NCBI GenBank assembly: GCA_015075625.1
Contig: JABTTZ010000004.1
Span: 62,001 to 126,000 of the forward strand
Direction of reading: 5' to 3'
Length of the DNA stretch: 64,000 bases
From: Anaerolineales bacterium
Lineage (GTDB): Bacteria; Chloroflexota; Anaerolineae; Aggregatilineales; UBA2796
Shown here: positions 1 to 64,000 of the stretch, piece after piece
How the letters are laid out: every line of letters begins with the position of its first letter
How positions within the stretch are numbered: position 1 is the first letter of the stretch
Notes under the pieces: generated by a model
Told to the model about the DNA's origin: nothing
Seen by the model: the letters and a program-made list of their open reading frames with translations, nothing else
Databases searched by the model: none
Program-made: the position numbers and the translations under genes

Positions 1-511
1 CAGAGGGCGTCCCTTGCGTGATTGGGGCATTGCCATTAAACCGAAAATAGACCACCGCTGCGCACACGCCAATGACAATCAGGTAAAGTGGGCTGAACGC
101 CACCCCGCCTTTTCGTCTACCCACTGCGCTTTGCGCCGGAGGCTGGATCGCCCCATACAAAACGCGCTCCCTCAGAAGGCGTACTTGCCACTGGTTTTCT
201 CTGCCAAAACGGTCTTGAAGGGCATCCAAAACCTTCAGCGGCGCGTCAGGGCTTATCTCGCGGATCAGACCGTCTAGCACGCGGGTGGTGAAGGTTTCCG
301 TGTCCGCCTCAGATGCCATTTCCGCGATAAATGGCGCATCGGCAAGATAAGCGGGGAAGTTCGTCACAATCAGGTCACGGAGATCGTGGCGTTCATACTC
401 TGTTTGGCACAAGGGGCTGATCAGCGCCACCCACCGGCGCTGACTCTCTGCATCCCAATATCGTTTCTCTTGCCCATCGCCCCCCGGTAGCGAGCGTTGA
501 AGATCGCCCAT
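1..511 (-). CDS. Membrane protein of unknown function, 3' end cut by window edge
   Basis: An open frame starts with ATG at 511, six bases after the kinase stop codon, and runs without a stop to the window edge (170 codons visible). An AGGAAA stretch lies just before the ATG. Residues 1-135 are soluble, charged and probably helical; residues 139-157 form one hydrophobic membrane segment, after which the chain continues off the window. The tight spacing says it is co-transcribed with the Ser/Thr kinase, so it may be a partner or substrate (inference). I do not recognise a family. Confidence 0.7.
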   Translation of the reverse strand, partial: MGDLQRSLPGGDGQEKRYWDAESQRRWVALISPLCQTEYERHDLRDLIVTNFPAYLADAPFIAEMASEADTETFTTRVLDGLIREISPDAPLKVLDALQDRFGRENQWQVRLLRERVLYGAIQPPAQSAVGRRKGGVAFSPLYLIVIGVCAAVVYFRFNGNAPITQGTPS

Positions 512-517
512 CGTTTC

Positions 518-2710
518 CTACCTTGCCGGTGTCGGCGTTGGCACAACCACACAGCGAGGATCGGCAGTAACCTCATCAAACAAGACATATCCTACCGCCC
601 CAAGCGCCGTGACCCGCCACCAACGTGTACCGTCCTCGGCATCGATAAGCATATCGGCGGCGACGGGATCGTTCTGTGGCATGATGCGGATGGCGCTCCG
701 GCGGAGGCTTGGACCCGCCCGCACCTGAACGCTGATGTCCGTTGTCGAAACGGTGCAGAAAGGAGTCGGAGTCATCGTTGGGGTGATTGGCGTCGGGGTT
801 GGTGTGTAGACGATCCCGCACGTCTCACCGAGGATCACCTCCCGATCATCGACCCATGCCGTCTCCCCATCGGGATAGAACACGCGCCACCAGCGCTCCC
901 CATTTTCCTCAAAAATCTCCACCACTGATACGGGCTGTGTCCGCAGTACACGGACGACGGTGCTTTGGGTGTTGGGACGTGAGCGCACCTTCGCATCAAA
1001 GCCCTTCGCCGTCACAGTGCAGGGCGCATTGGCGGCAACCCCTTCAGCAATCTTGGTCGCAAAATTTGGCGTGTTGGTCGCCGTCAGGGTGAACGTTGGA
1101 GAGGGCGTGTTCGTCACCGTCGGTGTAGCGGTGGGCGTGTGGGTTGCCGTCGCCGTGAAGGTTGCGGTGAAGGTGTTTGTAGGTGTCGCCGTGAAGGTTG
1201 GGGTAAAGGTTGTCGTGAGCGTGTTTGTGGGTATCGCCGTCGCCGTAAAGGTCAGCGTTGGTGATGGGGTAAAGGTGGCGGTGGGTGTGAACGTTTTCGT
1301 GAACGAGGCAACGGCGTTCGCCGTCGCCACCTCAGCGGTTGCTGTATCCTGCTGCTGGACGAGTGCCACTGCTGTTGCCCGCAAGTTGGGCGTTGGTGTC
1401 TTGGTGAACGACGCCACAGCGTTCGCCGTCTGGGTGACGCGCTCCGTCAGGATGAGTACCGCTTGCGTCAGCGGCGGTGGTTCATCGGTTGGGCTGGCGG
1501 TGACGGTTGCCGAGGCGGTGTTCGTGAGACTGGGTGTGATCGATGGTGCGTCCGTCGTCGCCGCCGCGAGGGCAGCAGCCGTAGGAGTCAGGCTGACTGT
1601 CGCGCTCCGATTTAGGGCGAGAATGGCAACCACCACCACCAGAACGCCCACCACCCCCACGAGCGCGGGGATAAGCCACCCCCGCTGCTTCGCTTGGGGT
1701 TCTTCGCCAGGCTTGAATAGTGAGGTTGGCGTGCCAGAGGGGGTGCTGCCACCCCCTTCCCCAATAACCGTTGACGCCCGCCCCATGGTGCTTGCGCCAA
1801 CAGTGGGCATCGTCCCCGTAGCCCGCTCCAAAGGGACATCAATTAAGGTGACAATGGGCGGCGATGTTGTGTCGGAGAGGAACGTCCCTTCGAGAGCATC
1901 CTCGAACGCCTTTGCCAAGTCCCCGGCAGAGGCGTAGCGCTGCGCGGGGTCTTTCGCCATTGCCGTGCTGACGGCATGAGAAACCGCCACAGAAAACTTT
2001 TCCCGCAGTTCTGCCAGGGGTGGCGGCTCGTTCACATGCTTGTGCATCAACACAAAGGCAGTGTCGGCATCAAAGGGCAAGCGCCCCAAGAGCATTTCGT
2101 AGAGGATTGTCCCTAGTGCGTAAATATCCGTGCGGGCATCAACAGGATCGCCCCGCCACTGCTCCGGCGCCATGTAATAGGGCGTTCCCATAATCGCCCC
2201 CGCCTTCGTCGCCGTTGCCGCTTGGTTAGAACTGACGATCTTGGCGATCCCAAAATCAGTTAGGAAGGCATTTCCACCTTCGTCCAACATGACATTTTGG
2301 GGCTTCAGGTCGCGGTGAATGATCCCCCGACGGTGGGCATAATCAAGCGCCGAGGTAATCTGATTCAGGAGCGCTTTCACCTTCTTTGGTGGAATTGCCC
2401 CTGCGCTGATTTTATCGGCAAGCGAGCCACCCGTGAGCAGTTCCATGACGAGGTAAACCATCCCCTCGTGCTTGCCGTAATCGAACACTTTCAAAATATG
2501 GGCATGACTCAGCGAGGCAATCGTCTCTACCTCACGCTCAAAGCGTTTTGTGAATTCCGTGTCGCCCGCGTGCTGCTGCGTGATCACCTTGATCGCCACA
2601 TCACGCTTCATCGTCGTTTGGCGGGCGCGGTAGACTGTTGCCATCCCCCCCTGCCCTAACGGGGAGATAATCTCGTAATTGCCGAGGTGCTGCCCAATCA
2701 AATCCGCCAT
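518..2710 (-). CDS. Transmembrane Ser/Thr protein kinase with two extracellular SH3b domains
   Basis: This is a Hanks-type (PknB-like) kinase that phosphorylates Ser/Thr of cytoplasmic targets. The kinase domain fills residues 11-275: glycine loop LGQGGMATVY (18-27), Lys41, HRDLKPQN (132-139) with catalytic Asp134, DFG (152-154) and APE (181-183). All key residues are present, so it should be active. One membrane helix lies at about 343-366. It is followed by a long Thr/Pro/Ala-rich linker and two SH3b-like domains (about 550-625 and 645-720), each with an RWWRV motif. SH3b domains usually bind cell-wall or peptide ligands, which suggests an envelope-sensing receptor kinase (inference). It is divergent from the GMC oxidoreductase gene and directly followed by a membrane protein gene. 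Confidence 0.95.
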   Translation of the reverse strand: MADLIGQHLGNYEIISPLGQGGMATVYRARQTTMKRDVAIKVITQQHAGDTEFTKRFEREVETIASLSHAHILKVFDYGKHEGMVYLVMELLTGGSLADKISAGAIPPKKVKALLNQITSALDYAHRRGIIHRDLKPQNVMLDEGGNAFLTDFGIAKIVSSNQAATATKAGAIMGTPYYMAPEQWRGDPVDARTDIYALGTILYEMLLGRLPFDADTAFVLMHKHVNEPPPLAELREKFSVAVSHAVSTAMAKDPAQRYASAGDLAKAFEDALEGTFLSDTTSPPIVTLIDVPLERATGTMPTVGASTMGRASTVIGEGGGSTPSGTPTSLFKPGEEPQAKQRGWLIPALVGVVGVLVVVVAILALNRSATVSLTPTAAALAAATTDAPSITPSLTNTASATVTASPTDEPPPLTQAVLILTERVTQTANAVASFTKTPTPNLRATAVALVQQQDTATAEVATANAVASFTKTFTPTATFTPSPTLTFTATAIPTNTLTTTFTPTFTATPTNTFTATFTATATHTPTATPTVTNTPSPTFTLTATNTPNFATKIAEGVAANAPCTVTAKGFDAKVRSRPNTQSTVVRVLRTQPVSVVEIFEENGERWWRVFYPDGETAWVDDREVILGETCGIVYTPTPTPITPTMTPTPFCTVSTTDISVQVRAGPSLRRSAIRIMPQNDPVAADMLIDAEDGTRWWRVTALGAVGYVLFDEVTADPRCVVVPTPTPAR

Positions 2711-2840
2711 GGTGCGTCGTTTCTCGCTGTTTTAGACCCTGATAGCCCACTGCCCGATTGTAGCGCAAAACGCAGAATGCGTTTATGATCTGTGTTATCA
2801 AATAGTCGTTTGATTGTGTTGTTTGAAGGATTTTTCCCCT

Positions 2841-4538
2841 ATGTCTACGACCACCCCCGCCTCTGCCACCACCGCTGACGCCCTTGATTACGTCATTATT
2901 GGTTCAGGTTTCGGCGGGAGCATCTCCGCCATGCGCCTGACGAAGAAGGGCTATCGCGTCCTCGTCTTGGAACGCGGCAAGCGCTACCGCGATCAGGACT
3001 TTGCCAAGTCGAATTGGCGGGTGAACAAATACCTATGGTCGCCTGCCTTGCGCTGTTTTGGCATTTTGCAGATCAGCATTTTTCGCCATGTCTTGGTCTT
3101 GCACGGGACGGGCGTCGGCGGCGGCAGTTTGGGCTACGCCAATGTCCTTATGGAGCCAGCCGATTCCCTGTTTGAAAACCCCTCGTGGCATCACCTTGCC
3201 AATTGGAAACAACTGCTCCGTCCCCATTATGACATGGCAAAACGGATGCTCGGCGTTGCCCAGAATCCACGCCTTTCCCCCGCCGACCATGTTCTACACG
3301 ACGTGGCGAAGGAATTAGGGCGCGAGGGGACATTCCACCCCGTTCCGACGGGTGTTTACTTTGGGGAAAGCGGAAAAACCGCCCCCGATCCCTATTTTGG
3401 GGGTGAGGGTCCAGCCCGTGCAGGCTGCATCCACTGCGGGGGATGCATGGTCGGCTGCCAACACAATGCCAAGAATACGCTTGTGAAAAACTACCTTTAT
3501 CTTGCCGAACGGTGGGGCGCAGAGGTCTGGGCAGAGACGGAAGTCCGCGATATACGCCCGCTCTCCGCCAACCAACCCGACGGCGCACGCTATGAAATTC
3601 ATTATCGCCGCTCAACAAGTCTTCTTCCGGCGCGGGAAAAGCCCGTTCGGGCGAAAAATGTGATTCTTTCTGCTGGCGCTCTGGGGACAATGCGCCTGCT
3701 GTTTCGCTGCCGCGACCTGACGAAATCGCTCCCGAATATTTCCCACCATTTGGGAGATCGTGTCCGCACCAACAACGAATCCTTGCTTGGTGTGGTGAAT
3801 CGGGGGCAAAAAACAGATTGGTCAACGGGGATTGCCATCACCTCCATTTTTCATGCCGATCCGGTGACAACCATTGAACCCGTCCGTTATCCGGCTGGCT
3901 CATCGCTGATGCGTTTCCTCGCCGCACCGCTGATCAAACCCGGCACCAGCACCCCTATCCGTATTCTGAAAACCTTTGGGGCGCTTTTTATTCGTCCGCT
4001 CGATTTTCTGAAGACCTATGTCCTGCCCGGTTGGGCGCGGCGGACAACGATCATCCTTGTTATGCAGACGGAAGATGCTCATATGAAAATGCGTTATGGG
4101 CGCGGTTTATTCACCGCCTTCCGGCGGAATCTGATCTCGCAGCCAGAGGGGAAAGGCGTCCCTCCCGCCATTGAGGTTGGGCATGAGGTGAATCGCCGTT
4201 TTGCCCACAAGACAAATGGCGTCCCGTTAGGGTCAATCAACGAGGGGCTGCTGAATATCCCCATGACGGCGCATATTTTAGGTGGTGTCCCCTTTGGGAA
4301 AACCCCCCAAGAGGGCGTGATCGACTTGAAGTGCGAGGTATTCAACTATCCGGGGCTGTATATCATCGATGGCTCCATCATGCCCGCCAATCCGGGCGTG
4401 AATCCGAGCCTAACGATTGCGGCGCTGGCAGAATATGCGATGAGCCACGTCCCCGTAAAAGCGGGAAAAACTGAAATTCCCCTGATCACCGATATTCCGG
4501 CGGAGGCGGTGATCCCCCTCGCCGCCGCCGAACGCTAA
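2841..4538 (+). CDS. GMC-family FAD oxidoreductase, cholesterol-oxidase-like
   Basis: An FAD-dependent alcohol/sterol oxidoreductase of the GMC family, probably cytoplasmic. The N-terminus has the dinucleotide-binding motif GSGFGGS; the C-terminus has the conserved IDGSIMPANPGVNPSLTI segment of GMC enzymes. A central cysteine cluster CIHCGGCMVGC is followed by AKNTL; it resembles the cysteine segment of ChoD-type GMC proteins and also has ferredoxin-like spacing. The start chosen is ATG 2841, because an AAGGA lies upstream and the nine extra codons from ATG 2814 add nothing conserved. Length (565 aa) is normal. The substrate cannot be told; sterol or another alcohol is a family-based guess. 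It seems monocistronic. Confidence 0.85.
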   Translation: MSTTTPASATTADALDYVIIGSGFGGSISAMRLTKKGYRVLVLERGKRYRDQDFAKSNWRVNKYLWSPALRCFGILQISIFRHVLVLHGTGVGGGSLGYANVLMEPADSLFENPSWHHLANWKQLLRPHYDMAKRMLGVAQNPRLSPADHVLHDVAKELGREGTFHPVPTGVYFGESGKTAPDPYFGGEGPARAGCIHCGGCMVGCQHNAKNTLVKNYLYLAERWGAEVWAETEVRDIRPLSANQPDGARYEIHYRRSTSLLPAREKPVRAKNVILSAGALGTMRLLFRCRDLTKSLPNISHHLGDRVRTNNESLLGVVNRGQKTDWSTGIAITSIFHADPVTTIEPVRYPAGSSLMRFLAAPLIKPGTSTPIRILKTFGALFIRPLDFLKTYVLPGWARRTTIILVMQTEDAHMKMRYGRGLFTAFRRNLISQPEGKGVPPAIEVGHEVNRRFAHKTNGVPLGSINEGLLNIPMTAHILGGVPFGKTPQEGVIDLKCEVFNYPGLYIIDGSIMPANPGVNPSLTIAALAEYAMSHVPVKAGKTEIPLITDIPAEAVIPLAAAER

Positions 4539-4552
4539 GTGAAGGTCACGAA

Positions 4553-4669
4553 GGCGTGTACCAGCTTCTCCTAGTGGGAGAAGGGGGAATCCATTTTAAG
4601 GGGCTTCCCCCTCAAACTTTCCCTTTCGATGAATACAGGGTAAACACGTTCAACTGCGTAAGTCCTATG
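4553..4669 (+). repeat. Dispersed intergenic repeat, family A, copy 1
   Basis: About 117 bp that recur, inverted and highly similar, at 19206-19328. The element holds a palindrome (CTTCTCC/GGGAGAAG), a GGGGCTTCCCC hairpin, and ends with a shared stretch GTAAACACGTTCAACTGCGT followed by AAGTCCTATG. No coding potential is convincing; the 62-codon frame across it is a by-product. It lies between the GMC oxidoreductase and the metallophosphoesterase. Confidence 0.8.
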
Positions 4670-4671
4670 CT

Positions 4672-4701
4672 TTATCAGACCTCGTGTGTGTGGTGTATAA
4701 T
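4672..4701 (+). promoter_or_regulatory. Putative promoter of the metallophosphoesterase gene
   Basis: TTATCA (4672-4677), an 18-base spacer, then a perfect TATAAT (4696-4701). The predicted transcript starts only a few bases before ATG 4714, or about 33 bases before the alternative TTG start at 4741. The -35 box touches the end of repeat A copy 1. Confidence 0.5.
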
Positions 4702-4713
4702 GCCTCAAAATCA

Positions 4714-5454
4714 ATGGCACGCTCCAGATACGGTGTTCTCTTGACGAAATTTTGGGCTATCGCTGATACGCACCTCTCCTTTGGGAAACCACGCGACATG
4801 CTCCGTTTTGGCGAAAAGTGGATGAACCATGAGGCACGCCTTGCCGATGCCTGGCGCAGACTGATCCATGCCGACGATGTTGTCCTCCTCCCCGGTGATA
4901 TTTCGTGGGCGCAGTCGATCTCTCATGTCCTCCCCGATCTCCAATGGCTGACGATGCTCCCCGGAAAAAAAGTCCTTGTGCGGGGCAACCATGATCATTG
5001 GTGGGATAGCGGGGCAAAAGCACGGCACGCCGCTGAGCCGTTGGGGTTTCACCTCTTAGAAGGTGATGCTTTGATCATCGGTGGGGTCGTCCTCTGTGGG
5101 GCGATGGGTCATCTTGCCCCTAATGATCCCTACTACCGCAAAGACGAGAAAAAAGATCGCTATACGCGGGAACTGCTCCGCTTAGAGTCCGCGTTCAAAG
5201 CAGCAGAGGCATTGCGCCAGCCCAACCAACCGTTGATCGCTATGTCGCACTACCCGCCGCTCACCTCCGATGGGCAACGCACTGGATATACCGAGTTAAT
5301 CAGCCACTACAAACCGACGTATTTCCTCTATGGGCATCTCCACCATGACAAAGAATGGGAGATCGCTGTTCAGGGCGAGTTTGAGGGGGTTCACTATGCC
5401 CTTGTCGCCGCCGATTACTTGGCAATGACGCCTCGTCTGATTATGGAGGTATGA
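4714..5454 (+). CDS. Calcineurin-like metallophosphoesterase (COG1768-type phosphohydrolase)
   Basis: A two-metal phosphoesterase of unknown substrate. All signature blocks are visible in order: IADTHLSFG (D-x-H), GDISWA, RGNHDHWW, SHYPPLT and YGHLHH. The start is uncertain. ATG 4714 is used here, but TTG 4741 would give the N-terminus MTKFWAIADTHL, which fits the family's usual start better; neither has a strong ribosome site. The next gene with a clear function is sucC, 180 bases on, with its own ribosome site, so this is probably a single-gene transcript. Confidence 0.88.
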   Translation: MARSRYGVLLTKFWAIADTHLSFGKPRDMLRFGEKWMNHEARLADAWRRLIHADDVVLLPGDISWAQSISHVLPDLQWLTMLPGKKVLVRGNHDHWWDSGAKARHAAEPLGFHLLEGDALIIGGVVLCGAMGHLAPNDPYYRKDEKKDRYTRELLRLESAFKAAEALRQPNQPLIAMSHYPPLTSDGQRTGYTELISHYKPTYFLYGHLHHDKEWEIAVQGEFEGVHYALVAADYLAMTPRLIMEV

Positions 5455-5634
5455 GCGCCACGTTTCCGCCATTGCTCACCCATGCAGTAGAAAAATCAGT
5501 TAAAATCATGCGGGGACAAACATCCCTACACCCACATCACCTAGAATCGTTGGGACGACTGGATAGGTCGCCCCGCCCCTGTCGTCTCAGCGAAGCGCGG
5601 GGTAGAGCAAGATCGCACAGCAAGGAGACCTTTC

Positions 5635-6780
5635 GTGGATTTATTTGAATATCAAGGGAAACAGTATTTCGCCAAATACGGGATTCCCGTCTCGCCCGGC
5701 AAAGCCGCCGATACCATAGAAGATGCCGTTAGCGCGGCGGAATCATTGGGCTATCCCGTTGTAGTGAAGGCACAAGTACAAGTAGGCGGGCGCGGCAAAG
5801 CTGGTGGCATCAAACTGGCGAACAATGCCGAGGAAACACGCACCCATGCCACAAATATCTTGAACATGGATATTAAAGGGCATATCGTCCGCCGTGTATG
5901 GATCGAGAAAGCATCCGACATTAAAAAAGAGTATTACGCCTCTTTTACGTTGGATCGCAGCGCGAAGAAATATTTGGGAATGCTCTCGGCAAAGGGCGGT
6001 ATAGACATTGAACAAGTTGCCGCCGAAGACCCCGCTGCCATTGCCCGCATTTATGTTGATCCGGTGATCGGTTTGACCCCAGAGACGTGCCGCGCTTGGG
6101 TAGAGGCGGCTCACTTAGACGCCGAAGCGCACGACGGCGCGGTGGATATTCTACTCAAACTCTACACCTGTTATACCAAAGGCGACGCCGATCTTGTTGA
6201 GATCAATCCCCTGATCCTCACCCCCGCTGGCAAGGTTCACGCCCTTGATGCAAAGGTTTCGCTCGATGACAGCGCGGCGGAACGTCACCCCGAATGGGAC
6301 GAATACCGAGGCTTGGAACAGCTTGACGAACGCGAAAAGCTGGCGAAAGAAAAAGACCTTCAATACGTTGGGCTGGATGGGACAGTGGGGATCATCGCCA
6401 ACGGTGCGGGGCTGGCAATGAGTACCGTCGATATTGTCAATCAGGTGGGCGGCAAGCCGGCGAACTTTCTCGATATTGGCGGTGGGGCGAACGCCCAGGT
6501 CATGGTGAACGCTCTCAATGTGATCAACACCGATCCGAAGGTGCAGGCGATCTTCATCAATATTTTCGGCGGGATCACCCGCTGCGATGAAGTAGCGCGG
6601 GGAATCATCGAAGCGATGGGACAGGTCACCCTTCGTGCGCCGATCATTGCCCGGTTGGACGGCACGAACGCCCAACAGGGACGCGAAATCTTGAAACAAA
6701 ACGAGTCTGATCGCTTGATCATGATGCCGGACATGCTGAGCGCGGCAAAACGCGCTGTCGAATTGGCGGCAAAGAGCTAA
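5635..6780 (+). CDS. sucC: Succinyl-CoA synthetase (ADP-forming), beta subunit
   Basis: The beta subunit of succinate-CoA ligase in the TCA cycle, which makes succinate plus ATP (or GTP) from succinyl-CoA. It begins with the family N-terminus (LFEYQGKQ) of the ATP-grasp domain and ends with the ligase domain holding GGANAQ and IFGGITRCDEVARGI. The start is GTG 5635, fixed by the good ribosome site AAGGAG eight bases upstream. Length 381 aa is normal. sucD follows after 18 bases, so the two form an operon and a complex. Confidence 0.97.
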   Translation: MDLFEYQGKQYFAKYGIPVSPGKAADTIEDAVSAAESLGYPVVVKAQVQVGGRGKAGGIKLANNAEETRTHATNILNMDIKGHIVRRVWIEKASDIKKEYYASFTLDRSAKKYLGMLSAKGGIDIEQVAAEDPAAIARIYVDPVIGLTPETCRAWVEAAHLDAEAHDGAVDILLKLYTCYTKGDADLVEINPLILTPAGKVHALDAKVSLDDSAAERHPEWDEYRGLEQLDEREKLAKEKDLQYVGLDGTVGIIANGAGLAMSTVDIVNQVGGKPANFLDIGGGANAQVMVNALNVINTDPKVQAIFINIFGGITRCDEVARGIIEAMGQVTLRAPIIARLDGTNAQQGREILKQNESDRLIMMPDMLSAAKRAVELAAKS

Positions 6781-6798
6781 GAAGGAATAGATAGAATC

Positions 6799-7680
6799 AT
6801 GGCTATTTTCGTCAATGAAACCACCCGCGTTGTTGTGCAAGGGCTAACCGGCAGTCAGGGGCGCTTCTATGGCTTGCGCAACAAAGCCTATGGGACAAAA
6901 GTTGTCGCCGGAACAAACCCCAAAAAAGCTGGTACAGATGTGGAGGGTATTCCGATTCGCGCCACCGTCCGCGAGGCTGTTCAAATGGACGGCGCGAATG
7001 CCTCGTTCGTCATCGTCCCCGCGTTTGCAGCAAAGGCGTCTGTCTTAGAAGCGGCAGAAGCAGGAATCCCGTTCATCGTTTGCGTGACAGAGCATATCCC
7101 CGCCCATGATCAGGCAATGCTCTATAACGAACTCAAACACACCTACCCCAACTCCCGCCTCTTGGGTCCAAACTGCGCTGGCATCCTCAGCCCGGGCAAG
7201 TGCAATATCGGCTTTAACCCCACCGAAGTGAGCAAACCCGGCGGTCCCGTCGGGATCGTCAGCCGTTCGGGGACGCTTGCCTACCAAGCGCTCTACGAGC
7301 TAACACAAGCTGGTATTGGGCAGACAACCTGCGTTGGCATTGGCGGCGATCCGGTGCCGGGGATGAGTTTCATCGATGTCCTAAGCGCCTTTCAAGCCGA
7401 CTCCGAAACCGAGGCAATCGTCATGATCGGGGAAATCGGCGGATCGGCAGAGGAAGAAGCGGCAGCCTTCATCAAGGCGAATGTCACCAAGCCTGTCGTT
7501 GCCTATATCGCCGGAGTTACCGCCCCCGCCGGCAAAAAGATGGGTCACGCCGGGGCGATTGTCTCTGGTGGAAAGGGGACGGCGAAGGCGAAGATGGAAG
7601 CGCTTACCGAAGCCGGCGTTTCTGTCGCTCTTAACCCAACAGAAATCGGCGGGCTGGTCAAAACCGTTCTCAAACGCTAA
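6799..7680 (+). CDS. sucD: Succinyl-CoA synthetase (ADP-forming), alpha subunit
   Basis: The alpha subunit of succinate-CoA ligase. It has the CoA-binding N-terminal part (VQGLTGSQGRFY), the middle GPNCAGI block, and the phosphorylated His (about residue 249) in KKMGHAGAIVSGGKGTA. Length 293 aa is normal. The ribosome site AAGGAA precedes ATG 6799. It is co-transcribed with sucC and followed by a 17-bp perfect hairpin. Confidence 0.97.
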   Translation: MAIFVNETTRVVVQGLTGSQGRFYGLRNKAYGTKVVAGTNPKKAGTDVEGIPIRATVREAVQMDGANASFVIVPAFAAKASVLEAAEAGIPFIVCVTEHIPAHDQAMLYNELKHTYPNSRLLGPNCAGILSPGKCNIGFNPTEVSKPGGPVGIVSRSGTLAYQALYELTQAGIGQTTCVGIGGDPVPGMSFIDVLSAFQADSETEAIVMIGEIGGSAEEEAAAFIKANVTKPVVAYIAGVTAPAGKKMGHAGAIVSGGKGTAKAKMEALTEAGVSVALNPTEIGGLVKTVLKR

Positions 7681-7687
7681 CCCTCAC

Positions 7688-7730
7688 ACCTGTATCCCCC
7701 TTTGTCCATGGGGCAAAGGGGGATACAGGT
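7688..7730. terminator. Long perfect hairpin between convergent sucD and sigma-factor genes
   Basis: Two 17-base arms (7688-7704 and 7714-7730) are exactly complementary around a 9-base loop. No T-run follows on either strand, so it may end transcripts by another route or protect 3' ends. Its place between convergent genes supports a bidirectional role. Confidence 0.55.
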
Positions 7731-7731
7731 T

Positions 7732-8592
7732 CTACAGGTGGCGCAATTTGTCAAGATTCAAGACGATGCGCACCACCTGAATTTTCGCCCCATCTGTCTC
7801 TAAAGAGATCACCGATTGGGCAGCGCCCCCTACCCGCAAGATCAATGCCGCTGTGCCATTGATCGTCCGCACCTCAAGCGTTGTCTCTGGCGAAATAAGC
7901 CGCCGCGAACTCACCAGCAAACGGGCAACGATCGCCGCCCCCACAATGGGTTTTGGTGAGGCGTGGACTTTCCCCCCGCCATCCGAGTATCCCACCGCGT
8001 CCTCTGCCAGCAGTGCCAGCAAGCCATCCATATCGCCCAGCGTCACCGCCGTGACAAACTTCGTCAAGATCGCTTGATGGGCGTCCGGGGCGGCATGGTA
8101 GCGGGGACGCTGCGCCATGACGTGTGCCTTTGCGCGGTGCAGCACTTGACGGCACGCTACCTCATCTTTCCCCACAAACACGGCGATCTCGGCGTAGCTG
8201 TAATCGAACACCTCATGGAGAAGGAATACTGCCCGTTCCACCGGAGATAACCGTTCAAGGATGAGCAAAAATGCCATCGAGATTGTCTCAGATTCACTCT
8301 CGGTAAGGTCATCGGGGGTGGGAAGCGGTTCGGGCAGCCACTCCCCTACATAAACCTCGCGCTGCGCCGCTGCCGATTTCAACCGATCCAAGCACAAATT
8401 CGTGACGATGCGCGTCAGATAGGCATCCGGCTCACGAATTGCCTCTAGGGAGGCAGTTTGGTAGCGGAGGTACGCCTCTTGGACAATATCCTCCGCCTCC
8501 ATGACACTGCTCAGCATCCGGTAGGCAATCCCAAACAAGCGGCGGCGCTGTCGCTCGAACGCATCGGTTCGGGCGTCTGGGGCATCACTCAT
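7732..8592 (-). CDS. ECF41-type RNA polymerase sigma factor with SnoaL-like C-terminal domain
   Basis: An extracytoplasmic-function sigma factor (286 aa): region 2 at residues 10-75 and region 4 at about 105-160 (SPVERAVFLL and a helix-turn-helix), then a SnoaL/NTF2-like extension. It carries the three hallmarks of the ECF41 group: WLPEP (85-89) in the linker, DGGGK (204-208), and NLDKL (279-283, usually NPDKL). In that group the extension controls sigma activity in place of an anti-sigma factor. ATG 8592 overlaps the upstream stop codon (ATGA) and has GGAG nine bases before it, so translation is coupled to the oxidoreductase. A longer frame to 8724 exists but lies inside that gene. Confidence 0.93.
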   Translation of the reverse strand: MSDAPDARTDAFERQRRRLFGIAYRMLSSVMEAEDIVQEAYLRYQTASLEAIREPDAYLTRIVTNLCLDRLKSAAAQREVYVGEWLPEPLPTPDDLTESESETISMAFLLILERLSPVERAVFLLHEVFDYSYAEIAVFVGKDEVACRQVLHRAKAHVMAQRPRYHAAPDAHQAILTKFVTAVTLGDMDGLLALLAEDAVGYSDGGGKVHASPKPIVGAAIVARLLVSSRRLISPETTLEVRTINGTAALILRVGGAAQSVISLETDGAKIQVVRIVLNLDKLRHL

Positions 8593-9737
8593 ACTGGACT
8601 CCATGTCAGTTCTGTTGGTTCTTCTGTCGGTTCGGGCTGCGCAGAAGGCAGCGTCGCCCGCAGCCATTGGTACGCTCCGGGAAAGCGGCGTTCCACCCGC
8701 AGCGCTGCAGTCGTGAAACGGCACACCGCCTCTTTAATCAGCGCAGCCACCCGTCCGGTGAGAATCCGCTCACGAGGGGTATCATCCGCCCGCGTCAGTT
8801 GGATCAAGCCCGCTCGCCGCCCGAGGCTGATGTTCTGTCCCGGATAGGCAAAGCGGAAGGGACGTTCATTGCCCATCCTTCGTAAGATATTTGAGGCAGC
8901 GTGCGCTCCCATCGGCATCGCCGTGACACAGCCCATTCGAATGCCGTCCAGCGCGGCGCTATCGCCAACGGCAAAAATGGCGCGGTGGGAGATTGAGCGC
9001 AGTGTTGAATCAACGCGCACTTGCCCACGCTCATTCACAGCAATACCCGCCTCCCGTGCCAGCGTTGGGACGGTGAACGCCCCCGCCCACAGAAGATGAT
9101 CATAACCGATTCTCCCCTCCTCAGTCAGCACCTCATCGGCTGTCACGCGGGTTACGCCTGTATGCTCGCGGAGGGTGATTCCCAACCGCTGGAACACAGC
9201 GCGTAGGTAGGCGCGTCCCTTTTCGGAAAGTCCTTCGCCAACGACGCCGCGAGTCAGCAGGGTAACGTTGATCGCTGGAAACGCCTCGGCAAATTCCGCC
9301 GCCGCCTCAATCCCCGTCAACCCGCCGCCACAGATCACCAAAGATCCTCCTTGCCGAAGGGCTGTATTCAGCCGTCCAAGGTGATCGCTATCTAAGGTGT
9401 AGGCATACTGGCGCACCCCCGGCACGCTATTTCGATCTGTGCTGCTCCCTAAGGCATAGATCAGCGTCTCATAGGAAAACATCCCCTCCGTCGTTGTCAG
9501 CCGCTGGGCGTTGGGGTCAATGCCCGTCACACCTGCCTGAAGGAAACGCACACCCGTCCCCCGCAGAAATGCGGCAATAGGGTAGGTGCGCCTCTCGCCC
9601 GCCGCCATCTCATGAAAACGAACCCGCTCGCCAAAGGTTGCCTCGCGGCTGATCAGTGTGACTTCTGCCTTGCGCTGTAAGCGAAGCGCAGCAAGAATCC
9701 CCGCGTAGCCCCCGCCTAGAATAGTTACCTGCTGCAT
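8589..9737 (-). CDS. FAD-dependent NAD(P)H oxidoreductase (NDH-2-like)
   Basis: A two-dinucleotide-binding-domain flavoprotein (382 aa). The FAD motif GGGYAG is at residues 8-13, the NAD(P) motif CGGGLTGIEAAAE in the middle, and AVGDSA binds FAD near the C-terminus. Similarity to type II NADH dehydrogenases is clear, but it lacks the C-terminal membrane helices of the NDH-2 at 60817. The start is ATG 9737, which has GGGGAG at proper distance; ATG 9743 is too close to it, and the long upstream extension is non-coding. Pairing with an ECF41 sigma factor fits the oxidoreductases typically linked to that group; it may be the regulated target (inference). Confidence 0.88.
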   Translation of the reverse strand: MQQVTILGGGYAGILAALRLQRKAEVTLISREATFGERVRFHEMAAGERRTYPIAAFLRGTGVRFLQAGVTGIDPNAQRLTTTEGMFSYETLIYALGSSTDRNSVPGVRQYAYTLDSDHLGRLNTALRQGGSLVICGGGLTGIEAAAEFAEAFPAINVTLLTRGVVGEGLSEKGRAYLRAVFQRLGITLREHTGVTRVTADEVLTEEGRIGYDHLLWAGAFTVPTLAREAGIAVNERGQVRVDSTLRSISHRAIFAVGDSAALDGIRMGCVTAMPMGAHAASNILRRMGNERPFRFAYPGQNISLGRRAGLIQLTRADDTPRERILTGRVAALIKEAVCRFTTAALRVERRFPGAYQWLRATLPSAQPEPTEEPTELTWSPV

Positions 9738-9950
9738 GGTCATTTCTCCCCTGAACAACGTGAATGGTGTCTCTAGAAAAGAATGACGAGGCGGCGATGC
9801 GTTTTGTGACAGCCTACATCTTGTTCGCAGGTTTTCCCTATCCTCTCCTGACCCTATCCCAATGATGGTTGCGCAAATCCGGCGCCTGCGCCATAATGCC
9901 CCCCACGCAATATGCGATAACCATCCGATTAGTGAAGCGGTGGGGAAACG

Positions 9951-12900
9951 ATGGCGACGACAAACCTTCGTGCCTATCTTGGCGAATTGAACAGCCTTCT
10001 TGAACAAGAAGCGCTGGAGGAAGTGATCGGTCACTGCCGCCATATTTTGCAGCACTTCCCCAAAAATGTAGAGACCTACCGTATCTTAGGGCAGGCACTT
10101 CTTGCACGGGGGCGCAACGACGAGGCTGTAGAGGTTTTTCAGCGCGTCCTCGGCGCTATCCCAGACGACCTGATCGGGACGTTTGGGATGAGCCGCGCCA
10201 ACGAACACCGCGATCCAAACGCCGCCCTCTGGTATATGGCGCGGACGCTTGATCAAGAACCCCATAACGACACCTTTCGGGAGGAACTGCGGGCACTTCT
10301 TGCCTCACGGGATGGCGACCTTCCCGAATCAATCCCGCTCACACGGGGGGCGCTGGCACGCCTTTATCTGCGCGGCGGGATGTACACAAACGCCATAGCC
10401 GAACTGATCAGTGCCTATAACGAGTCGCCCCAACGTGCAGATTTGGGCGTCCTCTTGGCGCAAGCACAGTGGGTGAGTGGCGATATGGTTGGTGCGGGCG
10501 AGACGGCGCTCCGTCTTTTAGAAACGAATCCCGACTGCCTAGAGGGAAATAAAATCTTTGCCGCCTATTGGATCAGGCTAGGACGCCCCTCTGACGCCGC
10601 ACCGTTTGTCTCTCGTCTGGAGCGACTTGATCCCTTCGCGGCTTGGGAGGCTGTTCACGGGGAGGGCGCGTCCCCACCGGAAAACGCTTTTAGCCTGCCC
10701 CGCCTTGTCTGGGATGCCCGTGCCGCTGCCCAAATGGCAACCGATGTCCCCGATTGGGTGTCCAGCATTGGCGAGGTGTTCGAGGCACCGGAATTATTCT
10801 CGCCAAGCACTGGCATTGGCGGAAATACCCCCTTTAACACCGATGCCAGTGGGACATTTACGATGCCCGTTGGGACGAAAGACCCGCTTGGTACAGGGTC
10901 GCTCCGCAAGCGCACGGGTATCACCGATATGTTCAACACCCCTACCGAAGAGGCTGCCTCTGGCGAAGCGCCGGATTGGTTTAAAGACATTGCCGAGGAT
11001 ACAGGGATGGGAACACCCCCTCTACCGCTCTCCGGCGGGGCGACCTGGCTAGACGAAGATGACGATTTGCCTAATTTGTCTTTTGATGCTGCGCCTAGCA
11101 CCGCCGATCTAGGCGGCGCGGCATGGCTGGCAGACGATGACAATGGCTTTCCCAATCTCACCCTTGATGCCGCCCCTAGCACCGCTGATTTAGGCGGCGC
11201 AGCGTGGTTGGCAGACGATGACGCCAGCGAGGACGTTCCCGCCGTTGATCCGTTGGCATGGCTGCAAACTGGGCAACTCACCGATCCTGATGCCACCTCC
11301 ACATCGCTCACCGCAGCGGAAGAAGACGAACCCGCCCTTGATTCGTTGGCATGGCTGCAAACTGGACAACTCACCGATCCTGATGCCACCTCCGCACCGC
11401 TCACCGCAGCGGAAGAAGACGAACCCGCCCTTGATTCGTTGGCATGGCTGCAAACTGGGCAACTCATCGATCCCGATACGCTGCCGCGGTCTGCTCAACC
11501 CATTGCCGCTGAAGAACCTGATGGCTTGGATGTTGGCTGGCTACTTGGGGAACAGCCCTCCCCTAGTGCCGAATTGTTCCCAAATGCGGCTGATGCCTTA
11601 GCCACATTTGATGTTCAGTCCGCCGAGTCCGCCCTTGACGCGCCAATGACCTTCGAGCGTGAAGGGGATATGCCAGAGGACGAACTTGCCCTAGACTTCA
11701 GCTTCCAAAGCCTTGAACTGCCTGCCATGCCCGCCCCATCCGCCCCTGAACTTAGTGGGGAGTTCGATTTTAATGCTGATCTCGCCCCTGATTGGCTCAG
11801 CAGCGAGACGCCCTCCAACGATTTCACCGAACTCGGCACAGCGCTTGACACCCTCAGCCTCTCTGAGACTCTCTCCGACAAAGGCGAAACCGCCCCTGCT
11901 GCCGAGGGCGACTTAGCGTTTGATTGGCTCAGCGGTGGCTTGGATTTACCCGACACCCCTACGTCAGCGCTCTCCTCGGCGGAAAGCACCGAGGATGATA
12001 CGCTGCTAACCGCAGACGCCCTGGCGCGAGATTGGTTGGGTGATGATGCCACCAGCCTTAGTACATCGGTGGTGCTTCCCGCTGCTACCGCACCCGATGA
12101 TCTAGACTGGCTGGCTGCCGATTTACCGCCCTTACCAACGACGCCCCCCATGCTGGAACGTTCCCCTGAGCTTAATTTTGAGGCGGAGTCCCTGCTGGAA
12201 GTGGGAAGCGAAAGGCTGGACATTGACTTATCCATTTTGGAAGGCTTTGCTCCCGATATAGCCCCGCCCGATGCCGCGCCCGATCCAATGGCGTGGTTTC
12301 AGCAGTTCCAAGCGACGGGCGAAGTACCTTCGGCGCCGCTCTTGGGAGAAGAAGGGGACGAAGCCGCCGCCGAAAGCGCTCCGGCGGCGGCTCTTGGTGT
12401 TGATTTTGACTCGCCGGAGGAGGCGCTCAACTTCCTGCTTAGTGATTCCCCCGCTGAAGAATCATCTGAGGAACGGCGCGAAGCCTCTGAAGCAGACGTG
12501 CTGGCATGGTTGCAAACGGAAAACACCGCTCCCTCTGGCGACCCGCTCGCTGCCCTGACGTTGGAACGTGAATTTGGGATCACCACGCCGCCGCCTGCCG
12601 AAGCCCCACCCTCTGCCGGATTGGATTGGCTGAACACTACTCCTGCTGCCCAACCCCAAGCCGATTGGCTGCAATCAATGCCCGCTGCCGCGCCTGCCGC
12701 GTCTACCAGTACCGATCTTGATGAATTTGCCATCCTGTTTGAAGCGAATTTGCCCGCCTTTAGCCCTCCTGATGATGCTCAATCTGCCGCGATCACTCCG
12801 CCTATGGAGATAGATTGGTTGGCGAAAGCGCAAGGGGGAGAAGGCGGACAACCAACGCCCGTCTTGGGAACGCCCCTGAACGAAACTCCCGCCGATTTCG

Positions 12901-13763
12901 GAGACTCGCTGGACTTGGGCGGCGGTCTGACAATCACCCCTCCCGAAACGCCGGCTGAACCAACCCGGGATGACAGTGAACTTCCGCTGTACAAACGCAA
13001 GGTGACGGCAGCCCTCCCGACCATGATCACGACACCGCTCAGCCCGCCTCAGGAATCGAATGAGGCAAGCCCCTCGTGGCTGACGGGCGATCTCTTTGGT
13101 GAGCCTGCCGCTGCGACAGACACAGATGGCGAGGATTGGCGTGCTGGCGCAGAGGCGCAGTTTGAAAACCTGATTCAAGCCACATCTGAGCGCGTGAACC
13201 AGCCGCTTGATACCGGCGAATTGATCGCTTCCGATGCGGCACTCCTCAGCGGCGATCAACCCTCGTGGCTGACTGATTTTGGCGAAGCAGTTCAGGACAC
13301 CCTAGATACCGCGCCTTCACCAGCGTCTATTGCCATGGAGTCCGTTGCGGAGTCCTCCTTTGATTTGGGGTCACTCTTTGGCGAGGGTGGTTTCACCGGA
13401 ACAACCAGCGACTCAGCAGATGCCTCTCAACCCGTTGATCTATCGGAAGCGCTGGATGCTTACAGAACACAGGATGCCGAGACAGAGATTGCCCCGGCGG
13501 AGGGGATGCCCGATTGGTTGCAACAGGCGCGGATTGGCGGTGAGCCTGATTTCCTGCCCGGCGCAGCGGGTGATTCACTCTCTGGTTTAGAGGCGCTCGA
13601 TTTTGGCAGCTTGGAAACCTTCGAGGCAAGCGCTGATCCCTTTGCCGCCCCTACTGGCGCTGAGACAAACCAACCGCCGCCAGCCAACGAAGGTGGAACA
13701 GAAGGGGACGGCAGTGACTTTACCTTCACGAAACTGCCTGCATGGAAACGTAAAAAGAAGTGA
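9951..13763 (+). CDS. Giant acidic protein: N-terminal TPR domain plus many WL motifs
   Basis: A 1270-aa protein of unknown function. Residues 1-230 are tetratricopeptide repeats (for example ILGQALLARGRNDEAVEVF), a protein-binding fold. The rest is acidic, low-complexity and probably disordered, dotted with short motifs of the form (D/A/S/P)-W-L: AWLADDD, AWLQTGQL, DWLSGG, PSWLTDF, PDWLQQA. Three near-identical 31-residue repeats lie around residues 430-508. The C-terminus is basic (PAWKRKKK). No signal peptide or membrane helix. GGGGAA precedes ATG 9951. The next gene encodes a second protein of the same style, with its TPR-like part at the other end, so the two probably work together. It resembles uncharacterised Anaerolineae TPR proteins from memory; no function is known to me. 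Confidence 0.85.
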   Translation: MATTNLRAYLGELNSLLEQEALEEVIGHCRHILQHFPKNVETYRILGQALLARGRNDEAVEVFQRVLGAIPDDLIGTFGMSRANEHRDPNAALWYMARTLDQEPHNDTFREELRALLASRDGDLPESIPLTRGALARLYLRGGMYTNAIAELISAYNESPQRADLGVLLAQAQWVSGDMVGAGETALRLLETNPDCLEGNKIFAAYWIRLGRPSDAAPFVSRLERLDPFAAWEAVHGEGASPPENAFSLPRLVWDARAAAQMATDVPDWVSSIGEVFEAPELFSPSTGIGGNTPFNTDASGTFTMPVGTKDPLGTGSLRKRTGITDMFNTPTEEAASGEAPDWFKDIAEDTGMGTPPLPLSGGATWLDEDDDLPNLSFDAAPSTADLGGAAWLADDDNGFPNLTLDAAPSTADLGGAAWLADDDASEDVPAVDPLAWLQTGQLTDPDATSTSLTAAEEDEPALDSLAWLQTGQLTDPDATSAPLTAAEEDEPALDSLAWLQTGQLIDPDTLPRSAQPIAAEEPDGLDVGWLLGEQPSPSAELFPNAADALATFDVQSAESALDAPMTFEREGDMPEDELALDFSFQSLELPAMPAPSAPELSGEFDFNADLAPDWLSSETPSNDFTELGTALDTLSLSETLSDKGETAPAAEGDLAFDWLSGGLDLPDTPTSALSSAESTEDDTLLTADALARDWLGDDATSLSTSVVLPAATAPDDLDWLAADLPPLPTTPPMLERSPELNFEAESLLEVGSERLDIDLSILEGFAPDIAPPDAAPDPMAWFQQFQATGEVPSAPLLGEEGDEAAAESAPAAALGVDFDSPEEALNFLLSDSPAEESSEERREASEADVLAWLQTENTAPSGDPLAALTLEREFGITTPPPAEAPPSAGLDWLNTTPAAQPQADWLQSMPAAAPAASTSTDLDEFAILFEANLPAFSPPDDAQSAAITPPMEIDWLAKAQGGEGGQPTPVLGTPLNETPADFGDSLDLGGGLTITPPETPAEPTRDDSELPLYKRKVTAALPTMITTPLSPPQESNEASPSWLTGDLFGEPAAATDTDGEDWRAGAEAQFENLIQATSERVNQPLDTGELIASDAALLSGDQPSWLTDFGEAVQDTLDTAPSPASIAMESVAESSFDLGSLFGEGGFTGTTSDSADASQPVDLSEALDAYRTQDAETEIAPAEGMPDWLQQARIGGEPDFLPGAAGDSLSGLEALDFGSLETFEASADPFAAPTGAETNQPPPANEGGTEGDGSDFTFTKLPAWKRKKK
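11238..11473 (+). repeat. Tandem 93-bp coding repeat, 2.5 copies
   Basis: Units start at 11238, 11331 and 11424 and differ at few positions. Each encodes 31 residues containing LAWLQTGQL and AAEEDEPA. A shorter repeat just upstream (about 11100-11225), with AAPSTADLGGAAWLADDD, shows the same mode of growth. Near-identity at DNA level points to recent duplication within the gene. Confidence 0.85.
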
Positions 13764-13945
13764 GGTGCAGAGACCTCCGTATAGAGTACTTGCCCTGAGC
13801 CTGACTAAGACCCACCATGTGAAGGGCAAGTTCGGTGTACTTCCTAGAAGTGCGCTACAATAGGGTTTAGGAATTTTTTTTGGTCGCTTTTAGGTGTTCA
13901 TAGTCTCAGACGCGGGCAGATGGCGCACAGACATTAGAGGTACGA

Positions 13946-16900
13946 ATGACCCCACCACCCAATGGCAGTGATGCCAACAAGCCGGATGACGATCCCCTCG
14001 GTGGCGTTGATCCCATGGCATGGTTGGAGAGTTTGGCGCGGCGGCAAGGGGCAGACCCCGCCGAACTCGTCACCGGCGGGACGCTCGACCTTCCGCCTGA
14101 AAATGCCGACGACACCATCCCAATCACCCCTGTTGCCTCAAGCGCTACCACCTCGCCCATTGGGGGAATTGGGACGGATGATGATCTCAGCGCCATGCTC
14201 GACGGGGCAGACCCAATGTCATGGCTGGAATCGCTTGCCAAACGGCAGGGCGCAGACCCCGCCGAACTGGTCACCGGCGGGATGATGGAACTCCCTCCCG
14301 AAGAAGGCGAAAAACTGGAAGACCTCGGTGAAGCAAGCCTTCGGGATATTTTTGGTAGCGCCGTTGATTCCTTGAACTTTACGCCCGCCGATTTCTCCGA
14401 ACCCGCCGTTGCCGATGATCCGCTTGGGGGCGCTGACCCGATGGCATGGTTGGAAAGTCTGGCGCGGCGGCAGGGGGCAGACCCCGCCGAACTCGTCACC
14501 GGTGGGACAATGGATTTGCCCCCAGAGGCGGAAACCGTCATACCCGCCGCCGACCTGACCCCCGAACCAACCGCCGCCCCAATGGGCAGCAGCACGGGCG
14601 GCACAACGGGGATCACCTCCGACGCCGAATTGGATGACCTCCTCGGCGGGGAAGACCCTATGAAATGGTTGGAGCGTCTCGCCGCCAATCAGGGCGCAGC
14701 GATGAATGAACTCGTCACGATGAAGACGGATATTCCTGCGCCAAGTGATGTTCAAGGGGATGTTCTTGTTCCGCCCCCTGCCGCGCCAGAACCCATCACA
14801 CCCGCCGCCAGCCTCACACCCGAACCCAGGGCGAGTATAGGGAGCGGTGGCACAACAGGGATCACCGCTGACGCCGAACTCACCGACCTCCTCGGCGGGG
14901 AAGACCCCATGAAGTGGTTGGAGCGCCTTGCCGCCAATCAGGGGGCGAACACCGATGAACTGGTGACCATGCGTGGGACGCAAGAAGCGCCGCTCACCCC
15001 AGAGCCTACACACAGCGAGCCACCCCTCACGCCCATGGAACCCGAACCGATTATGCCCGCTGCCAGCCTCACGCCCGAACCAATGGCGAGTACGAGCAGC
15101 GGCGGCACAACGGGGATCACCGCTGACGCCGAACTGACCGATCTTCTCGGCGGCGAAGACCCCATGCAGTGGTTGGAGCGCTTGGCGGCACAACAGGGGG
15201 CAAATGCTGATGAACTGGTGACGATGAATGTCGTTGCCCAAGAATTCCGCCGTCCTCCACCCGAACCCGCACCCATCGAAACCCCCTCACAGCCTGAGCC
15301 GCTTACCCCTGAGCCGATGATGGCGATGGATGCAGTACCAGAAGCAGCACCAGCCGCCGATCTGACCTTTGACCTTGACGCTCTTTTGAGCGGGCTTGCC
15401 TCCCCCTTAGAGGGCATGGACGCCACAGGCGACAGCGGTGGGACAATGCCCGACTTCGCGCCCATGCCCGATCTTGATTTTGGGTCTGATGTTGCCGCTG
15501 AATCGACAGAGGCAGTGACCATGGGCGATGCCCTTGCCGGGTCGGATACGCTCCAGTGGTTGGAGAGCCTCACCAGCGGTGCTGGCGGGTTCGAGTCCTC
15601 CTTAGAGACAGAGGCTGCGCCTCCCTCCGATACCGCCCTTATGGATGCCGATTCTGTCCTGAGTTGGCTGCAATCCGTTTCCGAAGGCGATGATGCCCCT
15701 GTGCTGCCCACCGCCGCTGTAGAGCCAGATTACACGCCCCGATTCACCCCTGTGGAGATGCCCCCCGCCGAACCAACTATCTCTATGGAAGGTGGTATGT
15801 CCGATGATCCGGCAGAAGTCTTGAAATGGCTAGAACGGCAGACGCAGCGCTTAGAAGAAATCCGCGAAGATTTCGAGAACATGCCTATTCCCGGCGATGA
15901 CTCCCCGGCTGTCCCCGGCGAGATTCCTTCATGGTTGGCGGGAAATATCAGCGTTACCGAGACTGATGCTGCCTTGCCGAGTGTCACTGCCCTGTCCGAT
16001 GATGTCGCACTGCCCACTATTGGGACAGACTTCCCCAGTTGGCTGACCGAGCCGATTGCCGAGGAAGGCAGCCTGACCGACCTGATGGCGGCGTTGGGAG
16101 ATACCGCCCCGCCTGTTGAGGAAACACCGCGTCTCACCATCGAAAGCACACCCATTTCCGATGTCGAACTGGCACGCCTCACGCAACCCGGTTCGCCCGA
16201 TGAGATCGACTCGTGGGCAGAGGCGTTTGATGATGAAGAACGCCGCCGTATGGGGATGGAGGAAGAAGTTCCCGATTGGTATCGGGAGGCAATGCTGCGT
16301 GTAGATCAAGAACGTCCCCGCGACGTTCCTCCCATCGCAGCGGGCGAAATGCCCTCGTGGTTGGAAGTCCCACCCCAAGAGGATGTCCTCCCTGCCGTTC
16401 CTGACGAAGCAGGTATTCCAGCGTGGCTGACGCAAATGGCAAGCGGGCTGGATGATGCCCCTGTCGCCCGTCCCGCTGCGCCGACCCCCGAACCCGATTT
16501 CGAGGCGCTAAAATCCTTCGACATGACGGACGATATGGCAGCCGAGTTGGCAGCAGCGCTTACCCCCGAACGGGTTGAATCGCCCCTGCCTGTACAGCCC
16601 CCACCAGCGCCCACTGCTGCCCCAATTGTGACGCGCACACCTGAACCGCCGCGCCCTGTCCAGCCGCCGCCGCCACCGGAACGGCGTATTCCGGCAATCA
16701 CACCTTTTGTCCTCAGCGAAGCACGGGAACTCGCTGGTACAGGACAGATCGCCCCGGCGTTGGAGAAATATCAGGCGCTTGTTGATCATGCCGAGAGTTT
16801 GGAAGATGTCCGCGCCGACCTGCGCACAATTGCGCAGCAAAACCCCAAAGAGCCGAAGGTGTTCCGCCTCTTAGGGGATACCCATATGCGCCTCGGTGAT

Positions 16901-16948
16901 CTTCAAGCAGCGTTGGATACCTATCTAAACGCGCTCAACCAGTTATAG
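13946..16948 (+). CDS. Giant acidic protein: tandem DPM-WLE repeats, C-terminal TPR-like domain
   Basis: A 1000-aa protein of unknown function. Residues about 18-430 carry six copies of a motif LGG-x-DPM-x-WLE-x-LA, each followed by QGA and ELVT and separated by Pro/Ala/Glu-rich spacers. Further on come looser WL motifs (SWLQSVS, KWLERQT, PSWLAGN, PSWLTEP, PSWLEVP, PAWLTQM). The last 85 residues look like TPR helices (ARELAGTGQIAPALEKY and LLGDTHMRLGDLQAAL). No signal peptide or membrane helix. GAGG precedes ATG 13946. It follows the 1270-aa gene by 182 bases on the same strand. A scaffold that gathers many copies of a WL-binding partner is a reasonable guess, not a known role. Confidence 0.85.
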   Translation: MTPPPNGSDANKPDDDPLGGVDPMAWLESLARRQGADPAELVTGGTLDLPPENADDTIPITPVASSATTSPIGGIGTDDDLSAMLDGADPMSWLESLAKRQGADPAELVTGGMMELPPEEGEKLEDLGEASLRDIFGSAVDSLNFTPADFSEPAVADDPLGGADPMAWLESLARRQGADPAELVTGGTMDLPPEAETVIPAADLTPEPTAAPMGSSTGGTTGITSDAELDDLLGGEDPMKWLERLAANQGAAMNELVTMKTDIPAPSDVQGDVLVPPPAAPEPITPAASLTPEPRASIGSGGTTGITADAELTDLLGGEDPMKWLERLAANQGANTDELVTMRGTQEAPLTPEPTHSEPPLTPMEPEPIMPAASLTPEPMASTSSGGTTGITADAELTDLLGGEDPMQWLERLAAQQGANADELVTMNVVAQEFRRPPPEPAPIETPSQPEPLTPEPMMAMDAVPEAAPAADLTFDLDALLSGLASPLEGMDATGDSGGTMPDFAPMPDLDFGSDVAAESTEAVTMGDALAGSDTLQWLESLTSGAGGFESSLETEAAPPSDTALMDADSVLSWLQSVSEGDDAPVLPTAAVEPDYTPRFTPVEMPPAEPTISMEGGMSDDPAEVLKWLERQTQRLEEIREDFENMPIPGDDSPAVPGEIPSWLAGNISVTETDAALPSVTALSDDVALPTIGTDFPSWLTEPIAEEGSLTDLMAALGDTAPPVEETPRLTIESTPISDVELARLTQPGSPDEIDSWAEAFDDEERRRMGMEEEVPDWYREAMLRVDQERPRDVPPIAAGEMPSWLEVPPQEDVLPAVPDEAGIPAWLTQMASGLDDAPVARPAAPTPEPDFEALKSFDMTDDMAAELAAALTPERVESPLPVQPPPAPTAAPIVTRTPEPPRPVQPPPPPERRIPAITPFVLSEARELAGTGQIAPALEKYQALVDHAESLEDVRADLRTIAQQNPKEPKVFRLLGDTHMRLGDLQAALDTYLNALNQL
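13998..15230 (+). repeat. Six dispersed copies of a ~90-bp coding repeat
   Basis: Copies begin near 13998, 14209, 14430, 14642, 14890 and 15150. Each encodes DPM-x-WLE-x-LA followed by QGA and ELVT. The first three share RRQGADPAELVTGG or a close variant; the last three share ANQGA or AQQGA and ELVTM, so they form two subgroups. The spacing varies with the spacer length. Confidence 0.85.
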
Positions 16949-16969
16949 CGCTCGCTAGACGATGACATG

Positions 16970-17000
16970 CTCCCCTTTCCCAAAGGATGGCGAAGGGGAG
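16970..17000 (+). terminator. Hairpin between the WL-repeat gene and the methyltransferase
   Basis: CTCCCCTT (16970-16977) and AAGGGGAG (16993-17000) pair over a 15-base loop, followed by TTCTTCTCC. It starts 22 bases after the stop of the 1000-aa protein. It overlaps the alternative methyltransferase start at 16987, which argues for the later start. Confidence 0.45.
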
Positions 17001-17022
17001 TTCTTCTCCAAAGGCACAATCG

Positions 17023-17832
17023 ATGACTCACGCATCTGACCCCCGCACGCTTTCCCAAGAACGCTTTGGCGCTCTGGCAGCCAACTATGTCGGCAGCCCT
17101 GTCCACAGCATGGGCTACACGTTGGATCGCCTTCTGGAAGGTGTTCAGCCCGCGCCGGGCAAACATGCTCTCGATATTGCTACTGGTGGTGGGCATGTTG
17201 CTTTGGGGATGGCGAAGGCGGGAGCGGCGGTCATTGCCGCTGATCTCACGCTCCCTATGTTACACGCCGCACAGGGCAACCTTGCCCAAGCGGGCGTCAG
17301 CGCAGACTATCTCAATTTAGACGCGGTACGGCTACCCTTTTCCCCCGCCGCCGTTGATGTGGTTACCTGTCGCTTTGCGGCGCATCATTTCACCGATGTG
17401 CCGGGCTTTGTCCGTGAATGTGCGCGGATCACCAAAGCGGGCGGTGTAATCGGCATTGTCGATCAGATTGGGCCTGCCGACCCCCTTCCGGCTAACTACT
17501 GCAACGCTTTTGAAACCCTCCGCGATCCAAGCCATGCCTGGCAGTACAGCCAACCAGAGTGGGAGTCCTTCTTGCGAGGGGTAGGCTATACGGTGACCCT
17601 CAGCGAGGTGATCGGTGTCGTGTTCGACCTCGGCTGGTGGACGCAGATGCAAAACAACGATCCCGATACAGTAATTCGCCTCAAAGTGATGCTTCGCCAA
17701 GCGCCGCCAGAGGTTGCCGCATGGCACGCCCCCGAATTCGACCCCGCCGATGAGACAAACCCCATCCGCTTCACCCACCGTCATATGGTCCTGATCGGCG
17801 TTCTGGGCGGAAAAATCAGTCAGGTGATCTGA
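17023..17832 (+). CDS. Class I SAM-dependent methyltransferase (UbiE-like)
   Basis: A soluble methyltransferase (269 aa). The SAM-binding motif is DIATGGGHVAL, followed by the acidic residue in AADLTLPML and motif II/III blocks (RLPFSPAAVDVVTCRFAAHH, KAGGVIGIVDQ). The fold and motifs are those of Methyltransf_11/UbiE relatives; the substrate is unknown. Start ATG 17023 is preferred over ATG 16987, since the latter lies in a hairpin and adds a poorly conserved leader. A strong terminator follows. Confidence 0.88.
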   Translation: MTHASDPRTLSQERFGALAANYVGSPVHSMGYTLDRLLEGVQPAPGKHALDIATGGGHVALGMAKAGAAVIAADLTLPMLHAAQGNLAQAGVSADYLNLDAVRLPFSPAAVDVVTCRFAAHHFTDVPGFVRECARITKAGGVIGIVDQIGPADPLPANYCNAFETLRDPSHAWQYSQPEWESFLRGVGYTVTLSEVIGVVFDLGWWTQMQNNDPDTVIRLKVMLRQAPPEVAAWHAPEFDPADETNPIRFTHRHMVLIGVLGGKISQVI

Positions 17833-17835
17833 ATT

Positions 17836-17879
17836 CCCCCTCAGCCGTTGCTGAGGGGGTAGGAAAATTGTTTTTTTGA
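17836..17879 (+). terminator. Rho-independent terminator of the methyltransferase gene
   Basis: A perfect 10-bp stem CCCCCTCAGC/GCTGAGGGGG with a CGTT tetraloop (17836-17859) is followed by TAGGAAAATTG and seven T's. It starts just after the stop codon. Confidence 0.85.
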
Positions 17880-17899
17880 AATAGGTACTGCGCGTGCCT

Positions 17900-19120
17900 T
17901 TACAAAGGGAACGGGGTGAGCGTTCCGATCAGGAAAAAGAGAGCAATTGTCGCATAGCCAATCGCCCGTCGTGTGGGGTTCAGAGGGGTAATGTCGTTCC
18001 CTGGCGGAGGGTGGCGTAGCCCTGTCAGCAGGACTAAGAACGCGAAGAAGATCAGACTGGGGAAAGTGGTCATACCCAACACGAGCATCGACCCAAAGGC
18101 GAGGAGGGCAATTGTCCACGACGCCCGCCCAAAGAGGGTGTACATGATATGCCCGCCATCCAACTGCCCAATCGGAAGTAGATTGAGGACGGTGAGGAGC
18201 ATCCCAAACCACGCCGCCAATGCTATGGGCTGCCGCACAACATGTCGCGCCAGATCGACCATATCGGGGCGAAAAATATCTTGCACAACGTTCAGCAAGA
18301 TCGGCATACCGATGCGCTCTGTGCCAAAGAGGTTTAGAAAGAGCATATTGCGGCTCATGGCTTGCTCACTAAGTAAGCCAATGATGAAGGCAATGAGCGC
18401 TACCACAAACCCGGCAAGCGGACCGGCAATGCCCACATCAAAGAGCGCCTTGCGGTTCGTCAGCGGGCTGCGGATGAAGATCACCGCACCGAGCGTCCCC
18501 AAAATCCCGATGAAAGGGAAGGGAATAAAGTAGGGCAGTGTCACAATGACCCCATGCCGTCGTGCGGCGAGGTAATGCCCCATCTCGTGAACGCCTAAAA
18601 TGAGAAGCAAGGTGAAGGCAAAGGGAAAGCCCGCCGCTAGTGTTTTGCCGATGTAGGTCCAATTCCCGCGTTGTAATTCGCGCAGAACGACATTGGGAAA
18701 GTAACCCATGAAGCCTGCCCCGCTGATGGTCGTCGTAAGGATGGTGATCAGCAGCAGCAGCCCATGCACCCAGGGGCGGGTCATCACCGGCGCGGCGGCA
18801 ATCGTCCCTTGTAAGGCAATACACATATCCACCCCGTTGCGCCGCTCCAAAAGCGGCGTATAGCCCGCCGTTTTAAAGCGCTCTGTCATCTGAGGGTAGA
18901 CCTGTTCCGCATCACCGAGCAACGTCCCCCGAAAGAGAACGGCATTCACGGGCTGCCCGCGAACGATGCGAGAGATGTTTTGCCAATCACGCACCATGAA
19001 TAACCCGTTTAGCAGGCGAGCAAGCGTGCTAATATAGTCCGTCTCACCACCGAGACGCGGGCTATCCAGCGGGACATTTCGTTCGCGCATGTCGCCCGCG
19101 AGCGATTCAGAAAGAGTCAT
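17900..19120 (-). CDS. M50-family site-2 membrane metalloprotease
   Basis: An intramembrane zinc protease (406 aa). The zinc motif HEMGH lies at about residues 176-180 in a hydrophobic segment; the second motif, GQLDGGH, is at about 320, where the Asp is the third metal ligand. Several further membrane helices are clear. The first 110 residues form a soluble cytoplasmic domain. Such proteases release regulators or clear signal peptides from membranes; no substrate or anti-sigma gene lies beside it here. Convergent with the methyltransferase gene. Confidence 0.92.
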   Translation of the reverse strand: MTLSESLAGDMRERNVPLDSPRLGGETDYISTLARLLNGLFMVRDWQNISRIVRGQPVNAVLFRGTLLGDAEQVYPQMTERFKTAGYTPLLERRNGVDMCIALQGTIAAAPVMTRPWVHGLLLLITILTTTISGAGFMGYFPNVVLRELQRGNWTYIGKTLAAGFPFAFTLLLILGVHEMGHYLAARRHGVIVTLPYFIPFPFIGILGTLGAVIFIRSPLTNRKALFDVGIAGPLAGFVVALIAFIIGLLSEQAMSRNMLFLNLFGTERIGMPILLNVVQDIFRPDMVDLARHVVRQPIALAAWFGMLLTVLNLLPIGQLDGGHIMYTLFGRASWTIALLAFGSMLVLGMTTFPSLIFFAFLVLLTGLRHPPPGNDITPLNPTRRAIGYATIALFFLIGTLTPFPL

Positions 19121-19205
19121 AAGGTGGAAATCCCATCACATAGCGGGGTGCAATCCATAGGGGAGATTGTAAACCAAAGTGGGCGAACAAAAAAATGCAA
19201 CCGCC

Positions 19206-19350
19206 CATAGGACTTACGCAGTTGAACGTGTTTACCCCGTATTCATTGAAAGGGGACATTTGAGGGGGAACCCCCCTCAAAAAATGGATTCCCGCTTCTC
19301 CCACTGGGAGAAGCGGGAACACGCCGAAGGCGGGTCGCAGGGGGATGAGG
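19206..19350 (-). repeat. Dispersed intergenic repeat, family A, copy 2, fused to a family-B module
   Basis: Bases 19206-19328 are the inverted counterpart of 4553-4669. The adjoining bases up to about 19350 (CGCCGAAGGCGGGTCG and GGGATGAGG) match a module of the ~200-bp repeats at 49436 and 55850, so the families share parts. The intergenic stretch 19121-19490 holds only this repeat and the ferredoxin upstream region. Confidence 0.8.
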
Positions 19351-19447
19351 ACAACTGCGTAAGGTCTAAAGGCATACAAGTGCTTTTAGCGATGACCCCA
19401 AAAGTGGGACTAAAGTCACAGTCTTTTCAAGGGGGGGGTGTTAGAGT

Positions 19448-19461
19448 GTGATCATGATCAA
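19448..19461. promoter_or_regulatory. FNR/CRP-like palindrome upstream of ferredoxin
   Basis: GTGATCATGATCAA matches the FNR consensus TTGAT-N4-ATCAA at nine of ten fixed bases, and contains a perfect 12-base palindrome (19449-19460). It ends 29 bases before the ferredoxin ATG. No FNR/CRP gene is visible in the window. Confidence 0.35.
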
Positions 19462-19490
19462 GGACAGACCTATCTGAGGAGTGCAATTCA

Positions 19491-19850
19491 ATGACTCATA
19501 TTATCACCAGTTTGTGTCTGCGCGACGGCGCGTGTGTGGAAGTTTGCCCCGTTGAATGTATCATCCCCGGTCTGCCAGAAAACGAATGGCCCTGGTATTT
19601 CATTGATCCGGCAACGTGCATTGACTGCGGCGCGTGCGTCCCTGAATGCCCCTTCGAGGCGATCTTCCCCGAAGATGATGTGCCACAAGGCTACGAAATG
19701 GCAGCCGATCAGGAGCGTATTCCCTTTGGTGGGGAGCGCTACAAGGCAGCCGGCGGTGAGGTGGTTGATCTCACGGCGGATATTGACCCGAACTATCACT
19801 TCTTCGATAAAGCGCGTGGCGGTCCCGGCTACGACGCGGGCAAGAGCTAA
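19491..19850 (+). CDS. Ferredoxin with two Fe-S clusters (7Fe-type spacing)
   Basis: A small electron carrier (119 aa). The first cysteine set is C-x5-C-x3-CP-x3-C (CLRDGACVEVCPVEC), lacking one Cys of a standard 4Fe motif, which suggests a 3Fe-4S cluster. The second is canonical CIDCGACVPECP for 4Fe-4S. The last 50 residues form an acidic tail with no cysteine. GAGGAG precedes ATG 19491. No clear redox partner is adjacent. Confidence 0.92.
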   Translation: MTHIITSLCLRDGACVEVCPVECIIPGLPENEWPWYFIDPATCIDCGACVPECPFEAIFPEDDVPQGYEMAADQERIPFGGERYKAAGGEVVDLTADIDPNYHFFDKARGGPGYDAGKS

Positions 19851-19962
19851 CCCGACGCTGCTCATTGCGGGACGCCACAAACGGCGTCCCGTTGTTGTAA
19901 CCATTTTAACCGTTTACAACCCTCCAGTTGTTAGCGCTCCCCTCACGCAAAGGATTTCCCCC

Positions 19963-20373
19963 ATGATCACCCGCCTTGCCCATATCAACATTGTCACGGC
20001 TGATCTCGCCGCGACAGAACGGTTTTACTGCGACATTCTCGGCATGACAAAAGCCTTTGATTTCGTGAAAAACGGTGTTCTCTGCGGGTTTTATCTGGCG
20101 GTGGGGGAGACTACGTTCATTGAGGTGTTCCATGATGGCGGCGATCTGCCCAACGAACGCCCCTTGCTGCGGCATTTTTGCCTAGAAGTGGCGGATATCG
20201 ACGCGCTGATCGCCGCTGTGCGCGGGAAGGGCTGGCAAATTAGCGATAAGACCTTTGGCGCAGACAAGGCATGGCAAGCATGGCTGAACGACCCTTCGGG
20301 GATTGCTATCGAGGTGATGCAGTACACCCCTGCCAGCAATCAATTTAGCGGCGACCCCTGTGTGCTGGATTAA
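19963..20373 (+). CDS. VOC-family (glyoxalase-like) metalloprotein
   Basis: A 136-aa single-domain member of the glyoxalase/bleomycin-resistance/dioxygenase superfamily. The first strand-helix unit HINIVTADLAATERFYCDILGM and the closing DPSGIAIEVMQY are typical. Likely metal ligands are His8, a Glu in the middle (TTFIEVF) and Glu in AIEVMQY. The start is ATG 19963, with AAAGGA before it; the longer frame back to 19534 overlaps ferredoxin and is not real. The substrate is unknown. Confidence 0.87.
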   Translation: MITRLAHINIVTADLAATERFYCDILGMTKAFDFVKNGVLCGFYLAVGETTFIEVFHDGGDLPNERPLLRHFCLEVADIDALIAAVRGKGWQISDKTFGADKAWQAWLNDPSGIAIEVMQYTPASNQFSGDPCVLD

Positions 20374-20388
20374 GCTGCCCTATCCATC

Positions 20389-20420
20389 AAGACAGACGCC
20401 CTACACAGAGCATCTGTCTT
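20389..20420. terminator. Hairpin between convergent VOC and acylase genes
   Basis: AAGACAGA (20389-20396) pairs with TCTGTCTT (20413-20420). T-rich sequence follows on the plus strand and a T-containing stretch on the minus strand, so it could act both ways. The stem is modest. Confidence 0.4.
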
Positions 20421-20445
20421 TGTATCTTCAGCCTACTTCCTCTCT

Positions 20446-22998
20446 TCAGCGCGAAAGAACGGTTGGTCTCAGGTTTAACACCTTCACCTCGCCCATCTTC
20501 TCTGGGATGGTCACCATTGGCAGATAGCCAACCCGCGCCCACATCTCCAGTTGATCGCGGTAATTCCCGCTGGCGGGATGTCCGCTCTGCCCCGGCGCGT
20601 GACTCCACCAACTCGCCTCTAGATCGTTGAAATCGACAATCAGCCGCAGAACACTGACATGATCGACCTCAAAGGTGAAGGTCGCCGCATCGTAGAGGTA
20701 ATCTTGGCGGTTGATGGTGGCGCTCCCACCTCCTACGCCGATGGGGCCACTGTTCACCAGCGACTCAATAGGCGCGATCCCGCTGACACCAAGCGGGTTG
20801 GCGAGGAAGGTTACCCGATGAACATCGCCCCACCGCCATGTTTCATAGTTCACCCCCTTGTGCTTTGTGACAGTTTGGTATGCCTCAAGGAACGCCGCTT
20901 TTAGAATATCGTCACGGGTTTCCTTTATCGCTGGTGTCGTTACATCGTCCCACCAGCGCGAGTCAGGTTGCCCAAGTTGGAGGATCGTTGCCCATACCCC
21001 CCGCGATCCCAAACCATACCCCTGCCCTAATTCATCTCGCCAGAGTTTCTGAACGGTGAGATTCCAAAACGTCTCAGAAAAGACCGCTTGCCCGCTCTCG
21101 GCGGTCAGGGTGTAATTCCAGCCTCGCAGCCACGCCAAAAACGCCGCCGGAATGGTGTCGCCATAATCATAGCCAAGCCCCATCAGAAGAAGTTTTGAGG
21201 CGGGGTAGGAAAAGGTATCTGCCTGCATCGCCTTGAACGTATCGACGCTATGCTGTTCCGTCGCCAGAATCAGATCGCGGATACGCCCGGCGCGGAATCC
21301 ATAGGCGGGGTCTTGGTTGCTGAGGTAGGTTGCCCCCTCCCCATATTCGCCATCCAGCCGCCCCGCCAGCATCGCCGCGTATTCAGGCGGCGTGATCGCT
21401 TGATTCGCCGTCAGAATGTAGCCGCGTTCGGGGTTGTAGAGGCGGGGCATCAGGTCGTAGGGGAGGAAGCCCTTCCAATCATAGGTCGTCACCGAGCCAT
21501 CGACAGGAAACAGCCCACTGTGTCCCGCCCCTCGAATCGGCACCTTGCCGGGGAGTTGATAGCCAATATTGCCATCGACATCAGCATAGACGAAGTTTTG
21601 GGAGGGCGTATTCCACGTTTTCAATGCCTCGCGGAATTCGTCAAAGTTCGCGGCAATGTTCAGCTTATAGCTGCTGCCGATCAGGTCGGTTGTCCCTTCA
21701 ATGCCCGTCCAGCGCAATGCCATTGGCTGCTGCGGATTGCCCTCACTATCTTTATCGCTGGTGACAAGCGGTCCCCAACGGGTGATCTTGACTGGAACAT
21801 CGAGCGGGGCTGTGCCATCACCAAAGCGAATTGTCTCGGTGATCATGGTGAAGGGGATGGATTCACCATCGAGGATATACTTCGTTGGATCGGCGGGGTC
21901 GGGGGTGATGATGTAGAGGTCTTCGTTATCGACGGGGGGCGTCGTCAGCCCCCAGGCGATCCGTGCATTCCGCCCAATGAGGATGAAAGGCGCACCCGGG
22001 AGCGAAAAGCCCGTCACATCAAGAGGACATGCCGCCGTTACAGGCGTGCAGTGTAAGCCAATCTGGTAAAAGAGGGCGGGCGATTGCTGCCCCAAGTGGG
22101 GATCATTTGCCAAGAGAGGTTTCCCCGTCGTGGTGCGCGATCCGGCAACCACCCAACTGTTGCTTGCCCCATGTGGGAGCAAGGTATTCAGAGCGTCCAT
22201 ATCCCCGATCATTGTCGTGGCAACATGGCTATAGTCAATCCCCGTTGGCGGGCGTAAGGATGCGGCGGAGAGGATGCCCCCAGAAAAATCGCTCGGTTCT
22301 ACGGTGTAGGGGAACACCTCCCCCGGATAAGGGGGCATGAGGTCGTTCAGGTAGGTATCTGTGTCTGCGCCAAAGGTCTTACGAAGGGTGATCATATCGC
22401 GTTCAAGGTCGTAGCCATTGCTCAACTGCCACGCCAGCACCTTTGCCCAGGCAAAGGTATGGACGGGCTGCCATGGCTCAATGGGGATCGTTACACCCGT
22501 CACGCCAAGCAGCGAATATTCAACGCCCAGTTCGCCGCCCGTCTTGCCCGCAATGTAGGCATTTACGCCAGCGCTGTAGGATTCAAGGAAGGCGCGGGTT
22601 TCTGGCGAAGCGGCATCAGCATCCGCCTGAGCAGCGCGATTCCAGCCCACCGTTCGGATGAAGATATCATTGGCGCGAACACGCGGCACATCCCCCACCA
22701 GTTCACCGATGCGCCCCATCCCAATATGGCGCTGGAATTCCATCTGCCACCAGCGTTCTTGGGCGTGAACAAACCCCTGGGCAAAAATGAGATCAGCAAG
22801 GCTTGCCGCGTAAATATGGGCAACCCCGTAGGAATCCCGGCGGATGGTTACCTCCCCGTTGAGTCCGGCGAGGGCAATTGTCCCCTCTGTTTGGGGAAGT
22901 GGTTTCCGCACAAGGGAGAGGGCAAGCCCGCCCACCGCCCCAACGAGGATGGCAAGGATCACGATCAGAATAATGACCAAACGAAAAATGACCTTCAT
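20446..22998 (-). CDS. Penicillin acylase family (Ntn) hydrolase, membrane-anchored or exported
   Basis: An N-terminal-nucleophile amidase (850 aa) made as a precursor that cuts itself into alpha and beta chains. Residues 1-28 form a hydrophobic signal or anchor. The alpha-chain part begins with GEVTIRRDSYGVAHIYA. The nucleophile is Ser at about 278 in GASNSWVVAG, which becomes the beta-chain N-terminus. The downstream NDPHLG block is typical. The start is ATG 22998 with AGAGG upstream; a 40-residue extension to 23118 crosses the divergent promoter region. Substrates in this family include beta-lactams and acyl-homoserine lactones; which applies here is unknown. Confidence 0.93.
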   Translation of the reverse strand: MKVIFRLVIILIVILAILVGAVGGLALSLVRKPLPQTEGTIALAGLNGEVTIRRDSYGVAHIYAASLADLIFAQGFVHAQERWWQMEFQRHIGMGRIGELVGDVPRVRANDIFIRTVGWNRAAQADADAASPETRAFLESYSAGVNAYIAGKTGGELGVEYSLLGVTGVTIPIEPWQPVHTFAWAKVLAWQLSNGYDLERDMITLRKTFGADTDTYLNDLMPPYPGEVFPYTVEPSDFSGGILSAASLRPPTGIDYSHVATTMIGDMDALNTLLPHGASNSWVVAGSRTTTGKPLLANDPHLGQQSPALFYQIGLHCTPVTAACPLDVTGFSLPGAPFILIGRNARIAWGLTTPPVDNEDLYIITPDPADPTKYILDGESIPFTMITETIRFGDGTAPLDVPVKITRWGPLVTSDKDSEGNPQQPMALRWTGIEGTTDLIGSSYKLNIAANFDEFREALKTWNTPSQNFVYADVDGNIGYQLPGKVPIRGAGHSGLFPVDGSVTTYDWKGFLPYDLMPRLYNPERGYILTANQAITPPEYAAMLAGRLDGEYGEGATYLSNQDPAYGFRAGRIRDLILATEQHSVDTFKAMQADTFSYPASKLLLMGLGYDYGDTIPAAFLAWLRGWNYTLTAESGQAVFSETFWNLTVQKLWRDELGQGYGLGSRGVWATILQLGQPDSRWWDDVTTPAIKETRDDILKAAFLEAYQTVTKHKGVNYETWRWGDVHRVTFLANPLGVSGIAPIESLVNSGPIGVGGGSATINRQDYLYDAATFTFEVDHVSVLRLIVDFNDLEASWWSHAPGQSGHPASGNYRDQLEMWARVGYLPMVTIPEKMGEVKVLNLRPTVLSR

Positions 22999-23107
22999 GA
23001 AGAACCTCTTGTTCGGGAAAGGCGAACCCAGTGTTACAATGCGCGGACGTAAAAACGTTTCTCTTTCATCTAGTGTACCGAAAATCTGCATTTCAGATGG
23101 GGTGACT

Positions 23108-23809
23108 ATGGCGCTCAAAGTGTTACTTGTTGAAGATGACCCCGAAATGAATCGTCTGCTCCAAATGGAATTAGAGCAGCACGGCTATGAAACCAAGACC
23201 TCCAACAACGGCTTGGAAGGGCTGCGTGCCTTTCACGAATACCGCCCCAATCTTGTTGTGTTGGATGTGGCGCTGCCCGGGATGGACGGGTTGACGGTCT
23301 GCCAGCGCATCCGCGAACTTTCGAATGTGCCGGTCTTGATGATTACCGCTCATGCCGTTTCGGAGGAGGAGATCGCACGGGGGCTGAATCTCGGTGCGGA
23401 CGAATACATGATCAAACCGATTCGGCATATTGAATTTCATGCCCGTGTGCGGGCGCTTTTGCGGCGGGCGCAGCGAACGGATGAAGACGAAACTACCCCA
23501 GTAATCTATGCCGATGATTACCTGACGGTAGATGTGAACGCCCGCCGGATTTGGGTGGGAGGTGAAGAAATTCGTCTGACGCCAACGGAGTTCAAGCTGA
23601 TTGCCACCTTTGTCAAGCACAAGGGGCAAGTCCTCACCTTTCAACAAATTCTAGAGCAAGTATGGGGCTACGAATACAGTTCGGAGCATCACTATCCGCG
23701 CATTTACGTCTCACACCTGCGGCGGAAGATCGAACCCGATCCGCGCACCCCAACCTATATTCAGAACGAGTATGGGATTGGCTATCGGTTTACGGGGAAA
23801 ACCGTCTAA
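23108..23809 (+). CDS. OmpR/PhoB-type response regulator (orphan)
   Basis: A two-component response regulator (233 aa). The receiver has the acidic pair EDD (9-11), phospho-acceptor Asp53 in VVLDVALPGMDG, a Thr in MITAHA and Lys in MIKPI. The C-terminal winged-helix DNA-binding domain ends with SHLRRKIE and GIGYRF. ATG 23108 is chosen because the receiver fold begins there. No histidine kinase is adjacent, so its partner must lie elsewhere. It is divergent from the acylase gene over 109 bases. Confidence 0.94.
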   Translation: MALKVLLVEDDPEMNRLLQMELEQHGYETKTSNNGLEGLRAFHEYRPNLVVLDVALPGMDGLTVCQRIRELSNVPVLMITAHAVSEEEIARGLNLGADEYMIKPIRHIEFHARVRALLRRAQRTDEDETTPVIYADDYLTVDVNARRIWVGGEEIRLTPTEFKLIATFVKHKGQVLTFQQILEQVWGYEYSSEHHYPRIYVSHLRRKIEPDPRTPTYIQNEYGIGYRFTGKTV

Positions 23810-23881
23810 GCGCTGCTGTGGCGCTGGTTTTGTAGGGCGCATCGGATAGGTGCGCCCGCCATGTGTGGCTGTTCTTTCCGA

Positions 23882-25006
23882 TTAGCGCGTTTCGAGATAA
23901 ACGGGGACATTCATCAACGCCGCAAGGTGAGCAGCGGCGTGATGGGCGGGCGTGGCGATCTCGCGTAGATCAAGGATGCGGCGATCTTCCCGTTCGGCGG
24001 CGGCGTGAGCCATGAGACCCGGGCTATCGCTGACCTGACACAAGGGGATGAACCCTCGGCGCGACGAATAGGCATGAAGCCACACTTCTGCCGAAAACCG
24101 AAGCGCCCCACTCCCCCGTTCATCGTCGGTGTTCTGTCGTCGGTTGATCGTCTGGCTGAGAAGTAGGTAATCAATCCCTTCAAAGGGCGATTGAGCCAAG
24201 ATACGCCGTCCCCGTGTTTGCCGCCGCAGCAGCCCCGCCCGTCCATCGACAGAGACATGCACATCGCGGAAAACCTCCGCCCCTTGTCGCACGGCTAAGA
24301 CGACCAAAATAAGGGTAATCAGGACGCCCACATAGGGTAACCACTCTGGTTGCACGGGGGCAAAGATACTCGTCACCGCGCCGAGGGAAAGATAAGCAAA
24401 CACTGGCACAAGCAAGGCGAGGACAACCGTCCGTATGATCCCCCCGCGTCGCCACGCCGAGGGACGGCGTAGAATCAAGGTTTGGGGCGGATCAAGCGCA
24501 AGGACATATTCACCGCTGAGGTCGATGGGGAGCGGGAGCAAGGGGGGCGGGGGCGGGGCTTCCCGCGCTGGTTGGTCGTCCTCGTCAGGTTCGTCTTCGT
24601 CCGCCACATCTGGGACAGTTGGTTGGGGGGGGACATAGCGAAAGGGGCGCTGCAAGATTCCGGCAAGGCTTTCTCCGGCATCGCGTGCCGCCGCCGAATC
24701 CGCCGCTGCCCACACAGCTAAGCCACACCAACGCCCGCCGCGCTCAGCCGCCAGCGGCGGCGTCAGGATGATGCCCACATGCCATGTATTATCTTCCGCC
24801 GCGTACCCCGTGACGACCATCTGCACCCCATCTGGAGAAAGCGCTGAGGGTAGGCGTCGTGCGCGGGCAAAGTCCGCGTCACATTGGAGTCCTGAGGGGT
24901 CGCCTTGCACAAGAAGAATGGTGCGCCCTTCGTGGGCTTGGGTGAGCGTCCACGTGGCGGCAGTGTAATTTAGGCGGCTGTTATCTAGGCTAGTGAGCAA
25001 GGGCAT
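23882..25006 (-). CDS. Unknown protein with two membrane helices
   Basis: A 374-aa protein I cannot place. Residues 1-130 form a soluble domain, followed by a Pro/acidic linker (about 130-155). A basic patch (RRPSAWRRGG) precedes a pair of membrane helices (about 188-235), and the last 130 residues are soluble again. The helical hairpin leaves both soluble parts on the same side, probably the cytoplasm. It is divergent from the SIR2/STAND operon across 250 bases; whether it belongs to that system is open. Confidence 0.65.
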   Translation of the reverse strand: MPLLTSLDNSRLNYTAATWTLTQAHEGRTILLVQGDPSGLQCDADFARARRLPSALSPDGVQMVVTGYAAEDNTWHVGIILTPPLAAERGGRWCGLAVWAAADSAAARDAGESLAGILQRPFRYVPPQPTVPDVADEDEPDEDDQPAREAPPPPPLLPLPIDLSGEYVLALDPPQTLILRRPSAWRRGGIIRTVVLALLVPVFAYLSLGAVTSIFAPVQPEWLPYVGVLITLILVVLAVRQGAEVFRDVHVSVDGRAGLLRRQTRGRRILAQSPFEGIDYLLLSQTINRRQNTDDERGSGALRFSAEVWLHAYSSRRGFIPLCQVSDSPGLMAHAAAEREDRRILDLREIATPAHHAAAHLAALMNVPVYLETR

Positions 25007-25183
25007 GGGCTGTACACTATCTTGGCTTGTGTGCCTATCATTTGGGATGGGATATTATGCGGGGAACAGTGTACCGCAGGGGAGGCAAAACGGCATATGA
25101 AAAGCGCTTTCCTCGTCTTGTTTGGCGCAAATGTGGAAAACGCATAGAAAACCCATCTAGGACAACCGCCTCCCTGTCCCTAT

Positions 25184-25213
25184 TTGCCAAGTCCGTTTTC
25201 CATAGGCTAGAAT
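25184..25213 (+). promoter_or_regulatory. Putative promoter of the SIR2/STAND operon
   Basis: TTGCCA (25184-25189), 18 bases, TAGAAT (25208-25213): each hexamer has one mismatch to the sigma-70 consensus. The leader to the SIR2-like start would be about 30-40 bases. The rest of 25007-25247 holds nothing else I can name. Confidence 0.5.
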
Positions 25214-25256
25214 GGGGGTGGAACGACCTCAGCCAATCAATGGGCGAATGCACCTC

Positions 25257-26768
25257 ATGAATAGTGTTTTATTCCTCGGCGGCACAGCATTACGAGGGGA
25301 TCATCAGGCGCTTCCAGCCTCCCTCCGTTACAGCTTCAAAGAAGCCCGTGATCTCGGCACAGATAGCGATGCGGTGATGGCACTTGCCGCCCGGATGATC
25401 GATGATGCGGGAACGTATGCGGCAGTGCTGCTGGATGTCGAATTCTTCGGAGGGAGTGACGCCGGACTTGAGGCGACACTTGCCCTTCTGAGTCGGGTGA
25501 ACAGCGTGAAGCACCTCTTGGTTATTCTAAGTGGGACGCCCAAAGACCTCCCAAACTTGATCGCCCGTGTCGGAGATCGTTACCTCCGCCGCCCAGACGG
25601 GCTGCGCGGGGAGGTACTTACCCTCTGGCGCGGGGAATTGGGCGCCCGTCTTGCCCATTTGCTCACCAGCCAGCCCTCCCCCGAACGAGAGCAGCCCTCG
25701 GCACTTCTTGAAACGCCGAGTGGGATGGCAGCAGGTGTGGCTGTCCGCCGGCAACGCCCGCCGGATATTCCCCAAGCGGATATGGACACGCTGATCGCGG
25801 ATATGCTGCGCGGGCGGTTGATTCCCATTGTTGGGGCGGGACTGTACGATTATCCAGAGACAAACCACTACCGCTATACCCGTGATAAGTTGGCAGCGCA
25901 TTTGTTTGCCTATCACGATTTACCCTCGTTGGAAAACCCGCTCCGCAACCTGCCGGGGATTTCCCACTGGGTAAAGCGCTTGAAAGGCGATGCCACCCTC
26001 AAGGAAAACATCACAACGATTATCCAAGAGGAAGAAGATAAGTACCGCGATAATCGGGAAAGCGTGTTAGCCGTTGATCACCCCCTGCGTTTGTTGGCGC
26101 AGCTTCCTTTTCATGGCTATGTGACGACGGAATATGACGATTTGCTCTACTCTGAATTGAAAAAACGGCGGAAAACGCCGCGTCGCTCGCTGGTCAGCTG
26201 GTTCAAAAAGTCCAGCAAAGCCTATGAGGAGTTCTATCGGCAGTTGGATAAGACGAACACGACACTTGCCAAAGTGGATCAACTTTCGCACATCGAATCT
26301 GGCGCAGACGATGAAAAAGAACCGTTCGTTCTCTACCTAAATGGAAACAAAGACGTGCCGCGCTCCATGGTCGTCACCGAGATGGATTACATCCATTACC
26401 TACGCAGTGACACAAAAGACTTTCCCACCGCCATTCAGGAACGCATCCAAAATGTACCACTCTTGTTTTTAGGGCATGGCTTGTTCGATTGGAGTTTTAA
26501 ATTTGTCTTGAAAAGCCTGTTTCCCGGCGGGGTAGGTCACTCGTTGTTCCGCGAGATACTGACCAGCGACGGGGGGGGCAGTACTGCCGTAGAGACATGG
26601 TGTTACGCCGTTGAGCCAGATTTTGAAGATTATTCCCCCCGCCACCGCGATTACATCATTCAATACTATGGTGCGTTAGGGATTCGTGTTTTTTGGGCAG
26701 ACCCGCAAGCCTTCTTAAAAAGCGTGATCGACGCCTATACCGCCCGTACCGCCGCCACCGGAGGCTAA
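25257..26768 (+). CDS. SIR2-like protein with N-terminal receiver-like domain; catalytic residues replaced
   Basis: A 503-aa protein, first of a four-gene operon. Residues 1-135 look like a diverged receiver domain (AVLLDVEFFGG, LLVILSGT, RYLRRP); the usual N-terminal acidic pair is missing. From about 175 comes a SIR2-like domain: IPIVGAGLYDYP (nucleotide loop, about 190), VTTEYDDLLYS, LYLNGNKDVPRSMVVTEMDY, LLFLGHGLFDWSFKFVL. In NADase SIR2 proteins the second and third blocks read TTNYD and LHGD; here Asn is Glu and His is Asn, so NAD cleavage is doubtful and NAD binding or sensing is likelier (inference). The start could also be ATG 25248; neither has a strong ribosome site. The stop lies five bases before the STAND gene. 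Confidence 0.85.
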   Translation: MNSVLFLGGTALRGDHQALPASLRYSFKEARDLGTDSDAVMALAARMIDDAGTYAAVLLDVEFFGGSDAGLEATLALLSRVNSVKHLLVILSGTPKDLPNLIARVGDRYLRRPDGLRGEVLTLWRGELGARLAHLLTSQPSPEREQPSALLETPSGMAAGVAVRRQRPPDIPQADMDTLIADMLRGRLIPIVGAGLYDYPETNHYRYTRDKLAAHLFAYHDLPSLENPLRNLPGISHWVKRLKGDATLKENITTIIQEEEDKYRDNRESVLAVDHPLRLLAQLPFHGYVTTEYDDLLYSELKKRRKTPRRSLVSWFKKSSKAYEEFYRQLDKTNTTLAKVDQLSHIESGADDEKEPFVLYLNGNKDVPRSMVVTEMDYIHYLRSDTKDFPTAIQERIQNVPLLFLGHGLFDWSFKFVLKSLFPGGVGHSLFREILTSDGGGSTAVETWCYAVEPDFEDYSPRHRDYIIQYYGALGIRVFWADPQAFLKSVIDAYTARTAATGG

Positions 26769-26773
26769 CTGAC

Positions 26774-29700
26774 GTGACCTTCACTAACCCTTACCCCGGC
26801 AGACCGTACCACGAAGCCCATCCCCATTTCTATGGGCGGGAAACGGAAACCGATGATATATACCGGCTGATTGTCGCCAACGCGCTAGTGATTCTGCATG
26901 CCGTCTCTGGCGCGGGCAAAACCTCCCTGATCAACGCCAGTTTAATCCCCCGCTTGAGGAAGGAAAACCTTCAAGTTCTCCCCAAAGCGCGGGTGAACGA
27001 CCCACTTCCATTAGGAGAAGGGGCATTGGGGAATGTATTTAGCCAGAGCGTGATCCGCTATTGGCAGCGCGGCGGGTGGGGGGATACCATGCTGAGCGAG
27101 GCGACACTTCGTGAGATGTCTTTGGCGGACTACCTTGCCACCAACCGCCTTTACAACGAGACAAGTTACGGCACGAAGAAACCCCGCGTCGTGATTATTG
27201 ACCAAGCCGAGGAAATTTTCAGCCTACACAAGGAACGATGGGCAGACCGCCGCCCCTTCTTTGAGCAAATTCAGGCGGCGCTGGTGGCAGATCGCTATTT
27301 GCGTATTTTGTTGGCGCTGCGGACGGATTACCTCGGCTATTTTGTCGATAACCGCGAGGCGACCAGCCCGCTTGAAGGGATGGTTGAGACGCGGATCATG
27401 ATCCAACCATTAGACAAAGATCAGGTGATTGAGGTTATTCGCCGCCCAATGGAAGCGACGGGGTTCACCTTCTCCAACGCTGACGTTGTGGAGGCGCTCA
27501 AAACAGAACTGATGACAGAGAGCAGTCCCACCCACGAATTTGGCTATGAGGCGCAGTACGCCAAACCGATCCTTGTTCAGTTACGCCTTTACAAACTGTG
27601 GGACAAATTGCGCACCTACCAGCAGATGACGATCAGCGAGGATGTCCTCAGCGCGTACCCCATTCGCGATACACTTCGCGAAATTTATGAAGATGCCATT
27701 GCGCTGGGAGTGGTGCGCAATGTGTCTGGGGGCTTGGGTGCTGGGCAAGAGGGGGAAGGGCTGGCGGAGGCATTTTGCTACAGCACAGAAAGCCTTCGTC
27801 GCCTGATTCGCGAGCGGTTTTTGGCGGGCGAGGCACGGATCATGTATGAGGCGACCAGCGATGCGAACAAAAACGCCTATGCTGTCCTCAAGGATGCCGG
27901 CTTGCTTACCGATGAAAAGCGCGGCGAGCGCGACATTTACGAACTCTCTCACGATAGCTTTGTTGCCCCGGTGAAGTCGGATATTCCCCGTGAGGCAGTG
28001 GTTATTTTTTACCCCGCTGGACTGCGCTCCGCCAGTGATGTGCAAGCCGGGGAAAGGGCATGGCTGGTCTTTGAGGAACTGCTGCGGCTGCTCTACACAA
28101 CGCCCCTAACCGATGCGGACGGAACACGCCTTGATCTCGTCATTCTTCCACTGGATGAGAGGACGGGTGAATGTGCCTTGCCTTCTGATGGGTTTGATTC
28201 CGTTGGCGTTGAGGCTCTGCCTGCCAGCCCTTACGCAGTGCTGGTTGTGGAGGGAATATTCGAGGGGGAAAACGAGCCACCCCTGATTAGCGCAGCGCGG
28301 CGCTTATTGGAAGCGAACTGCCGCCCTCTGCTGACGCTTTCCTTAGCCTCATTGGATAATCAAGGGGTTTTTGCCGAGGTTTTGGCGGCGCTTGGAACGC
28401 GCCTCGCCCTTGCGCCGGTAGATCACCTGCCCATGCCAGATCGTGTTTATGAATCTTTCTATTTGCCAATGGCGCTCGGAAAACTGCACGAGGCGGTGAA
28501 CAAACCGACCATCCGTGAGCGCGTCGTGGGTATTGTGGGCGATGACAACCTGGGGAAATCCCAATTGGTGTGGCGTTTGGCGCGGCATTGTGATGTCCGC
28601 ACCCTTTTTGAGCGTATTGAGCGGATCGTAGAGGGGGGCGACTCCCCCCTTAATCCGGCGCAGCTTGTGACCGACGAAAAGCTCTTGATCATCTTGGACG
28701 ATGTGGCGCTACCCGGTACGCTGCTGAACACCTACCTTCGGGAAGACGCCCACTATACTATCCTTGTGACCACCCGCGAGCGCGGCGTCTTGCCCGCCGA
28801 AACAACCTCAGTGGTTGAGATGGTCTTTTCCGATTGGGCAGATGTGGAAAGTCTCTTTCGGGGTGAGACACCCTCAGCAGAGGGGGCGACACCCGATGCC
28901 CAGTCCCCCATGACAGAGATTGCCCAATCGCAATACAGTGCCGATATTCTGAATTTGGATTCAGGAAAGGGCAGCAAAGGGCGAGTCGGTGGGTTGGCGG
29001 ATGTGCTAGGGCGTGATCCGGGTGTGATCCGTCTGGCGCAAAAGGCGGTGAATCTCTACCGTTTTGATCCTATTGGCGGGCGCACCCTTCCCGCCGCCCA
29101 AAAAGCGTTGGTCGATGCGCTTGGCAAAGAATTCGTCGGGCTTTCTGACGGGCAAAAGCGGGATCACCTTTACCGCCATCTCCAAAAGACAATGGGTGTG
29201 CCAGCCTACCAAGCCCTGATACTCTTTACCTTGTTTCCCGCCGGGGCGGATGTGCCGCCAGCGGTCATAGAGCGGTTGCTCACCCGCACAGGAGAAAAGG
29301 ATCGCCTTCGCCGCCTTCTGGAACTCGAACTTGTTGAGCGCGATACGGAAGGCGATCTCTATGTGGATCGTTTGCTCTACGAATCCATCGTCCGCCATGA
29401 TCCATCCATCGCTGCCTTGCGCCGCGATCACACACTCTTTGCCCGGACGGATTTTGCGTACCTTGCCGCACGAGTCGTCTCCACCCGCCGCGCCTCTGTG
29501 GTGGAGGCAGAACTGCGGGATTTGCTGAATGATTCCGAGGTGATTCATTCTGAGCCTGATCGCACTCAGCTTGCCCACTTGCGGGGTTGGTTTGCCCGTA
29601 TGGCGCACGTCTTAGATCGCGCCGATGACGCCCGCACTGTCCTTCAAACGCTATCGATCAGTGCCGGAGACATTTTCCCCGCGCTGCGGGAGCGCGTTCT

Positions 29701-31663
29701 TGGCGATATGGCAACGCACCTGCGGGCAACACAGGCAGTGCCACAGATCGCCGCCGTCCAAATTCGCGGGCTTGTTGGCTATACCGAGGGCGTCCGCGCC
29801 AGCGCCATTAGCCCCGATGGGCGGCAGGTAGTTGGCGGCTCGGATAAGGGTGAGGTGATTCTTTGGGAGGTGGACACTGGGGCAAAGCTCCGCGCCTTTG
29901 ACGGGCATAAAGGGTTGATTGCCGACTGTGCCTTCACCCCCGATGGGCGTTACCTTGCCAGCGCTGGACTTTTTGACGGGCTGCGTGTCTGGGATCGGGA
30001 GACGGGCGAAGCCGTTTTTGAAGAAGATGAATTACGCCCCGTCAGCGTTCATTTTTCGGCGGATGGAACGTTGCTGCTCGTCACCGATGACCGCACCGAA
30101 AATCTGTTTATCTATGACATTCAGAGCAGCCCGCCAAAAGTCATTGGGCGGGTGGAGGGTCACGCTGACGCCGCTATGAGCAGCCATCCCGATGGGCGGT
30201 TGATCCTGACCACGAAACGCAATCAGGTGTTTCTCTATGACCGCGAAACACTGACGGTGATTCATCAGGAACGCCTTGCAATGAGCGATGGTGAGGCGTG
30301 GGGATGCGCCCTTAGCGCCGACGAACGTTACTTTGCCTTCGGTACATCGGAAGGCAAGATCACTTTGGGGAGCGTTGCCGAAAGGCGCATCCTCGACACA
30401 AAAGAGGTTTCACGGGTTGTCACCAACGAGGGACGCAGCGTTTTCCGCTGTGTTTTTAGTCACGATGGGCGCTATCTCTTTAACCCCTTTGGGGCAGCCG
30501 TCCAAGTGTGGCACATCAGCGAAAGCGGCACTTTGGAACACGTCCGCGAGCTTGCCGGACACACGGGCGAACTCTGGAGCATTACGACGAACGATGGCGG
30601 AAATCGGCTGGTGACAGGCAGCCTTGATACAACGGTGAAAGTTTGGGATATGGCTCAGATTGGGCAGGCAAACGCCCAAATGCACGAGGCGCGGGTGTGG
30701 GGGTTGAGCGCTGCTCCATTGGGGGTGAGAGGAAATGTACCGCTCATCGCTACCGGAGCGCTGGATCGCACAGCGCGGCTTTGGAAAGCCGAGGAGGAGG
30801 ATGGGATATGGCAGGTCGTAGGTATTGCTCCCCATAACACGCCGGTTATCGAGTCCCTTCTCAGCAGCAGCGGCGAGCGGCTGTACACCTTTTGCAACGA
30901 TAAAACGATGCACATGTGGGATGTGCGCGTTCCCGATGCCCCTCTGCGGCAAAGCACACTCGCCGCCAATTCGTGGTCGGTGAACCGAGCGATCCTTACC
31001 AAAACTGAGAGCGGATCGGATGTGCTTATTGGTATTGGGGATGACAAAACGGTTTACCTCCTCAACGCCGATCTGGGGAAGATAGGGTCATGTTATGTGA
31101 CGAACCCCGCCGCCTTCGTCAGCGATGCTGCGCTGCGCTATACAGTAGATGGCAAGCCGCAGCTTCTTACGGCGTGGTCGGATGCCACCGCCCGCCTCTT
31201 TGATCTGGACTCACTGAACACGCCACGCCCGCACCTGAACCGCGAATTCAACCATTCTGATGTGGATCGCTTGGCGCAAGTTTCCGCCTGTGCCTTTGCC
31301 CCCGATGGGCGCCTTGCGGTGACAGCCGTCCAAGTAGAGAGCAAAAACGAATACACCCTTTACCTGTGGAATATGGAAGATTTCCGTCGCCTGCGGGAGA
31401 TTGGGAGGCTGAACACCCGGCACAAATCGCGGGTTCACCGGTTAGCTGTCAGCCCCGATGGAAACTACCTCGCCTCGTTGGAAGATGCCGGGGCGCTGCG
31501 GGTATGGAGCTTTCCCACAGGCGAACTGGTGACGGCGGTCTACCTTGACGAGGCGCTCTCAAATGTCTTGTGGTTGCCCATGACGACAAACCAAGTGGGC
31601 AGCTATCCACTGGTTGCCACCGGACGGCATGGGGTGTATTTCCTGACGCTAGGGGGAGTGTAA
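26774..31663 (+). CDS. STAND protein: nSTAND1-like NTPase, second P-loop NTPase, 14-blade WD40
   Basis: A 1629-aa signal-transduction ATPase. Residues 5-60 match the nSTAND1 entry segment (NPYPGRPYHE, HFYGRE) with Walker A SGAGKTS (45-51) and Walker B VVIIDQAEEIF (139-149). An alpha/beta segment of unknown type spans about 408-550. A second NTPase of NB-ARC/AP-ATPase style follows: Walker A GDDNLGKS (about 588-595), Walker B LLIILDDVA (about 636), and TILVTTRERG. A helical region leads to WD40 repeats from about 996 to the end; I count 14 blades, enough for two seven-blade propellers. The start is GTG 26774, fixed by GGAGG at 26760-26764; the longer frame from 26693 overlaps the SIR2-like gene. 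Likely an NTP-switched sensor acting with the SIR2-like partner. Confidence 0.92.
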   Translation: MTFTNPYPGRPYHEAHPHFYGRETETDDIYRLIVANALVILHAVSGAGKTSLINASLIPRLRKENLQVLPKARVNDPLPLGEGALGNVFSQSVIRYWQRGGWGDTMLSEATLREMSLADYLATNRLYNETSYGTKKPRVVIIDQAEEIFSLHKERWADRRPFFEQIQAALVADRYLRILLALRTDYLGYFVDNREATSPLEGMVETRIMIQPLDKDQVIEVIRRPMEATGFTFSNADVVEALKTELMTESSPTHEFGYEAQYAKPILVQLRLYKLWDKLRTYQQMTISEDVLSAYPIRDTLREIYEDAIALGVVRNVSGGLGAGQEGEGLAEAFCYSTESLRRLIRERFLAGEARIMYEATSDANKNAYAVLKDAGLLTDEKRGERDIYELSHDSFVAPVKSDIPREAVVIFYPAGLRSASDVQAGERAWLVFEELLRLLYTTPLTDADGTRLDLVILPLDERTGECALPSDGFDSVGVEALPASPYAVLVVEGIFEGENEPPLISAARRLLEANCRPLLTLSLASLDNQGVFAEVLAALGTRLALAPVDHLPMPDRVYESFYLPMALGKLHEAVNKPTIRERVVGIVGDDNLGKSQLVWRLARHCDVRTLFERIERIVEGGDSPLNPAQLVTDEKLLIILDDVALPGTLLNTYLREDAHYTILVTTRERGVLPAETTSVVEMVFSDWADVESLFRGETPSAEGATPDAQSPMTEIAQSQYSADILNLDSGKGSKGRVGGLADVLGRDPGVIRLAQKAVNLYRFDPIGGRTLPAAQKALVDALGKEFVGLSDGQKRDHLYRHLQKTMGVPAYQALILFTLFPAGADVPPAVIERLLTRTGEKDRLRRLLELELVERDTEGDLYVDRLLYESIVRHDPSIAALRRDHTLFARTDFAYLAARVVSTRRASVVEAELRDLLNDSEVIHSEPDRTQLAHLRGWFARMAHVLDRADDARTVLQTLSISAGDIFPALRERVLGDMATHLRATQAVPQIAAVQIRGLVGYTEGVRASAISPDGRQVVGGSDKGEVILWEVDTGAKLRAFDGHKGLIADCAFTPDGRYLASAGLFDGLRVWDRETGEAVFEEDELRPVSVHFSADGTLLLVTDDRTENLFIYDIQSSPPKVIGRVEGHADAAMSSHPDGRLILTTKRNQVFLYDRETLTVIHQERLAMSDGEAWGCALSADERYFAFGTSEGKITLGSVAERRILDTKEVSRVVTNEGRSVFRCVFSHDGRYLFNPFGAAVQVWHISESGTLEHVRELAGHTGELWSITTNDGGNRLVTGSLDTTVKVWDMAQIGQANAQMHEARVWGLSAAPLGVRGNVPLIATGALDRTARLWKAEEEDGIWQVVGIAPHNTPVIESLLSSSGERLYTFCNDKTMHMWDVRVPDAPLRQSTLAANSWSVNRAILTKTESGSDVLIGIGDDKTVYLLNADLGKIGSCYVTNPAAFVSDAALRYTVDGKPQLLTAWSDATARLFDLDSLNTPRPHLNREFNHSDVDRLAQVSACAFAPDGRLAVTAVQVESKNEYTLYLWNMEDFRRLREIGRLNTRHKSRVHRLAVSPDGNYLASLEDAGALRVWSFPTGELVTAVYLDEALSNVLWLPMTTNQVGSYPLVATGRHGVYFLTLGGV

Positions 31664-32317
31664 ATGACCGTGCCACAAGCTGGTAAACCCGAAAACCTGA
31701 TACTGCAAGGGGAAATCCGCCGCTTCGTCGTGGGGGTTGTCGCTATTTTTGGAGTAGAGGATCGGGAAACCTACAAAGAACTGGCGTACAAGTATGCCAG
31801 CCTCAGTGATCGTTGTGCGCCGCTCGGCTTTTCCAAGATGGGATTTGCCGTTCCCGATTACGCCCTTGCCTTTTACGAGGGGGACACCGATGAGCCAGAA
31901 GACACCTCGGATCGTCTGGTGGGCGGGCAGCAAAAGCGCCGCTGTGCGGAGGACGACCTGCATTTCAACTTTCGGGAACGCTTTTCCACCCATAAATGCT
32001 TTATCATTGGCTATCTGGAAAGCCTCACCAGCGCGGGGGAGCCTGCCTTTGCCTATGTGAATGTGCGCGGAGATCGGATTTGCAAGCTGCTTTACCGAGG
32101 GATAAACGAGGCGAGTGCCTATTCGTTGGCAGATTTCGCCACCCTGATTCTAACGGGACAAGGAACGCCCACAAAGGAAAACCGCCAAAAACTGGCAGCC
32201 GATTACCTGTTCTCGCTTGCCCACGAAGACGGCGTTTATGACGAGGAAGGCTACACCCGTCTGCGCGGCGATCATGTCAACATTCGCCTTTTCCCGCCGC
32301 TGAATCAAGTAACCTAA
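31664..32317 (+). CDS. Unknown 217-aa protein, third gene of the SIR2/STAND operon
   Basis: No family recognised. ATG 31664 directly abuts the STAND stop codon (TAAATG) and GGGGAG lies eight bases upstream, so translation is probably coupled. The protein is soluble, mixed alpha/beta, without signal peptide or membrane helix. The N-terminal GEIRRFVVGVVAIFGV looks like a buried strand. Aromatic and charged residues are common (ALAFYEGDTDEPEDTSD, HFNFRERF). It may be an effector or regulator of the system, but nothing in the sequence shows which. Confidence 0.8.
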   Translation: MTVPQAGKPENLILQGEIRRFVVGVVAIFGVEDRETYKELAYKYASLSDRCAPLGFSKMGFAVPDYALAFYEGDTDEPEDTSDRLVGGQQKRRCAEDDLHFNFRERFSTHKCFIIGYLESLTSAGEPAFAYVNVRGDRICKLLYRGINEASAYSLADFATLILTGQGTPTKENRQKLAADYLFSLAHEDGVYDEEGYTRLRGDHVNIRLFPPLNQVT

Positions 32318-32344
32318 ATCACACGAATCTAAGGACAATGACTG

Positions 32345-32509
32345 ATGAAAACACCTGATACGCTTGGCTATATGATTTTAGGGTATGTTCTCGCCGCGGT
32401 GATCCTGAGCGGTTATATCGCCTCGCTCATTCTGCGGGCGCGGCAGCTTCAGCGAGATAGTAGACTGGTCGAGCAGTTGGAAGCAGAGGCGAAGAACGAG
32501 GGGCGATAG
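32345..32509 (+). CDS. Small single-helix membrane protein, CcmD-like (54 aa)
   Basis: ATG 32345 to TAG 32507-32509, with AAGGA ten bases upstream and 27 bases after the 217-aa gene. One membrane helix (residues 9-29, from YMILGYVLAAVILSG) is followed by a basic, then heptad-like tail (RARQLQRDSRLVEQLEAE). This layout, including the GY and RxRxLxR features, resembles CcmD, the small subunit of the haem exporter, yet no ccm gene is in sight. It may instead be a membrane tether for the operon's products (inference). Confidence 0.65.
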   Translation: MKTPDTLGYMILGYVLAAVILSGYIASLILRARQLQRDSRLVEQLEAEAKNEGR

Positions 32510-32551
32510 CCTTCTGGGGAACGCCCTAGCCAGTCTACGAAAGGTGGGGCA

Positions 32552-34372
32552 TCACCCCTTCAAGTCGCTGACAGATTTTTCCAATTCGGTGAGCTGCTGT
32601 GTATGGGCGGCAAGCTCCGCTTTGATCGTATCCGCTTGCGAGAGGTAGGTTTCGACCATTCGCAAAAAGGGTGCTACGGCGTCCCCGCGCAATTGCCGTC
32701 CATAGCTGATCTGTTCTCGTGCCGCGCTCATAAAGCGCTCGCTGTATTCTCGTTTTAACGCCTCTAAGCGCCGTCCATAGGCATTTGCCATCAGCCACCC
32801 GCGCAAGGGGAGGGCGGCGATTCCGCCAAGCATGGCGGCGAACATGGCAACGATCAACAACCCCGCCGAATTTCCCTGATTCGCCACACTGAGCAGCGTC
32901 AGCAGCAAACAACCCATGATTAGAATGCTCAAGAGATAGACGACCAGCGTCCCCGCTGTCATGCGAATCTGCCCATCAAGGGTGTCGGTCTCCATCTGCT
33001 GCGCTTTTTCAAGTGTTCCTGAAAGATCATCCCGCGCTTTATCCCACAGCGTCCGATCATAACGGGCAGGGGGGGTGAGATCGCCAATGACCTTCCCGCG
33101 CAGCGCACCGGGAAGGCGTTCTAACTCCCGCTGCGCATAGAGGACGAGATCATCAGTATCTTTCACATCGCGCCCTTCCAGACGCGGCGGGACGCGCTCC
33201 ACAAGCGGGGGGATCGTCGTCAGTGGTTCGATCACCCGCGCCCGTTCTGCCGCCGGAAGCATCCGGCTGACGACGACACTTCGCCGCCGAAACAAGCGCG
33301 GAAAGCGAATCACCTGCCCCAACCCGCTGAAAAGCAAGGGAAACACCTTTGACCACTGGAAAGTTTCGCGCAGAAGCGCTTTGCCGCGTAGTGCCGTTTC
33401 GTCAAATGCCGTTTCAAGGGCGGTGACAACCTCCCGCACGGTGGTGTCTTGTTCCTTTTGAGCGGCGTCAATCTGCCCACGAACATTTGCCGCCGAGCGT
33501 CGGTATTCGGCAAGGGCGTCTTGCTGTTCACGGATGCGGATATTAGCGGCGCTCATCACATTGCGGGCGATTTGAAGGGGTGTCTCCAGCTTTTGCCGCG
33601 CCCGTTCCACATCGCTTAGGGCGCGATTCAGATAGGTTTCAAACTGGCTGAATCCGCTCTGTTCCCAGAGGCGGGAATCACGCGGGGCGCTCTTTTGCGC
33701 CTCGCTCGCTAAGCGCGAGGAGACCAACCATACCTGAGGCTGTACGCCAAAGGCAGCCCGCACTTGCTCTGTGACAAAGCTCTGTAATGTTCCCCGTTCG
33801 CCTTCGTCCACAAGGTCAATCTGGTTGATCACGACGATCACTCGCTTGCCATAATCACGCAGCGATTCAAGGTATTCGCGATTGCTTGCCGACATTGCCT
33901 GCGTTGCCAACATGACATGAAAGACCAGATCGGCGCGGTGGAGGAACTTGCCGGTAATGGCATCATGCCCTTTGAAGACGGAATCGAGTCCGGGGGTATC
34001 CACAAGGCTGACACGCTCTAAGAGAGGGGTGGGGTGAAAGATCGTCTGAATATCGCTGCCGCCCATCGTCTGAGCGGTGCTGCCATGCCGCAGAATAGCG
34101 ATACGATCTGTGGTCGGTGTCGCCCCGACGCTGAGGACATTTTCCCCGATTAGGGCATTGATCAGGCTGGATTTTCCGGTGTTGAACGCGCCCAGAAACA
34201 CAGCAAGGTAGGGATGATCGGCATGAAAGAGGGCGTCCCGTGCCTGCTCAAGCTGGTCGGGAGGCAGTCCGTCCACCTTTCCTAATGTATCGACAAAGGC
34301 GGTCATCCCCTCAACGGTCTTTTGACGAAGTGCTTCATAGCGGGTGAGCAAGCCGGGGCGTTCAACAATCAC
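32552..34372 (-). CDS. Dynamin-like GTPase with C-terminal membrane hairpin
   Basis: A bacterial dynamin-like protein (606 aa). G1 is GAFNTGKSS (61-69), the G2 threonines lie in TPTTD (85-89), G3 is DTPGLDS (125-131) and G4 NQID (183-186). Long helical regions follow, with two closely spaced membrane helices at about 475-525 and a coiled-coil end. Such proteins remodel or guard membranes. The start is read as GTG 34372; an internal ATG at residue 23 is possible. It is convergent with the SIR2/STAND operon, 42 bases from its last gene, so a functional link is possible but not shown. Confidence 0.9.
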   Translation of the reverse strand: MIVERPGLLTRYEALRQKTVEGMTAFVDTLGKVDGLPPDQLEQARDALFHADHPYLAVFLGAFNTGKSSLINALIGENVLSVGATPTTDRIAILRHGSTAQTMGGSDIQTIFHPTPLLERVSLVDTPGLDSVFKGHDAITGKFLHRADLVFHVMLATQAMSASNREYLESLRDYGKRVIVVINQIDLVDEGERGTLQSFVTEQVRAAFGVQPQVWLVSSRLASEAQKSAPRDSRLWEQSGFSQFETYLNRALSDVERARQKLETPLQIARNVMSAANIRIREQQDALAEYRRSAANVRGQIDAAQKEQDTTVREVVTALETAFDETALRGKALLRETFQWSKVFPLLFSGLGQVIRFPRLFRRRSVVVSRMLPAAERARVIEPLTTIPPLVERVPPRLEGRDVKDTDDLVLYAQRELERLPGALRGKVIGDLTPPARYDRTLWDKARDDLSGTLEKAQQMETDTLDGQIRMTAGTLVVYLLSILIMGCLLLTLLSVANQGNSAGLLIVAMFAAMLGGIAALPLRGWLMANAYGRRLEALKREYSERFMSAAREQISYGRQLRGDAVAPFLRMVETYLSQADTIKAELAAHTQQLTELEKSVSDLKG

Positions 34373-34464
34373 TGGGTCTTTGCAATCCTTTGTTGGTTAG
34401 GACGAGGGGCGTTTCATTTGGGTGCAGCGGAGGTAGGGTTGTATTTTCCCAAGCGTGCCTGATG

Positions 34465-34845
34465 TTATGCCCGGTCTTGTTCTGCCAAGCGCCGCAAGTG
34501 TGCGGCGGCGTCATCGATTGTCGGGTGAATCGTTGGATCGGGACGGTAGGTTTCTTGGGCGATGGTGGCAAACATCATCTCAATCATCGAATCATCGCCA
34601 ACAAGGGCGACACGCTCTAGGTTGGGCAGTTTGAAACTCCCTTCCTTCACAATACGCATCCCCCCACGTGGAAGTTCCCCAGTGGTTTGGCTGTAATCGA
34701 AAATAATGTCGATCAGATCGGGAATTCCCCCCGCCAGCGCCCAAATTTCCTCGGACGCTTCCTCAAGGTCGTCCACCGTCACCGGCGCACTGACCACATA
34801 AAGGATGATTTTGTCGGGATCGTACCACATCACTTTGGCGGGCAT
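34465..34845 (-). CDS. SpoIIAA/STAS-like small protein
   Basis: A 126-aa soluble protein. The pattern of strands and helices (WYDPDKIILYVVSAPVTVDD, LIDIIFDYSQ, ERVALVGDD) suggests a SpoIIAA-like or STAS-like fold as found in many uncharacterised Chloroflexota proteins; similarity is weak and judged by eye. No phospho-serine motif is obvious. It lies between the dynamin-like gene and a membrane protein gene on the same strand, with its own spacing of 92 bases to the latter. Confidence 0.65.
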   Translation of the reverse strand: MPAKVMWYDPDKIILYVVSAPVTVDDLEEASEEIWALAGGIPDLIDIIFDYSQTTGELPRGGMRIVKEGSFKLPNLERVALVGDDSMIEMMFATIAQETYRPDPTIHPTIDDAAAHLRRLAEQDRA

Positions 34846-34868
34846 GGCAATACTACCTATCTTCAGAG

Positions 34869-35441
34869 TTAGTAAGGGAAACCATTCATAAACAGATCAA
34901 GTGCTTCCCGCGTTGCTGCACGTATCTCAAAATACCAACGATCACGGCTGTAGGCAATTCGGGCGACTGTCGCATCATAGCGAAAATCGAAGCTGTAATA
35001 GGGGCGTGCCTCATCAATGAATTGCCCGCCGTTGCCCCTACCCTCCCGATCTCCAATACGTTTCACCTGCGCCTGTGCCGCCACCACTGTCACCGATTGC
35101 GACCCACTGACTGTCACCCGCGCCTCACCGTACTGGTAAATAACCTGAAAATTCTGGAGCGTCCCACCCATGTTCGTTCGGGTGAACTCCCCCACCTTTG
35201 TGGGGAAAATTGTGCCGAGTGTTGTCCCCAATGGCACATTTCGGTTGTTTACATTATACGGGATTGTAGCGTTTGTAGGGCGACGTGCTGAATCAAGAAA
35301 TTGCCTCCCCACGAGAATGACGAGGACGATAATCACCCCAACGACCAAGATCGAGGAAACCACCGAGAAGATCATCAGCATGAGGGAGCGAAGTTCGGTT
35401 TCTTCCGGGTCGGGGGAAGAGGTGGGTGGTTGACTGATCAT
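34869..35441 (-). CDS. Unknown single-pass membrane protein
   Basis: A 190-aa protein with a short acidic, Pro-rich N-terminus, one strong membrane helix (about 21-46) and an extracytoplasmic domain of about 140 residues. The domain has no cysteine pairs or known motif. ATG 35441 is chosen since a promoter-like TATAGT ends six bases before it, leaving almost no leader; a longer frame from 35516 crosses that promoter and a hairpin. Confidence 0.7.
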   Translation of the reverse strand: MISQPPTSSPDPEETELRSLMLMIFSVVSSILVVGVIIVLVILVGRQFLDSARRPTNATIPYNVNNRNVPLGTTLGTIFPTKVGEFTRTNMGGTLQNFQVIYQYGEARVTVSGSQSVTVVAAQAQVKRIGDREGRGNGGQFIDEARPYYSFDFRYDATVARIAYSRDRWYFEIRAATREALDLFMNGFPY

Positions 35442-35447
35442 ATCACC

Positions 35448-35475
35448 ACTATACCATGAAAATCGCGTGGGTAAA
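35448..35475 (-). promoter_or_regulatory. Putative promoter giving a near-leaderless transcript
   Basis: On the minus strand: TTTACC (35475-35470), 16 bases, TATAGT (35453-35448), then six bases to ATG 35441. If used, transcription would begin at or next to the start codon. Confidence 0.4.
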
Positions 35476-35480
35476 TGGCT

Positions 35481-35508
35481 CACCCCCTTTACTTTTCGTG
35501 AGGGGGTG
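35481..35508 (-). terminator. Hairpin after the glycosyltransferase gene
   Basis: CACCCCCT (35481-35488) pairs with AGGGGGTG (35501-35508), about 20 bases past the glycosyltransferase stop. No T-run follows, so it is a weak candidate. Confidence 0.45.
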
Positions 35509-35528
35509 GAACACACAGGTATGTTGTC

Positions 35529-36713
35529 TTAGCCCTCTACCGCTTCGCGGAAGTGGCGTTCATAGGTGGCGATTGTTTCCTCAAAGTTGAAGATGCGCTC
35601 AATTTCATGGCGGGGCTTCACATAAGCCGCCCGATTTGCCACAATGTCGATCACCGCCCTGCCCATTGTCTGGTGGTCGCCACGTGGGACAATTTTTCCC
35701 ATCCCTGTCACTGTCACCGGCACGCGCCCACCGGGGGTATCGGTCATGACGACGGGCGCTCCGCACAGCATCGCCTCCACCTGTACAAGGGCGAAACACT
35801 CCGTATCACTGGGCAGGACAAAGACATCGAGCGCCGCATAGAAATTCGCTAATGCCTCGCGGCTGGTGATGATCCCGAGAAAGATGAGGTGATCGCGGTA
35901 GGTTTCGATCAGCGGTTGGTAAACCTGCCATGTGTCCTCATAGGGAATGTTGTATTGTCCGGCAAAGACAATCCGCGCATTGGGATGTGTTTTCAGAATC
36001 ACGTCTAGGGAGCGAATTAACACGTCGGGGCGCTTTTCTTGGACAAAGCGCCCACAATACCCGATCAGAATGCCGCCATCGCGCTGCCAGTCAGCACGCA
36101 GTTCGTCAGCGCGTTCGGGGTCGGGTGGGGGCATATGGATGGGCGGGTAATTCACTGCCACTTTGTCTTTGAAGGGGGTTAGGTAGTAGCTGTGATCGGC
36201 GTAATCGCGGCTGTACCCAATCAGGCGTGCCGCCCGCCGTGCAGCGACCTTAAAGAGGGTGAAGGTCAGCCCTTGAATAAGGCGGTTTTTGATCCCGGGC
36301 GGCAAAATCAAATCGCCATGGTGGGTGATCACTAGAGGTTTCCGAACCAAGCGCGAGATGATCGCGTTCAAGAACGGCTCTAGAGCAGGGCTGTTGGCAA
36401 AGATGAGATCAACCTTGCGCATGAAGGCGAGCAGCGCCAGCGGGTAAAGGGGCATGATCATCCCCCGACTCAAGCGAATGGGCGCCCATAAACGCACAAT
36501 ACGCACGCCGTTGATCGTCTCGTCACGGGGGAGGTCAAGGGAGTGACGGGCGCACAGGACGGTAACTTCATGCCCCCGCGCTGCCAGTGCCTCCGCCACA
36601 TCGCGGACGTGGATGGTATACCCCGTGTAGTGCGGGACGTAGTACAAAATACTGATTAAAATGCGCAAGCGGCGCTTTGGTTGTTGCGGTTCGTTGGGTT
36701 GGGACTCAGGCAT
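35529..36713 (-). CDS. GT4-family glycosyltransferase
   Basis: A 394-aa GT-B fold enzyme. The N-terminal domain has the glycine-bearing YTIHVRDVAEALAARGHEV; the C-terminal domain has the GYCGRFVQEKRPDVLI, VLPSDTECFALVQVEAM (E-x7-E type nucleotide-sugar site) and GGRVPV blocks. It transfers a sugar from a nucleotide donor, likely onto a membrane lipid given its partner. Its start overlaps the end of the flippase-like gene by eight bases, so the two are translationally coupled. Confidence 0.93.
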   Translation of the reverse strand: MPESQPNEPQQPKRRLRILISILYYVPHYTGYTIHVRDVAEALAARGHEVTVLCARHSLDLPRDETINGVRIVRLWAPIRLSRGMIMPLYPLALLAFMRKVDLIFANSPALEPFLNAIISRLVRKPLVITHHGDLILPPGIKNRLIQGLTFTLFKVAARRAARLIGYSRDYADHSYYLTPFKDKVAVNYPPIHMPPPDPERADELRADWQRDGGILIGYCGRFVQEKRPDVLIRSLDVILKTHPNARIVFAGQYNIPYEDTWQVYQPLIETYRDHLIFLGIITSREALANFYAALDVFVLPSDTECFALVQVEAMLCGAPVVMTDTPGGRVPVTVTGMGKIVPRGDHQTMGRAVIDIVANRAAYVKPRHEIERIFNFEETIATYERHFREAVEG

Positions 36714-37806
36714 TGTCTACCGTTTCAGTGGGGGGAAGATTATCCGCTTCTTGCTTCGCCGCAGATGCGCGGCGGGCAGAGCGGATGACTTCCCCAAAGG
36801 AAATCTTTTCGGATAATAAACCAATCCAGCCGAGGATGGCATACATCGCCACCGTGACGATGTGCAAGATCACGGCGAAGGCGAAGGCGCTGGTCTGAGG
36901 GTTTGCGGCGTTCACCATCCCCCCCGCGTTTAAGCCGAGGATGATTGCCGCCTCGAAGGGACCGACACTCCCCGGCACGGCGGGCAAAGCAATGGCGATG
37001 GAGGCAGCGGCAATCATAAGCAGCGCCGCCTCCCAATGCGGTTCGTCATAGAGGGTGTACATGAGGATGAAGCCAGCGACGACGGACATTGCCCACCCAA
37101 GCGACGACCATCCAAGCGCCCGCCCCATCAGTCTGGGCGAGCTTACCGGCGCGATTCCGTCCAAAACGTTATCGAGAATTTTCCGCACGCCAAGCCGTTC
37201 CAAGAAGGGCAGCAGGCGAAGGGCAAGATTCACCACACGGTGGGCAAGGTCACGCCGCCGCGCAAAGAGGAGCAAAACACCGATTCCGATAGCGGCAATC
37301 ACCGCCGAGATAAGCGCCCCGCGTTGGATGTCTGGCGAGACGGGCGCAATGACAATAGCGAGGATCACGAGGACAACCACCGTACCGAGGTCGATCAGAC
37401 GCTCCACAACAACGCTAGAGAGCGCTGTAAACATCGAAATGGGCGGTGTTAGCCGCGTGACGAGAAACGTCCGCGCCACTTCTCCCAAGCGCAGTGGCAG
37501 CCATGCATTAAAGAAGTAGCCGACGTTCATGATATGAAAGCTGTGGGTGAGATTCGTCCGGTCATTCAGCAGCACTCGCCACCGAAAGCCGCGAAAGACC
37601 AACCCCACAAAGACAAACACAGCGCAAGGTAGCACCCAAAAGTAATTGGCGCGGCGTAGCTCACCGCCAATCTGAGAGAAATCTTGCCCGCCGAGGGCGA
37701 GGGCAAGCGTGGCGGCGCTGATGGCGAGTCCGAGAAGGATACTAGCCCATCGCTTCATGGTTTTAGGCGCTCCAGCAGGTGATTTGTTAGGCAAGGCTTT
37801 GCTCAC
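36706..37806 (-). CDS. Lysylphosphatidylglycerol synthase TM-like (AglD/UPF0104) membrane protein
   Basis: A 366-aa polytopic membrane protein, about eight helices. The segment NAWLPLRLGEVARTFLVTR and the later LPAVPGSVGPFEAAIILG are hallmarks of the flippase-like domain (DUF95/LPG_synthase_TM). No aminoacyl-transfer domain follows, so it is a stand-alone flippase-like protein. With the coupled GT4 gene it probably handles a glycolipid or polyprenyl-linked sugar (inference). Confidence 0.9.
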   Translation of the reverse strand: MSKALPNKSPAGAPKTMKRWASILLGLAISAATLALALGGQDFSQIGGELRRANYFWVLPCAVFVFVGLVFRGFRWRVLLNDRTNLTHSFHIMNVGYFFNAWLPLRLGEVARTFLVTRLTPPISMFTALSSVVVERLIDLGTVVVLVILAIVIAPVSPDIQRGALISAVIAAIGIGVLLLFARRRDLAHRVVNLALRLLPFLERLGVRKILDNVLDGIAPVSSPRLMGRALGWSSLGWAMSVVAGFILMYTLYDEPHWEAALLMIAAASIAIALPAVPGSVGPFEAAIILGLNAGGMVNAANPQTSAFAFAVILHIVTVAMYAILGWIGLLSEKISFGEVIRSARRASAAKQEADNLPPTETVDNA

Positions 37807-37838
37807 CGCCCATTGTACACCGGTTGGGGCGAAAAACC

Positions 37839-39092
37839 TCAGAGCGTCTTTGGGTCGGTGATCACCCCACGCACGGCGCTGGCGGCAACTACCGCAGGAT
37901 TCGAGAGGTAGAGCGGCGCGGATGCCGTCCCCATACGCCCCTTGAAGTTGCGATTCGCGCTGCTGATCGTCACCTCATTCGGGGCGGGAACACCCATGTG
38001 GTTGCCCATGCAGGGACCGCACCCTGGCACCCCGATCATTGCCCCCGCCTCGATGAAGGTCTGCACATAGCCGCGCTGGATGGCTTCTGCCAAGACGCGG
38101 CTGGACGCCGGAATGACCAGAAGGCGCGTCCCCGCTGCTACTTTCCGCCCCCGCAGAACGTCCGCCGCTGCCGCCATATCTTCAATCCGCCCATTCGTAC
38201 ACGTCCCGATGAAGGCTTGTTGGATCAGCGTTCCGGCAACTTCCGAAAGGGGTTTTACGTTGTCGGGGCTGTCGGGGCAGGCGATCATCGGCTCAAGTGT
38301 TGTGACGTCATAATGATGTTCGGCGGCATAGGTCGCATCAGGATCGGGGTAAAGTGGGGTATAAGAGCGCCGCGCCCGCCCCGCCAGATACGCGAAAACA
38401 GCCTTGTCGGGGGGGATATATGCCGTCTTTGCCCCAAACTCTGCCATCATGTTTGGGATCACCGCACGGCTGTCCAGCGAGAGCGCTGAGATCGCCGCGC
38501 CGTGAAACTCAATCGACATGTAGATTCCGCCATCGACGCCCAAATCACCGATCAGTTTTAGGCAGAAATCTTTTGCCGTCACACCCGGTTGCCATGTTCC
38601 GCTGACGGTCACCTTCATCGATTCCGGGACGCGCAGCCAAAGCTCACCCGTCGCCCAGAGCGCCGCCACTTCCGAACGCCCGATCCCCGCCCCCAACGCC
38701 CCCAACCAGCCAAAATGGGGGGTATGGCTATCTGAACCGAGGATCAATTCGCCGGGGAGGACAACCCCTTCCTCGCTCAAGACCTGATGGCAAATGCCAC
38801 GCCCCGCCTCAAAAAAGGTGGTGACCCCCTGATCCTTGACAAACTGGCGAATCTCAGCATGGTTTTGGGCGTGTTTCGTCGTTGGCGCGGGGACGGCATG
38901 ATCAAGCGTGATCGCCAGTTTGTCAGGGTGTTTCACCCGTGTGATGCCCAACTTTTTGAAGGTCTCGTAAATGGGGGCGGTGTTGTCATGGCTGAGGATC
39001 ACATCGGGGCGGGCGTCTACAATCTGCCCCGCTGTGACGGAGGAAAGTCCGGCTGCCCGCGCCAATGCTTTCTCGGCAAAGGTCTGTCTCAT
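37839..39092 (-). CDS. Homoaconitase / 3-isopropylmalate dehydratase, large subunit
   Basis: An aconitase-superfamily large subunit (417 aa), which isomerises homocitrate to homoisocitrate if in lysine synthesis, or isopropylmalate if in leucine synthesis. The Fe-S cysteines are in FIGTCTNGR and [20 protein letters not shown] and [12 protein letters not shown] are family signatures. Homocitrate synthase and LysJ/LysZ nearby favour homoaconitase. The small subunit is not in the window (it may lie elsewhere). Confidence 0.9.
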
Positions 39093-39149
39093 GAGTTCTG
39101 GTCAGGTCTACGCTTTCTATGTGTAAGGCGTCCTACATAACAACGCATG

Positions 39150-39181
39150 AATAGGGATGTACCCTTCGGTACATCCCTATT
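39150..39181 (-). terminator. Perfect 14-bp hairpin with tetraloop at the end of the 90-aa gene
   Basis: AATAGGGATGTACC and GGTACATCCCTATT (39150-39163, 39168-39181) pair over a CTTC loop and overlap the stop codon of the 90-aa gene (39177-39179). No T-run follows. It may separate hcs expression from the downstream dehydratase gene. Confidence 0.55.
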
Positions 39182-39449
39182 CCCCTTCTAACGTCTTTTT
39201 GAAAAAATCTAATATGGTGAACGCCTGCTCAATGTGACCGGTGATTTGTTCAAGCATCTGGGTGGCGTTCAATTCCCCGCTCTCAATCCGCGCTTGCATC
39301 TTGGGCGATGGGTTCTGCATCATGACCAAGATGTTGATCAAGTTTTGGCTGGAAACCAACTGGGCGCGAACTTCATCGTCCAGTTGGCTGACCAGCGCAC
39401 GCGGATCAGCGGCGAGAATCCACTGTTTATATGCCTCAAAATCCGACAT
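39177..39449 (-). CDS. Unknown 90-aa helical protein in the lysine gene cluster
   Basis: A small, soluble, all-helical protein. It starts ten bases after the homocitrate synthase stop, so it is co-transcribed. It has no Cys or metal motif, so it is not LysW. Hydrophobic and charged residues alternate as in a four-helix or coiled structure (QMLEQITGHIEQAFTILDFF). Function unknown. Confidence 0.7.
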   Translation of the reverse strand: MSDFEAYKQWILAADPRALVSQLDDEVRAQLVSSQNLINILVMMQNPSPKMQARIESGELNATQMLEQITGHIEQAFTILDFFKKTLEGE

Positions 39450-39459
39450 AGGTGTGTTC

Positions 39460-40623
39460 CTACCCTACAGGTTGCGCCTCTGCCTCTATGCGTTCCCAAT
39501 GTTGGAGCAAATGATCGACCTGCTCCGCATCCAAAGGGCGCTGATCGGCGAGCGTTTTCATATGAAGTGTCGCCCGCTTGATCTGATCATCCGTTAATGA
39601 TAAGCCTAATTCTGTTGCTCTGCTACGTACAGCATTCCAACCCATGAGCCGATGCCCAATTTGCACTGTGCGGCGCAAGCCAAAATCATCGGGATTCAGG
39701 CTTTCATAAGTCTCTGGGGCGGCTAAAACAGCCTTCGTATGAATCCCCGCCTTGTGGGTAAACGCCGCCGAACCTGTGATGTAATTGTTAAACGGCACAT
39801 GAACTCCCACCATCTCGGCGATGAGGTGATCGAGGTCATTGAGCATTTCCAGTTGGTATTTCGCACAAAGGCGCTGGCGATCCAACATATACAAACGGGC
39901 GATCAATCCTCCAAGTGGGGTGATCCCGTTGCGCTCTCCGATTCCCAAAACCGTCGTATCAATGTGCGTTGCCCCACCCTCAAGGGCGGCATAGGCGTTG
40001 GCAATGGCACAGCCAGAGTCGTTATGCCCATGAAATTCCACATCAAGATGGGTCAGACGGCGCAGCAGGGCGACCAAACTGCCTACCTGTGTTGGGGTGG
40101 CAATGCCCACTGTATCCGCCACCCCCAACCGATTCACAACCCCCAAGCCAGCGACGGCAAGGTAGACGCGCAGCAAATCTGCTTCGCTGCTGCGGAAAGA
40201 ATCTTCTGTGCTGAAGCGAAGGATGATATTAGGAGCTTGGCTGCGGACGAAGCTAAGCACCTCGCGGGCGATGTCGATGATCTCGTCAATAGTCTTGCCG
40301 TGACTGTACTTGCGCAGCGCGGGCGATGTACCAATGACAATATCCAGCCCGTGAACGCCTGTCTCAAGGGCGCGAAGGGCGTCCTCTTTATTGCAGCGGA
40401 TGTGCGTCAGGATGCGTGCCTTCAACCCTAGACGGACAATCGTCCGCACATCTGCGTCGTTTTGTGGCGAAGACACGGGCGAGGAAAGTTCGAGGAATTC
40501 CACCCCAAAGCGATCTAACTGCTCGGCAATCTGAACCTTTTGGGCGGTGGTGAAGTTTGCGCCGGAGAACTGTTCCCCCTCGCGCAGGGTTGATTCAATG
40601 ATGGCAAACTGTTCAAGAGACAT
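39460..40623 (-). CDS. Homocitrate synthase
   Basis: The first step of alpha-aminoadipate lysine synthesis: acetyl-CoA plus 2-oxoglutarate gives homocitrate. A 387-aa HMGL-like TIM barrel: [10 protein letters not shown] near the N-terminus, [10 protein letters not shown] (typical of homocitrate rather than isopropylmalate synthases), [12 protein letters not shown] (metal His pair) and [13 protein letters not shown]. The C-terminus is short, without the leucine-binding LeuA regulatory domain. Upstream 40624-40820 has a GGGGG/CCCCC hairpin but no clear promoter. Confidence 0.9.
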
Positions 40624-40820
40624 ACCATTCCATCCTTCATGATCGGGTTATCGTTAAGGTACAGATGTGTTCACCATATGGGCAATTTTTTGTAGGGGGG
40701 TATGTGTACTCCCCCTTGCCCGTAGATTGCTTTGCCTATGATTGGTCAGATCAAACCATACATTCTTTGGCACGCCTACTCTTTGGAGAGTCTTTGGGCG
40801 ACTCGGATAGCTCTCACAAG

Positions 40821-42008
40821 CTATCCTACTGCACCTGCTAAGACCGTCTCAATCGCGCTGGCGACGGTTTCCAAATCGCTTTGTTGGATGACTAACGGCG
40901 GCAGCAAGCGCAAAACAGTTGCACCAGCGGGGAGCGCCAAAACGCCCTGATCTTGCAGTGCCTTCAGAAGGGGAGTGACCTTTCCCCGCAGTTCGATCCC
41001 AACCAGCAACCCGAGTCCGCGTACCTCCCGCACCTGATCGGGAAATTTCGTTGGCAAATCAGCTAGGCGCTCTAACAGCCAGCCGCCAAGCGCCGCCGCC
41101 CGCCCCGCCAAATCCTCCCGCTGGATCACTTCTAAGGCGGCTATCCCCGCTGCACACGCCAGCGGATTCCCGCCAAAGGTTGAACCGTGCGTCATTGCCT
41201 CCAATGTCCCCACCCGCGCCCCAATCAGACATGCCCCCATCGGCAAGCCGCCCGCCATGCTCTTGGCAATGGGCATCAGGTCTGGTTGAAGGGCATATTG
41301 GGTGTGGGCAAAGAGTGTCCCCGTCCGCCCGAATCCGGTTTGCACCTCATCGACAATGAACATCGCGCCGCGCTCATGGCAAAGGCGCTGTACCCCTTGT
41401 AAAAATGCCGCGTCCCCCGGACGCACGCCGCCCTCGCCCTGCACAATTTCGATGATGACCCCTGCCGTCGCCTCGCTGATCGCCACCTCTGCCGCCGCCA
41501 GATCGTTATAGGCGATGTGGGTGTACCCCGGCACGCCTGGTTCAAAGGGTTCGCGGTACTTTGGCTCCCATGTCGCCGCTAATGCGCCCATCGTCCGCCC
41601 GTGAAAGCCGCGCTTTGTGGCGACGATTCCCTTTCGTCCAGTGGCGAGCTTGGCAAACTTGATCGCTGCCTCTACCGCTTCTGTACCGCTGTTGCAAAGG
41701 AAGGCGCGGGACATTCCGGCGGCGGCGGTAAGCGCCTCTAAATAGCGGGCGCGAGTGTCGTTGTAGAAAATTTCTGGGCAGCTAAGAAGGGTTGCCGCCT
41801 GTTCGCTGATGGCGGCGACGATTGCCGGATGGGCATGACCGAGGTTTGCCGAACCCTGCCCTCCAACACAATCAATGTAGCGCCGTCCTTCGTCGTCCCA
41901 CAGGTATGCTCCCTCGCCGCGAACGACGGTCAGCGGGCGCTTGGGGTAAACGCCGCTGGTGTGCTGATCTTCTTGTTGGCGGGTGGTTGGCAGTGTTTGG
42001 TCAGTCAC
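40821..42008 (-). CDS. lysJ: LysW-gamma-L-lysine aminotransferase (LysJ; ArgD-like)
   Basis: A PLP-dependent class III aminotransferase (395 aa): VGGQGSANLGHAHP, NSGTEAVEAAIKFA, FIVDEVQTGFGRTG, and the PLP lysine in PIAKSMAGGLPMG. It would convert LysW-aminoadipate semialdehyde to LysW-lysine. The gene overlaps the end of lysZ by eight bases. An ArgD role (acetylornithine) cannot be excluded from sequence; the homocitrate synthase nearby favours lysine. Confidence 0.85.
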   Translation of the reverse strand: MTDQTLPTTRQQEDQHTSGVYPKRPLTVVRGEGAYLWDDEGRRYIDCVGGQGSANLGHAHPAIVAAISEQAATLLSCPEIFYNDTRARYLEALTAAAGMSRAFLCNSGTEAVEAAIKFAKLATGRKGIVATKRGFHGRTMGALAATWEPKYREPFEPGVPGYTHIAYNDLAAAEVAISEATAGVIIEIVQGEGGVRPGDAAFLQGVQRLCHERGAMFIVDEVQTGFGRTGTLFAHTQYALQPDLMPIAKSMAGGLPMGACLIGARVGTLEAMTHGSTFGGNPLACAAGIAALEVIQREDLAGRAAALGGWLLERLADLPTKFPDQVREVRGLGLLVGIELRGKVTPLLKALQDQGVLALPAGATVLRLLPPLVIQQSDLETVASAIETVLAGAVG

Positions 42009-42825
42009 GGTTGATCACCGTCCCTTCGCCCGCCAGCGCCGCACGGATGGGCGACATACGGCGCGAATCCGCCAAAACAATCCGCCGAACACCCGTATGC
42101 AATGCTTCTTGTGCGGCGAGTACCTTCTTCTTCATCCGTCCCCCGGCGATCTCAATGGCGCGTTCCACCCCAGAGGCGGGAATATGACGAATAAGGCTGG
42201 CTTCATCGGGAAACTTCGCCATCAAGCCGACGACGTTTGTCAAAATGACAAGGGTATCCGCCCGCAGCACTCCGGCAACCTGTGCCGCCGCCCGATCCCC
42301 ATCAACATTCAGCGGTTCGCACTCCGCACCCATCGCCAGCGGCGCAACAATAGGGGTATAGCCAGCATCAAGAAGCATCGTCAGCAGCGCACCATTGACC
42401 GTTTCGACGCGCCCGGTGTAATCATCCCGGACGATGCGCTGCCGCCCCGTCTCTGGGTCAATTGCCCGCACCGCATCCTTACGTTGAGCGCCAAGCAAGC
42501 GTCCATCCAAGCCGTTCAACCCGAGGGCATTCACGCCGAGCGTTTGCAAACGCCCCACAATCGCGGGATTCACCTGCCCCACCGCCGCCATCATGTAGAC
42601 TTCCAGCGTGGCGGCATCCGTGTAGCGGCTGACATGCCCAGAGGGGCTTTGGAGTGTCCGCGCCGGAACGCCCACCCGCCCAGAAAGCGTATCCACCGCC
42701 GCGCTTGTGCCATGCACCACGACGACACGATGCCCCTCTTGAACAAGGGCGGCAATGTCGGCGCAGACGCTTTCGACATCAACGCCCAACCCGCCTCCCA
42801 CCTTGATCACAAGTGTTTCTGCCAT
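42001..42825 (-). CDS. lysZ: LysW-aminoadipate kinase (LysZ; ArgB-like)
   Basis: An amino-acid kinase of the acetylglutamate kinase family (274 aa). VIKVGGGLG binds ATP phosphates; VVVVHGTSAAVDTL and the C-terminal ILTNVVGLM match LysZ/ArgB. It would phosphorylate the aminoadipate side chain held on the carrier LysW. ATG 42825 has AAGGA upstream; the 23-residue extension to 42894 runs into the tRNA promoter side. The carrier gene lysW is not seen here. Confidence 0.87.
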   Translation of the reverse strand: MAETLVIKVGGGLGVDVESVCADIAALVQEGHRVVVVHGTSAAVDTLSGRVGVPARTLQSPSGHVSRYTDAATLEVYMMAAVGQVNPAIVGRLQTLGVNALGLNGLDGRLLGAQRKDAVRAIDPETGRQRIVRDDYTGRVETVNGALLTMLLDAGYTPIVAPLAMGAECEPLNVDGDRAAAQVAGVLRADTLVILTNVVGLMAKFPDEASLIRHIPASGVERAIEIAGGRMKKKVLAAQEALHTGVRRIVLADSRRMSPIRAALAGEGTVINRD

Positions 42826-42896
42826 AGAGTCCTGTTCCTTTTCGCTTCGCTCAGACTTGACGTATCCCTGAAAAACTGGTATTCTGTTCCCCATTC

Positions 42897-42969
42897 GCTC
42901 TGTTCGTCTAGGGGCCTAGGACGTAGCCCTCTCAAGGCTAAGACACGGGTTCGAATCCCGTACGGAGCA
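42897..42969 (+). tRNA. tRNA-Glu (anticodon CTC)
   Basis: A full cloverleaf of 73 bases: acceptor GCTCTGT/ACGGAGC (one G-T pair), D-arm GTCTAGGGGCCTAGGAC, anticodon stem TAGCC/GGCTA with loop CTCTCAA (anticodon CTC), T-arm CGGGTTCGAATCCCG, discriminator A. The CCA end is not encoded. The D-arm is strikingly like that of E. coli tRNA-Glu. Confidence 0.95.
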
Positions 42970-42975
42970 TCCCAT

Positions 42976-43014
42976 AAACCCCACTTGAAACATTATTTTT
43001 AGGTGGGGTTTTTT
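42976..43014 (+). terminator. Rho-independent terminator of tRNA-Glu
   Basis: AAACCCCAC (42976-42984) pairs with GTGGGGTTT (43003-43011), running into a T-run (43009-43014). It sits seven bases after the tRNA. Confidence 0.85.
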
Positions 43015-43043
43015 GTTGCCCCCACGCGGCACAGGCAACAAAA

Positions 43044-43074
43044 AACGCCCCCCCAGATTGTCTGGGGGGGCGTT
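43044..43074. terminator. Second strong hairpin after tRNA-Glu
   Basis: A perfect 14-bp stem, AACGCCCCCCCAGA and its complement, with a TTG loop, preceded by A's and followed by CTTGCTTTTT: shaped for termination in both directions. Apart from these two hairpins, 42970-43272 shows nothing. Confidence 0.75.
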
Positions 43075-43272
43075 CTTGCTTTTTCACTCGTTTGCAAGAC
43101 GCAGGGCGTTACCCTCCACACAATCGCGGTGGCGTGCAGCCTTTTTTCCCTTTTTTCTCAACAGAAACAACGTGATGTGCCATGCGCTTAACTGCGTGCT
43201 TGCCTTACATTATTCGCAACAGGGGACATTGTGACATAGAGTAGCGGCTATGTCAACCTATCCGGTAGGCAT

Positions 43273-43560
43273 TTGGTGGATTTGACAATGATTCCCCATT
43301 TCGAGTCGAAGTGGCGCATTGAGGAACATGCCCGCAGTCTGAACCTACCGCTGACGGTGCTGCGTCCCGTTGCCTTCCGCCCGCCTGATCCAGAGATGCT
43401 GATCATCCTGCGCTGGTTCAAGGAGAAGGGCTACGAGGCGGATATTGCCGCAGTACGGGCGCTTTACCCGCCGCTGATGAGCTTGGAAACATGGCTGCGC
43501 CTGAATGAGTGGAAAAATGCCCAACCTGTCCCCGAAACAGAACATCCGGCATGGGGGTAG
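43273..43560 (+). pseudogene. Remnant of an NmrA-like NAD(P)-binding protein
   Basis: The 95-codon frame joins two pieces of an NmrA-family protein: PHFESKWRIEEHARSLNLPLTVLRPVAF from the middle and LRWFKEKGYEADIAAVRALYPPLMSLETWL from the C-terminus. The Rossmann N-terminus (GxxGxxG) and roughly 80-100 residues between the pieces are absent. The frame is open, so a short protein could still be made, but it would lack the nucleotide site. Best read as a decayed gene with two deletions. Confidence 0.65.
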
Positions 43561-43571
43561 ATGAGGATACG

Positions 43572-43645
43572 GGGATACGCATCAAGGCGTATCCCTAATC
43601 CTATTGCGCCCTGTGGTTTATCAGGGCGACCCTGTGTGGTCGCCC
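43572..43645. terminator. Two adjacent hairpins between convergent genes
   Basis: GGGATACGC/GCGTATCCC (43572-43580, 43587-43595) and GGGCGACC/GGTCGCCC (43624-43631, 43638-43645). Both are perfect; neither has a T-run. They separate the NmrA remnant from the C39 fusion gene. Confidence 0.5.
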
Positions 43646-43700
43646 CTACGGGATGCGGAGGGCGGCGCCGGGGTCATGCCGTTTACAATGGCATCACTGG

Positions 43701-46472
43701 TTAATACACCGTGTTGATCTTCCCGGCGATCAGCCCCAACGCCCCGCGCAGGGTCTCCCGCGTGATGTCGAGATCGGCGCCACCTTTGCCATTCCGCGCT
43801 ATTTTCGCCCAGAGTGGATCATGGACGATGAAGCCCGTCTTGGTGTAGCCAATGAGGACGAACCAATGCAAACCTTGATCAACGCCGCTGGCAAGATGGA
43901 CAGGGAACATGAGTTTTTTGTAATCGACCAGCAAGATAATCGGACGCCCATTGTCCAAAATAGCGCGGAAGGTATCCACATTGGGGAGTGTCCGATCCAC
44001 CTTGAGTGTCGCTAGGGCGTTCCGTTTTGCCAACGCCACAAGCTGTTCCGCCGAGGTCTTTCCCGGCGTTTGGTTATGTAGGTCTTTCACCGTCAGGCTG
44101 CCCGCCATACCGTAGTATTTCAGCAGCATGAGGACGGAGGCTTGCCCGCAGTCGTTATTCCCCAAGCCGCGCTCGTCAATCTGCGAGACATAAGGAACAT
44201 TCAGACGCTTTGTGTCGCCTGTCACTGGGTTGCGCTCTGCCTCAGCAATGAGCAGGTTGATGATCGTCGTCCGCCATTCTTCCTTCAGGTTCGCCAGTGT
44301 GGAGATGGGCGGGTTGCTGTACGTCCCCTGACGGTTATCGGCAATGGCTGCCAAGCCCGATTGCTGTATCCAAAGGAAGAAATCATCGCGATTGCCCGCG
44401 CTTCGGGCTGCCTCGAAAAAGGCGTTGATCACCTGTTGGTTGGTCACCTTCCCCAAATAGCGATCTCGTTCCTGAACAGGGGTCAGCCCCTCCAACGATT
44501 CGCCTGCCAGCGCCCGCTTGATCAGGCTTTTTTGATCGAGGGACAAGCCCGGCAGGTTATCCACCGCCAAGCCGCTGTAGGGGCGCGTCCGGTCATTCGC
44601 CATGTGCGCCAAGTTTGCGCTGGTGACCCATGTCCAGAAGTTCTGCGGTTCACCAAAGGCTTTGGCGGCAGCGGCAAAAGCGTTGATCATGTCCTGATTG
44701 GTGAAGTCGGCAGGCGTCGGGGTGATTCCCTTTTTCTGGCGGGTGCGGAGCGTTGGGACGGTGATTGCGTTGACCGCCGCAAGCTCTTTCTCGCCCATCC
44801 GTCCATAGGGGTAGATGGAGATGCCTAACGCCTTATTCCGTGTTGGCGCTTTGTTCAGGGCGTGTTCGCCCGCCCGCTTGATCTCGTTGGCGTCGGTCAG
44901 GTCATATGCCTGCAACATCGGGATCACAGGCAAACCAAAGGGTTCAAGGGCTGTCAGCGCATCAACCACCGCCTGTTCGGGGGTGATCCCAAAGACCTGA
45001 TGGTAGACCATTGGGTGAAGGCTATCGATATTGGGCAGCCAGCGCGAGATGGAAATATCGCGGGGGTGGTTGCCCCGTGCATCAAGGCACAGCGCCAAAT
45101 GAAAACCATCAGGGATGCGCAGCCGAAGTTGGTCGCCCATGATCTGCGCCACCGTCGCCCCGCCGAGGTAGTAGGACGCGCCAACCTCCACATCCAGGAT
45201 GAACGACTTCACGCCGGGGAGGTTACACACATCAGCAATCAGCTTGATCTCTACATCGGGGTTCACCCCGCGCACGACACTCCACGCATGAAACTCAATG
45301 CCCGCCTCGTCGCACTTGGCAATCCAGCGCTGTACATCGTCCAGCCCATCGATGCGCAGATCGTCTTTTCCCGACGAATCATTGACACCCTGCCATGCTG
45401 CGCCGTTGTTCGTTTTGACGAAGATCGCCCCAATCTTGGAATCGACCAAGCGGGCGAGGATCGCCTCAATCGTCGTTTCTTTAACCGTGCGCCCATCGAT
45501 GTAAACAACGCCAATCATCCCATCGTAGGGGGTCAATAGCGCCTCGTCTTTTTTTTCTTCGGATTTCAGGGCGTCTTTGGCAATCTTAAAAAAGGTGTCA
45601 AAAATAACCTGTTTGGGGCGATTCGCACCGTCCACGATTCCGGCGTTGCGCATGATATCGCCCCAGGCAAACCAGATCATCACCGGAATCCGTGTGGCAA
45701 ACCGCGCTTGAAGCAGATCAAACGCGCCGCGCATATAGGTGGTGACCATCCCAAATTGGTCTTCTGGAAAGGGGACGTGTTCAGAGACGCCAATCTCGGT
45801 CAGCCAAATGGGAGCATCGGGAATCCCACGCACCACGGTGTTTAGGTGATCGTCCAACCGCCCGAACCAGCCGCCCCACTCTGGTTTTGTGCTGAAATTT
45901 GGCGACCACTGCCCGTAGGGGTGAACACCGACTGCATCTACAGGAAGTTTTCCGCCAGATGCCTCCCGCACGCCCTTGACATAGGCAACGGCATCTCCCG
46001 CCGCCGCCGCCAACCCGCCAAAGACTACTGTCGCGCTTGGATCATGGGCTTTGATCTCGCGGCTGGTCATGGTCAGAACACGGGCAAATTCTGCCACCGG
46101 AACGAAAACGGATGACCCGCCACGAATATCGCCCTCGTTCCAAATTTCATAGGCAACATTCAACCCCTTGTAACGGGCGGCGATTTTTCCCACAGCGGCA
46201 GAGAAGTTGCGAGCATAGGTTGTCCAATCGCCGTTATCCCAGGGGGCATTGCCCCAAAATGTCTCCTGATTGACGATGATCAGGCTGCGCACGCCAACGG
46301 CGTTGTAGCGTTTGATCAATGCCTCGTAAACGGGGAGGGATTCTTCAAGAGAGCGCCGTTCGGCGTCTGCCCGAAAGACATACCGCGCCCATGTTGTGCC
46401 TTGCAGAGTTTTTGCATCGTCAGGCTGCCCACTGGGGGCGTTAGGGTTAAGGTTGATGCCAAGTTGAACCAT
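43701..46472 (-). CDS. Fusion protein: two glycosidase-like barrels plus C39-like cysteine peptidase
   Basis: A 923-aa multidomain protein. Residues 1-260: clan GH-A-like barrel with YEIWNEGDI (acid/base Glu, about 112) and IWLTEIGVSE (nucleophile Glu, about 224). Residues about 315-590: a second barrel-like domain (GVVYIDGRTV, SFILDVEVGASYY, LHPMVYHQVF), possibly a diverged glycosidase. Then two ~70-residue repeats beginning TNQDMINAF and TNQQVINAF. Residues 755-923: C39-like papain-fold peptidase with Cys in NNDCGQAS (about 775), His in GLHWFVLIGY (about 868) and Asp in VHDPLW. No signal peptide is visible, which is odd for a wall-acting enzyme. Confidence 0.85.
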   Translation of the reverse strand: MVQLGINLNPNAPSGQPDDAKTLQGTTWARYVFRADAERRSLEESLPVYEALIKRYNAVGVRSLIIVNQETFWGNAPWDNGDWTTYARNFSAAVGKIAARYKGLNVAYEIWNEGDIRGGSSVFVPVAEFARVLTMTSREIKAHDPSATVVFGGLAAAAGDAVAYVKGVREASGGKLPVDAVGVHPYGQWSPNFSTKPEWGGWFGRLDDHLNTVVRGIPDAPIWLTEIGVSEHVPFPEDQFGMVTTYMRGAFDLLQARFATRIPVMIWFAWGDIMRNAGIVDGANRPKQVIFDTFFKIAKDALKSEEKKDEALLTPYDGMIGVVYIDGRTVKETTIEAILARLVDSKIGAIFVKTNNGAAWQGVNDSSGKDDLRIDGLDDVQRWIAKCDEAGIEFHAWSVVRGVNPDVEIKLIADVCNLPGVKSFILDVEVGASYYLGGATVAQIMGDQLRLRIPDGFHLALCLDARGNHPRDISISRWLPNIDSLHPMVYHQVFGITPEQAVVDALTALEPFGLPVIPMLQAYDLTDANEIKRAGEHALNKAPTRNKALGISIYPYGRMGEKELAAVNAITVPTLRTRQKKGITPTPADFTNQDMINAFAAAAKAFGEPQNFWTWVTSANLAHMANDRTRPYSGLAVDNLPGLSLDQKSLIKRALAGESLEGLTPVQERDRYLGKVTNQQVINAFFEAARSAGNRDDFFLWIQQSGLAAIADNRQGTYSNPPISTLANLKEEWRTTIINLLIAEAERNPVTGDTKRLNVPYVSQIDERGLGNNDCGQASVLMLLKYYGMAGSLTVKDLHNQTPGKTSAEQLVALAKRNALATLKVDRTLPNVDTFRAILDNGRPIILLVDYKKLMFPVHLASGVDQGLHWFVLIGYTKTGFIVHDPLWAKIARNGKGGADLDITRETLRGALGLIAGKINTVY

Positions 46473-46610
46473 GAGGAAAACCTCCGGGTGCTGCTGTACC
46501 TAAGGAAGAATTGTAGGGCAGTTTAGGGGGTACGCAACCAGAGGGAAGGGTAAACGGAGGGAAGGTGTAAGGGAGCATCCATGAACGCTCCCCAATAAAG
46601 CCTGACGCCG

Positions 46611-48032
46611 TTACCCCCCAAATGCCTTGATTTGTTGATGGAGTTTGCCGCGATCTACCTCTGGGTATTCAGCCAGATAGGTATCGAAGTAGCGCATGTA
46701 TTCAACGAGCTTTTCGTTCGTGCGTCCCTCAAAACGGAGCGTGATTGCCGGTTGGGTGTTGCTGGCACGCACCAAGCCGAATCCATCGGGGAACTGCACC
46801 CGCGCCCCATCGAGATCAACAACAGTGTACTTCTGGCGGAACTTGATCGTCATCTCGTCAATTGCCTTGAACTTCATGGCGTCGAGGGCGCTCAGAATGA
46901 TCTCTGGCGTGGCGGGAAGGGTGGGTATCTCTTTGAAGGTTTCGCTCACCGAGGTTTCAAGGTGGCTGAAAATCTCTAAGACCTTCAACGAAACGAGGGG
47001 GGCATCGTCAAAGCCGTAATAATCTTCCCCGATGAAGATGTGCCCGCTGACCTCCCCCCCAAGCGGCGAACCAACCTCCGCCATTTTCGCCTTCATCAGG
47101 CTGTGTCCCGTTTTCCACATGAGGGGGACGCCCCCATTGCGGCGGATTTCATCCTCCAGCGCTTGGCTTGCCTTCACATCGTAGATGATCGTCGCCCCCG
47201 GACGGCGCTTGAGCAGATCGCGTGCCAGCAGCGCCACCAAGCGATCCGCTGCGATGTGATGCCCGTGTTCATCGACAATGCCGCAGCGATCAGCATCCCC
47301 ATCAAAGCCAACGCCGAGATCAGCCTTCGTCTCGCGCACGGTGCGTTCCAGTTCCTTTGTCGTCTCTGGGTCTTCGGGGTTGGGCAGGTGGTTGGGGAAC
47401 GTCCCGTCCGGTTCGCAGTAAAGGCAAACGACTTCTACCCCCAACGCCTCGTAAACGGGCTGCATATAAACGCCGCTGAGCGCGTTCCCCGCATCAAGGA
47501 CGATGCGCAGTTTTCGCCCGCCCATCCTCACTTTGCCTTTGATGGTGTCCATATGCCGCTGCACCAAATTGGGATCATAATGCAGGTCGCCTGTTCCGCT
47601 GAGGAAATCGTCCTTTTCAATGAGTTCACGGATCGCCTGAATGTGATCGCCGAAGAGGGCAAAGCGATCTTGCGCCATTTTGATCCCGTTGTATTCCAGC
47701 GAGAGATGGCTTCCCGTGATCTGAATTCCCCCGCCCTTTGCCCCATACAGAGCAGAGGCAAAGTAAACAGAGGGGGTCATCACCTCGCCAATATCGGTGA
47801 CGTTTAACCCTGTGCTGCGCAGACCGTCAATCAGGGCGGCTTGCAGCGGACCCGACGAATGGCGGTTATCGCGCCCGACGAACACGCGATCCGTTCCGTG
47901 GGTGCGCTGCATGAATGTCCCATACCCTTTGCCCACAAGGGTGGCAATAGTAGGTGTTAGAAGGGGGGTTTCGCCCGTGATGTTGCCGCGAATATCGTAT
48001 TTTCTAAAAATGACCGATGGTACGTTTGCCAT
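46611..48032 (-). CDS. Phosphomannomutase / phosphoglucomutase
   Basis: An alpha-D-phosphohexomutase (473 aa) that interconverts sugar 1- and 6-phosphates for sugar-nucleotide synthesis. FRKYDIRG opens the protein; the phospho-serine is Ser108 in TGSHLSLEYNG, where the family usually reads TASHNP; the Mg site is GFDGDADR. The C-terminal phosphate-binding domain has RASNTQPAITLRFE. ATG 48032 is preferred (GAGG ten bases upstream); ATG 48056 adds eight unconserved residues. A GGGAGC/GCTCCC hairpin (46571-46592) follows. Confidence 0.92.
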   Translation of the reverse strand: MANVPSVIFRKYDIRGNITGETPLLTPTIATLVGKGYGTFMQRTHGTDRVFVGRDNRHSSGPLQAALIDGLRSTGLNVTDIGEVMTPSVYFASALYGAKGGGIQITGSHLSLEYNGIKMAQDRFALFGDHIQAIRELIEKDDFLSGTGDLHYDPNLVQRHMDTIKGKVRMGGRKLRIVLDAGNALSGVYMQPVYEALGVEVVCLYCEPDGTFPNHLPNPEDPETTKELERTVRETKADLGVGFDGDADRCGIVDEHGHHIAADRLVALLARDLLKRRPGATIIYDVKASQALEDEIRRNGGVPLMWKTGHSLMKAKMAEVGSPLGGEVSGHIFIGEDYYGFDDAPLVSLKVLEIFSHLETSVSETFKEIPTLPATPEIILSALDAMKFKAIDEMTIKFRQKYTVVDLDGARVQFPDGFGLVRASNTQPAITLRFEGRTNEKLVEYMRYFDTYLAEYPEVDRGKLHQQIKAFGG

Positions 48033-48132
48033 AGAATTTTTTACCTCATGTCCCATTAACGCTACCGTGTAGAGTATAGCCGGAACGCTGCTTGATCCAC
48101 CGTTTTGTAAAACTTCCCAATCTCAGCGCGTC

Positions 48133-48161
48133 TTAACATAACCGTGTTTGCCCGCTACAAT
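48133..48161 (+). promoter_or_regulatory. Putative promoter of the MoeZ-like gene
   Basis: TTAACA (48133-48138), 17 bases, TACAAT (48156-48161), then 35 bases to ATG 48197. Each hexamer has one mismatch to the sigma-70 consensus. Confidence 0.6.
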
Positions 48162-48196
48162 TGCCGGTAAGCTCTCGATACCATGAAGGAGTGTTT

Positions 48197-49390
48197 ATGA
48201 GCGTGGTCGAACGAATCTCGGCAGACGAGGTGAGTCTTTCTCACGATGAAATCCGGCGCTACAGCCGCCATCTCATTATGCCTGAAGTGGGCATTCAGGG
48301 GCAGCGCAAATTGAAAGCAGCGAGTATCCTGCTCATTGGGACGGGTGGGCTAGGTAGCCCGTTAGCGCTCTATCTGACGGCGGCGGGGATTGGGCGTTTG
48401 GGTTTGGTCGATTACGATGTTGTTGACGAGACCAACCTTCAACGCCAAGTGATCCACTACACCAGCGACGTGGGAAAGACAAAGCTCGATAGCGCGGCAG
48501 CGAAGCTCTCGGACATCAACCCCTACATTGTGATCGAAAAGCACAACACGCCGCTGACCAGTGAAAATGCGCTGGATATCCTCAAAGATTACGACGTGAT
48601 CATTGACGGGACGGATAATTTCCCCACCCGCTACCTTGTCAACGACGCCTGCGTGATCCTCGGCAAACCCAACGTGTATGGGAGCATTTTCCGGTTTGAG
48701 GGGCAGTTGAGCGTTTTCTATGCCAAAGAGGGACCCTGCTACCGCTGCATGTTCCCCGAACCCCCCCCACCCGGACTTGTCCCTAGCTGTGCAGAAGGCG
48801 GCGTCCTCGGCATCCTCCCCGGCACGGTGGGAACGCTCCAAGCAACGGAGGCGATCAAGCTGATCTTGGGCATTGGAACGCCGATGATTGGGCGGATGCT
48901 GCTCTACGATGCACTGAGCATGTCTTTTGAGGAAATCAAGATTCGGAAGAACCCCAAATGCCCTGTCTGCGGCGACCATCCAACGGTCACTCAGTTGATT
49001 GACTACGAGGCATTTTGCGGGTCGCCTGCCCATGACCGCAGCGATTACCGCGAGACAAATGCCCAAAAGCATGTGCGCGGGATCACCGTGAATGATTTGA
49101 AAGCGCGGATCGACGCGGGAACGAACCTTGTTGTGCTGGATGTCCGCGAACCGCACGAGTGGGAGATCAGCGCGATCTCTGGTGCGGTGAAGATTCCAAA
49201 GGGGCAGGTGGTGGCGCGTGCCGCCGAAATCCCGAAGGATGTGGAGGTTGTCGTCCAATGCAAGACGGGTGTCCGCAGCCGTGATGTGATTGTTATGCTC
49301 CAAGACTTGGGCTATACGAATCTCGTCAACTTGCTTGGCGGGATCAATGCGTGGGCGCGGGAAATCGACAAATCCCAGCCCGTCTATTGA
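48197..49390 (+). CDS. MoeZ-like adenylyltransferase/sulfurtransferase (ThiF/MoeB + rhodanese)
   Basis: A 397-aa enzyme that activates the C-terminus of a ubiquitin-like sulfur carrier (MoaD/ThiS type) with ATP and then adds sulfur. E1-like domain: LLIGTGGLGSPLALYL, zinc cysteines in CYRCMFPEP and CPVCGDHP, catalytic Cys likely in PSCAEGGVLG. Rhodanese domain from about 290, active Cys in QCKTGVRSRD. AAGGAG precedes ATG 48197. The carrier is not encoded next to it; molybdopterin, thiamine or cysteine synthesis are all possible. Confidence 0.92.
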   Translation: MSVVERISADEVSLSHDEIRRYSRHLIMPEVGIQGQRKLKAASILLIGTGGLGSPLALYLTAAGIGRLGLVDYDVVDETNLQRQVIHYTSDVGKTKLDSAAAKLSDINPYIVIEKHNTPLTSENALDILKDYDVIIDGTDNFPTRYLVNDACVILGKPNVYGSIFRFEGQLSVFYAKEGPCYRCMFPEPPPPGLVPSCAEGGVLGILPGTVGTLQATEAIKLILGIGTPMIGRMLLYDALSMSFEEIKIRKNPKCPVCGDHPTVTQLIDYEAFCGSPAHDRSDYRETNAQKHVRGITVNDLKARIDAGTNLVVLDVREPHEWEISAISGAVKIPKGQVVARAAEIPKDVEVVVQCKTGVRSRDVIVMLQDLGYTNLVNLLGGINAWAREIDKSQPVY

Positions 49391-49435
49391 TCCTCGGTTT
49401 TCCGCCCCGAATAGGCGTTATGCCGTTGCCCGCAT

Positions 49436-49631
49436 CCCCTTCTCTCCCACATTGTGGGAGAGAAGGGGGATTGTTTTGTGGGGGGGTGTCCCCCACACCC
49501 CCAGAGTGGGTCGGGTGAGAGAGTTACCCTTCAGAGTCTCGATTCCCCCTTTGCCCACATGAGGGCGGAGCAAGTACATGCCGAAGGCGGGTCGTAGGGG
49601 AATGAGAGTAAACGCCGCTGTCGCCCCCTCA
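49436..49631 (+). repeat. ~200-bp dispersed repeat, family B, copy 1 (left inverted copy)
   Basis: 196 bases matching 55850-56048 in reverse orientation with about nine of ten bases the same by eye. It opens with a hairpin (CCCTTCTCTCCCACA and its complement around 49436-49468), then a GTGGGGGG/CCCCCCAC hairpin, and ends with GAATGAGAGTAAACGCCGC and TGTCGCCCCCTCA. It lies 141 bases past the end of the macroglobulin-like gene. Bases 49391-49435 and 49632-49771 show no gene. Confidence 0.85.
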
Positions 49632-49771
49632 CGCTGCCCTTTTCGATAGAGAATCGAGACAACGCAGCGCCGGCACGAACGCGCCGGCGCTGACCCAGTG
49701 TTTGTCTTTCCTTGATCTCAGCCCGGTGCGTTGGCACCGGGTCAAGACCCCAATCAATTCTTCCTGATTAT

Positions 49772-52700
49772 TTACTCCCCGTGAACAGTGAATGTACTCC
49801 CCGCGCCGCGCCCAAAGACCTCTGGGAAGTAGAACTCATTCCCATTTGGCGGGATCACGCGGTAGGTGCCGGGTGTTGTCGCTTGAATCTCATAGACGAA
49901 GCGGTAGTTCCCACGCGGCAGATACTGCGCGGAAAGGACGACCTTTTCCGTCCGAATCTGCGTGCTGCTGAAGTACCACCACCCCCATCCATAGAATTCC
50001 ACATCGCTCCGGCTCAGTTCAGGGCGTTCCCCAATCTGAGAGGTCGTTTGCAGGTTGCGATCCACCCCTTCGGTCCCCGCTGGAATCGGATCATTGATCA
50101 CGACGTAGTAGAGGTCTTGAGAGGCGGTGATCTCCAAGACCACCTTGATTGTTTCGCCAACCTTTGCCTCGGTCACCCGTTCGCCGTTGAGGTAGTACGC
50201 CCGCGTGAACGACAAGCCCCGATTCGTCGGCTTGATCGCCTCCACTGGCTGATTCACCTTCAGGGCGGCGGTGTAGTAGAGCGACCCATCGCCCGCCGCG
50301 TGGTCAAAGGTGAGGCGATTCACCTGATCGCGCAGCATCTCGGCAACATTTACGGTGAGTGTTTTCGTCTCCCGCAGCGTATCGGCATTGCCCACACCTG
50401 CGCCGATCTCCGTCCCATTCAGATTCACCGTGTAGGTATAATCTGCCTTCAGTTCCCCGCTGGCAACCATGTAATCGACCAGCGCCATGACCGCCCACGC
50501 CGTCTCTTGGGTGCTTTCCCAAGCGTCGCCGCGCCGCGCCACCATCAGCCAACGGACAACATTCGGCACAAGATCGCTCTCCGGCGTCAGTTTCACCAGC
50601 GCCAAGAGCGCCAACGCCGTCGTCCGCGTGTTGCTGCCCCAGTTCCAGTAGTCACGGCTCTCCTCCTCCCAATGAATCCCCGTCGCGGAGGCAATCGCCG
50701 CTGTTTGCAGGTCGCTGAGCAGGGTTGCCGCCGCGTCTGTCCGGTTTAGCGTAGCATAGGCAAGGGCAAGGTATGCCCGTGCATCAAGGCTCATCCGTTC
50801 ACGACGTGCCAAAAGCGTATCCAGAACGCCTATATTCGCATTCTTTGCCCGCGCAAGGACATACTGCATGAACGCTTGACGATTCATCTGCCATGTTGCC
50901 GTTTTGTCCGTCGCATACTCTGCTTTCGAGAGCAAGAACCCCACCGCACGGGCGATCATCTCTGGCTCAACGGCGAAATCAGCATCGCGTGCTTCCAGCA
51001 GCCCAAGCAGGGCGTAAGCTGTAGTCAGCGGGTTGCTTTCTTCTAAGGGATACCACCCCCAACCGCCATCGCCTTTTTGCTCTTGCTTCAGCCGCGCCAA
51101 CGCCGCCAAAACCGCTGTTTCCAGATTCGCCCGCAGTTCAGGGGTATCTAAGCCCACCTTTTGCAGCGCCCGGTAGGTGATGATGTTCGGCAGGAAGCGT
51201 GAGACGGTCTGCTCCACACAGTAGTACGGGTAGTATTTTAGGTAGTCCAGCCCGTCAAGGGTGGTCGCCGCAAGGGAGGGATTCACCTTCACTGTCAGCA
51301 TTCCGCTAGGGGCAAGCTCCGTTGGCGGCAGCAGAATACCTTCTGTCCGTTCGCCGGGGGTGCGCAAGACGCCCGCCGTCGCCACATAGTCTGGCGCTTC
51401 ATATTTGAATACAGGCAGCAGCCGCTCTGCGCCAATGCCCACAGCCGGCTTGCTGGCATCGCTGAATTCACCGCTGACGGCGCTGAAGGTCAGATCAACA
51501 TTTGCCACATCGTTCACCGTCGCCAGCCATAAGACGCGGGCGCGTCCATTGGCGGGGATGGTGATTGTTTGGTCGGCGGCGGCACGAAGGGTGACCCCCG
51601 CTGCCAAGAGATTCACCTGAATGGTGCGTTCTTCGCCGGTGTTGTTGTTGACGACCATCGCCAGTTCCGTCTCATCCCCCACCGTAAAGAAGCGCGGGGT
51701 GGCGGGGCGGACGAGAAGGGGTTTTGTGCTGATGATTTCTACCTGAGCGTCACCAACAGCGCTCTCTAGCGAAATGGCACGAGCATCCAAGCGCCATGTC
51801 GTCAGGTTATCGGGGAGCGTCACCGAGACGCTGCCGCGCCCATCCGCACCGACGATCAGCGAGGCAACCCACAGCGGTGTATCGACAAAATCAGTACGCG
51901 GGGTGGCGCTGGCAGCATCTGATTCGCCAACTCGTCCCTTCTCGCTCTCATCCCGTCCGGGCGCTCCGGGCGCTGGTTGGGCAATACCATCGGCTGCCCC
52001 GCCCCCACCCGCCATCTCTAACATAGGTGAGGCTGTGCCGGCAAGATTTACCTCTCTCGCGGCGCGAAAATCTTCCAGTTCGGTTTTGAGGTTGATTCCA
52101 TCGATCAGGATCGTCAGGGCATGGCTCGTCGTGATGCCGAGAGCGCGCGTGTACCAGAAATTCTCGAAGATTGGGGCGCTGTTTGGCAGCCCAACGGAGA
52201 GCGTCGCCACATCGGAGAGGCTCAAGCCGACTTCCGCCGCCGTTGGCTCGCCGTTCAAGGTAGTCACCAGCACATCAAAACTCACCTCATCACGCGGGGC
52301 TGCCTGTGCCACACTCGGCGTGAGGGTGATATTTAACTGCTTTTGAACTTCCACCTTCAGGTTGGTTAGCCCAAACCGAATGGCGGGGACGCCAGTGGGA
52401 TCATCGCCGCTGCCTTTGATCAGCGTGACCGCTACAAAGATATTTGGCGCGTCGCTCTCATCAAGTGTCAGCTTGTAGGTATAGCTCCCCTCAAATTGAA
52501 TCACCTCACTGCGGCGGATAGTGAGCCGTTCTACGGTCACGAGCGCGGTGACCTTGCCCGCAAAAGGTGAGGGAATCAGGATTTCAGCCGTTTCGCCGGG
52601 TTTGTACTCGCTTTTGCGATCCGCGATCAGGGTGATTTTCTTATCATTCTCATCGGTCGCAATCGGATTCGGTCCCGACACCCAGACACTGATCGTCGTC

Positions 52701-55700
52701 TTGGCAAGACGCTCACGGGCATCGCGGCTGGTCACGGCGATTTCAAAGACGCCGGCATTAGCAGGGGTAAAGGTGTAATCAACCTTGCCCTCTCCATCCG
52801 TCGTGAGCGCTGTCTCGCTGACGGGGATGATCTCTTGCTTCCAACTCAGTGTTTTGGGGTCTTGTGTCCAGCGCCGTTCGCTGATGGTCACTGTAATCGG
52901 TTGGTTGGGGAAGGGTTCACTTTGCCAACCAACACTGGTGATCGTCATCTCAAAGGGCGATCCCGCCTCTCCGAGGTACTTTTTGGGCTGGATACCGAGG
53001 TAAAGCAGCGCCGGGTGGACGGTCACGGTGGTTCGTCCAGAGACGGTTTGCCCACTCACGTCGTAGGCATTCGCCTCAATCGTGAAGCTCTGCGCGGCGG
53101 TATCCCCGGCAAGATCGGCGGGGAGTTCGATCACAAACTGCCCATTACCGTCCAATGTCCCTGAGCCGCTGCCCACATTGCGTTGGTAAACCCAACCGCG
53201 TCCATACGGATCGCCAAAGTCGAACAGCCCGCGCCCTCGGTAGCCGAAGAACGTGCTGTTGGCAATCGCGTTCCAGGTTAGCGCTCCGCCGGACACCGCC
53301 CCGCCAAAGAGGAACTTGGCATCAACGGTGACTTTGATTGTCTCTCCGGCAACGTATTCTGTCTTATCCGCCGCCGCTGTCACCAAAAATTCCGGCGGGC
53401 GGAACTCTGCCACTTGGAAGGAGAGATAGCCGTATTCGTTGCCTTTCCAGTAAACCTGAATGCTGTAGTAGCCAAGCGGCGCTTCCCCTTGCGGAAGGAG
53501 GTCAAACTGCCCACTGAACGCGCCATACTCGTTGAGGATAACGTCCTTGCGGTTCACCTCGTTTCCGTTCGGGTCATTGATGGTGAGCGTGATCTTTTCC
53601 CCCGCCGGAACGGTATACGTCACATCGTCTTGCCCACGCACAATACCCCGGTAGTAAACAGGACGCCCCGGACGGTAGATTGGCTGGTCGGTATACAGGT
53701 AGATATTGCTCTTGCGCAGGCTGTAATCTGCCGGCTGCTCAAAATTCCATGCCTCGGCATCGCCCGACCACCCCGTGTTCGAGATACTAAAGACATCCCC
53801 GCCCGTTGCAACAACCCAATAGAAACGGTAGTCATTGGGCGTGGTGGGGGCTTTTATCCGGGCAATACCCGTTTCGTCCGTCGTCCCCGTGCCAGCAACC
53901 TGTCCACCAGCATTGTAGTAAAGCTGAACGGTCACATTCGGCAGCGGCAGCCCCGTCTTTAGATCGGTAACGAATGTCGTGGTGTTGCCGTAGACATCCA
54001 TCTTCGTCACGAGGTTCGCCGTCGCCACCACAAGGATCGTCTTCGATGGCTGCTGGATGGGACTCTGCAAGAAGCGGGCAAACTGGGGCGAATTCGCTTC
54101 AAGGTAGTAGATACCCGCTGGCAGAGCGTCCTCGTTTTCGGCAAGGGGGATGCTGTAGGAGGCGGGTTTGTTCTTCTCTGTCCCCGTCTTGAACGTCCAT
54201 TGGCGGGTGAGGCGCGGCGGCGTGTAGTTGGAAAGGTTGACGCCGCGATAGCTATCGCCTATGGCAACCAATTCAGCGGGCGTGAGCATTGCCAACTTCA
54301 GATCAATCTGATCGACATTCACCGATGAGGTCAGGATGCGCGTCAGTGACTTATAGGCGCTGGTCAGGTTGATCTGATCGCGCAGGGCAAGGCGCATATA
54401 GGGAAGGTAATCTTGGGTGGTGAAGCCAAAGATGAATGACTCGTTGATCGTGTTGCCGTAAAGGTCTTTCGCGCCAGGGGCAAGGGTGATTGTATAGCGC
54501 GTTGACGCAGCAGCAGCAAAGTTGATGTAGAGCGAGTCATAGCTTGGCGAGAGGGTGAACTCGGTTGGGGGATCAATGGTGATCTTGCCGGCGAAACTCT
54601 CGCGATCCATCGGCGTGTTGAAGTAAATCGCCGCGCCGCTGCCGGGATAGACCTGATCAAAGGGGCGGGGACTCACATCGCGCACCTTTGGGTAGGGGTA
54701 GGTGCTGAAGTTTTCGGTGCGTGGGTTCGTCAGCGTCGCTTCGCCGCTGGCGCTTTTTGCCACCCCTGTTACCGTGATTTGGTAGGGTGTTTCAAGACTA
54801 AGTAGCGAACTTGGCTTGAACACGATCACGCTGTCGTTCGATTCAAAGCGGAGCGCCCCGGCAACATCAACCCCCGTTTGGGCGTTGCGAAGGGTGAAGG
54901 CGGATCGCACGCTGTCGCGGTTCATCGGCTGGTTAAAGCTCACCTGAATCTCACGATCCAGAGCCACTATCTCCCCGCCGTAGGGATATATGCTAAGGAT
55001 TTGCGGGCGCACCGTGCGGAAGGTCCACGAATAGCCTTCCGTCATCGGGCTGCCGTCCACATCCTTCAGATCGCCGCTGACGGTGACGGTGTATTCTGTG
55101 CCACCGGCAAAGGCTGGATCAGGGGTGAAGGTGTAGATTGCCGTGCCAAGCCATTCTCCCTTGCCCGTCACCGCCGGAGAAAAGGTCAGCGGTTGGGGAA
55201 GGTTTTTCTGATCGCCCGTCGTCACTAGGGGGACTACCGGACGGTCAAAAACGACGGTGATTGTCGCCTCGGCTTCTACTTCGGTGGCTTTTGGGGAGGG
55301 AATCACCTGACTCACGCTGAGGTTAGGGGCAACCTGAAAGGTGAAGGCTGCCGTATCCCCAAGCGCCACGCCCGCTGCTGATTGTGCGGCGGCGTCGATG
55401 CGCACGGTGTATTCAGCACCGCGTTGGAGTGCGCCAGTCGGATCGAATTGGAGGGTGGAATCATCTTTCCACGTCAGCGCTCCCTCAAGGGTAGGGATCG
55501 TATAAAAGGCGGCTTCGACGCTCCGTTTGTCCATCACCTGATCGAAGGTGATTTCAATCGTGGCGTCAGGACCAACCACCTCGCGGCGGGCGGGGTAGGT
55601 ATTGATGATGCGCGGGGCGTTCGTTTCGCCCTCGCTGCGGGCGGTGAGCGTGGCGGGGAGTATCAATCCAACCACAATCACTACAAGGATTAATTTACGG

Positions 55701-55714
55701 AAAAAGGGGTGCAT
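49772..55714 (-). CDS. Alpha-2-macroglobulin-like protein with thioester motif
   Basis: A 1980-aa exported protein, presumably a protease trap in the envelope. A signal peptide (HPFFRKLILVVIVVGLILPA) opens it. Four SbsA-type Ig-like domains (Big_5) fill about 40-430: each has a pattern such as TIEITFDQVMDKRSV. Macroglobulin domains follow, then the bait/A2M core (WVASLIVGADGRGSVSVTLPDNLTTWRLDA) and the thioester YYCVEQTVSRFLP (Cys about 1497), with an alpha-helical thioester domain after it. The CVEQ motif keeps the Cys and Gln needed for the bond. ATG 55714 has GAGGA upstream. No linked pbpC gene, unlike many bacterial macroglobulins. It ends without a membrane anchor. Confidence 0.93.
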   Translation of the reverse strand: MHPFFRKLILVVIVVGLILPATLTARSEGETNAPRIINTYPARREVVGPDATIEITFDQVMDKRSVEAAFYTIPTLEGALTWKDDSTLQFDPTGALQRGAEYTVRIDAAAQSAAGVALGDTAAFTFQVAPNLSVSQVIPSPKATEVEAEATITVVFDRPVVPLVTTGDQKNLPQPLTFSPAVTGKGEWLGTAIYTFTPDPAFAGGTEYTVTVSGDLKDVDGSPMTEGYSWTFRTVRPQILSIYPYGGEIVALDREIQVSFNQPMNRDSVRSAFTLRNAQTGVDVAGALRFESNDSVIVFKPSSLLSLETPYQITVTGVAKSASGEATLTNPRTENFSTYPYPKVRDVSPRPFDQVYPGSGAAIYFNTPMDRESFAGKITIDPPTEFTLSPSYDSLYINFAAAASTRYTITLAPGAKDLYGNTINESFIFGFTTQDYLPYMRLALRDQINLTSAYKSLTRILTSSVNVDQIDLKLAMLTPAELVAIGDSYRGVNLSNYTPPRLTRQWTFKTGTEKNKPASYSIPLAENEDALPAGIYYLEANSPQFARFLQSPIQQPSKTILVVATANLVTKMDVYGNTTTFVTDLKTGLPLPNVTVQLYYNAGGQVAGTGTTDETGIARIKAPTTPNDYRFYWVVATGGDVFSISNTGWSGDAEAWNFEQPADYSLRKSNIYLYTDQPIYRPGRPVYYRGIVRGQDDVTYTVPAGEKITLTINDPNGNEVNRKDVILNEYGAFSGQFDLLPQGEAPLGYYSIQVYWKGNEYGYLSFQVAEFRPPEFLVTAAADKTEYVAGETIKVTVDAKFLFGGAVSGGALTWNAIANSTFFGYRGRGLFDFGDPYGRGWVYQRNVGSGSGTLDGNGQFVIELPADLAGDTAAQSFTIEANAYDVSGQTVSGRTTVTVHPALLYLGIQPKKYLGEAGSPFEMTITSVGWQSEPFPNQPITVTISERRWTQDPKTLSWKQEIIPVSETALTTDGEGKVDYTFTPANAGVFEIAVTSRDARERLAKTTISVWVSGPNPIATDENDKKITLIADRKSEYKPGETAEILIPSPFAGKVTALVTVERLTIRRSEVIQFEGSYTYKLTLDESDAPNIFVAVTLIKGSGDDPTGVPAIRFGLTNLKVEVQKQLNITLTPSVAQAAPRDEVSFDVLVTTLNGEPTAAEVGLSLSDVATLSVGLPNSAPIFENFWYTRALGITTSHALTILIDGINLKTELEDFRAAREVNLAGTASPMLEMAGGGGAADGIAQPAPGAPGRDESEKGRVGESDAASATPRTDFVDTPLWVASLIVGADGRGSVSVTLPDNLTTWRLDARAISLESAVGDAQVEIISTKPLLVRPATPRFFTVGDETELAMVVNNNTGEERTIQVNLLAAGVTLRAAADQTITIPANGRARVLWLATVNDVANVDLTFSAVSGEFSDASKPAVGIGAERLLPVFKYEAPDYVATAGVLRTPGERTEGILLPPTELAPSGMLTVKVNPSLAATTLDGLDYLKYYPYYCVEQTVSRFLPNIITYRALQKVGLDTPELRANLETAVLAALARLKQEQKGDGGWGWYPLEESNPLTTAYALLGLLEARDADFAVEPEMIARAVGFLLSKAEYATDKTATWQMNRQAFMQYVLARAKNANIGVLDTLLARRERMSLDARAYLALAYATLNRTDAAATLLSDLQTAAIASATGIHWEEESRDYWNWGSNTRTTALALLALVKLTPESDLVPNVVRWLMVARRGDAWESTQETAWAVMALVDYMVASGELKADYTYTVNLNGTEIGAGVGNADTLRETKTLTVNVAEMLRDQVNRLTFDHAAGDGSLYYTAALKVNQPVEAIKPTNRGLSFTRAYYLNGERVTEAKVGETIKVVLEITASQDLYYVVINDPIPAGTEGVDRNLQTTSQIGERPELSRSDVEFYGWGWWYFSSTQIRTEKVVLSAQYLPRGNYRFVYEIQATTPGTYRVIPPNGNEFYFPEVFGRGAGSTFTVHGE

Positions 55715-55849
55715 GTCCTGTCCTCGTTTCGTCTCCTGCACGGTGACCTAAAATCATTGTAGTACAAGTCCTGAGACGAAGGACGCTCCCAAAATGTTCC
55801 CATCCGCTTCCCTTAACCTTATGCACAGCCCTGACCTTGCGCAGTGGGC

Positions 55850-56048
55850 TGAGGGGGCGACAGCAGCGTTTACCCTCATTCCCCCCTACGACCCGCCTTC
55901 GGCGTGTACCTGCTCCGCCCTCATGCGGGCAAAAGGGAAATTGAGACTCTGATGGGTAACCCTCTCACACGACCCACTCTGGGGGTGTGGGGGGACGCCC
56001 CCCACACAATAATCCCCCTTCTCTCCCACGATGTGGGAGAGAAGGGGG
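55850..56048 (-). repeat. ~200-bp dispersed repeat, family B, copy 2 (right inverted copy)
   Basis: The inverted partner of 49436-49631. It lies 136 bases upstream of the macroglobulin-like start. It contains the module CGACCCGCCTTCGGCGTG also seen beside repeat A at about 19321-19350. The rest of 55715-56210 holds only the MarR operator region. Confidence 0.85.
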
Positions 56049-56170
56049 CAGGGGGATGGGAGGGCTGTCGCTATCGTCTATGACGTGGTGTCGCCCCCTC
56101 AGCCCTCGAAATGAGGAGAACTGCCTAACCTCTCAAAACTTCCCTCTTGCCAAAATTTATTCGTATCCGT

Positions 56171-56190
56171 ATCATTTGCATTCAAATCAT
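56171..56190. promoter_or_regulatory. Putative MarR operator
   Basis: ATCATTTGCATTCAAATCAT: 8-base arms with one mismatch about a 4-base centre, 20 bases before the marR ATG. A third ATCATTTG-like half-site overlaps it (ATCATTTGC, 56186-56194). Position and size fit autoregulation by the MarR protein. Confidence 0.5.
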
Positions 56191-56210
56191 TTGCCTGCGA
56201 AAGGATATTC

Positions 56211-56759
56211 ATGACTGAGGAGGAACTACGCGCCATAGCGTTAGATGTACGCTTGTTGATGGTCATTAGTCTGAAGATGATGGGGCGAGACATGGACAGC
56301 CGCCTAGAAGAATACCGCGTCCCCGTCAGCGGCTTAGGGATCGGCGTGATCGGAATGTTGGAGCATTACCAACACTGCGCCGTGAACGAGATTAGCCGGA
56401 ACATGCTGCTGACTTCGGCAACGCTCATCCCCGTCTTGGATGGTTTAGCGAAAAACGGTTACATCAGCCGCGAGCGCGACCCCCAAGACCGCCGCCGCGT
56501 ATTGGTTTCTTTGACAGATAAGGGACGCAAGCTAATCCGTATTGTCCATGATATGTACACAAACAATGCGCTAGTGAAAACGATTCAGGCGATGGGTGGA
56601 GAGAAATGCCGCATCTTCATCAGCCTTTTGGATGAGTTTTCACAGCACATGTCCGAACACAGCGATTCGGGCGAGTTCTATCATAATTTCCAACAAAATC
56701 ACCCCCTGAAAACCCGCCTAGAGGCGGATAAACCAACGACGGAAAACACAGGAGAGTAG
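56211..56759 (+). CDS. MarR-family transcriptional regulator
   Basis: A 182-aa winged-helix regulator. The DNA-binding part reads VNEISRNMLLTSATLIPVLDGLAKNGYISRERDPQDRRRVLVSLTD with the D-x-R-D-R-R wing typical of MarR. Helices at both ends form the dimer. AAAGGA precedes ATG 56211. The ABC exporter genes follow after seven bases, so it most likely represses its own operon and responds to an exported compound. Confidence 0.93.
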   Translation: MTEEELRAIALDVRLLMVISLKMMGRDMDSRLEEYRVPVSGLGIGVIGMLEHYQHCAVNEISRNMLLTSATLIPVLDGLAKNGYISRERDPQDRRRVLVSLTDKGRKLIRIVHDMYTNNALVKTIQAMGGEKCRIFISLLDEFSQHMSEHSDSGEFYHNFQQNHPLKTRLEADKPTTENTGE

Positions 56760-56766
56760 GGCTATT

Positions 56767-58710
56767 ATGCAAGGGTCTATGGCAGGGATGCCCTCGCGTG
56801 GCGCACGCGGGAAGCGCCCTAAGGGGAAGGGCGGACTCCGGCGGGCAATTGCCTATTTAGGGCGGCAGCGCCGCATCGCGTTTTATGCCTATGGAGCATT
56901 GGTGGTTGCTACTCTTGCTCAGCTTGTTGTGCCGCAGCTTGTCCAGAACATGACCGATACCATCACACGGGGCAGCACGGCAAACACCATTTTGGGGTTG
57001 CCCTCACTGGCGCAGGGAATTGCTGCCAACGCCGCCGGTACCACGATTGATCAATTAAAATTGGACGCCGCCAACGCGCCGAATTTCTTGATCACCGCCG
57101 CGCTGATCGTTGTTATTTTTGCCGCTGTGCGCGGTATCTTCTCCTTTATTCAGTCCTTCATGGGAGAGCGCACCTCGCAAGGCATTGCCTTTGACTTGCG
57201 AAACGAAATCTTCAGCAAGATTCAAACGCTCTCCTTCAGCTACTATGACCGCAACCAAACGGGGCAGTTGATGATCCGCGCCACCGACGACGTGGAAAAG
57301 GTGCGCTTGTTCATTGCCCAGGGGCTTGTCCTCGCCGCTCAGTCGATTCTGCTGCTGGTGGCCACGCTGATCATCCTTTTTGTGACAAACTGGCGGCTGA
57401 CGCTCTCCATCCTGTGGATTCTGCCTGTCGCCTTTGTCCTGTTTGGGATTTTTGGCGCGGTCAGCACACCGCTCTTTGTCCAAGTTCAGATGCGCATCTC
57501 GAACCTGAACACCATCCTTCAAGAAAACCTAGCCGGAATCAAGATTGTCAAAGCCTTTGCCCGCGAAAAGTACGAGCAAAAGCGCTTCAACGTCTCTGTT
57601 GAGTCCGTCATGCGGCAGCAGTTGAAAGTGAGCCGGACGTTCTCCTTCTTGTTCCCGTTGGTCTTTCTTTTGGCGCAGATCGGGCAGGCGGTGATCATTC
57701 ACTCTGGCGGTATCCAAATCATCAGCGGCACGCTGACGATAGGCGGCTACCTCAGTTTCAGCCTGTACCTTGCCTACATCTTCTTCCCCGTTGGTCAGTT
57801 GGGGTTCATCATCTCCCTCATGGCGCAGGCGTCCGCCTCGGCTGACCGGATTTTCGAGATTTTGGATGCCAAGAGCGATGTCACCGATAAGCCGAACGCT
57901 TCCGAACTCCCCCAAATCAAGGGCGATGTCACCTTCAAGAACGTCACCTTCCGCTACTTCAGCAGCAGCGAGGCAGTCTTAGGCGGTGTCAGTTTTGAGG
58001 CAAAAGCGGGGCAGACTATTGCCCTTCTGGGGGCGACGGGCAGCGGCAAGACGACGATCATCAACCTGATCCCGCGCTTTTACGATGCCACCGAAGGGCA
58101 GGTCTTGATCGATGGCTACGATGTCCGTGATGTGGTGCTGGAAACACTCCGCGAACAGATCGGGATCGTCCTCCAAGAGACAAACCTGTTCAGTGGCACA
58201 ATCCGCGACAACATCGCCTTTGGGCGTCCGAACGCCACCTTAGACGAAGTGACAGCTGCCGCCAAAGCCGCTGCTGCCCACGACTTCATCATGGGCTTTC
58301 CCGAAGGGTATGATACGCCTGTGGGCGAGCGAGGGGCGACACTCTCTGGCGGGCAAAAACAGCGCATCGCTATTGCCCGCGCCTTGCTCTTGAATCCGCG
58401 ATTGCTCATTCTGGACGACTCGACCAGCAGCGTCGATATGGTCACCGAATACAAAATTCAAAAGGCATTGGACAACCTGATGAAAGGGCGGACGAGCTTT
58501 GTCATTGCCCAACGGATCAGCACCGTCCTAAACGCCGATTTGATCCTCGTCCTCGACAAGGGGAAGGTCGTCGCCAGTGGGAAGCATGAAGACCTCATGG
58601 AAACCAGTGAACTCTACGCCGATATTTATCAGTCACAGCTTGTGGGCGATGCCGAAGTTGACGAAGCCGCCCTCGAAGCCGCGACTCTAGCGCAAGGGGA
58701 GGGTAAGTAG
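56767..58710 (+). CDS. ABC exporter half-transporter with degenerate ATP site
   Basis: A type IV ABC exporter half (647 aa): six membrane helices, then an ATPase domain with Walker A GATGSGKTT, Q-loop VLQETNLF and signature LSGGQ. Walker B ends LILDDSTSS, with Asp in place of the catalytic Glu, and the switch reads VIAQRIS with Gln in place of His. So its own ATP site should not turn over; the partner's site works. This is the layout of heterodimeric exporters such as TM287/288. The loop after helix 1 is long (about 45 residues). Confidence 0.94.
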   Translation: MQGSMAGMPSRGARGKRPKGKGGLRRAIAYLGRQRRIAFYAYGALVVATLAQLVVPQLVQNMTDTITRGSTANTILGLPSLAQGIAANAAGTTIDQLKLDAANAPNFLITAALIVVIFAAVRGIFSFIQSFMGERTSQGIAFDLRNEIFSKIQTLSFSYYDRNQTGQLMIRATDDVEKVRLFIAQGLVLAAQSILLLVATLIILFVTNWRLTLSILWILPVAFVLFGIFGAVSTPLFVQVQMRISNLNTILQENLAGIKIVKAFAREKYEQKRFNVSVESVMRQQLKVSRTFSFLFPLVFLLAQIGQAVIIHSGGIQIISGTLTIGGYLSFSLYLAYIFFPVGQLGFIISLMAQASASADRIFEILDAKSDVTDKPNASELPQIKGDVTFKNVTFRYFSSSEAVLGGVSFEAKAGQTIALLGATGSGKTTIINLIPRFYDATEGQVLIDGYDVRDVVLETLREQIGIVLQETNLFSGTIRDNIAFGRPNATLDEVTAAAKAAAAHDFIMGFPEGYDTPVGERGATLSGGQKQRIAIARALLLNPRLLILDDSTSSVDMVTEYKIQKALDNLMKGRTSFVIAQRISTVLNADLILVLDKGKVVASGKHEDLMETSELYADIYQSQLVGDAEVDEAALEAATLAQGEGK

Positions 58711-58715
58711 CTCCT

Positions 58716-60731
58716 ATGATGGGAGGGTTAGACGGCGCACGCCGTCTCATGGAACGCGATGTGATCAAACCGAAGAACGTCGGGACAACCATCCGTCGTT
58801 TCGTGGGGTACATCGGCAAACAATGGGTAAACCTGATTATCGTTGTTGTGCTGATCGTGTTTGCGGCGTGGACGCAAGTCACCGCCCCCGATTTGATTGG
58901 GCAGGCGATTGACTGCTACGTGTTCGTTCGCCCGCAAAGCAGCGGCACATCGGCTTGTTGGTATGCCGCCGAGGATTCTCGCGCTATTGATGCCCGTGTC
59001 CAAGCCGATGCCAGCATTCCCGATGCCCAGAAGCAGGATGCAGCCAACAGCGCCAAAATTCAAGGGTTGGGCAGCATTGCCTTGCTCTTGGTGGGGTTGT
59101 TCATCGCCGCCTCGGTGGTGAATGGCGCAGCCTTTTACCTTATGGCGCGGACGGGGCAGCACGCCCTCGCCGGAATCCGCCGCGATCTGTTCAAGCACAT
59201 GCACGAACTCTCTATCGGCTATTACGCCGAAAACGAGGCGGGCAATCTCATGAGCCGTGTCACCAGCGATACGGATACCATTCAGCAGGTTTTGAACTTC
59301 GCCCTGCTCAGCGTCTTTAGCGGCTTGCTACTGATGACTTGGATTGGGATTAAGATGCTCAACGCGAACGTCCCCTATGCCTTGCTCAGTTTGGCAATTG
59401 TCCCCCTAATGATCTGGGCGACCAGTTATTTTTCGGGGCAGGCACGGCGTGCCTTCCGCAAAAGCCGCGAGGTGATGGGCAGCGTCAATGCCGACCTTCA
59501 AGAGAGCATCTCCGGCGTCCGCGAATCACAGGCGTTCAACCGCGAACGCGAGAATATCGCGCAGTTCCAGCGGGTGAACGCCCAAAACCGTGATGCAAAC
59601 GTCCGCGCCGCCAGTTTCACCGCCGCCCTGACGCCCGTCCTAGAGGCGCTTGGCTATGTGGCAATCGGCGTCGTAGTTGTTGTTGGTGGGCTGTCTGTCC
59701 TCCGCAACGAGCCGCTCCTCGGCGCGACAACGATCACCTTAGGGACGGTCTTTGCCTTCGTCCAATATGTTCAGCGCTTCAACCAACCGATCCAGCAAAT
59801 CGCTATCTTGTGGACGAACATCCAAAGCGCGATTGCCGGTGCGGAACGGATTTTCAACCTGATCGACACTCCCGCTGAGATCACCGATAAGCCGAACGCC
59901 AAGCCGATCCCAGAGATCAAGGGCGATGTCGTCTTTGAGAATGTCACCGCTGAGTACAAACAAGGCGAACCCGTCTTGCGTGGGGTGAGCTTTGCCGCCA
60001 AGCCCGGCGAATCAATTGCCATTGTCGGACCCACCGGCGCGGGCAAGACGACGATCATCAATCTGATCCCCCGTTTCTATGATGTAACGGGCGGGCGGGT
60101 GACCATTGATGGGCTTGATGTGCGCGATGTCGATAGCGAAAGCCTCCGTTCCCAAATCGGAATCGTCTTGCAAGACAGCTTTCTGTTCAGCGATACGATC
60201 TTGAACAACATCCGTTATGGGCGCTTGGATGCCACCGATGAGGAAGTGATCGAGGCGGCGAAACTCGTCAGCGCCGACACCTTCATCGAGCGCCTACCCG
60301 AAAAATATCACACCGTTCTGGGTGAACGCGGCGGTGGGCTAAGTCAGGGGCAGCGGCAATTGATCAGCATCGCCCGCGCCGCCCTGAAGAACCCGCGCAT
60401 CCTGATTTTGGATGAGGCAACCTCCAGCGTGGATACCCGTACCGAAAAGCTCATCCAACGGGCGTTGGAGAAGCTTCTGGCGGGACGGACGGCGTTTATC
60501 ATTGCCCACCGCCTCAGCACGATCCGCAATGCGAACAACGTCTTGGTGATCAACGCGGGCGAGATTGTCGAAAGCGGCACACATAACGACCTTTTGGCAG
60601 CGAAGAGCGCCTACTACGACCTCTACATGAGCCAGTTCCGGCGCGAAGAAGACATGGCAGCAGTGAACACCAGCACCGAGATGGTCAACAAACGGAACGG
60701 GCAGTTAAACCCGCTCACGGCGGGCGGATAA
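58716..60731 (+). CDS. ABC exporter half-transporter with canonical ATP site
   Basis: The second half (671 aa), five bases after the first. Walker A GPTGAGKTT, Walker B LILDEATSS with catalytic Glu, and IAHRLST with His are all intact. Its signature is LSQGQ, not LSGGQ; since that signature completes the partner's degenerate site, the asymmetry is consistent. Between helices 1 and 2 there is an insert of about 60 residues with a possible disulfide pair (DCY and ACWY). Likely drug or lipid export under MarR control. Confidence 0.94.
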   Translation: MMGGLDGARRLMERDVIKPKNVGTTIRRFVGYIGKQWVNLIIVVVLIVFAAWTQVTAPDLIGQAIDCYVFVRPQSSGTSACWYAAEDSRAIDARVQADASIPDAQKQDAANSAKIQGLGSIALLLVGLFIAASVVNGAAFYLMARTGQHALAGIRRDLFKHMHELSIGYYAENEAGNLMSRVTSDTDTIQQVLNFALLSVFSGLLLMTWIGIKMLNANVPYALLSLAIVPLMIWATSYFSGQARRAFRKSREVMGSVNADLQESISGVRESQAFNRERENIAQFQRVNAQNRDANVRAASFTAALTPVLEALGYVAIGVVVVVGGLSVLRNEPLLGATTITLGTVFAFVQYVQRFNQPIQQIAILWTNIQSAIAGAERIFNLIDTPAEITDKPNAKPIPEIKGDVVFENVTAEYKQGEPVLRGVSFAAKPGESIAIVGPTGAGKTTIINLIPRFYDVTGGRVTIDGLDVRDVDSESLRSQIGIVLQDSFLFSDTILNNIRYGRLDATDEEVIEAAKLVSADTFIERLPEKYHTVLGERGGGLSQGQRQLISIARAALKNPRILILDEATSSVDTRTEKLIQRALEKLLAGRTAFIIAHRLSTIRNANNVLVINAGEIVESGTHNDLLAAKSAYYDLYMSQFRREEDMAAVNTSTEMVNKRNGQLNPLTAGG

Positions 60732-60784
60732 AGACTCTGAGAAGGGACGCCCGACACAGGGCATCCGACAGGGTGTCCGCGTCC

Positions 60785-60815
60785 CTAGCGCGGGTGGGTT
60801 AAACCCACCCGCTAG
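60785..60815. terminator. Hairpin between convergent ABC exporter and NDH-2 genes
   Basis: CTAGC-GC-GGGTGGGTT pairs with AACCCACCCGCTAG with a two-base bulge. No T-run follows. It sits just past the NDH-2 stop. Confidence 0.5.
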
Positions 60816-60816
60816 A

Positions 60817-62139
60817 CTACCCCTCGTGGCGTACCCCCGCCGATTCGGGGGACAACCCCACATCCCCCGTGATCAAGCGTGCCGCCCGATTCCGCGTGAG
60901 GTAGCTCCACCCCCACTGCATAAAGACGAGGATGCGGTTTTGGAAGCGCACCAGCGTCATCAGGTGAACAAAGAGCCACACCAGCCAACCGAGAAAGCCC
61001 GTGAAGTGGATGACGCGCAAGTCAACCACCGCCGCCGCCCGCCCGATGGTTGCCATCGTCCCTTTGTCGAAATAATGGAAGGGTTTCGCCTCCGATGTCC
61101 CCGCCGCCCGCGCTGCGATCACCCCCGCCACATAGCGCCCCTGTTGCTGCGCCACCGGGCAAAGTCCAGGCAAGGGCTTGCCTTCCTTGCCTTTGCAATG
61201 CGCCATATCCCCGATTACGAAGATGTTCGGGTACTTTGCTATGGTTAGATCGGGCTGGACAATTACCCGTCCGGCGGGGTCACGCTCTACGCCTGTCGCC
61301 CGTTGCAGCGCATCGGCAAGAGGCGTCGCCTTGATTCCCGTTGACCAAATCACGTTGCGGGTGGGGATCATCTCCACCCCTGCTCCCGTTTTCAGCGTCA
61401 CCGCCGAGGCGGTCACCTCAGTGACCATCGTCCCTACTCGCGGCGTCGCTCCCAATTTTTCCAGGGCGCGGGCGGCGGTTGCCGAAAGCTCCGGCGGGTA
61501 GCTCGGCAAGATGCGCTCTCCCCCCTCGGCAAGAAGAACGCGGGCGGTGGCGGGGTCAATCGTCCGAAAGTTCCCTTTCAGCGTGTGGCGGGCAATCTCG
61601 GCGATTGCCCCTGCCATTTCCACGCCCGTCGGTCCCCCGCCAACGACGACGAAGGTCAGCCATTTTGCCCGCTCTGCCGCGTCGCTCTCGCGTTCCGCCG
61701 CTTCAAAGGCATAAAGAACACGGGCACGAATGCGCGTGGCATCTTCAATTGTTTTCAGACCCGGCGCGTGTGCTTCCCACGATTCATGCCCAAAATAGTG
61801 CGGGCGCACCCCCGCCGCCAAGACAAGCGTATCGTAGGGGATTTCTTCCCCATCGGTGAGGATCACGCGGCGGTTGGCAGCATCAATATCGGTCACTTCC
61901 CCCAAAATGACCTGCACATTCTTGTTTTTCTTCAGGATAGCACGCAGCGGGGCGGCGATGTTCGCTGGCGAAAGCGCCCCTGTCGCCACCTGATAGAGCA
62001 GCGGTTGAAAAAGGTGGAAATTACGCCGGTCAATCAAGGTAATTGCCGCCTTTGCCCGTTGGAGACGTTTTGCCACCTCCAAGCCCCCAAACCCCCCGCC
62101 AACAATCACAATTCGCTCAGTTGTCTGCTGTGTTTGCAT
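60817..62139 (-). CDS. ndh: Type II NADH dehydrogenase (NDH-2)
   Basis: A membrane-bound NADH:quinone oxidoreductase without proton pumping (440 aa). FAD motif VIVGGGFGGLEVAKRL at the N-terminus, quinone/FAD-side FQPLLYQVATGALSP, NADH motif VVVGGGPTGVEMAGA, and FVIGDMAHC. The C-terminal hydrophobic and aromatic helices (GWLVWLFVHLMTLVRF, FMQWGWSYLT) anchor it to the membrane. Rex-like boxes lie about 90-130 bases upstream. Confidence 0.95.
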   Translation of the reverse strand: MQTQQTTERIVIVGGGFGGLEVAKRLQRAKAAITLIDRRNFHLFQPLLYQVATGALSPANIAAPLRAILKKNKNVQVILGEVTDIDAANRRVILTDGEEIPYDTLVLAAGVRPHYFGHESWEAHAPGLKTIEDATRIRARVLYAFEAAERESDAAERAKWLTFVVVGGGPTGVEMAGAIAEIARHTLKGNFRTIDPATARVLLAEGGERILPSYPPELSATAARALEKLGATPRVGTMVTEVTASAVTLKTGAGVEMIPTRNVIWSTGIKATPLADALQRATGVERDPAGRVIVQPDLTIAKYPNIFVIGDMAHCKGKEGKPLPGLCPVAQQQGRYVAGVIAARAAGTSEAKPFHYFDKGTMATIGRAAAVVDLRVIHFTGFLGWLVWLFVHLMTLVRFQNRILVFMQWGWSYLTRNRAARLITGDVGLSPESAGVRHEG

Positions 62140-62228
62140 GGTTCTCCCCTTCTTTTGCTGGTTCTCGCCTCTGCCTCGGCTGCCTGTGGTTGGTGGTGTT
62201 CTTCGTCATTTCTTTGACGCATCGCTCA

Positions 62229-62266
62229 TCGTGAAATTTACCACAATATTGTGATAAAAGTCACTA
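62229..62266. promoter_or_regulatory. Tandem Rex-like operator upstream of ndh
   Basis: Two sites, 20 bases apart, fit the Rex consensus TTGTGA-N6-TCACAA: TCGTGAAATTTACCACAA (62229-62246, two mismatches) and TTGTGATAAAAGTCACTA (62249-62266, one mismatch). A perfect palindrome CACAATATTGTG (62242-62253) joins them. Rex senses NADH/NAD+ and controls ndh in other bacteria. The sites could serve ndh (-) or the lipoprotein gene (+). The rest of 62140-62432 shows nothing clear. Confidence 0.5.
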
Positions 62267-62432
62267 GAAATAGTAATAAAGACTATAGCTACGATTTTAA
62301 GCTATGGTTGCGGTGTCTTTTCACGAATAGCCTTGCTGCCTTTCTATCTCTTTCAGGATCATCGGCTATACTTGCTAAGGATAGTGAGATGAGTATCCCT
62401 CAGAGCATCGATGGGCATGGAGATGTTTTGTT

Positions 62433-63614
62433 ATGGCGCGTAGGACATACACGGGTAAACAGATAGGGGTGGCAGCGCTGATAGGAATCATGGCGCTCGT
62501 TTTAGCGGCGTGCGGCGGCGGTGGCGCGGCAACCCCCACAGCCGGTGCAGGGATTCCTCCCACTATTGATCCGGCGGCGACGCTCGTGGTGACCTCAGCT
62601 GTGCCAACGGCAGTGGCGATGGTGAACGAAGTTTTGCCCACGAACAGCCTGATTCTCACCCAACTGAGCCGCCCCCTTGCCCAACTCCCCGATGGACGGG
62701 TGGTCACGCTCAGCGAGGATCGCTTCGGGGCGCAAGGCTCTCCTGATGGGCGCTATGGCGTGCGGACAACCCTTATCAACAGCACCTTCACTCTTGAACT
62801 TGTCGATTACAGCGATGGGCAAGGCGGCACGGTGACAGCTATTCCCGAAGGGGCAAATTTCTATGGTCCGGGCATTACTTGGAAAGCCGATTCGTCGGGG
62901 TTTGCCTTTTTCGATTTTCCGCCACCAGGGGGAGCAAACCGCACCACTAGCAAAACAATCTTCTATTTTGACGTTGCCAGCAAACAAACCCGCCGCCTGA
63001 TTCCCGACCTGAAAACGCCGGGGAAAATCGCCGCCTCGTTCGCCTTTGCCCCCAACGGCAGCCTACTGCTTTATGTGGTGGGCGATGCCAATGCCGAGGG
63101 GATAGGCGGTCCAGACTCGCAGCCCGTCGTTCTCGATTTGGCAACCAGCCAAAGCACATCGATCTCTACGGAATCGTTCTTAGGGTTTAGCCAATGGCTG
63201 CCCGATTCCAGCGGCTTTGTCACTCTGAAATTTGATGACACAGGCGCAAGCGGCGTCTATCTTTACAAGCTGAACGATACGGGCAGCCCCAAACGCTTGA
63301 CTCCCACAACCGATTCGGATTTTCTGGTCGATGTCTCGCCCGATGGCAAGTTCATCGCTACCACCTCGGTGGGGACAAGCGGGAACGTTGTCAATGTCTA
63401 CCGCATGGGGATTGATGGTGGCGGACGGACGCAACTGACGAGTTTTGAAGACCCGCAACAGACGATCACCGGGTTGGTGTGGGGTGTCGATGGCGTTTAT
63501 TACAGCCTGACCGGGGGGGATGGCGAAGATACCATTTGGCGCGTTGACCTTGACGGGCGAAACCCTACGCAGGTTGCTACCGGAACGCTCTACCGCATCG
63601 TTGGTGTAGGTTAA
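62433..63614 (+). CDS. Lipoprotein with beta-propeller-like (TolB/WD40-like) domain
   Basis: A 393-aa exported lipoprotein. A lipobox LAAC ends the signal sequence at Cys27; a Gly/Thr/Pro-rich linker follows. From about residue 90 repeated strands with SPDGRYG, APNGSLL, LPDSSGF, VSPDGKFIA suggest a five- to six-blade propeller as in TolB-like proteins. GGAGAT precedes ATG 62433. Role unknown; such domains usually bind proteins or ligands in the periplasm or cell surface. Confidence 0.85.
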   Translation: MARRTYTGKQIGVAALIGIMALVLAACGGGGAATPTAGAGIPPTIDPAATLVVTSAVPTAVAMVNEVLPTNSLILTQLSRPLAQLPDGRVVTLSEDRFGAQGSPDGRYGVRTTLINSTFTLELVDYSDGQGGTVTAIPEGANFYGPGITWKADSSGFAFFDFPPPGGANRTTSKTIFYFDVASKQTRRLIPDLKTPGKIAASFAFAPNGSLLLYVVGDANAEGIGGPDSQPVVLDLATSQSTSISTESFLGFSQWLPDSSGFVTLKFDDTGASGVYLYKLNDTGSPKRLTPTTDSDFLVDVSPDGKFIATTSVGTSGNVVNVYRMGIDGGGRTQLTSFEDPQQTITGLVWGVDGVYYSLTGGDGEDTIWRVDLDGRNPTQVATGTLYRIVGVG

Positions 63615-63637
63615 ATTAAAAGGGAGAGACGTGCTGT

Positions 63638-64000
63638 ATGTCGGATGCAGAAAGCCGCTTTCGTGGGCTGTGGTTTGAGGAATTCACCCCAGGGTTGATG
63701 ATCCAAACGCGGGGACGGACGATCACCGAGACAGACCTTGTGAATTTCGCTGGTGTCTCTGGGGATTACAACCCCATGCACACGAACGCGGACTATGCCC
63801 AAACCACCGATTTCAAGGCACGGGTCGCACACGGCGCGTTGATCTTCAGTGTGGCAACCGGGCTGGCATACCAACTGGGCATTTTAGAAGGAACGGTTAT
63901 TGCCTTTCGGGAATTCGGAATGAAGCTAAGCCTCCCCGTGTTCATTGGCGATACGATTCATGTTGACCTGACGGTGAAGGAAAGCAAGCCGATGGCGCGT
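63638..64000 (+). CDS. MaoC-family dehydratase, 3' end cut by window edge
   Basis: Open from ATG 63638 (GGGAGAG upstream) to the window end, 121 codons. It has the hot-dog-fold enoyl-CoA hydratase motif: FAGVSGDYNPMHTNADYA with the catalytic Asp/His pair, followed by VAHGALIFSVATGL. Likely acts on an acyl-CoA. It follows the lipoprotein gene by 23 bases. Confidence 0.92.
   Translation, partial: MSDAESRFRGLWFEEFTPGLMIQTRGRTITETDLVNFAGVSGDYNPMHTNADYAQTTDFKARVAHGALIFSVATGLAYQLGILEGTVIAFREFGMKLSLPVFIGDTIHVDLTVKESKPMAR

Follow-up and report, generated by a model that had tools for sequence, protein, structure and literature searches.

A conserved Chloroflexota protein with tetratricopeptide repeat ends and a Trp-Leu motif array, encoded by two adjacent genes in one order

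The groove of the tetratricopeptide repeat (TPR) domain of kinesin light chain takes up an intramolecular acidic region. It also binds acidic Trp peptides, and the structure with the SKIP peptide TNLEWDDSAI has been solved (PMC6214655). PEX5, the peroxisomal import receptor, combines TPRs with a long disordered region, where several WxxxF/Y motifs become partly helical and bind to one small domain within a membrane protein (PMC8086558). In bacteria, SgmX of Myxococcus xanthus is about 1000 aa long and has been described as having N- and C-terminal TPR groups (PMC7519303) and, by another group, as having 14 TPRs throughout (PMC7668184). SgmX and Bd2492 of Bdellovibrio are TPR partners of MglA and belong to a small GTPase system.

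The locus described here shares features with each of these systems. It lies in a stretch of 64,000 nt, below called the window, which comprises positions 62,001-126,000 of the forward strand of JABTTZ010000004.1 from an Anaerolineales bacterium (GCA_015075625.1). Two consecutive genes encode TPR domains joined to disordered arrays of Trp motifs, as in PEX5, but the motif is of the type WLxxhydrophobic, TPRs are found at both outer ends, and the host is a bacterium; a relationship to PEX5 is claimed only at the level of the generic TPR fold. Kinesin light chain provides a precedent for acidic short Trp motifs as TPR ligands, although it is eukaryotic and the SKIP peptide contains no WL. No motif-bearing disordered middle has been described for SgmX, and the genome containing the window has no MglA or PilT matches. 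Relatives of the pair that are encoded by one gene are linked to roadblock genes. Like the MglA/MglB and conservon modules, their neighbourhood outside the class Anaerolineae contains a roadblock/LC7 gene, but it contains ndk and the TPR scaffold and no GTPase gene, the MglA operon being found elsewhere.

One protein encoded by two adjacent genes

Gene 1 (9951-13763, forward strand) encodes 1270 aa: TPRs at the N-terminus, then an acidic, disordered chain of WL motifs. Gene 2 (13946-16948, forward strand) encodes 1000 aa with the opposite layout, a disordered WL chain and then a C-terminal TPR domain. A first-pass annotation had given these lengths and this mirrored TPR arrangement; the open reading frames match it exactly, and AlphaFold confirms the TPRs at both ends, Pfam clearly those of gene 1 and weakly those of gene 2. 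The chains are also, as it described them, acidic, with 18-19% D+E vs 4-5% K+R, and for the most part disordered.

Residues 1-250 of gene 1 (9951-10700, forward strand) are modelled as a solenoid of ~15 helices with pLDDT mostly >90. Residues 16-73 match TPR_19 (E 2.8e-15, 56.8 bits vs a cut-off of 25), and this score above the curated Pfam value, together with the solenoid model, places the protein in the TPR superfamily. A fold search with the N-terminal TPR domain returned generic TPR matches only (best Z 13.8), with no hint of function. The disordered region (10743-13760, forward strand) contains 18 motifs of the form [DAS]-W-L; its residues 261-300 have pLDDT 30-48 in the AlphaFold model, and disorder beyond residue 300 is judged from composition. 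AlphaFold places 628 of the 1000 residues of gene 2 at pLDDT <50. The C-terminal domain, residues 917-1000 (16694-16945, forward strand), is modelled at pLDDT 93-98; residues 926-997 give a weak TPR match below the Pfam cut-off, while the helix pairs are confidently predicted. This domain is kept to the last residue throughout the window's order, and the same domain terminates the one-gene relatives.

Within the order, gene 1 is matched in 36 of 41 genomes and gene 2 in 31 of 41, the window's own genome included. The genes are adjacent and in unchanged order in nearly all loci examined where the contig is long enough, L065 being fragmented. Complete gene 1 frames of relatives range from 783 to 1854 aa. 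Of 301 genomes from the phylum, 135 contain relatives recognised by a profile of the N-terminal TPR domain, nearly always one copy each. In other Anaerolineae and in other classes the N- and C-terminal profiles match opposite ends of a single frame, and in the class this frame has the internal order of the pair: N-terminal TPRs, a PDWL block, a WLExLAxxQGA block, a second PDWL block and C-terminal TPRs. The comparison shows that each of the two genes encodes half of a single protein conserved in Chloroflexota. Its family is defined here by N-terminal TPRs, motif array and C-terminal TPRs, and the window contributes two adjacent genes to it. The earlier picture of two separate giant proteins is therefore replaced by that of a single protein which was probably split once in the window's order.

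All 21 order members examined have a gene 1 frame without the C-terminal TPR domain, a few of these frames ending at contig ends. In a tree of the N-terminal TPR domain a single branch separates the split rows from the others, which corresponds to 1 change (SH-aLRT 91). Among named public genomes, a set that partly overlaps the earlier one, 34 have the split form and 16 the one-gene form, the latter including the cultured Ornatilinea apprima. A single origin of the split appears probable, and parsimony favours the direction from one gene to two. With the scaffold divided over adjacent genes, the need for a physical linkage between its halves becomes testable.

The split site relative to the one-gene relatives corresponds to an intergenic gap of 182 bases (13764-13945, forward strand). 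It contains a 9-base inverted repeat (ACTTGCCCT / AGGGCAAGT) that is absent from a relative in the same genus, and its RNA fold is no better than that of shuffled sequences. Scans of the gene pair region for promoters, terminators and RNAs gave nothing clearly exceeding shuffles. Gene 1 of the window's genus has a basic C-terminal tail, PAWKRKKK (13725-13760); in many other members of the order a near-terminal [DE]-W-L-R motif takes its place.

The motif array and its variants

In the disordered part of gene 1, 18 of 22 Trp residues are followed by Leu (5000 shuffles: mean 2.5, maximum 8), and in gene 2 this is the case for 13 of 15 (mean 1.4, maximum 7). The dozens of WL motifs noted in the first-pass annotation are thus found when the pair is taken together (31 WL). 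Their supposed regularity holds for the six N-terminal modules of gene 2 (14003-15244, forward strand), which are evenly spaced at 67-85 residues; the remaining spacing is free, the gaps between WL motifs being 48 ± 31 residues in gene 1 and 67 ± 31 in gene 2. The motif logo of gene 1 reads x-P-D-W-L-x-x-hydrophobic. The gene 2 modules follow D-P-M-x-W-L-E-x-L-A-x-x-Q-G-A, with the consensus D-P-M-A-W-L-E-S-L-A-x-R-Q-G-A, and each is predicted by AlphaFold to contain a short helix (residues 23-33, 90-100, 165-175, 238-252, 321-331 and 406-416). The models are suggestive of isolated short helices within a disordered chain of low confidence.

In the family proteins of the order WL occurs 545 times where 86 would be expected, and the full motif 190 times; in 196 neighbouring open reading frames there are 147 WL, with 114 expected, and five full motifs. 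The shuffles and the neighbouring proteins rule out a generic effect of composition. PDWL is not a proteome-wide trait of the genome either (42 matches to the DNA pattern vs 31 in the control), and the DNA pattern search found no further large PDWL cluster there; this count is based on the pattern search and on retrieved stretches. The motif pattern is conserved among orthologues. A motif whose sequence is retained while its spacing is free in a disordered chain is best read as serving multivalent binding in a scaffold. That part of the original interpretation stands; its framing as a pair of giant proteins does not.

Across the relatives, comparison indicates that conservation resides in the TPR ends and that the type of motif differs by lineage. 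The array motif of Anaerolineae is PDWLxxΦ. Outside the class, the clade of families f30, f40, f66, f69 and f87 has PFSLxxLGLSxEE (PFSL 168 vs 1.6, LGLxxEE 96 vs 0.1), and family f35 has WLxxLG (WLxxL 29 vs 1.4). Receptor binding would be expected to produce just such an array, constant within a lineage and switched between lineages while the TPR ends stay fixed. PDWLxxFG and PFSLxxLG have the pattern P-x-x-L-x-x-[LF]-G in common, and it may be speculated that both dock on the same receptor. The arrays are an unusually clear case of bacterial multivalent short linear motifs that are swapped between lineages with the folded ends retained. One of the one-gene relatives (L092:9510-14837, 1775 aa) has long tandem PFSLTDLGLSAEEIAMLNG repeats where the WL motifs would be. 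Other TPR relatives, belonging to several families, are found beside a TPR protein of 2200-2550 aa and a conserved gene of ~450 aa (L106:2098-13735 and L104:7800-16957).

In the window's order the motif has a second carrier, encoded elsewhere in the genome (C3:613901-617359, minus strand; L228:9899-13360). This protein of 1153 aa combines an acidic chain bearing P-x-W-[LM] motifs with hydrophobic, seemingly transmembrane segments at its C-terminus, and its operon also encodes DUF6754, small membrane proteins and a GlmL-like ASKHA protein (PF13941). The family is present in 22 of 25 genomes with the operon conserved, and all 16 distinct members examined have an excess of W motifs (17 rows, one gene being counted twice). 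It has no TPR match in Pfam, and no described function was found for it. Among the loci examined, motif arrays are essentially confined to this membrane family and the TPR family. The simplest explanation would be that both use one receptor, a concrete prediction that follows from the membrane-anchored family. A roadblock gene lies near the membrane operon in this genome; as it has no counterpart near that operon in relatives, it is treated as a chance neighbour.

Roadblock genes and the wider gene context

Outside the class, the one-gene form has a Robl_LC7 gene directly downstream, followed by ndk; the roadblock gene adjoins it in 46 of the 59 genomes listed. Both the TPR protein and a roadblock match are found in 101 of 301 genomes, the TPR protein alone in 34 of the 135 that bear it, roadblock alone in nine and neither in 157 (25, 6, 1 and 6 in the class alone), a co-occurrence that partly reflects shared ancestry. 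No roadblock gene was found beside the pair in the window or in its order, and ndk still adjoins the pair in many of the relatives there. The four roadblock proteins of the window's own genome were considered as orthologues of the neighbouring one, but they fall among other paralogues; the paralogue that accompanies the one-gene form is, judging from these comparisons, gone from the window's lineage. The neighbours ndk, histone deacetylase, rsfS and thpR, all named from sequence, look like old housekeeping synteny.

The genome has no match to an MglA-type GTPase at E <= 1e-15, and none to the PilT family, used as a proxy for type IV pilus machinery, at E <= 1e-60. Within the class, one of 31 TPR-bearing genomes has an MglA-type match; outside it, the TPR protein and MglA are found together in 69 genomes, the TPR protein alone in 35, MglA alone in eight and neither in 151. 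Between the TPR protein and PilT the association is negative (both 4, TPR protein only 131, PilT only 39, neither 127). A role as an effector of type IV pili or MglA in the window's lineage is thus unsupported, and no pilus role is claimed, because the genome lacks matches to MglA, to PilT and to the cognate roadblock paralogue. In other Chloroflexota classes, genes named from sequence as roadblock and MglA-type GTPase form an operon (L128:4504-7016, L132:5537-7534, L133:6598-7707), which in L128 and L132 also encodes a DUF4388-like protein.

Possible function of the scaffold

The function was originally said to be undescribed, and no assigned role has turned up for the orthologues. In the literature searched, no paper was found that treats roadblock and tetratricopeptide proteins jointly in Chloroflexota, or tetratricopeptide repeats and intrinsic disorder jointly in Anaerolineae. 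The proposal made here, which we hold with a confidence that tips neither way, is that the product of the two genes would be a multivalent hub in the cytoplasm. Upon docking on a small domain of a shared receptor, each W-L-x-x-hydrophobic motif would form a short amphipathic helix, so that one chain with many motifs could hold many receptor copies, while the TPR ends would bring in other partners. The hub would operate in the manner of PEX5 or SgmX, although it is classed with neither; PEX5 is the precedent for TPRs and disordered Trp-motif arrays operating like this (PMC8086558). The two products would be subunits of what was once a single chain. Because the genes remain side by side they probably act together, and synteny and the one-gene relatives point to one complex. 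In most genomes outside the class, a roadblock gene and ndk directly follow the one-gene form, which is why the ancestral setting is likely to have been a roadblock/LC7 (MglB-like) signalling module. In the window's lineage, the most concrete candidate for a co-user of the motif code is the membrane protein with its WL-bearing, presumably cytoplasmic tail, encoded in the conserved GlmL-like/DUF6754 operon. A scaffold that is usually single-copy, found across the phylum and linked by gene order to roadblock proteins could provide a direct handle on the organisation of the Chloroflexota cytoplasm.

The main rival holds that the TPR domains are themselves the WL receptors. The chains would then bind head to tail, to one another or within themselves, and form a self-associating mesh or an autoinhibited state released by a partner. 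Kinesin-1 TPR grooves indeed take acidic Trp motifs (PMC6214655), the WL motif is acidic and Trp-centred, and the array is always accompanied by both TPR ends. The same ends, however, go together with PFSLxxLGL in other classes, so that the specificity of the groove would have to change, and the separate membrane family bears the motif without a Pfam TPR match; we regard this arrangement as possible, but doubtful. That the protein could instead resemble SgmX, reading the state of a Ras-like GTPase/roadblock pair and switching a machine at the cell surface, type IV pili for example, is suggested by the N- and C-terminal TPR groups of SgmX, the latter of which bind MglA-GTP (PMC7519303, PMC7668184), by the adjoining roadblock gene outside the class and by the co-occurrence with MglA there. 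The near-complete lack of MglA-type matches in the class, the window's own genome included, and the anti-association with PilT make this unlikely.

It is also conceivable that the disordered region is a mere acidic spacer or entropic bristle, with the WL pattern as a by-product of repeat expansion, since length and spacing differ widely among relatives and gene 2 contains stretches that were recently duplicated in tandem. Against this, the order's families have a roughly six-fold excess of the motif at free spacing which is absent from neighbouring proteins, an unrelated membrane family bears the same motif, and retention of P-D-W-L-x-x-hydrophobic would not be expected under neutral expansion; we consider the spacer explanation very improbable. 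The multivalent hub can be extended to a phylum-specific motif code, W-L-x-x-hydrophobic or PFSLxxLGL, that would address one conserved receptor and gather TPR scaffolds and membrane tails into a sub-membrane hub, ancestrally under roadblock control. This wider version is put forward only tentatively; if true, such a hub would represent an unrecognised kind of multivalent adaptor system in bacteria.

The window also contains genes of other kinds. A protein kinase with a bacterial SH3 domain is encoded at 518-2710 (minus strand), an nSTAND1 NTPase of 1656 aa with C-terminal WD40 repeats at 26693-31663, and a dynamin-family GTPase at 32552-34372 (minus strand). A bacterial alpha-2-macroglobulin of 1989 aa with several Big_5 domains is found at 49772-55741 (minus strand).

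What the first reader, a model, noticed from the sequence alone, without database searches (positions are those of the whole stretch)
25824..26520. SIR2-like domain without the catalytic Asn and His
At the places where NADase SIR2 proteins read TTNYD and LHGD, this protein reads TTEYD and LNGN. The downstream LTEMDY and LGHGLFDW blocks still align, so the positions are secure. The first glycine loop is also altered (GAGLYDYP). Either it is a sensor that binds NAD or another nucleotide, or catalysis uses other residues.
Basis: partly seen in the sequence, partly recalled or inferred. Interest (0 to 1): 0.62.

Follow-up and report, generated by a model that had tools for sequence, protein, structure and literature searches.

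The report
SIR2-like partner of STAND, catalytic Asn lost
A bacterial immune-type gene pair carries an NAD-cutting (SIR2) fold in which the key asparagine has become glutamate; relatives that have a second weapon, a protease, have lost the same active site, which suggests that the fold can serve as a connector instead of an enzyme.

Summary
P0001 (25257-26768 +, 503 aa) is a true SIR2_2 protein: Pfam 49.3 bits against a cut-off of 24.5, structural Z 21.9 to DSR2. The positions of ThsA Asn112 and His152 read Glu292 and Asn362. Glu at the first occurs in no other row I aligned. The interpretation needs two corrections. HG-to-NG alone is not a mark of death: Avs5 NADases use NG (PMC12931631). And GAG is intact; only a short insertion follows it. 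The informative change is Asn to Glu.

P0001 opens a three-gene operon with an nSTAND1/WD40 protein. In 70 of 80 related loci a STAND gene lies just downstream of SIR2. SIR2 rows fused to CHAT protease: 26 of 26 have lost Asn and/or His; without CHAT, 50 of 54 keep both (few independent events). A further clade has standalone pseudo-SIR2 genes, often between a CHAT/FGS gene and STAND. Most likely P0001 too is a non-hydrolysing coupling module, the output being carried by its unidentified N-terminal domain or a partner. P0001 keeps more of the pocket than most such relatives, so altered catalysis stays open. No activity was measured.

The parts
25257..26768 (+). P0001, 503-aa protein: N-terminal alpha/beta domain plus SIR2-like domain
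25257..25751 (+). N-terminal region (residues 1-165): predicted alpha/beta domain (1-137) and low-confidence linker; no Pfam match; candidate effector or adaptor, identity open
25758..26765 (+). SIR2-like domain (residues 168-503)
   Evidence: Pfam PF13289; VIA-align Z 21.9 to DSR2, 21.4 KomC, 20.9 ThsA
25833..25841 (+). GAG loop (G193-A194-G195), intact; followed by a short insertion at residues 198-202
26130..26132 (+). Glu292 at the position of ThsA Asn112 (TTEYD)
26340..26342 (+). Asn362 at the position of ThsA His152 (LNGN)
26774..31663 (+). P0002, 1629 aa: nSTAND1 NTPase, weak second NB-ARC-like P-loop region, WD40 repeats; starts 5 bases after the P0001 stop
26900..26923 (+). Walker A of the nSTAND1 domain (AVSGAGKT), intact
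28538..28561 (+). second P-loop (GDDNLGKS) in the NB-ARC-like region
31664..32317 (+). P0003, 217 aa, third gene of the operon; a related domain is seen twice at the C-terminus of another STAND protein (L147)

Best explanation
P0001 is a SIR2-fold protein that has most likely given up canonical NAD hydrolysis and works as the coupling (scaffold or adaptor) module of a STAND immune-type system. Proposed steps: the WD40/nSTAND protein P0002 senses a trigger (inferred), oligomerises with nucleotide (inferred from its intact Walker motifs), and gathers P0001 through its SIR2 fold (inferred from the gene order and from the assembly of active SIR2-STAND proteins). The signal passes to a non-SIR2 output: the N-terminal alpha/beta domain of P0001, which sits where relatives carry the CHAT protease, or another partner (inferred). 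Shown here: the fold (by prediction), the two substitutions, the operon-like gene order, and the pattern of pocket loss in relatives. Not shown: any activity, binding or complex.
For: Glu292 replaces the Asn whose Ala mutants abolish ThsA and PaAvs5 function. P0001 matches 37 of 57 highly conserved family columns; the lowest of 80 relatives matches 45. Its end branch is 3.37 changes per column against a median of 0.23. CHAT in the same frame: 26 of 26 SIR2 rows lack Asn and/or His; no CHAT: 50 of 54 keep both. On the 114-row set: 48 of 48 against 11 of 66 degraded, P0001 included in the 11 (2 of the 48 were set to CHAT by me, one with Pfam support). The CHAT Cys is retained in 22 and the His in 23 of 25 fusions. 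A further set of 37 standalone rows: none keeps GxG, 32 lack the Asn, 32 have STAND just downstream and 24 have a CHAT and/or FGS gene just upstream. Precedent: in rabbit SAMD9, tRNase activity of a fragment needs the SIR2 region (PMC12331169, passages).
Against: P0001 has no recognised CHAT, TIR or other warhead, so the 'second weapon' rule is not demonstrated for it. It keeps GAG, TT, Y293, D294, the NG used by Avs5 and D411, more of the NAD site than the standalone pseudo-SIR2 clade does. Its class score lies between intact and degraded rows (7.2; intact -325 to -37.5, degraded -95.1 to 391.5). It is not placed securely in the degraded clade. The CHAT association rests on few events: 4 changes of CHAT state and 6 of pocket state on the tree, and a sign test over independent pairs cannot reach significance (median p 0.5). 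Three standalone rows of the second form keep both Asn and His.
Confidence: 0.5

Rival explanations
1. P0001 is still a NAD-processing enzyme with altered chemistry: Glu292 acts in place of the Asn (as Glu does in TIR and CD38 NAD glycohydrolases; recalled) together with the Avs5-type NG.
For: GAG, TT-Y-D and D411 retained; NG is functional, and preferred over HG, in PaAvs5.
Against: No relative has Glu at 292, so there is no sign that this Glu is conserved. Fast divergence and loss of other near-invariant columns such as H360. In this family the other NG rows (L042, L025, L037) have also lost the Asn.
Confidence: 0.17
2. P0001 binds NAD, ADP-ribose or another nucleotide without cutting it and gates the STAND protein.
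For: GAG loop and most of the pocket frame kept; DSR2 H171A and KomC H146N have been solved with NAD or NAD fragments (titles).
Against: ThsA N112A did not bind NAD in the published assay; a carboxylate near the nicotinamide ribose is untested; no ligand was modelled here.
Confidence: 0.2
3. A decaying effector: the gene is losing function and the substitutions are drift.
For: Longest branch in the tree; no close orthologue in the 154 genomes of the order.
Against: Intact 503-codon frame, tight spacing to an intact 1629-codon partner with complete Walker motifs; many family columns retained (37 of 57).
Confidence: 0.1

Closest known systems
Avs5 (SIR2-STAND; PaAvs5, EfAvs5)
   Same: SIR2_2 fold next to a STAND NTPase; NG in place of HG; Z 17.7 and 16.1 to solved Avs5 chains
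   Different: In Avs5 SIR2 and STAND are one chain and the TTN Asn is present; here two genes, Asn is Glu, plus an extra N-terminal domain and a WD40 partner
ThsA (Thoeris) and DSR2
   Same: SIR2 fold, GAG, TT-YD frame; best structural matches
   Different: Both keep Asn and His; ThsA has a C-terminal SLOG domain, DSR2 a long C-terminal part; P0001 ends with its SIR2 domain
CHAT-SIR2 | nSTAND operons of Chloroflexota and others (seen in this survey)
   Same: SIR2 gene directly before an nSTAND-type gene; catalytic pair lost
   Different: Relatives carry CHAT in front of SIR2 or in the gene upstream; P0001 has an unidentified 165-residue region instead
SAMD9 family (tRNase - variant SIR2 - STAND - TPR - OB)
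   Same: A variant SIR2 domain between a different effector and a STAND-like NTPase (PMC5445408, passages); SIR2 region needed for tRNase activity of a rabbit SAMD9 fragment (PMC12331169, passages)
   Different: One chain, animal and actinomycete proteins, other effector; no sequence comparison with P0001 was made here
FAM118A/B sirtuins
   Same: SIR2_2 fold, Z 15.9; partnership and assembly control activity (PMC12700824, passages)
   Different: Keep Asn and His, and are active together

Membership tests
SIR2_2 (Pfam PF13289) domain superfamily | Match over the curated score | tested here: met
   49.3 bits against 24.5, residues 288-421
SIR2_2 (Pfam PF13289) domain superfamily | SIR2 fold | tested here: met
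   AF2 model, Z 21.9 to DSR2 over 253 residues, rmsd 3.0
SIR2 NAD hydrolases (ThsA, DSR2, Avs5 type) | Asn in TTNxD | tested here: not met
   Glu292
SIR2 NAD hydrolases (ThsA, DSR2, Avs5 type) | His (HG) or, in Avs5, Asn (NG) | tested here: met
   NG present, HG absent; NG functional in PaAvs5
SIR2 NAD hydrolases (ThsA, DSR2, Avs5 type) | GAG loop | tested here: met
   G193-A194-G195
SIR2 NAD hydrolases (ThsA, DSR2, Avs5 type) | NAD hydrolysis | not testable with these tools
   needs a bench assay
Avs5 | SIR2 and STAND in one polypeptide | tested here: not met
   separate frames, stop at 26766-26768, next start 26774
ThsA / Thoeris | C-terminal SLOG domain in the same chain | tested here: not met
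   the protein ends with the SIR2 domain; no SLOG match by Pfam at E up to 1
ThsA / Thoeris | TIR partner gene (ThsB) | tested here: inconclusive
   no TIR among the Pfam rows shown for P0001-P0003 and the two flanking genes (for P0002 only 25 of 49 rows were shown, its segments were rescanned without TIR); genes further away were not scanned
nSTAND1-linked SIR2 operons | STAND gene directly downstream of SIR2 | tested here: met
   P0002 nSTAND1 104 bits against 27.1; 70 of 80 related loci
CHAT-SIR2 subfamily | CHAT domain fused or in the gene upstream | tested here: not met
   no CHAT Pfam match in P0001, P0003 or the scanned segments of P0002; the upstream gene 23882-25006 is on the other strand and has no Pfam match; N-terminal region scores like shuffles against a CHAT profile
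Receiver, TIR or nucleoside deoxyribosyltransferase (N-terminal region) | sequence or fold match | tested here: inconclusive
   fold Z at most 7.7, mixed folds; profile scores equalled by 232, 24 and 130 of 2000 shuffles for receiver, TIR, NDT

The most novel reading that the evidence does not exclude
P0001 is a SIR2 fold that has switched catalytic type: Glu292, in the seat of the obligatory Asn, works with the Avs5-type NG as a glutamate-dependent NAD glycohydrolase or cyclase, the kind of chemistry known from TIR and CD38 proteins (recalled), under control of a WD40-STAND sensor.
Probability: 0.12. Interest if true: 0.85.

Novelty: new variant of a known kind. Interest (0 to 1): 0.55.

Why it matters
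SIR2 domains in defence genes are usually annotated as NADases. The survey suggests that many SIR2 domains encoded next to nSTAND genes are not canonical ones, in a pattern that follows the presence of another effector. If confirmed, a common enzyme fold has been reused as a connector between sensor and weapon, and the unexplained SIR2 domain of SAMD9, where the SIR2 region supports a different effector, would have a bacterial parallel that is easier to study. It also warns against calling such systems NAD-depleting from a Pfam match alone.

Tried and rejected
1) Receiver (response-regulator) N-terminal domain: looked plausible by eye, but Pfam gives nothing at E up to 10, the place is not among the PF00072 matches of the own genome, and a home-made receiver profile scores it no better than many shuffles (232 of 2000). 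TIR was the best of the profiles tried (24 of 2000 shuffles as good), not convincing over five profiles (receiver, TIR, NDT, CHAT, FGS). NDT and CHAT failed too (130 and 246 of 2000); the FGS profile reported no score for it.

2) The order-wide N-terminal hit L022 is an SppA-like protease frame by my reading; I treat it as chance.

3) Fold search of the N-terminal model alone: Foldseek best hits were CD38 at E 0.0098; VIA-align Z up to 7.7 with mixed folds; single-sequence model, mean pLDDT 63.7; inconclusive.

4) First genome-contig scan with P0001 alone: 39 stretches, no relative.

5) A log-odds class score with unequal pseudocounts was biased; I replaced it and do not use the first.

6) One search used a query in which P0001 and P0002 were joined by a file-reading mistake; corrected. 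It only hinted that STAND frames lie beside SIR2; the count used is.

7) Papers: searches of the open-access library listed no report that I recognised as describing pseudo-SIR2 domains in CHAT/nSTAND operons (I read titles and abstract starts of the listings, and passages of the eight papers cited); subscription papers and preprints are mostly not held. KomC is cited from PDB entry titles only.

8) Not done: NAD docking, complex modelling of P0001 with P0002, dN/dS (no close orthologue).

Full report
WHAT IS THERE. The finding lies in P0001, window 25257-26768 +, 503 residues. It opens a tight operon-like row: P0002 (26774-31663, 1629 aa) starts five bases after its stop, and P0003 (31664-32317, 217 aa) starts right after the stop of P0002. 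Pfam finds SIR2_2 in P0001 (residues 288-421, 7.2e-13) and nSTAND1 plus WD40 repeats in P0002; a second P-loop region of P0002 resembles NB-ARC weakly (0.0061, under its cut-off), and both Walker A motifs are intact. P0003 has no Pfam match.

THE OBSERVATION. With P0001 aligned to 80 relatives, residue 292 is Glu where 65 of 80 have Asn, and residue 362 is Asn where 53 of 80 have His. A profile from that alignment matches solved ThsA chains (7uxt 2.6e-28, 6lhx 4.4e-21), with the TTN and HG motifs in register. The AF2 model has mean pLDDT 92-96 over 281-300 and 90-92 over 351-370 and superposes on DSR2, KomC and ThsA with Z 21.9, 21.4 and 20.9. So the positions are secure. GAG is intact; the odd feature there is a short insertion (198-202) absent from 77 to 79 of 80 relatives. 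No other row in the sets compared has Glu at 292.

WHAT THE CHANGES MEAN. ThsA N112A and H152A abolish NAD cleavage; neither mutant bound NAD, and H152A also disturbed the oligomer (PMC7272460, passages). PaAvs5 N110A and D112A lose defence; but PaAvs5 naturally reads NG for HG, needs that Asn, and works less well with His (PMC12931631, passages). So Asn362 of P0001 is compatible with activity, while Glu292 is not expected to be. D294 and D411 are kept; I take D411 to be the counterpart of PaAvs5 E202 from the spacing only.

RELATIVES AND CONTEXT. No close orthologue exists in the 154 genomes of the order that were searched (seven have a match at E 0.001 or better: the own genome, five SIR2 relatives at 29-35% identity, and the chance hit L022). 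SIR2 relatives at the thresholds used occur in 11 of 400 genomes in the phylum draw and 38 of 298 in the class draw, both counts including the own genome. In 70 of 80 loci from named genomes a STAND frame lies just downstream. All 25 long frames given to Pfam contain both CHAT and SIR2_2, and three contain TIR_2. One class-mate contig has the length of a contig of an Anaerolineales genome among the named records (G586:C424, 26377 bases), so the window is probably from Anaerolineae, Chloroflexota; this is inference.

THE PATTERN. Among the 80 rows of A2, SIR2 domains with CHAT in the same frame have lost Asn and/or His in 26 of 26; without CHAT, 50 of 54 keep both (Fisher p 3.6e-17, which ignores kinship). 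Two of the four exceptions are the archaeal proteins L069 and L094 (TTT); L069 has a C-terminal CHAT by Pfam. By length of the N-terminal part the split is the same: 0 of 24 rows with 300 or more residues in front keep both, 48 of 53 short ones do (of 3 rows with 100-299 residues, 2 keep both). In a 114-row set the numbers are 48 of 48 and 11 of 66 degraded. The CHAT His is kept in 23 and the Cys in 22 of 25 fusions; in L096 and L118 the CHAT pair is lost, and L096 has an N-terminal TIR.

A SECOND FORM. A clade of standalone pseudo-SIR2 genes lies next to other effector or sensor genes: CHAT-FGS upstream in L122 and L126, FGS in L123 and L124, EAD1-FGS in L125 (Pfam; neighbourhoods). A profile from six relatives plus P0001 found 78 of 396 class genomes with a match, the own one included. 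I then read 50 SIR2 rows: 31 stretches that I chose from that list, the five loci L122-L126, and L257-L268; this is not a census. Of the 50, 37 have no CHAT in frame: none of these keeps GxG, 32 lack the Asn, 32 have STAND just downstream, 24 have CHAT and/or FGS just upstream, and 3 keep both Asn and His; the other 13, with CHAT in frame, all lack one or both.

WHERE P0001 STANDS. On the quick tree P0001 has an end branch of 3.37 (median 0.23) and no supported place. It matches 37 of 57 conserved columns, against at least 45 for every one of the 80 relatives. A class score puts it between intact and degraded rows (7.2). It keeps GAG, TT, Y, D and NG. So it is a separate, strongly diverged lineage, not a clear member of the pseudo-SIR2 clade with the lost glycine loop.

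LIMITS. The association of pocket loss with CHAT is strong by count, but the tree needs only 4 changes of CHAT state and 6 of pocket state; the sign test over independent pairs gives a median p of 0.5 and cannot reach significance. For P0001 no alternative effector is identified. Its N-terminal region is a predicted alpha/beta domain without a convincing relative: best VIA-align Z 7.7, mixed folds; profile tests for receiver, TIR, NDT and CHAT are not convincing.

P0003. A related domain occurs twice at the C-terminus of a STAND-like protein in another genome of the order (L147, frame 6042-10307) and in a two-copy fragment (L146). I therefore regard P0003 as a STAND-associated module, perhaps a sensor; this is inference, and the domain names given to the L147 protein are my reading of its sequence, not a Pfam result.

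MECHANISM. I favour a coupling role for the SIR2 fold, at 0.5. The precedent outside bacteria is SAMD9: a variant SIR2 between an N-terminal effector and a STAND-like NTPase (PMC5445408, passages); a rabbit SAMD9 fragment cuts tRNA only if the SIR2 region is included (PMC12331169, passages). Inactive enzyme domains are common in related conflict systems (Kaur et al. 2020, PMC7159879, passages; SIR2 and CHAT are not mentioned in its main text). A nucleotide sensor (0.2), an altered enzyme using Glu292 (0.17) and decay (0.1) remain.

NOVELTY. P0001 is a new variant of the SIR2-STAND kind. My library searches listed no description of pseudo-SIR2 modules in CHAT/FGS/nSTAND operons; the library lacks most subscription papers and preprints, so this is not proof of absence.

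Noticed in passing
L147:6042-10307 (-), L146:4559-5404 (-): A domain like P0003 occurs in two tandem copies at the C-terminus of a large STAND-like protein and in a two-copy fragment; no Pfam name for P0003 itself.
   Followed up: partly
L096 and L118 (Accumulibacter); L090 (Geodermatophilus): TIR_2 with CHAT and SIR2_2 in one chain (Pfam for L096 and L090; L118 is near-identical to L096 in the tree); in L096 and L118 the CHAT His-Cys pair is lost and the SIR2 reads N/F, in L090 V/H.
   Followed up: partly
L069 and L094 (Methanosarcinaceae, Methanosarcina): SIR2 first, CHAT after it (Pfam for L069 only), with TTT in place of TTN: the order of the domains is reversed but the pocket is again changed.
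   Followed up: partly
L083, L050, L091: Two SIR2 genes in a row before a STAND gene; in L083 the first is intact and the second reads D/Y.
   Followed up: no
G000:C1:1500516-1500896 (L148:5698-7122 -): The only other SIR2_2 match in the own genome reads TPNLD and LHG, so the genome also has a more canonical SIR2.
   Followed up: no
window 32552-34372 (-): Dynamin-family GTPase gene, convergent with the operon, like LeoA and LeoBC of PADLOC.
   Followed up: no
P0001 residues 360 and 407: The family has His at 360 (75 of 80) and Tyr or Phe at 407 (79 of 80); P0001 has Tyr360 and His407, the reverse. May be chance.
   Followed up: no
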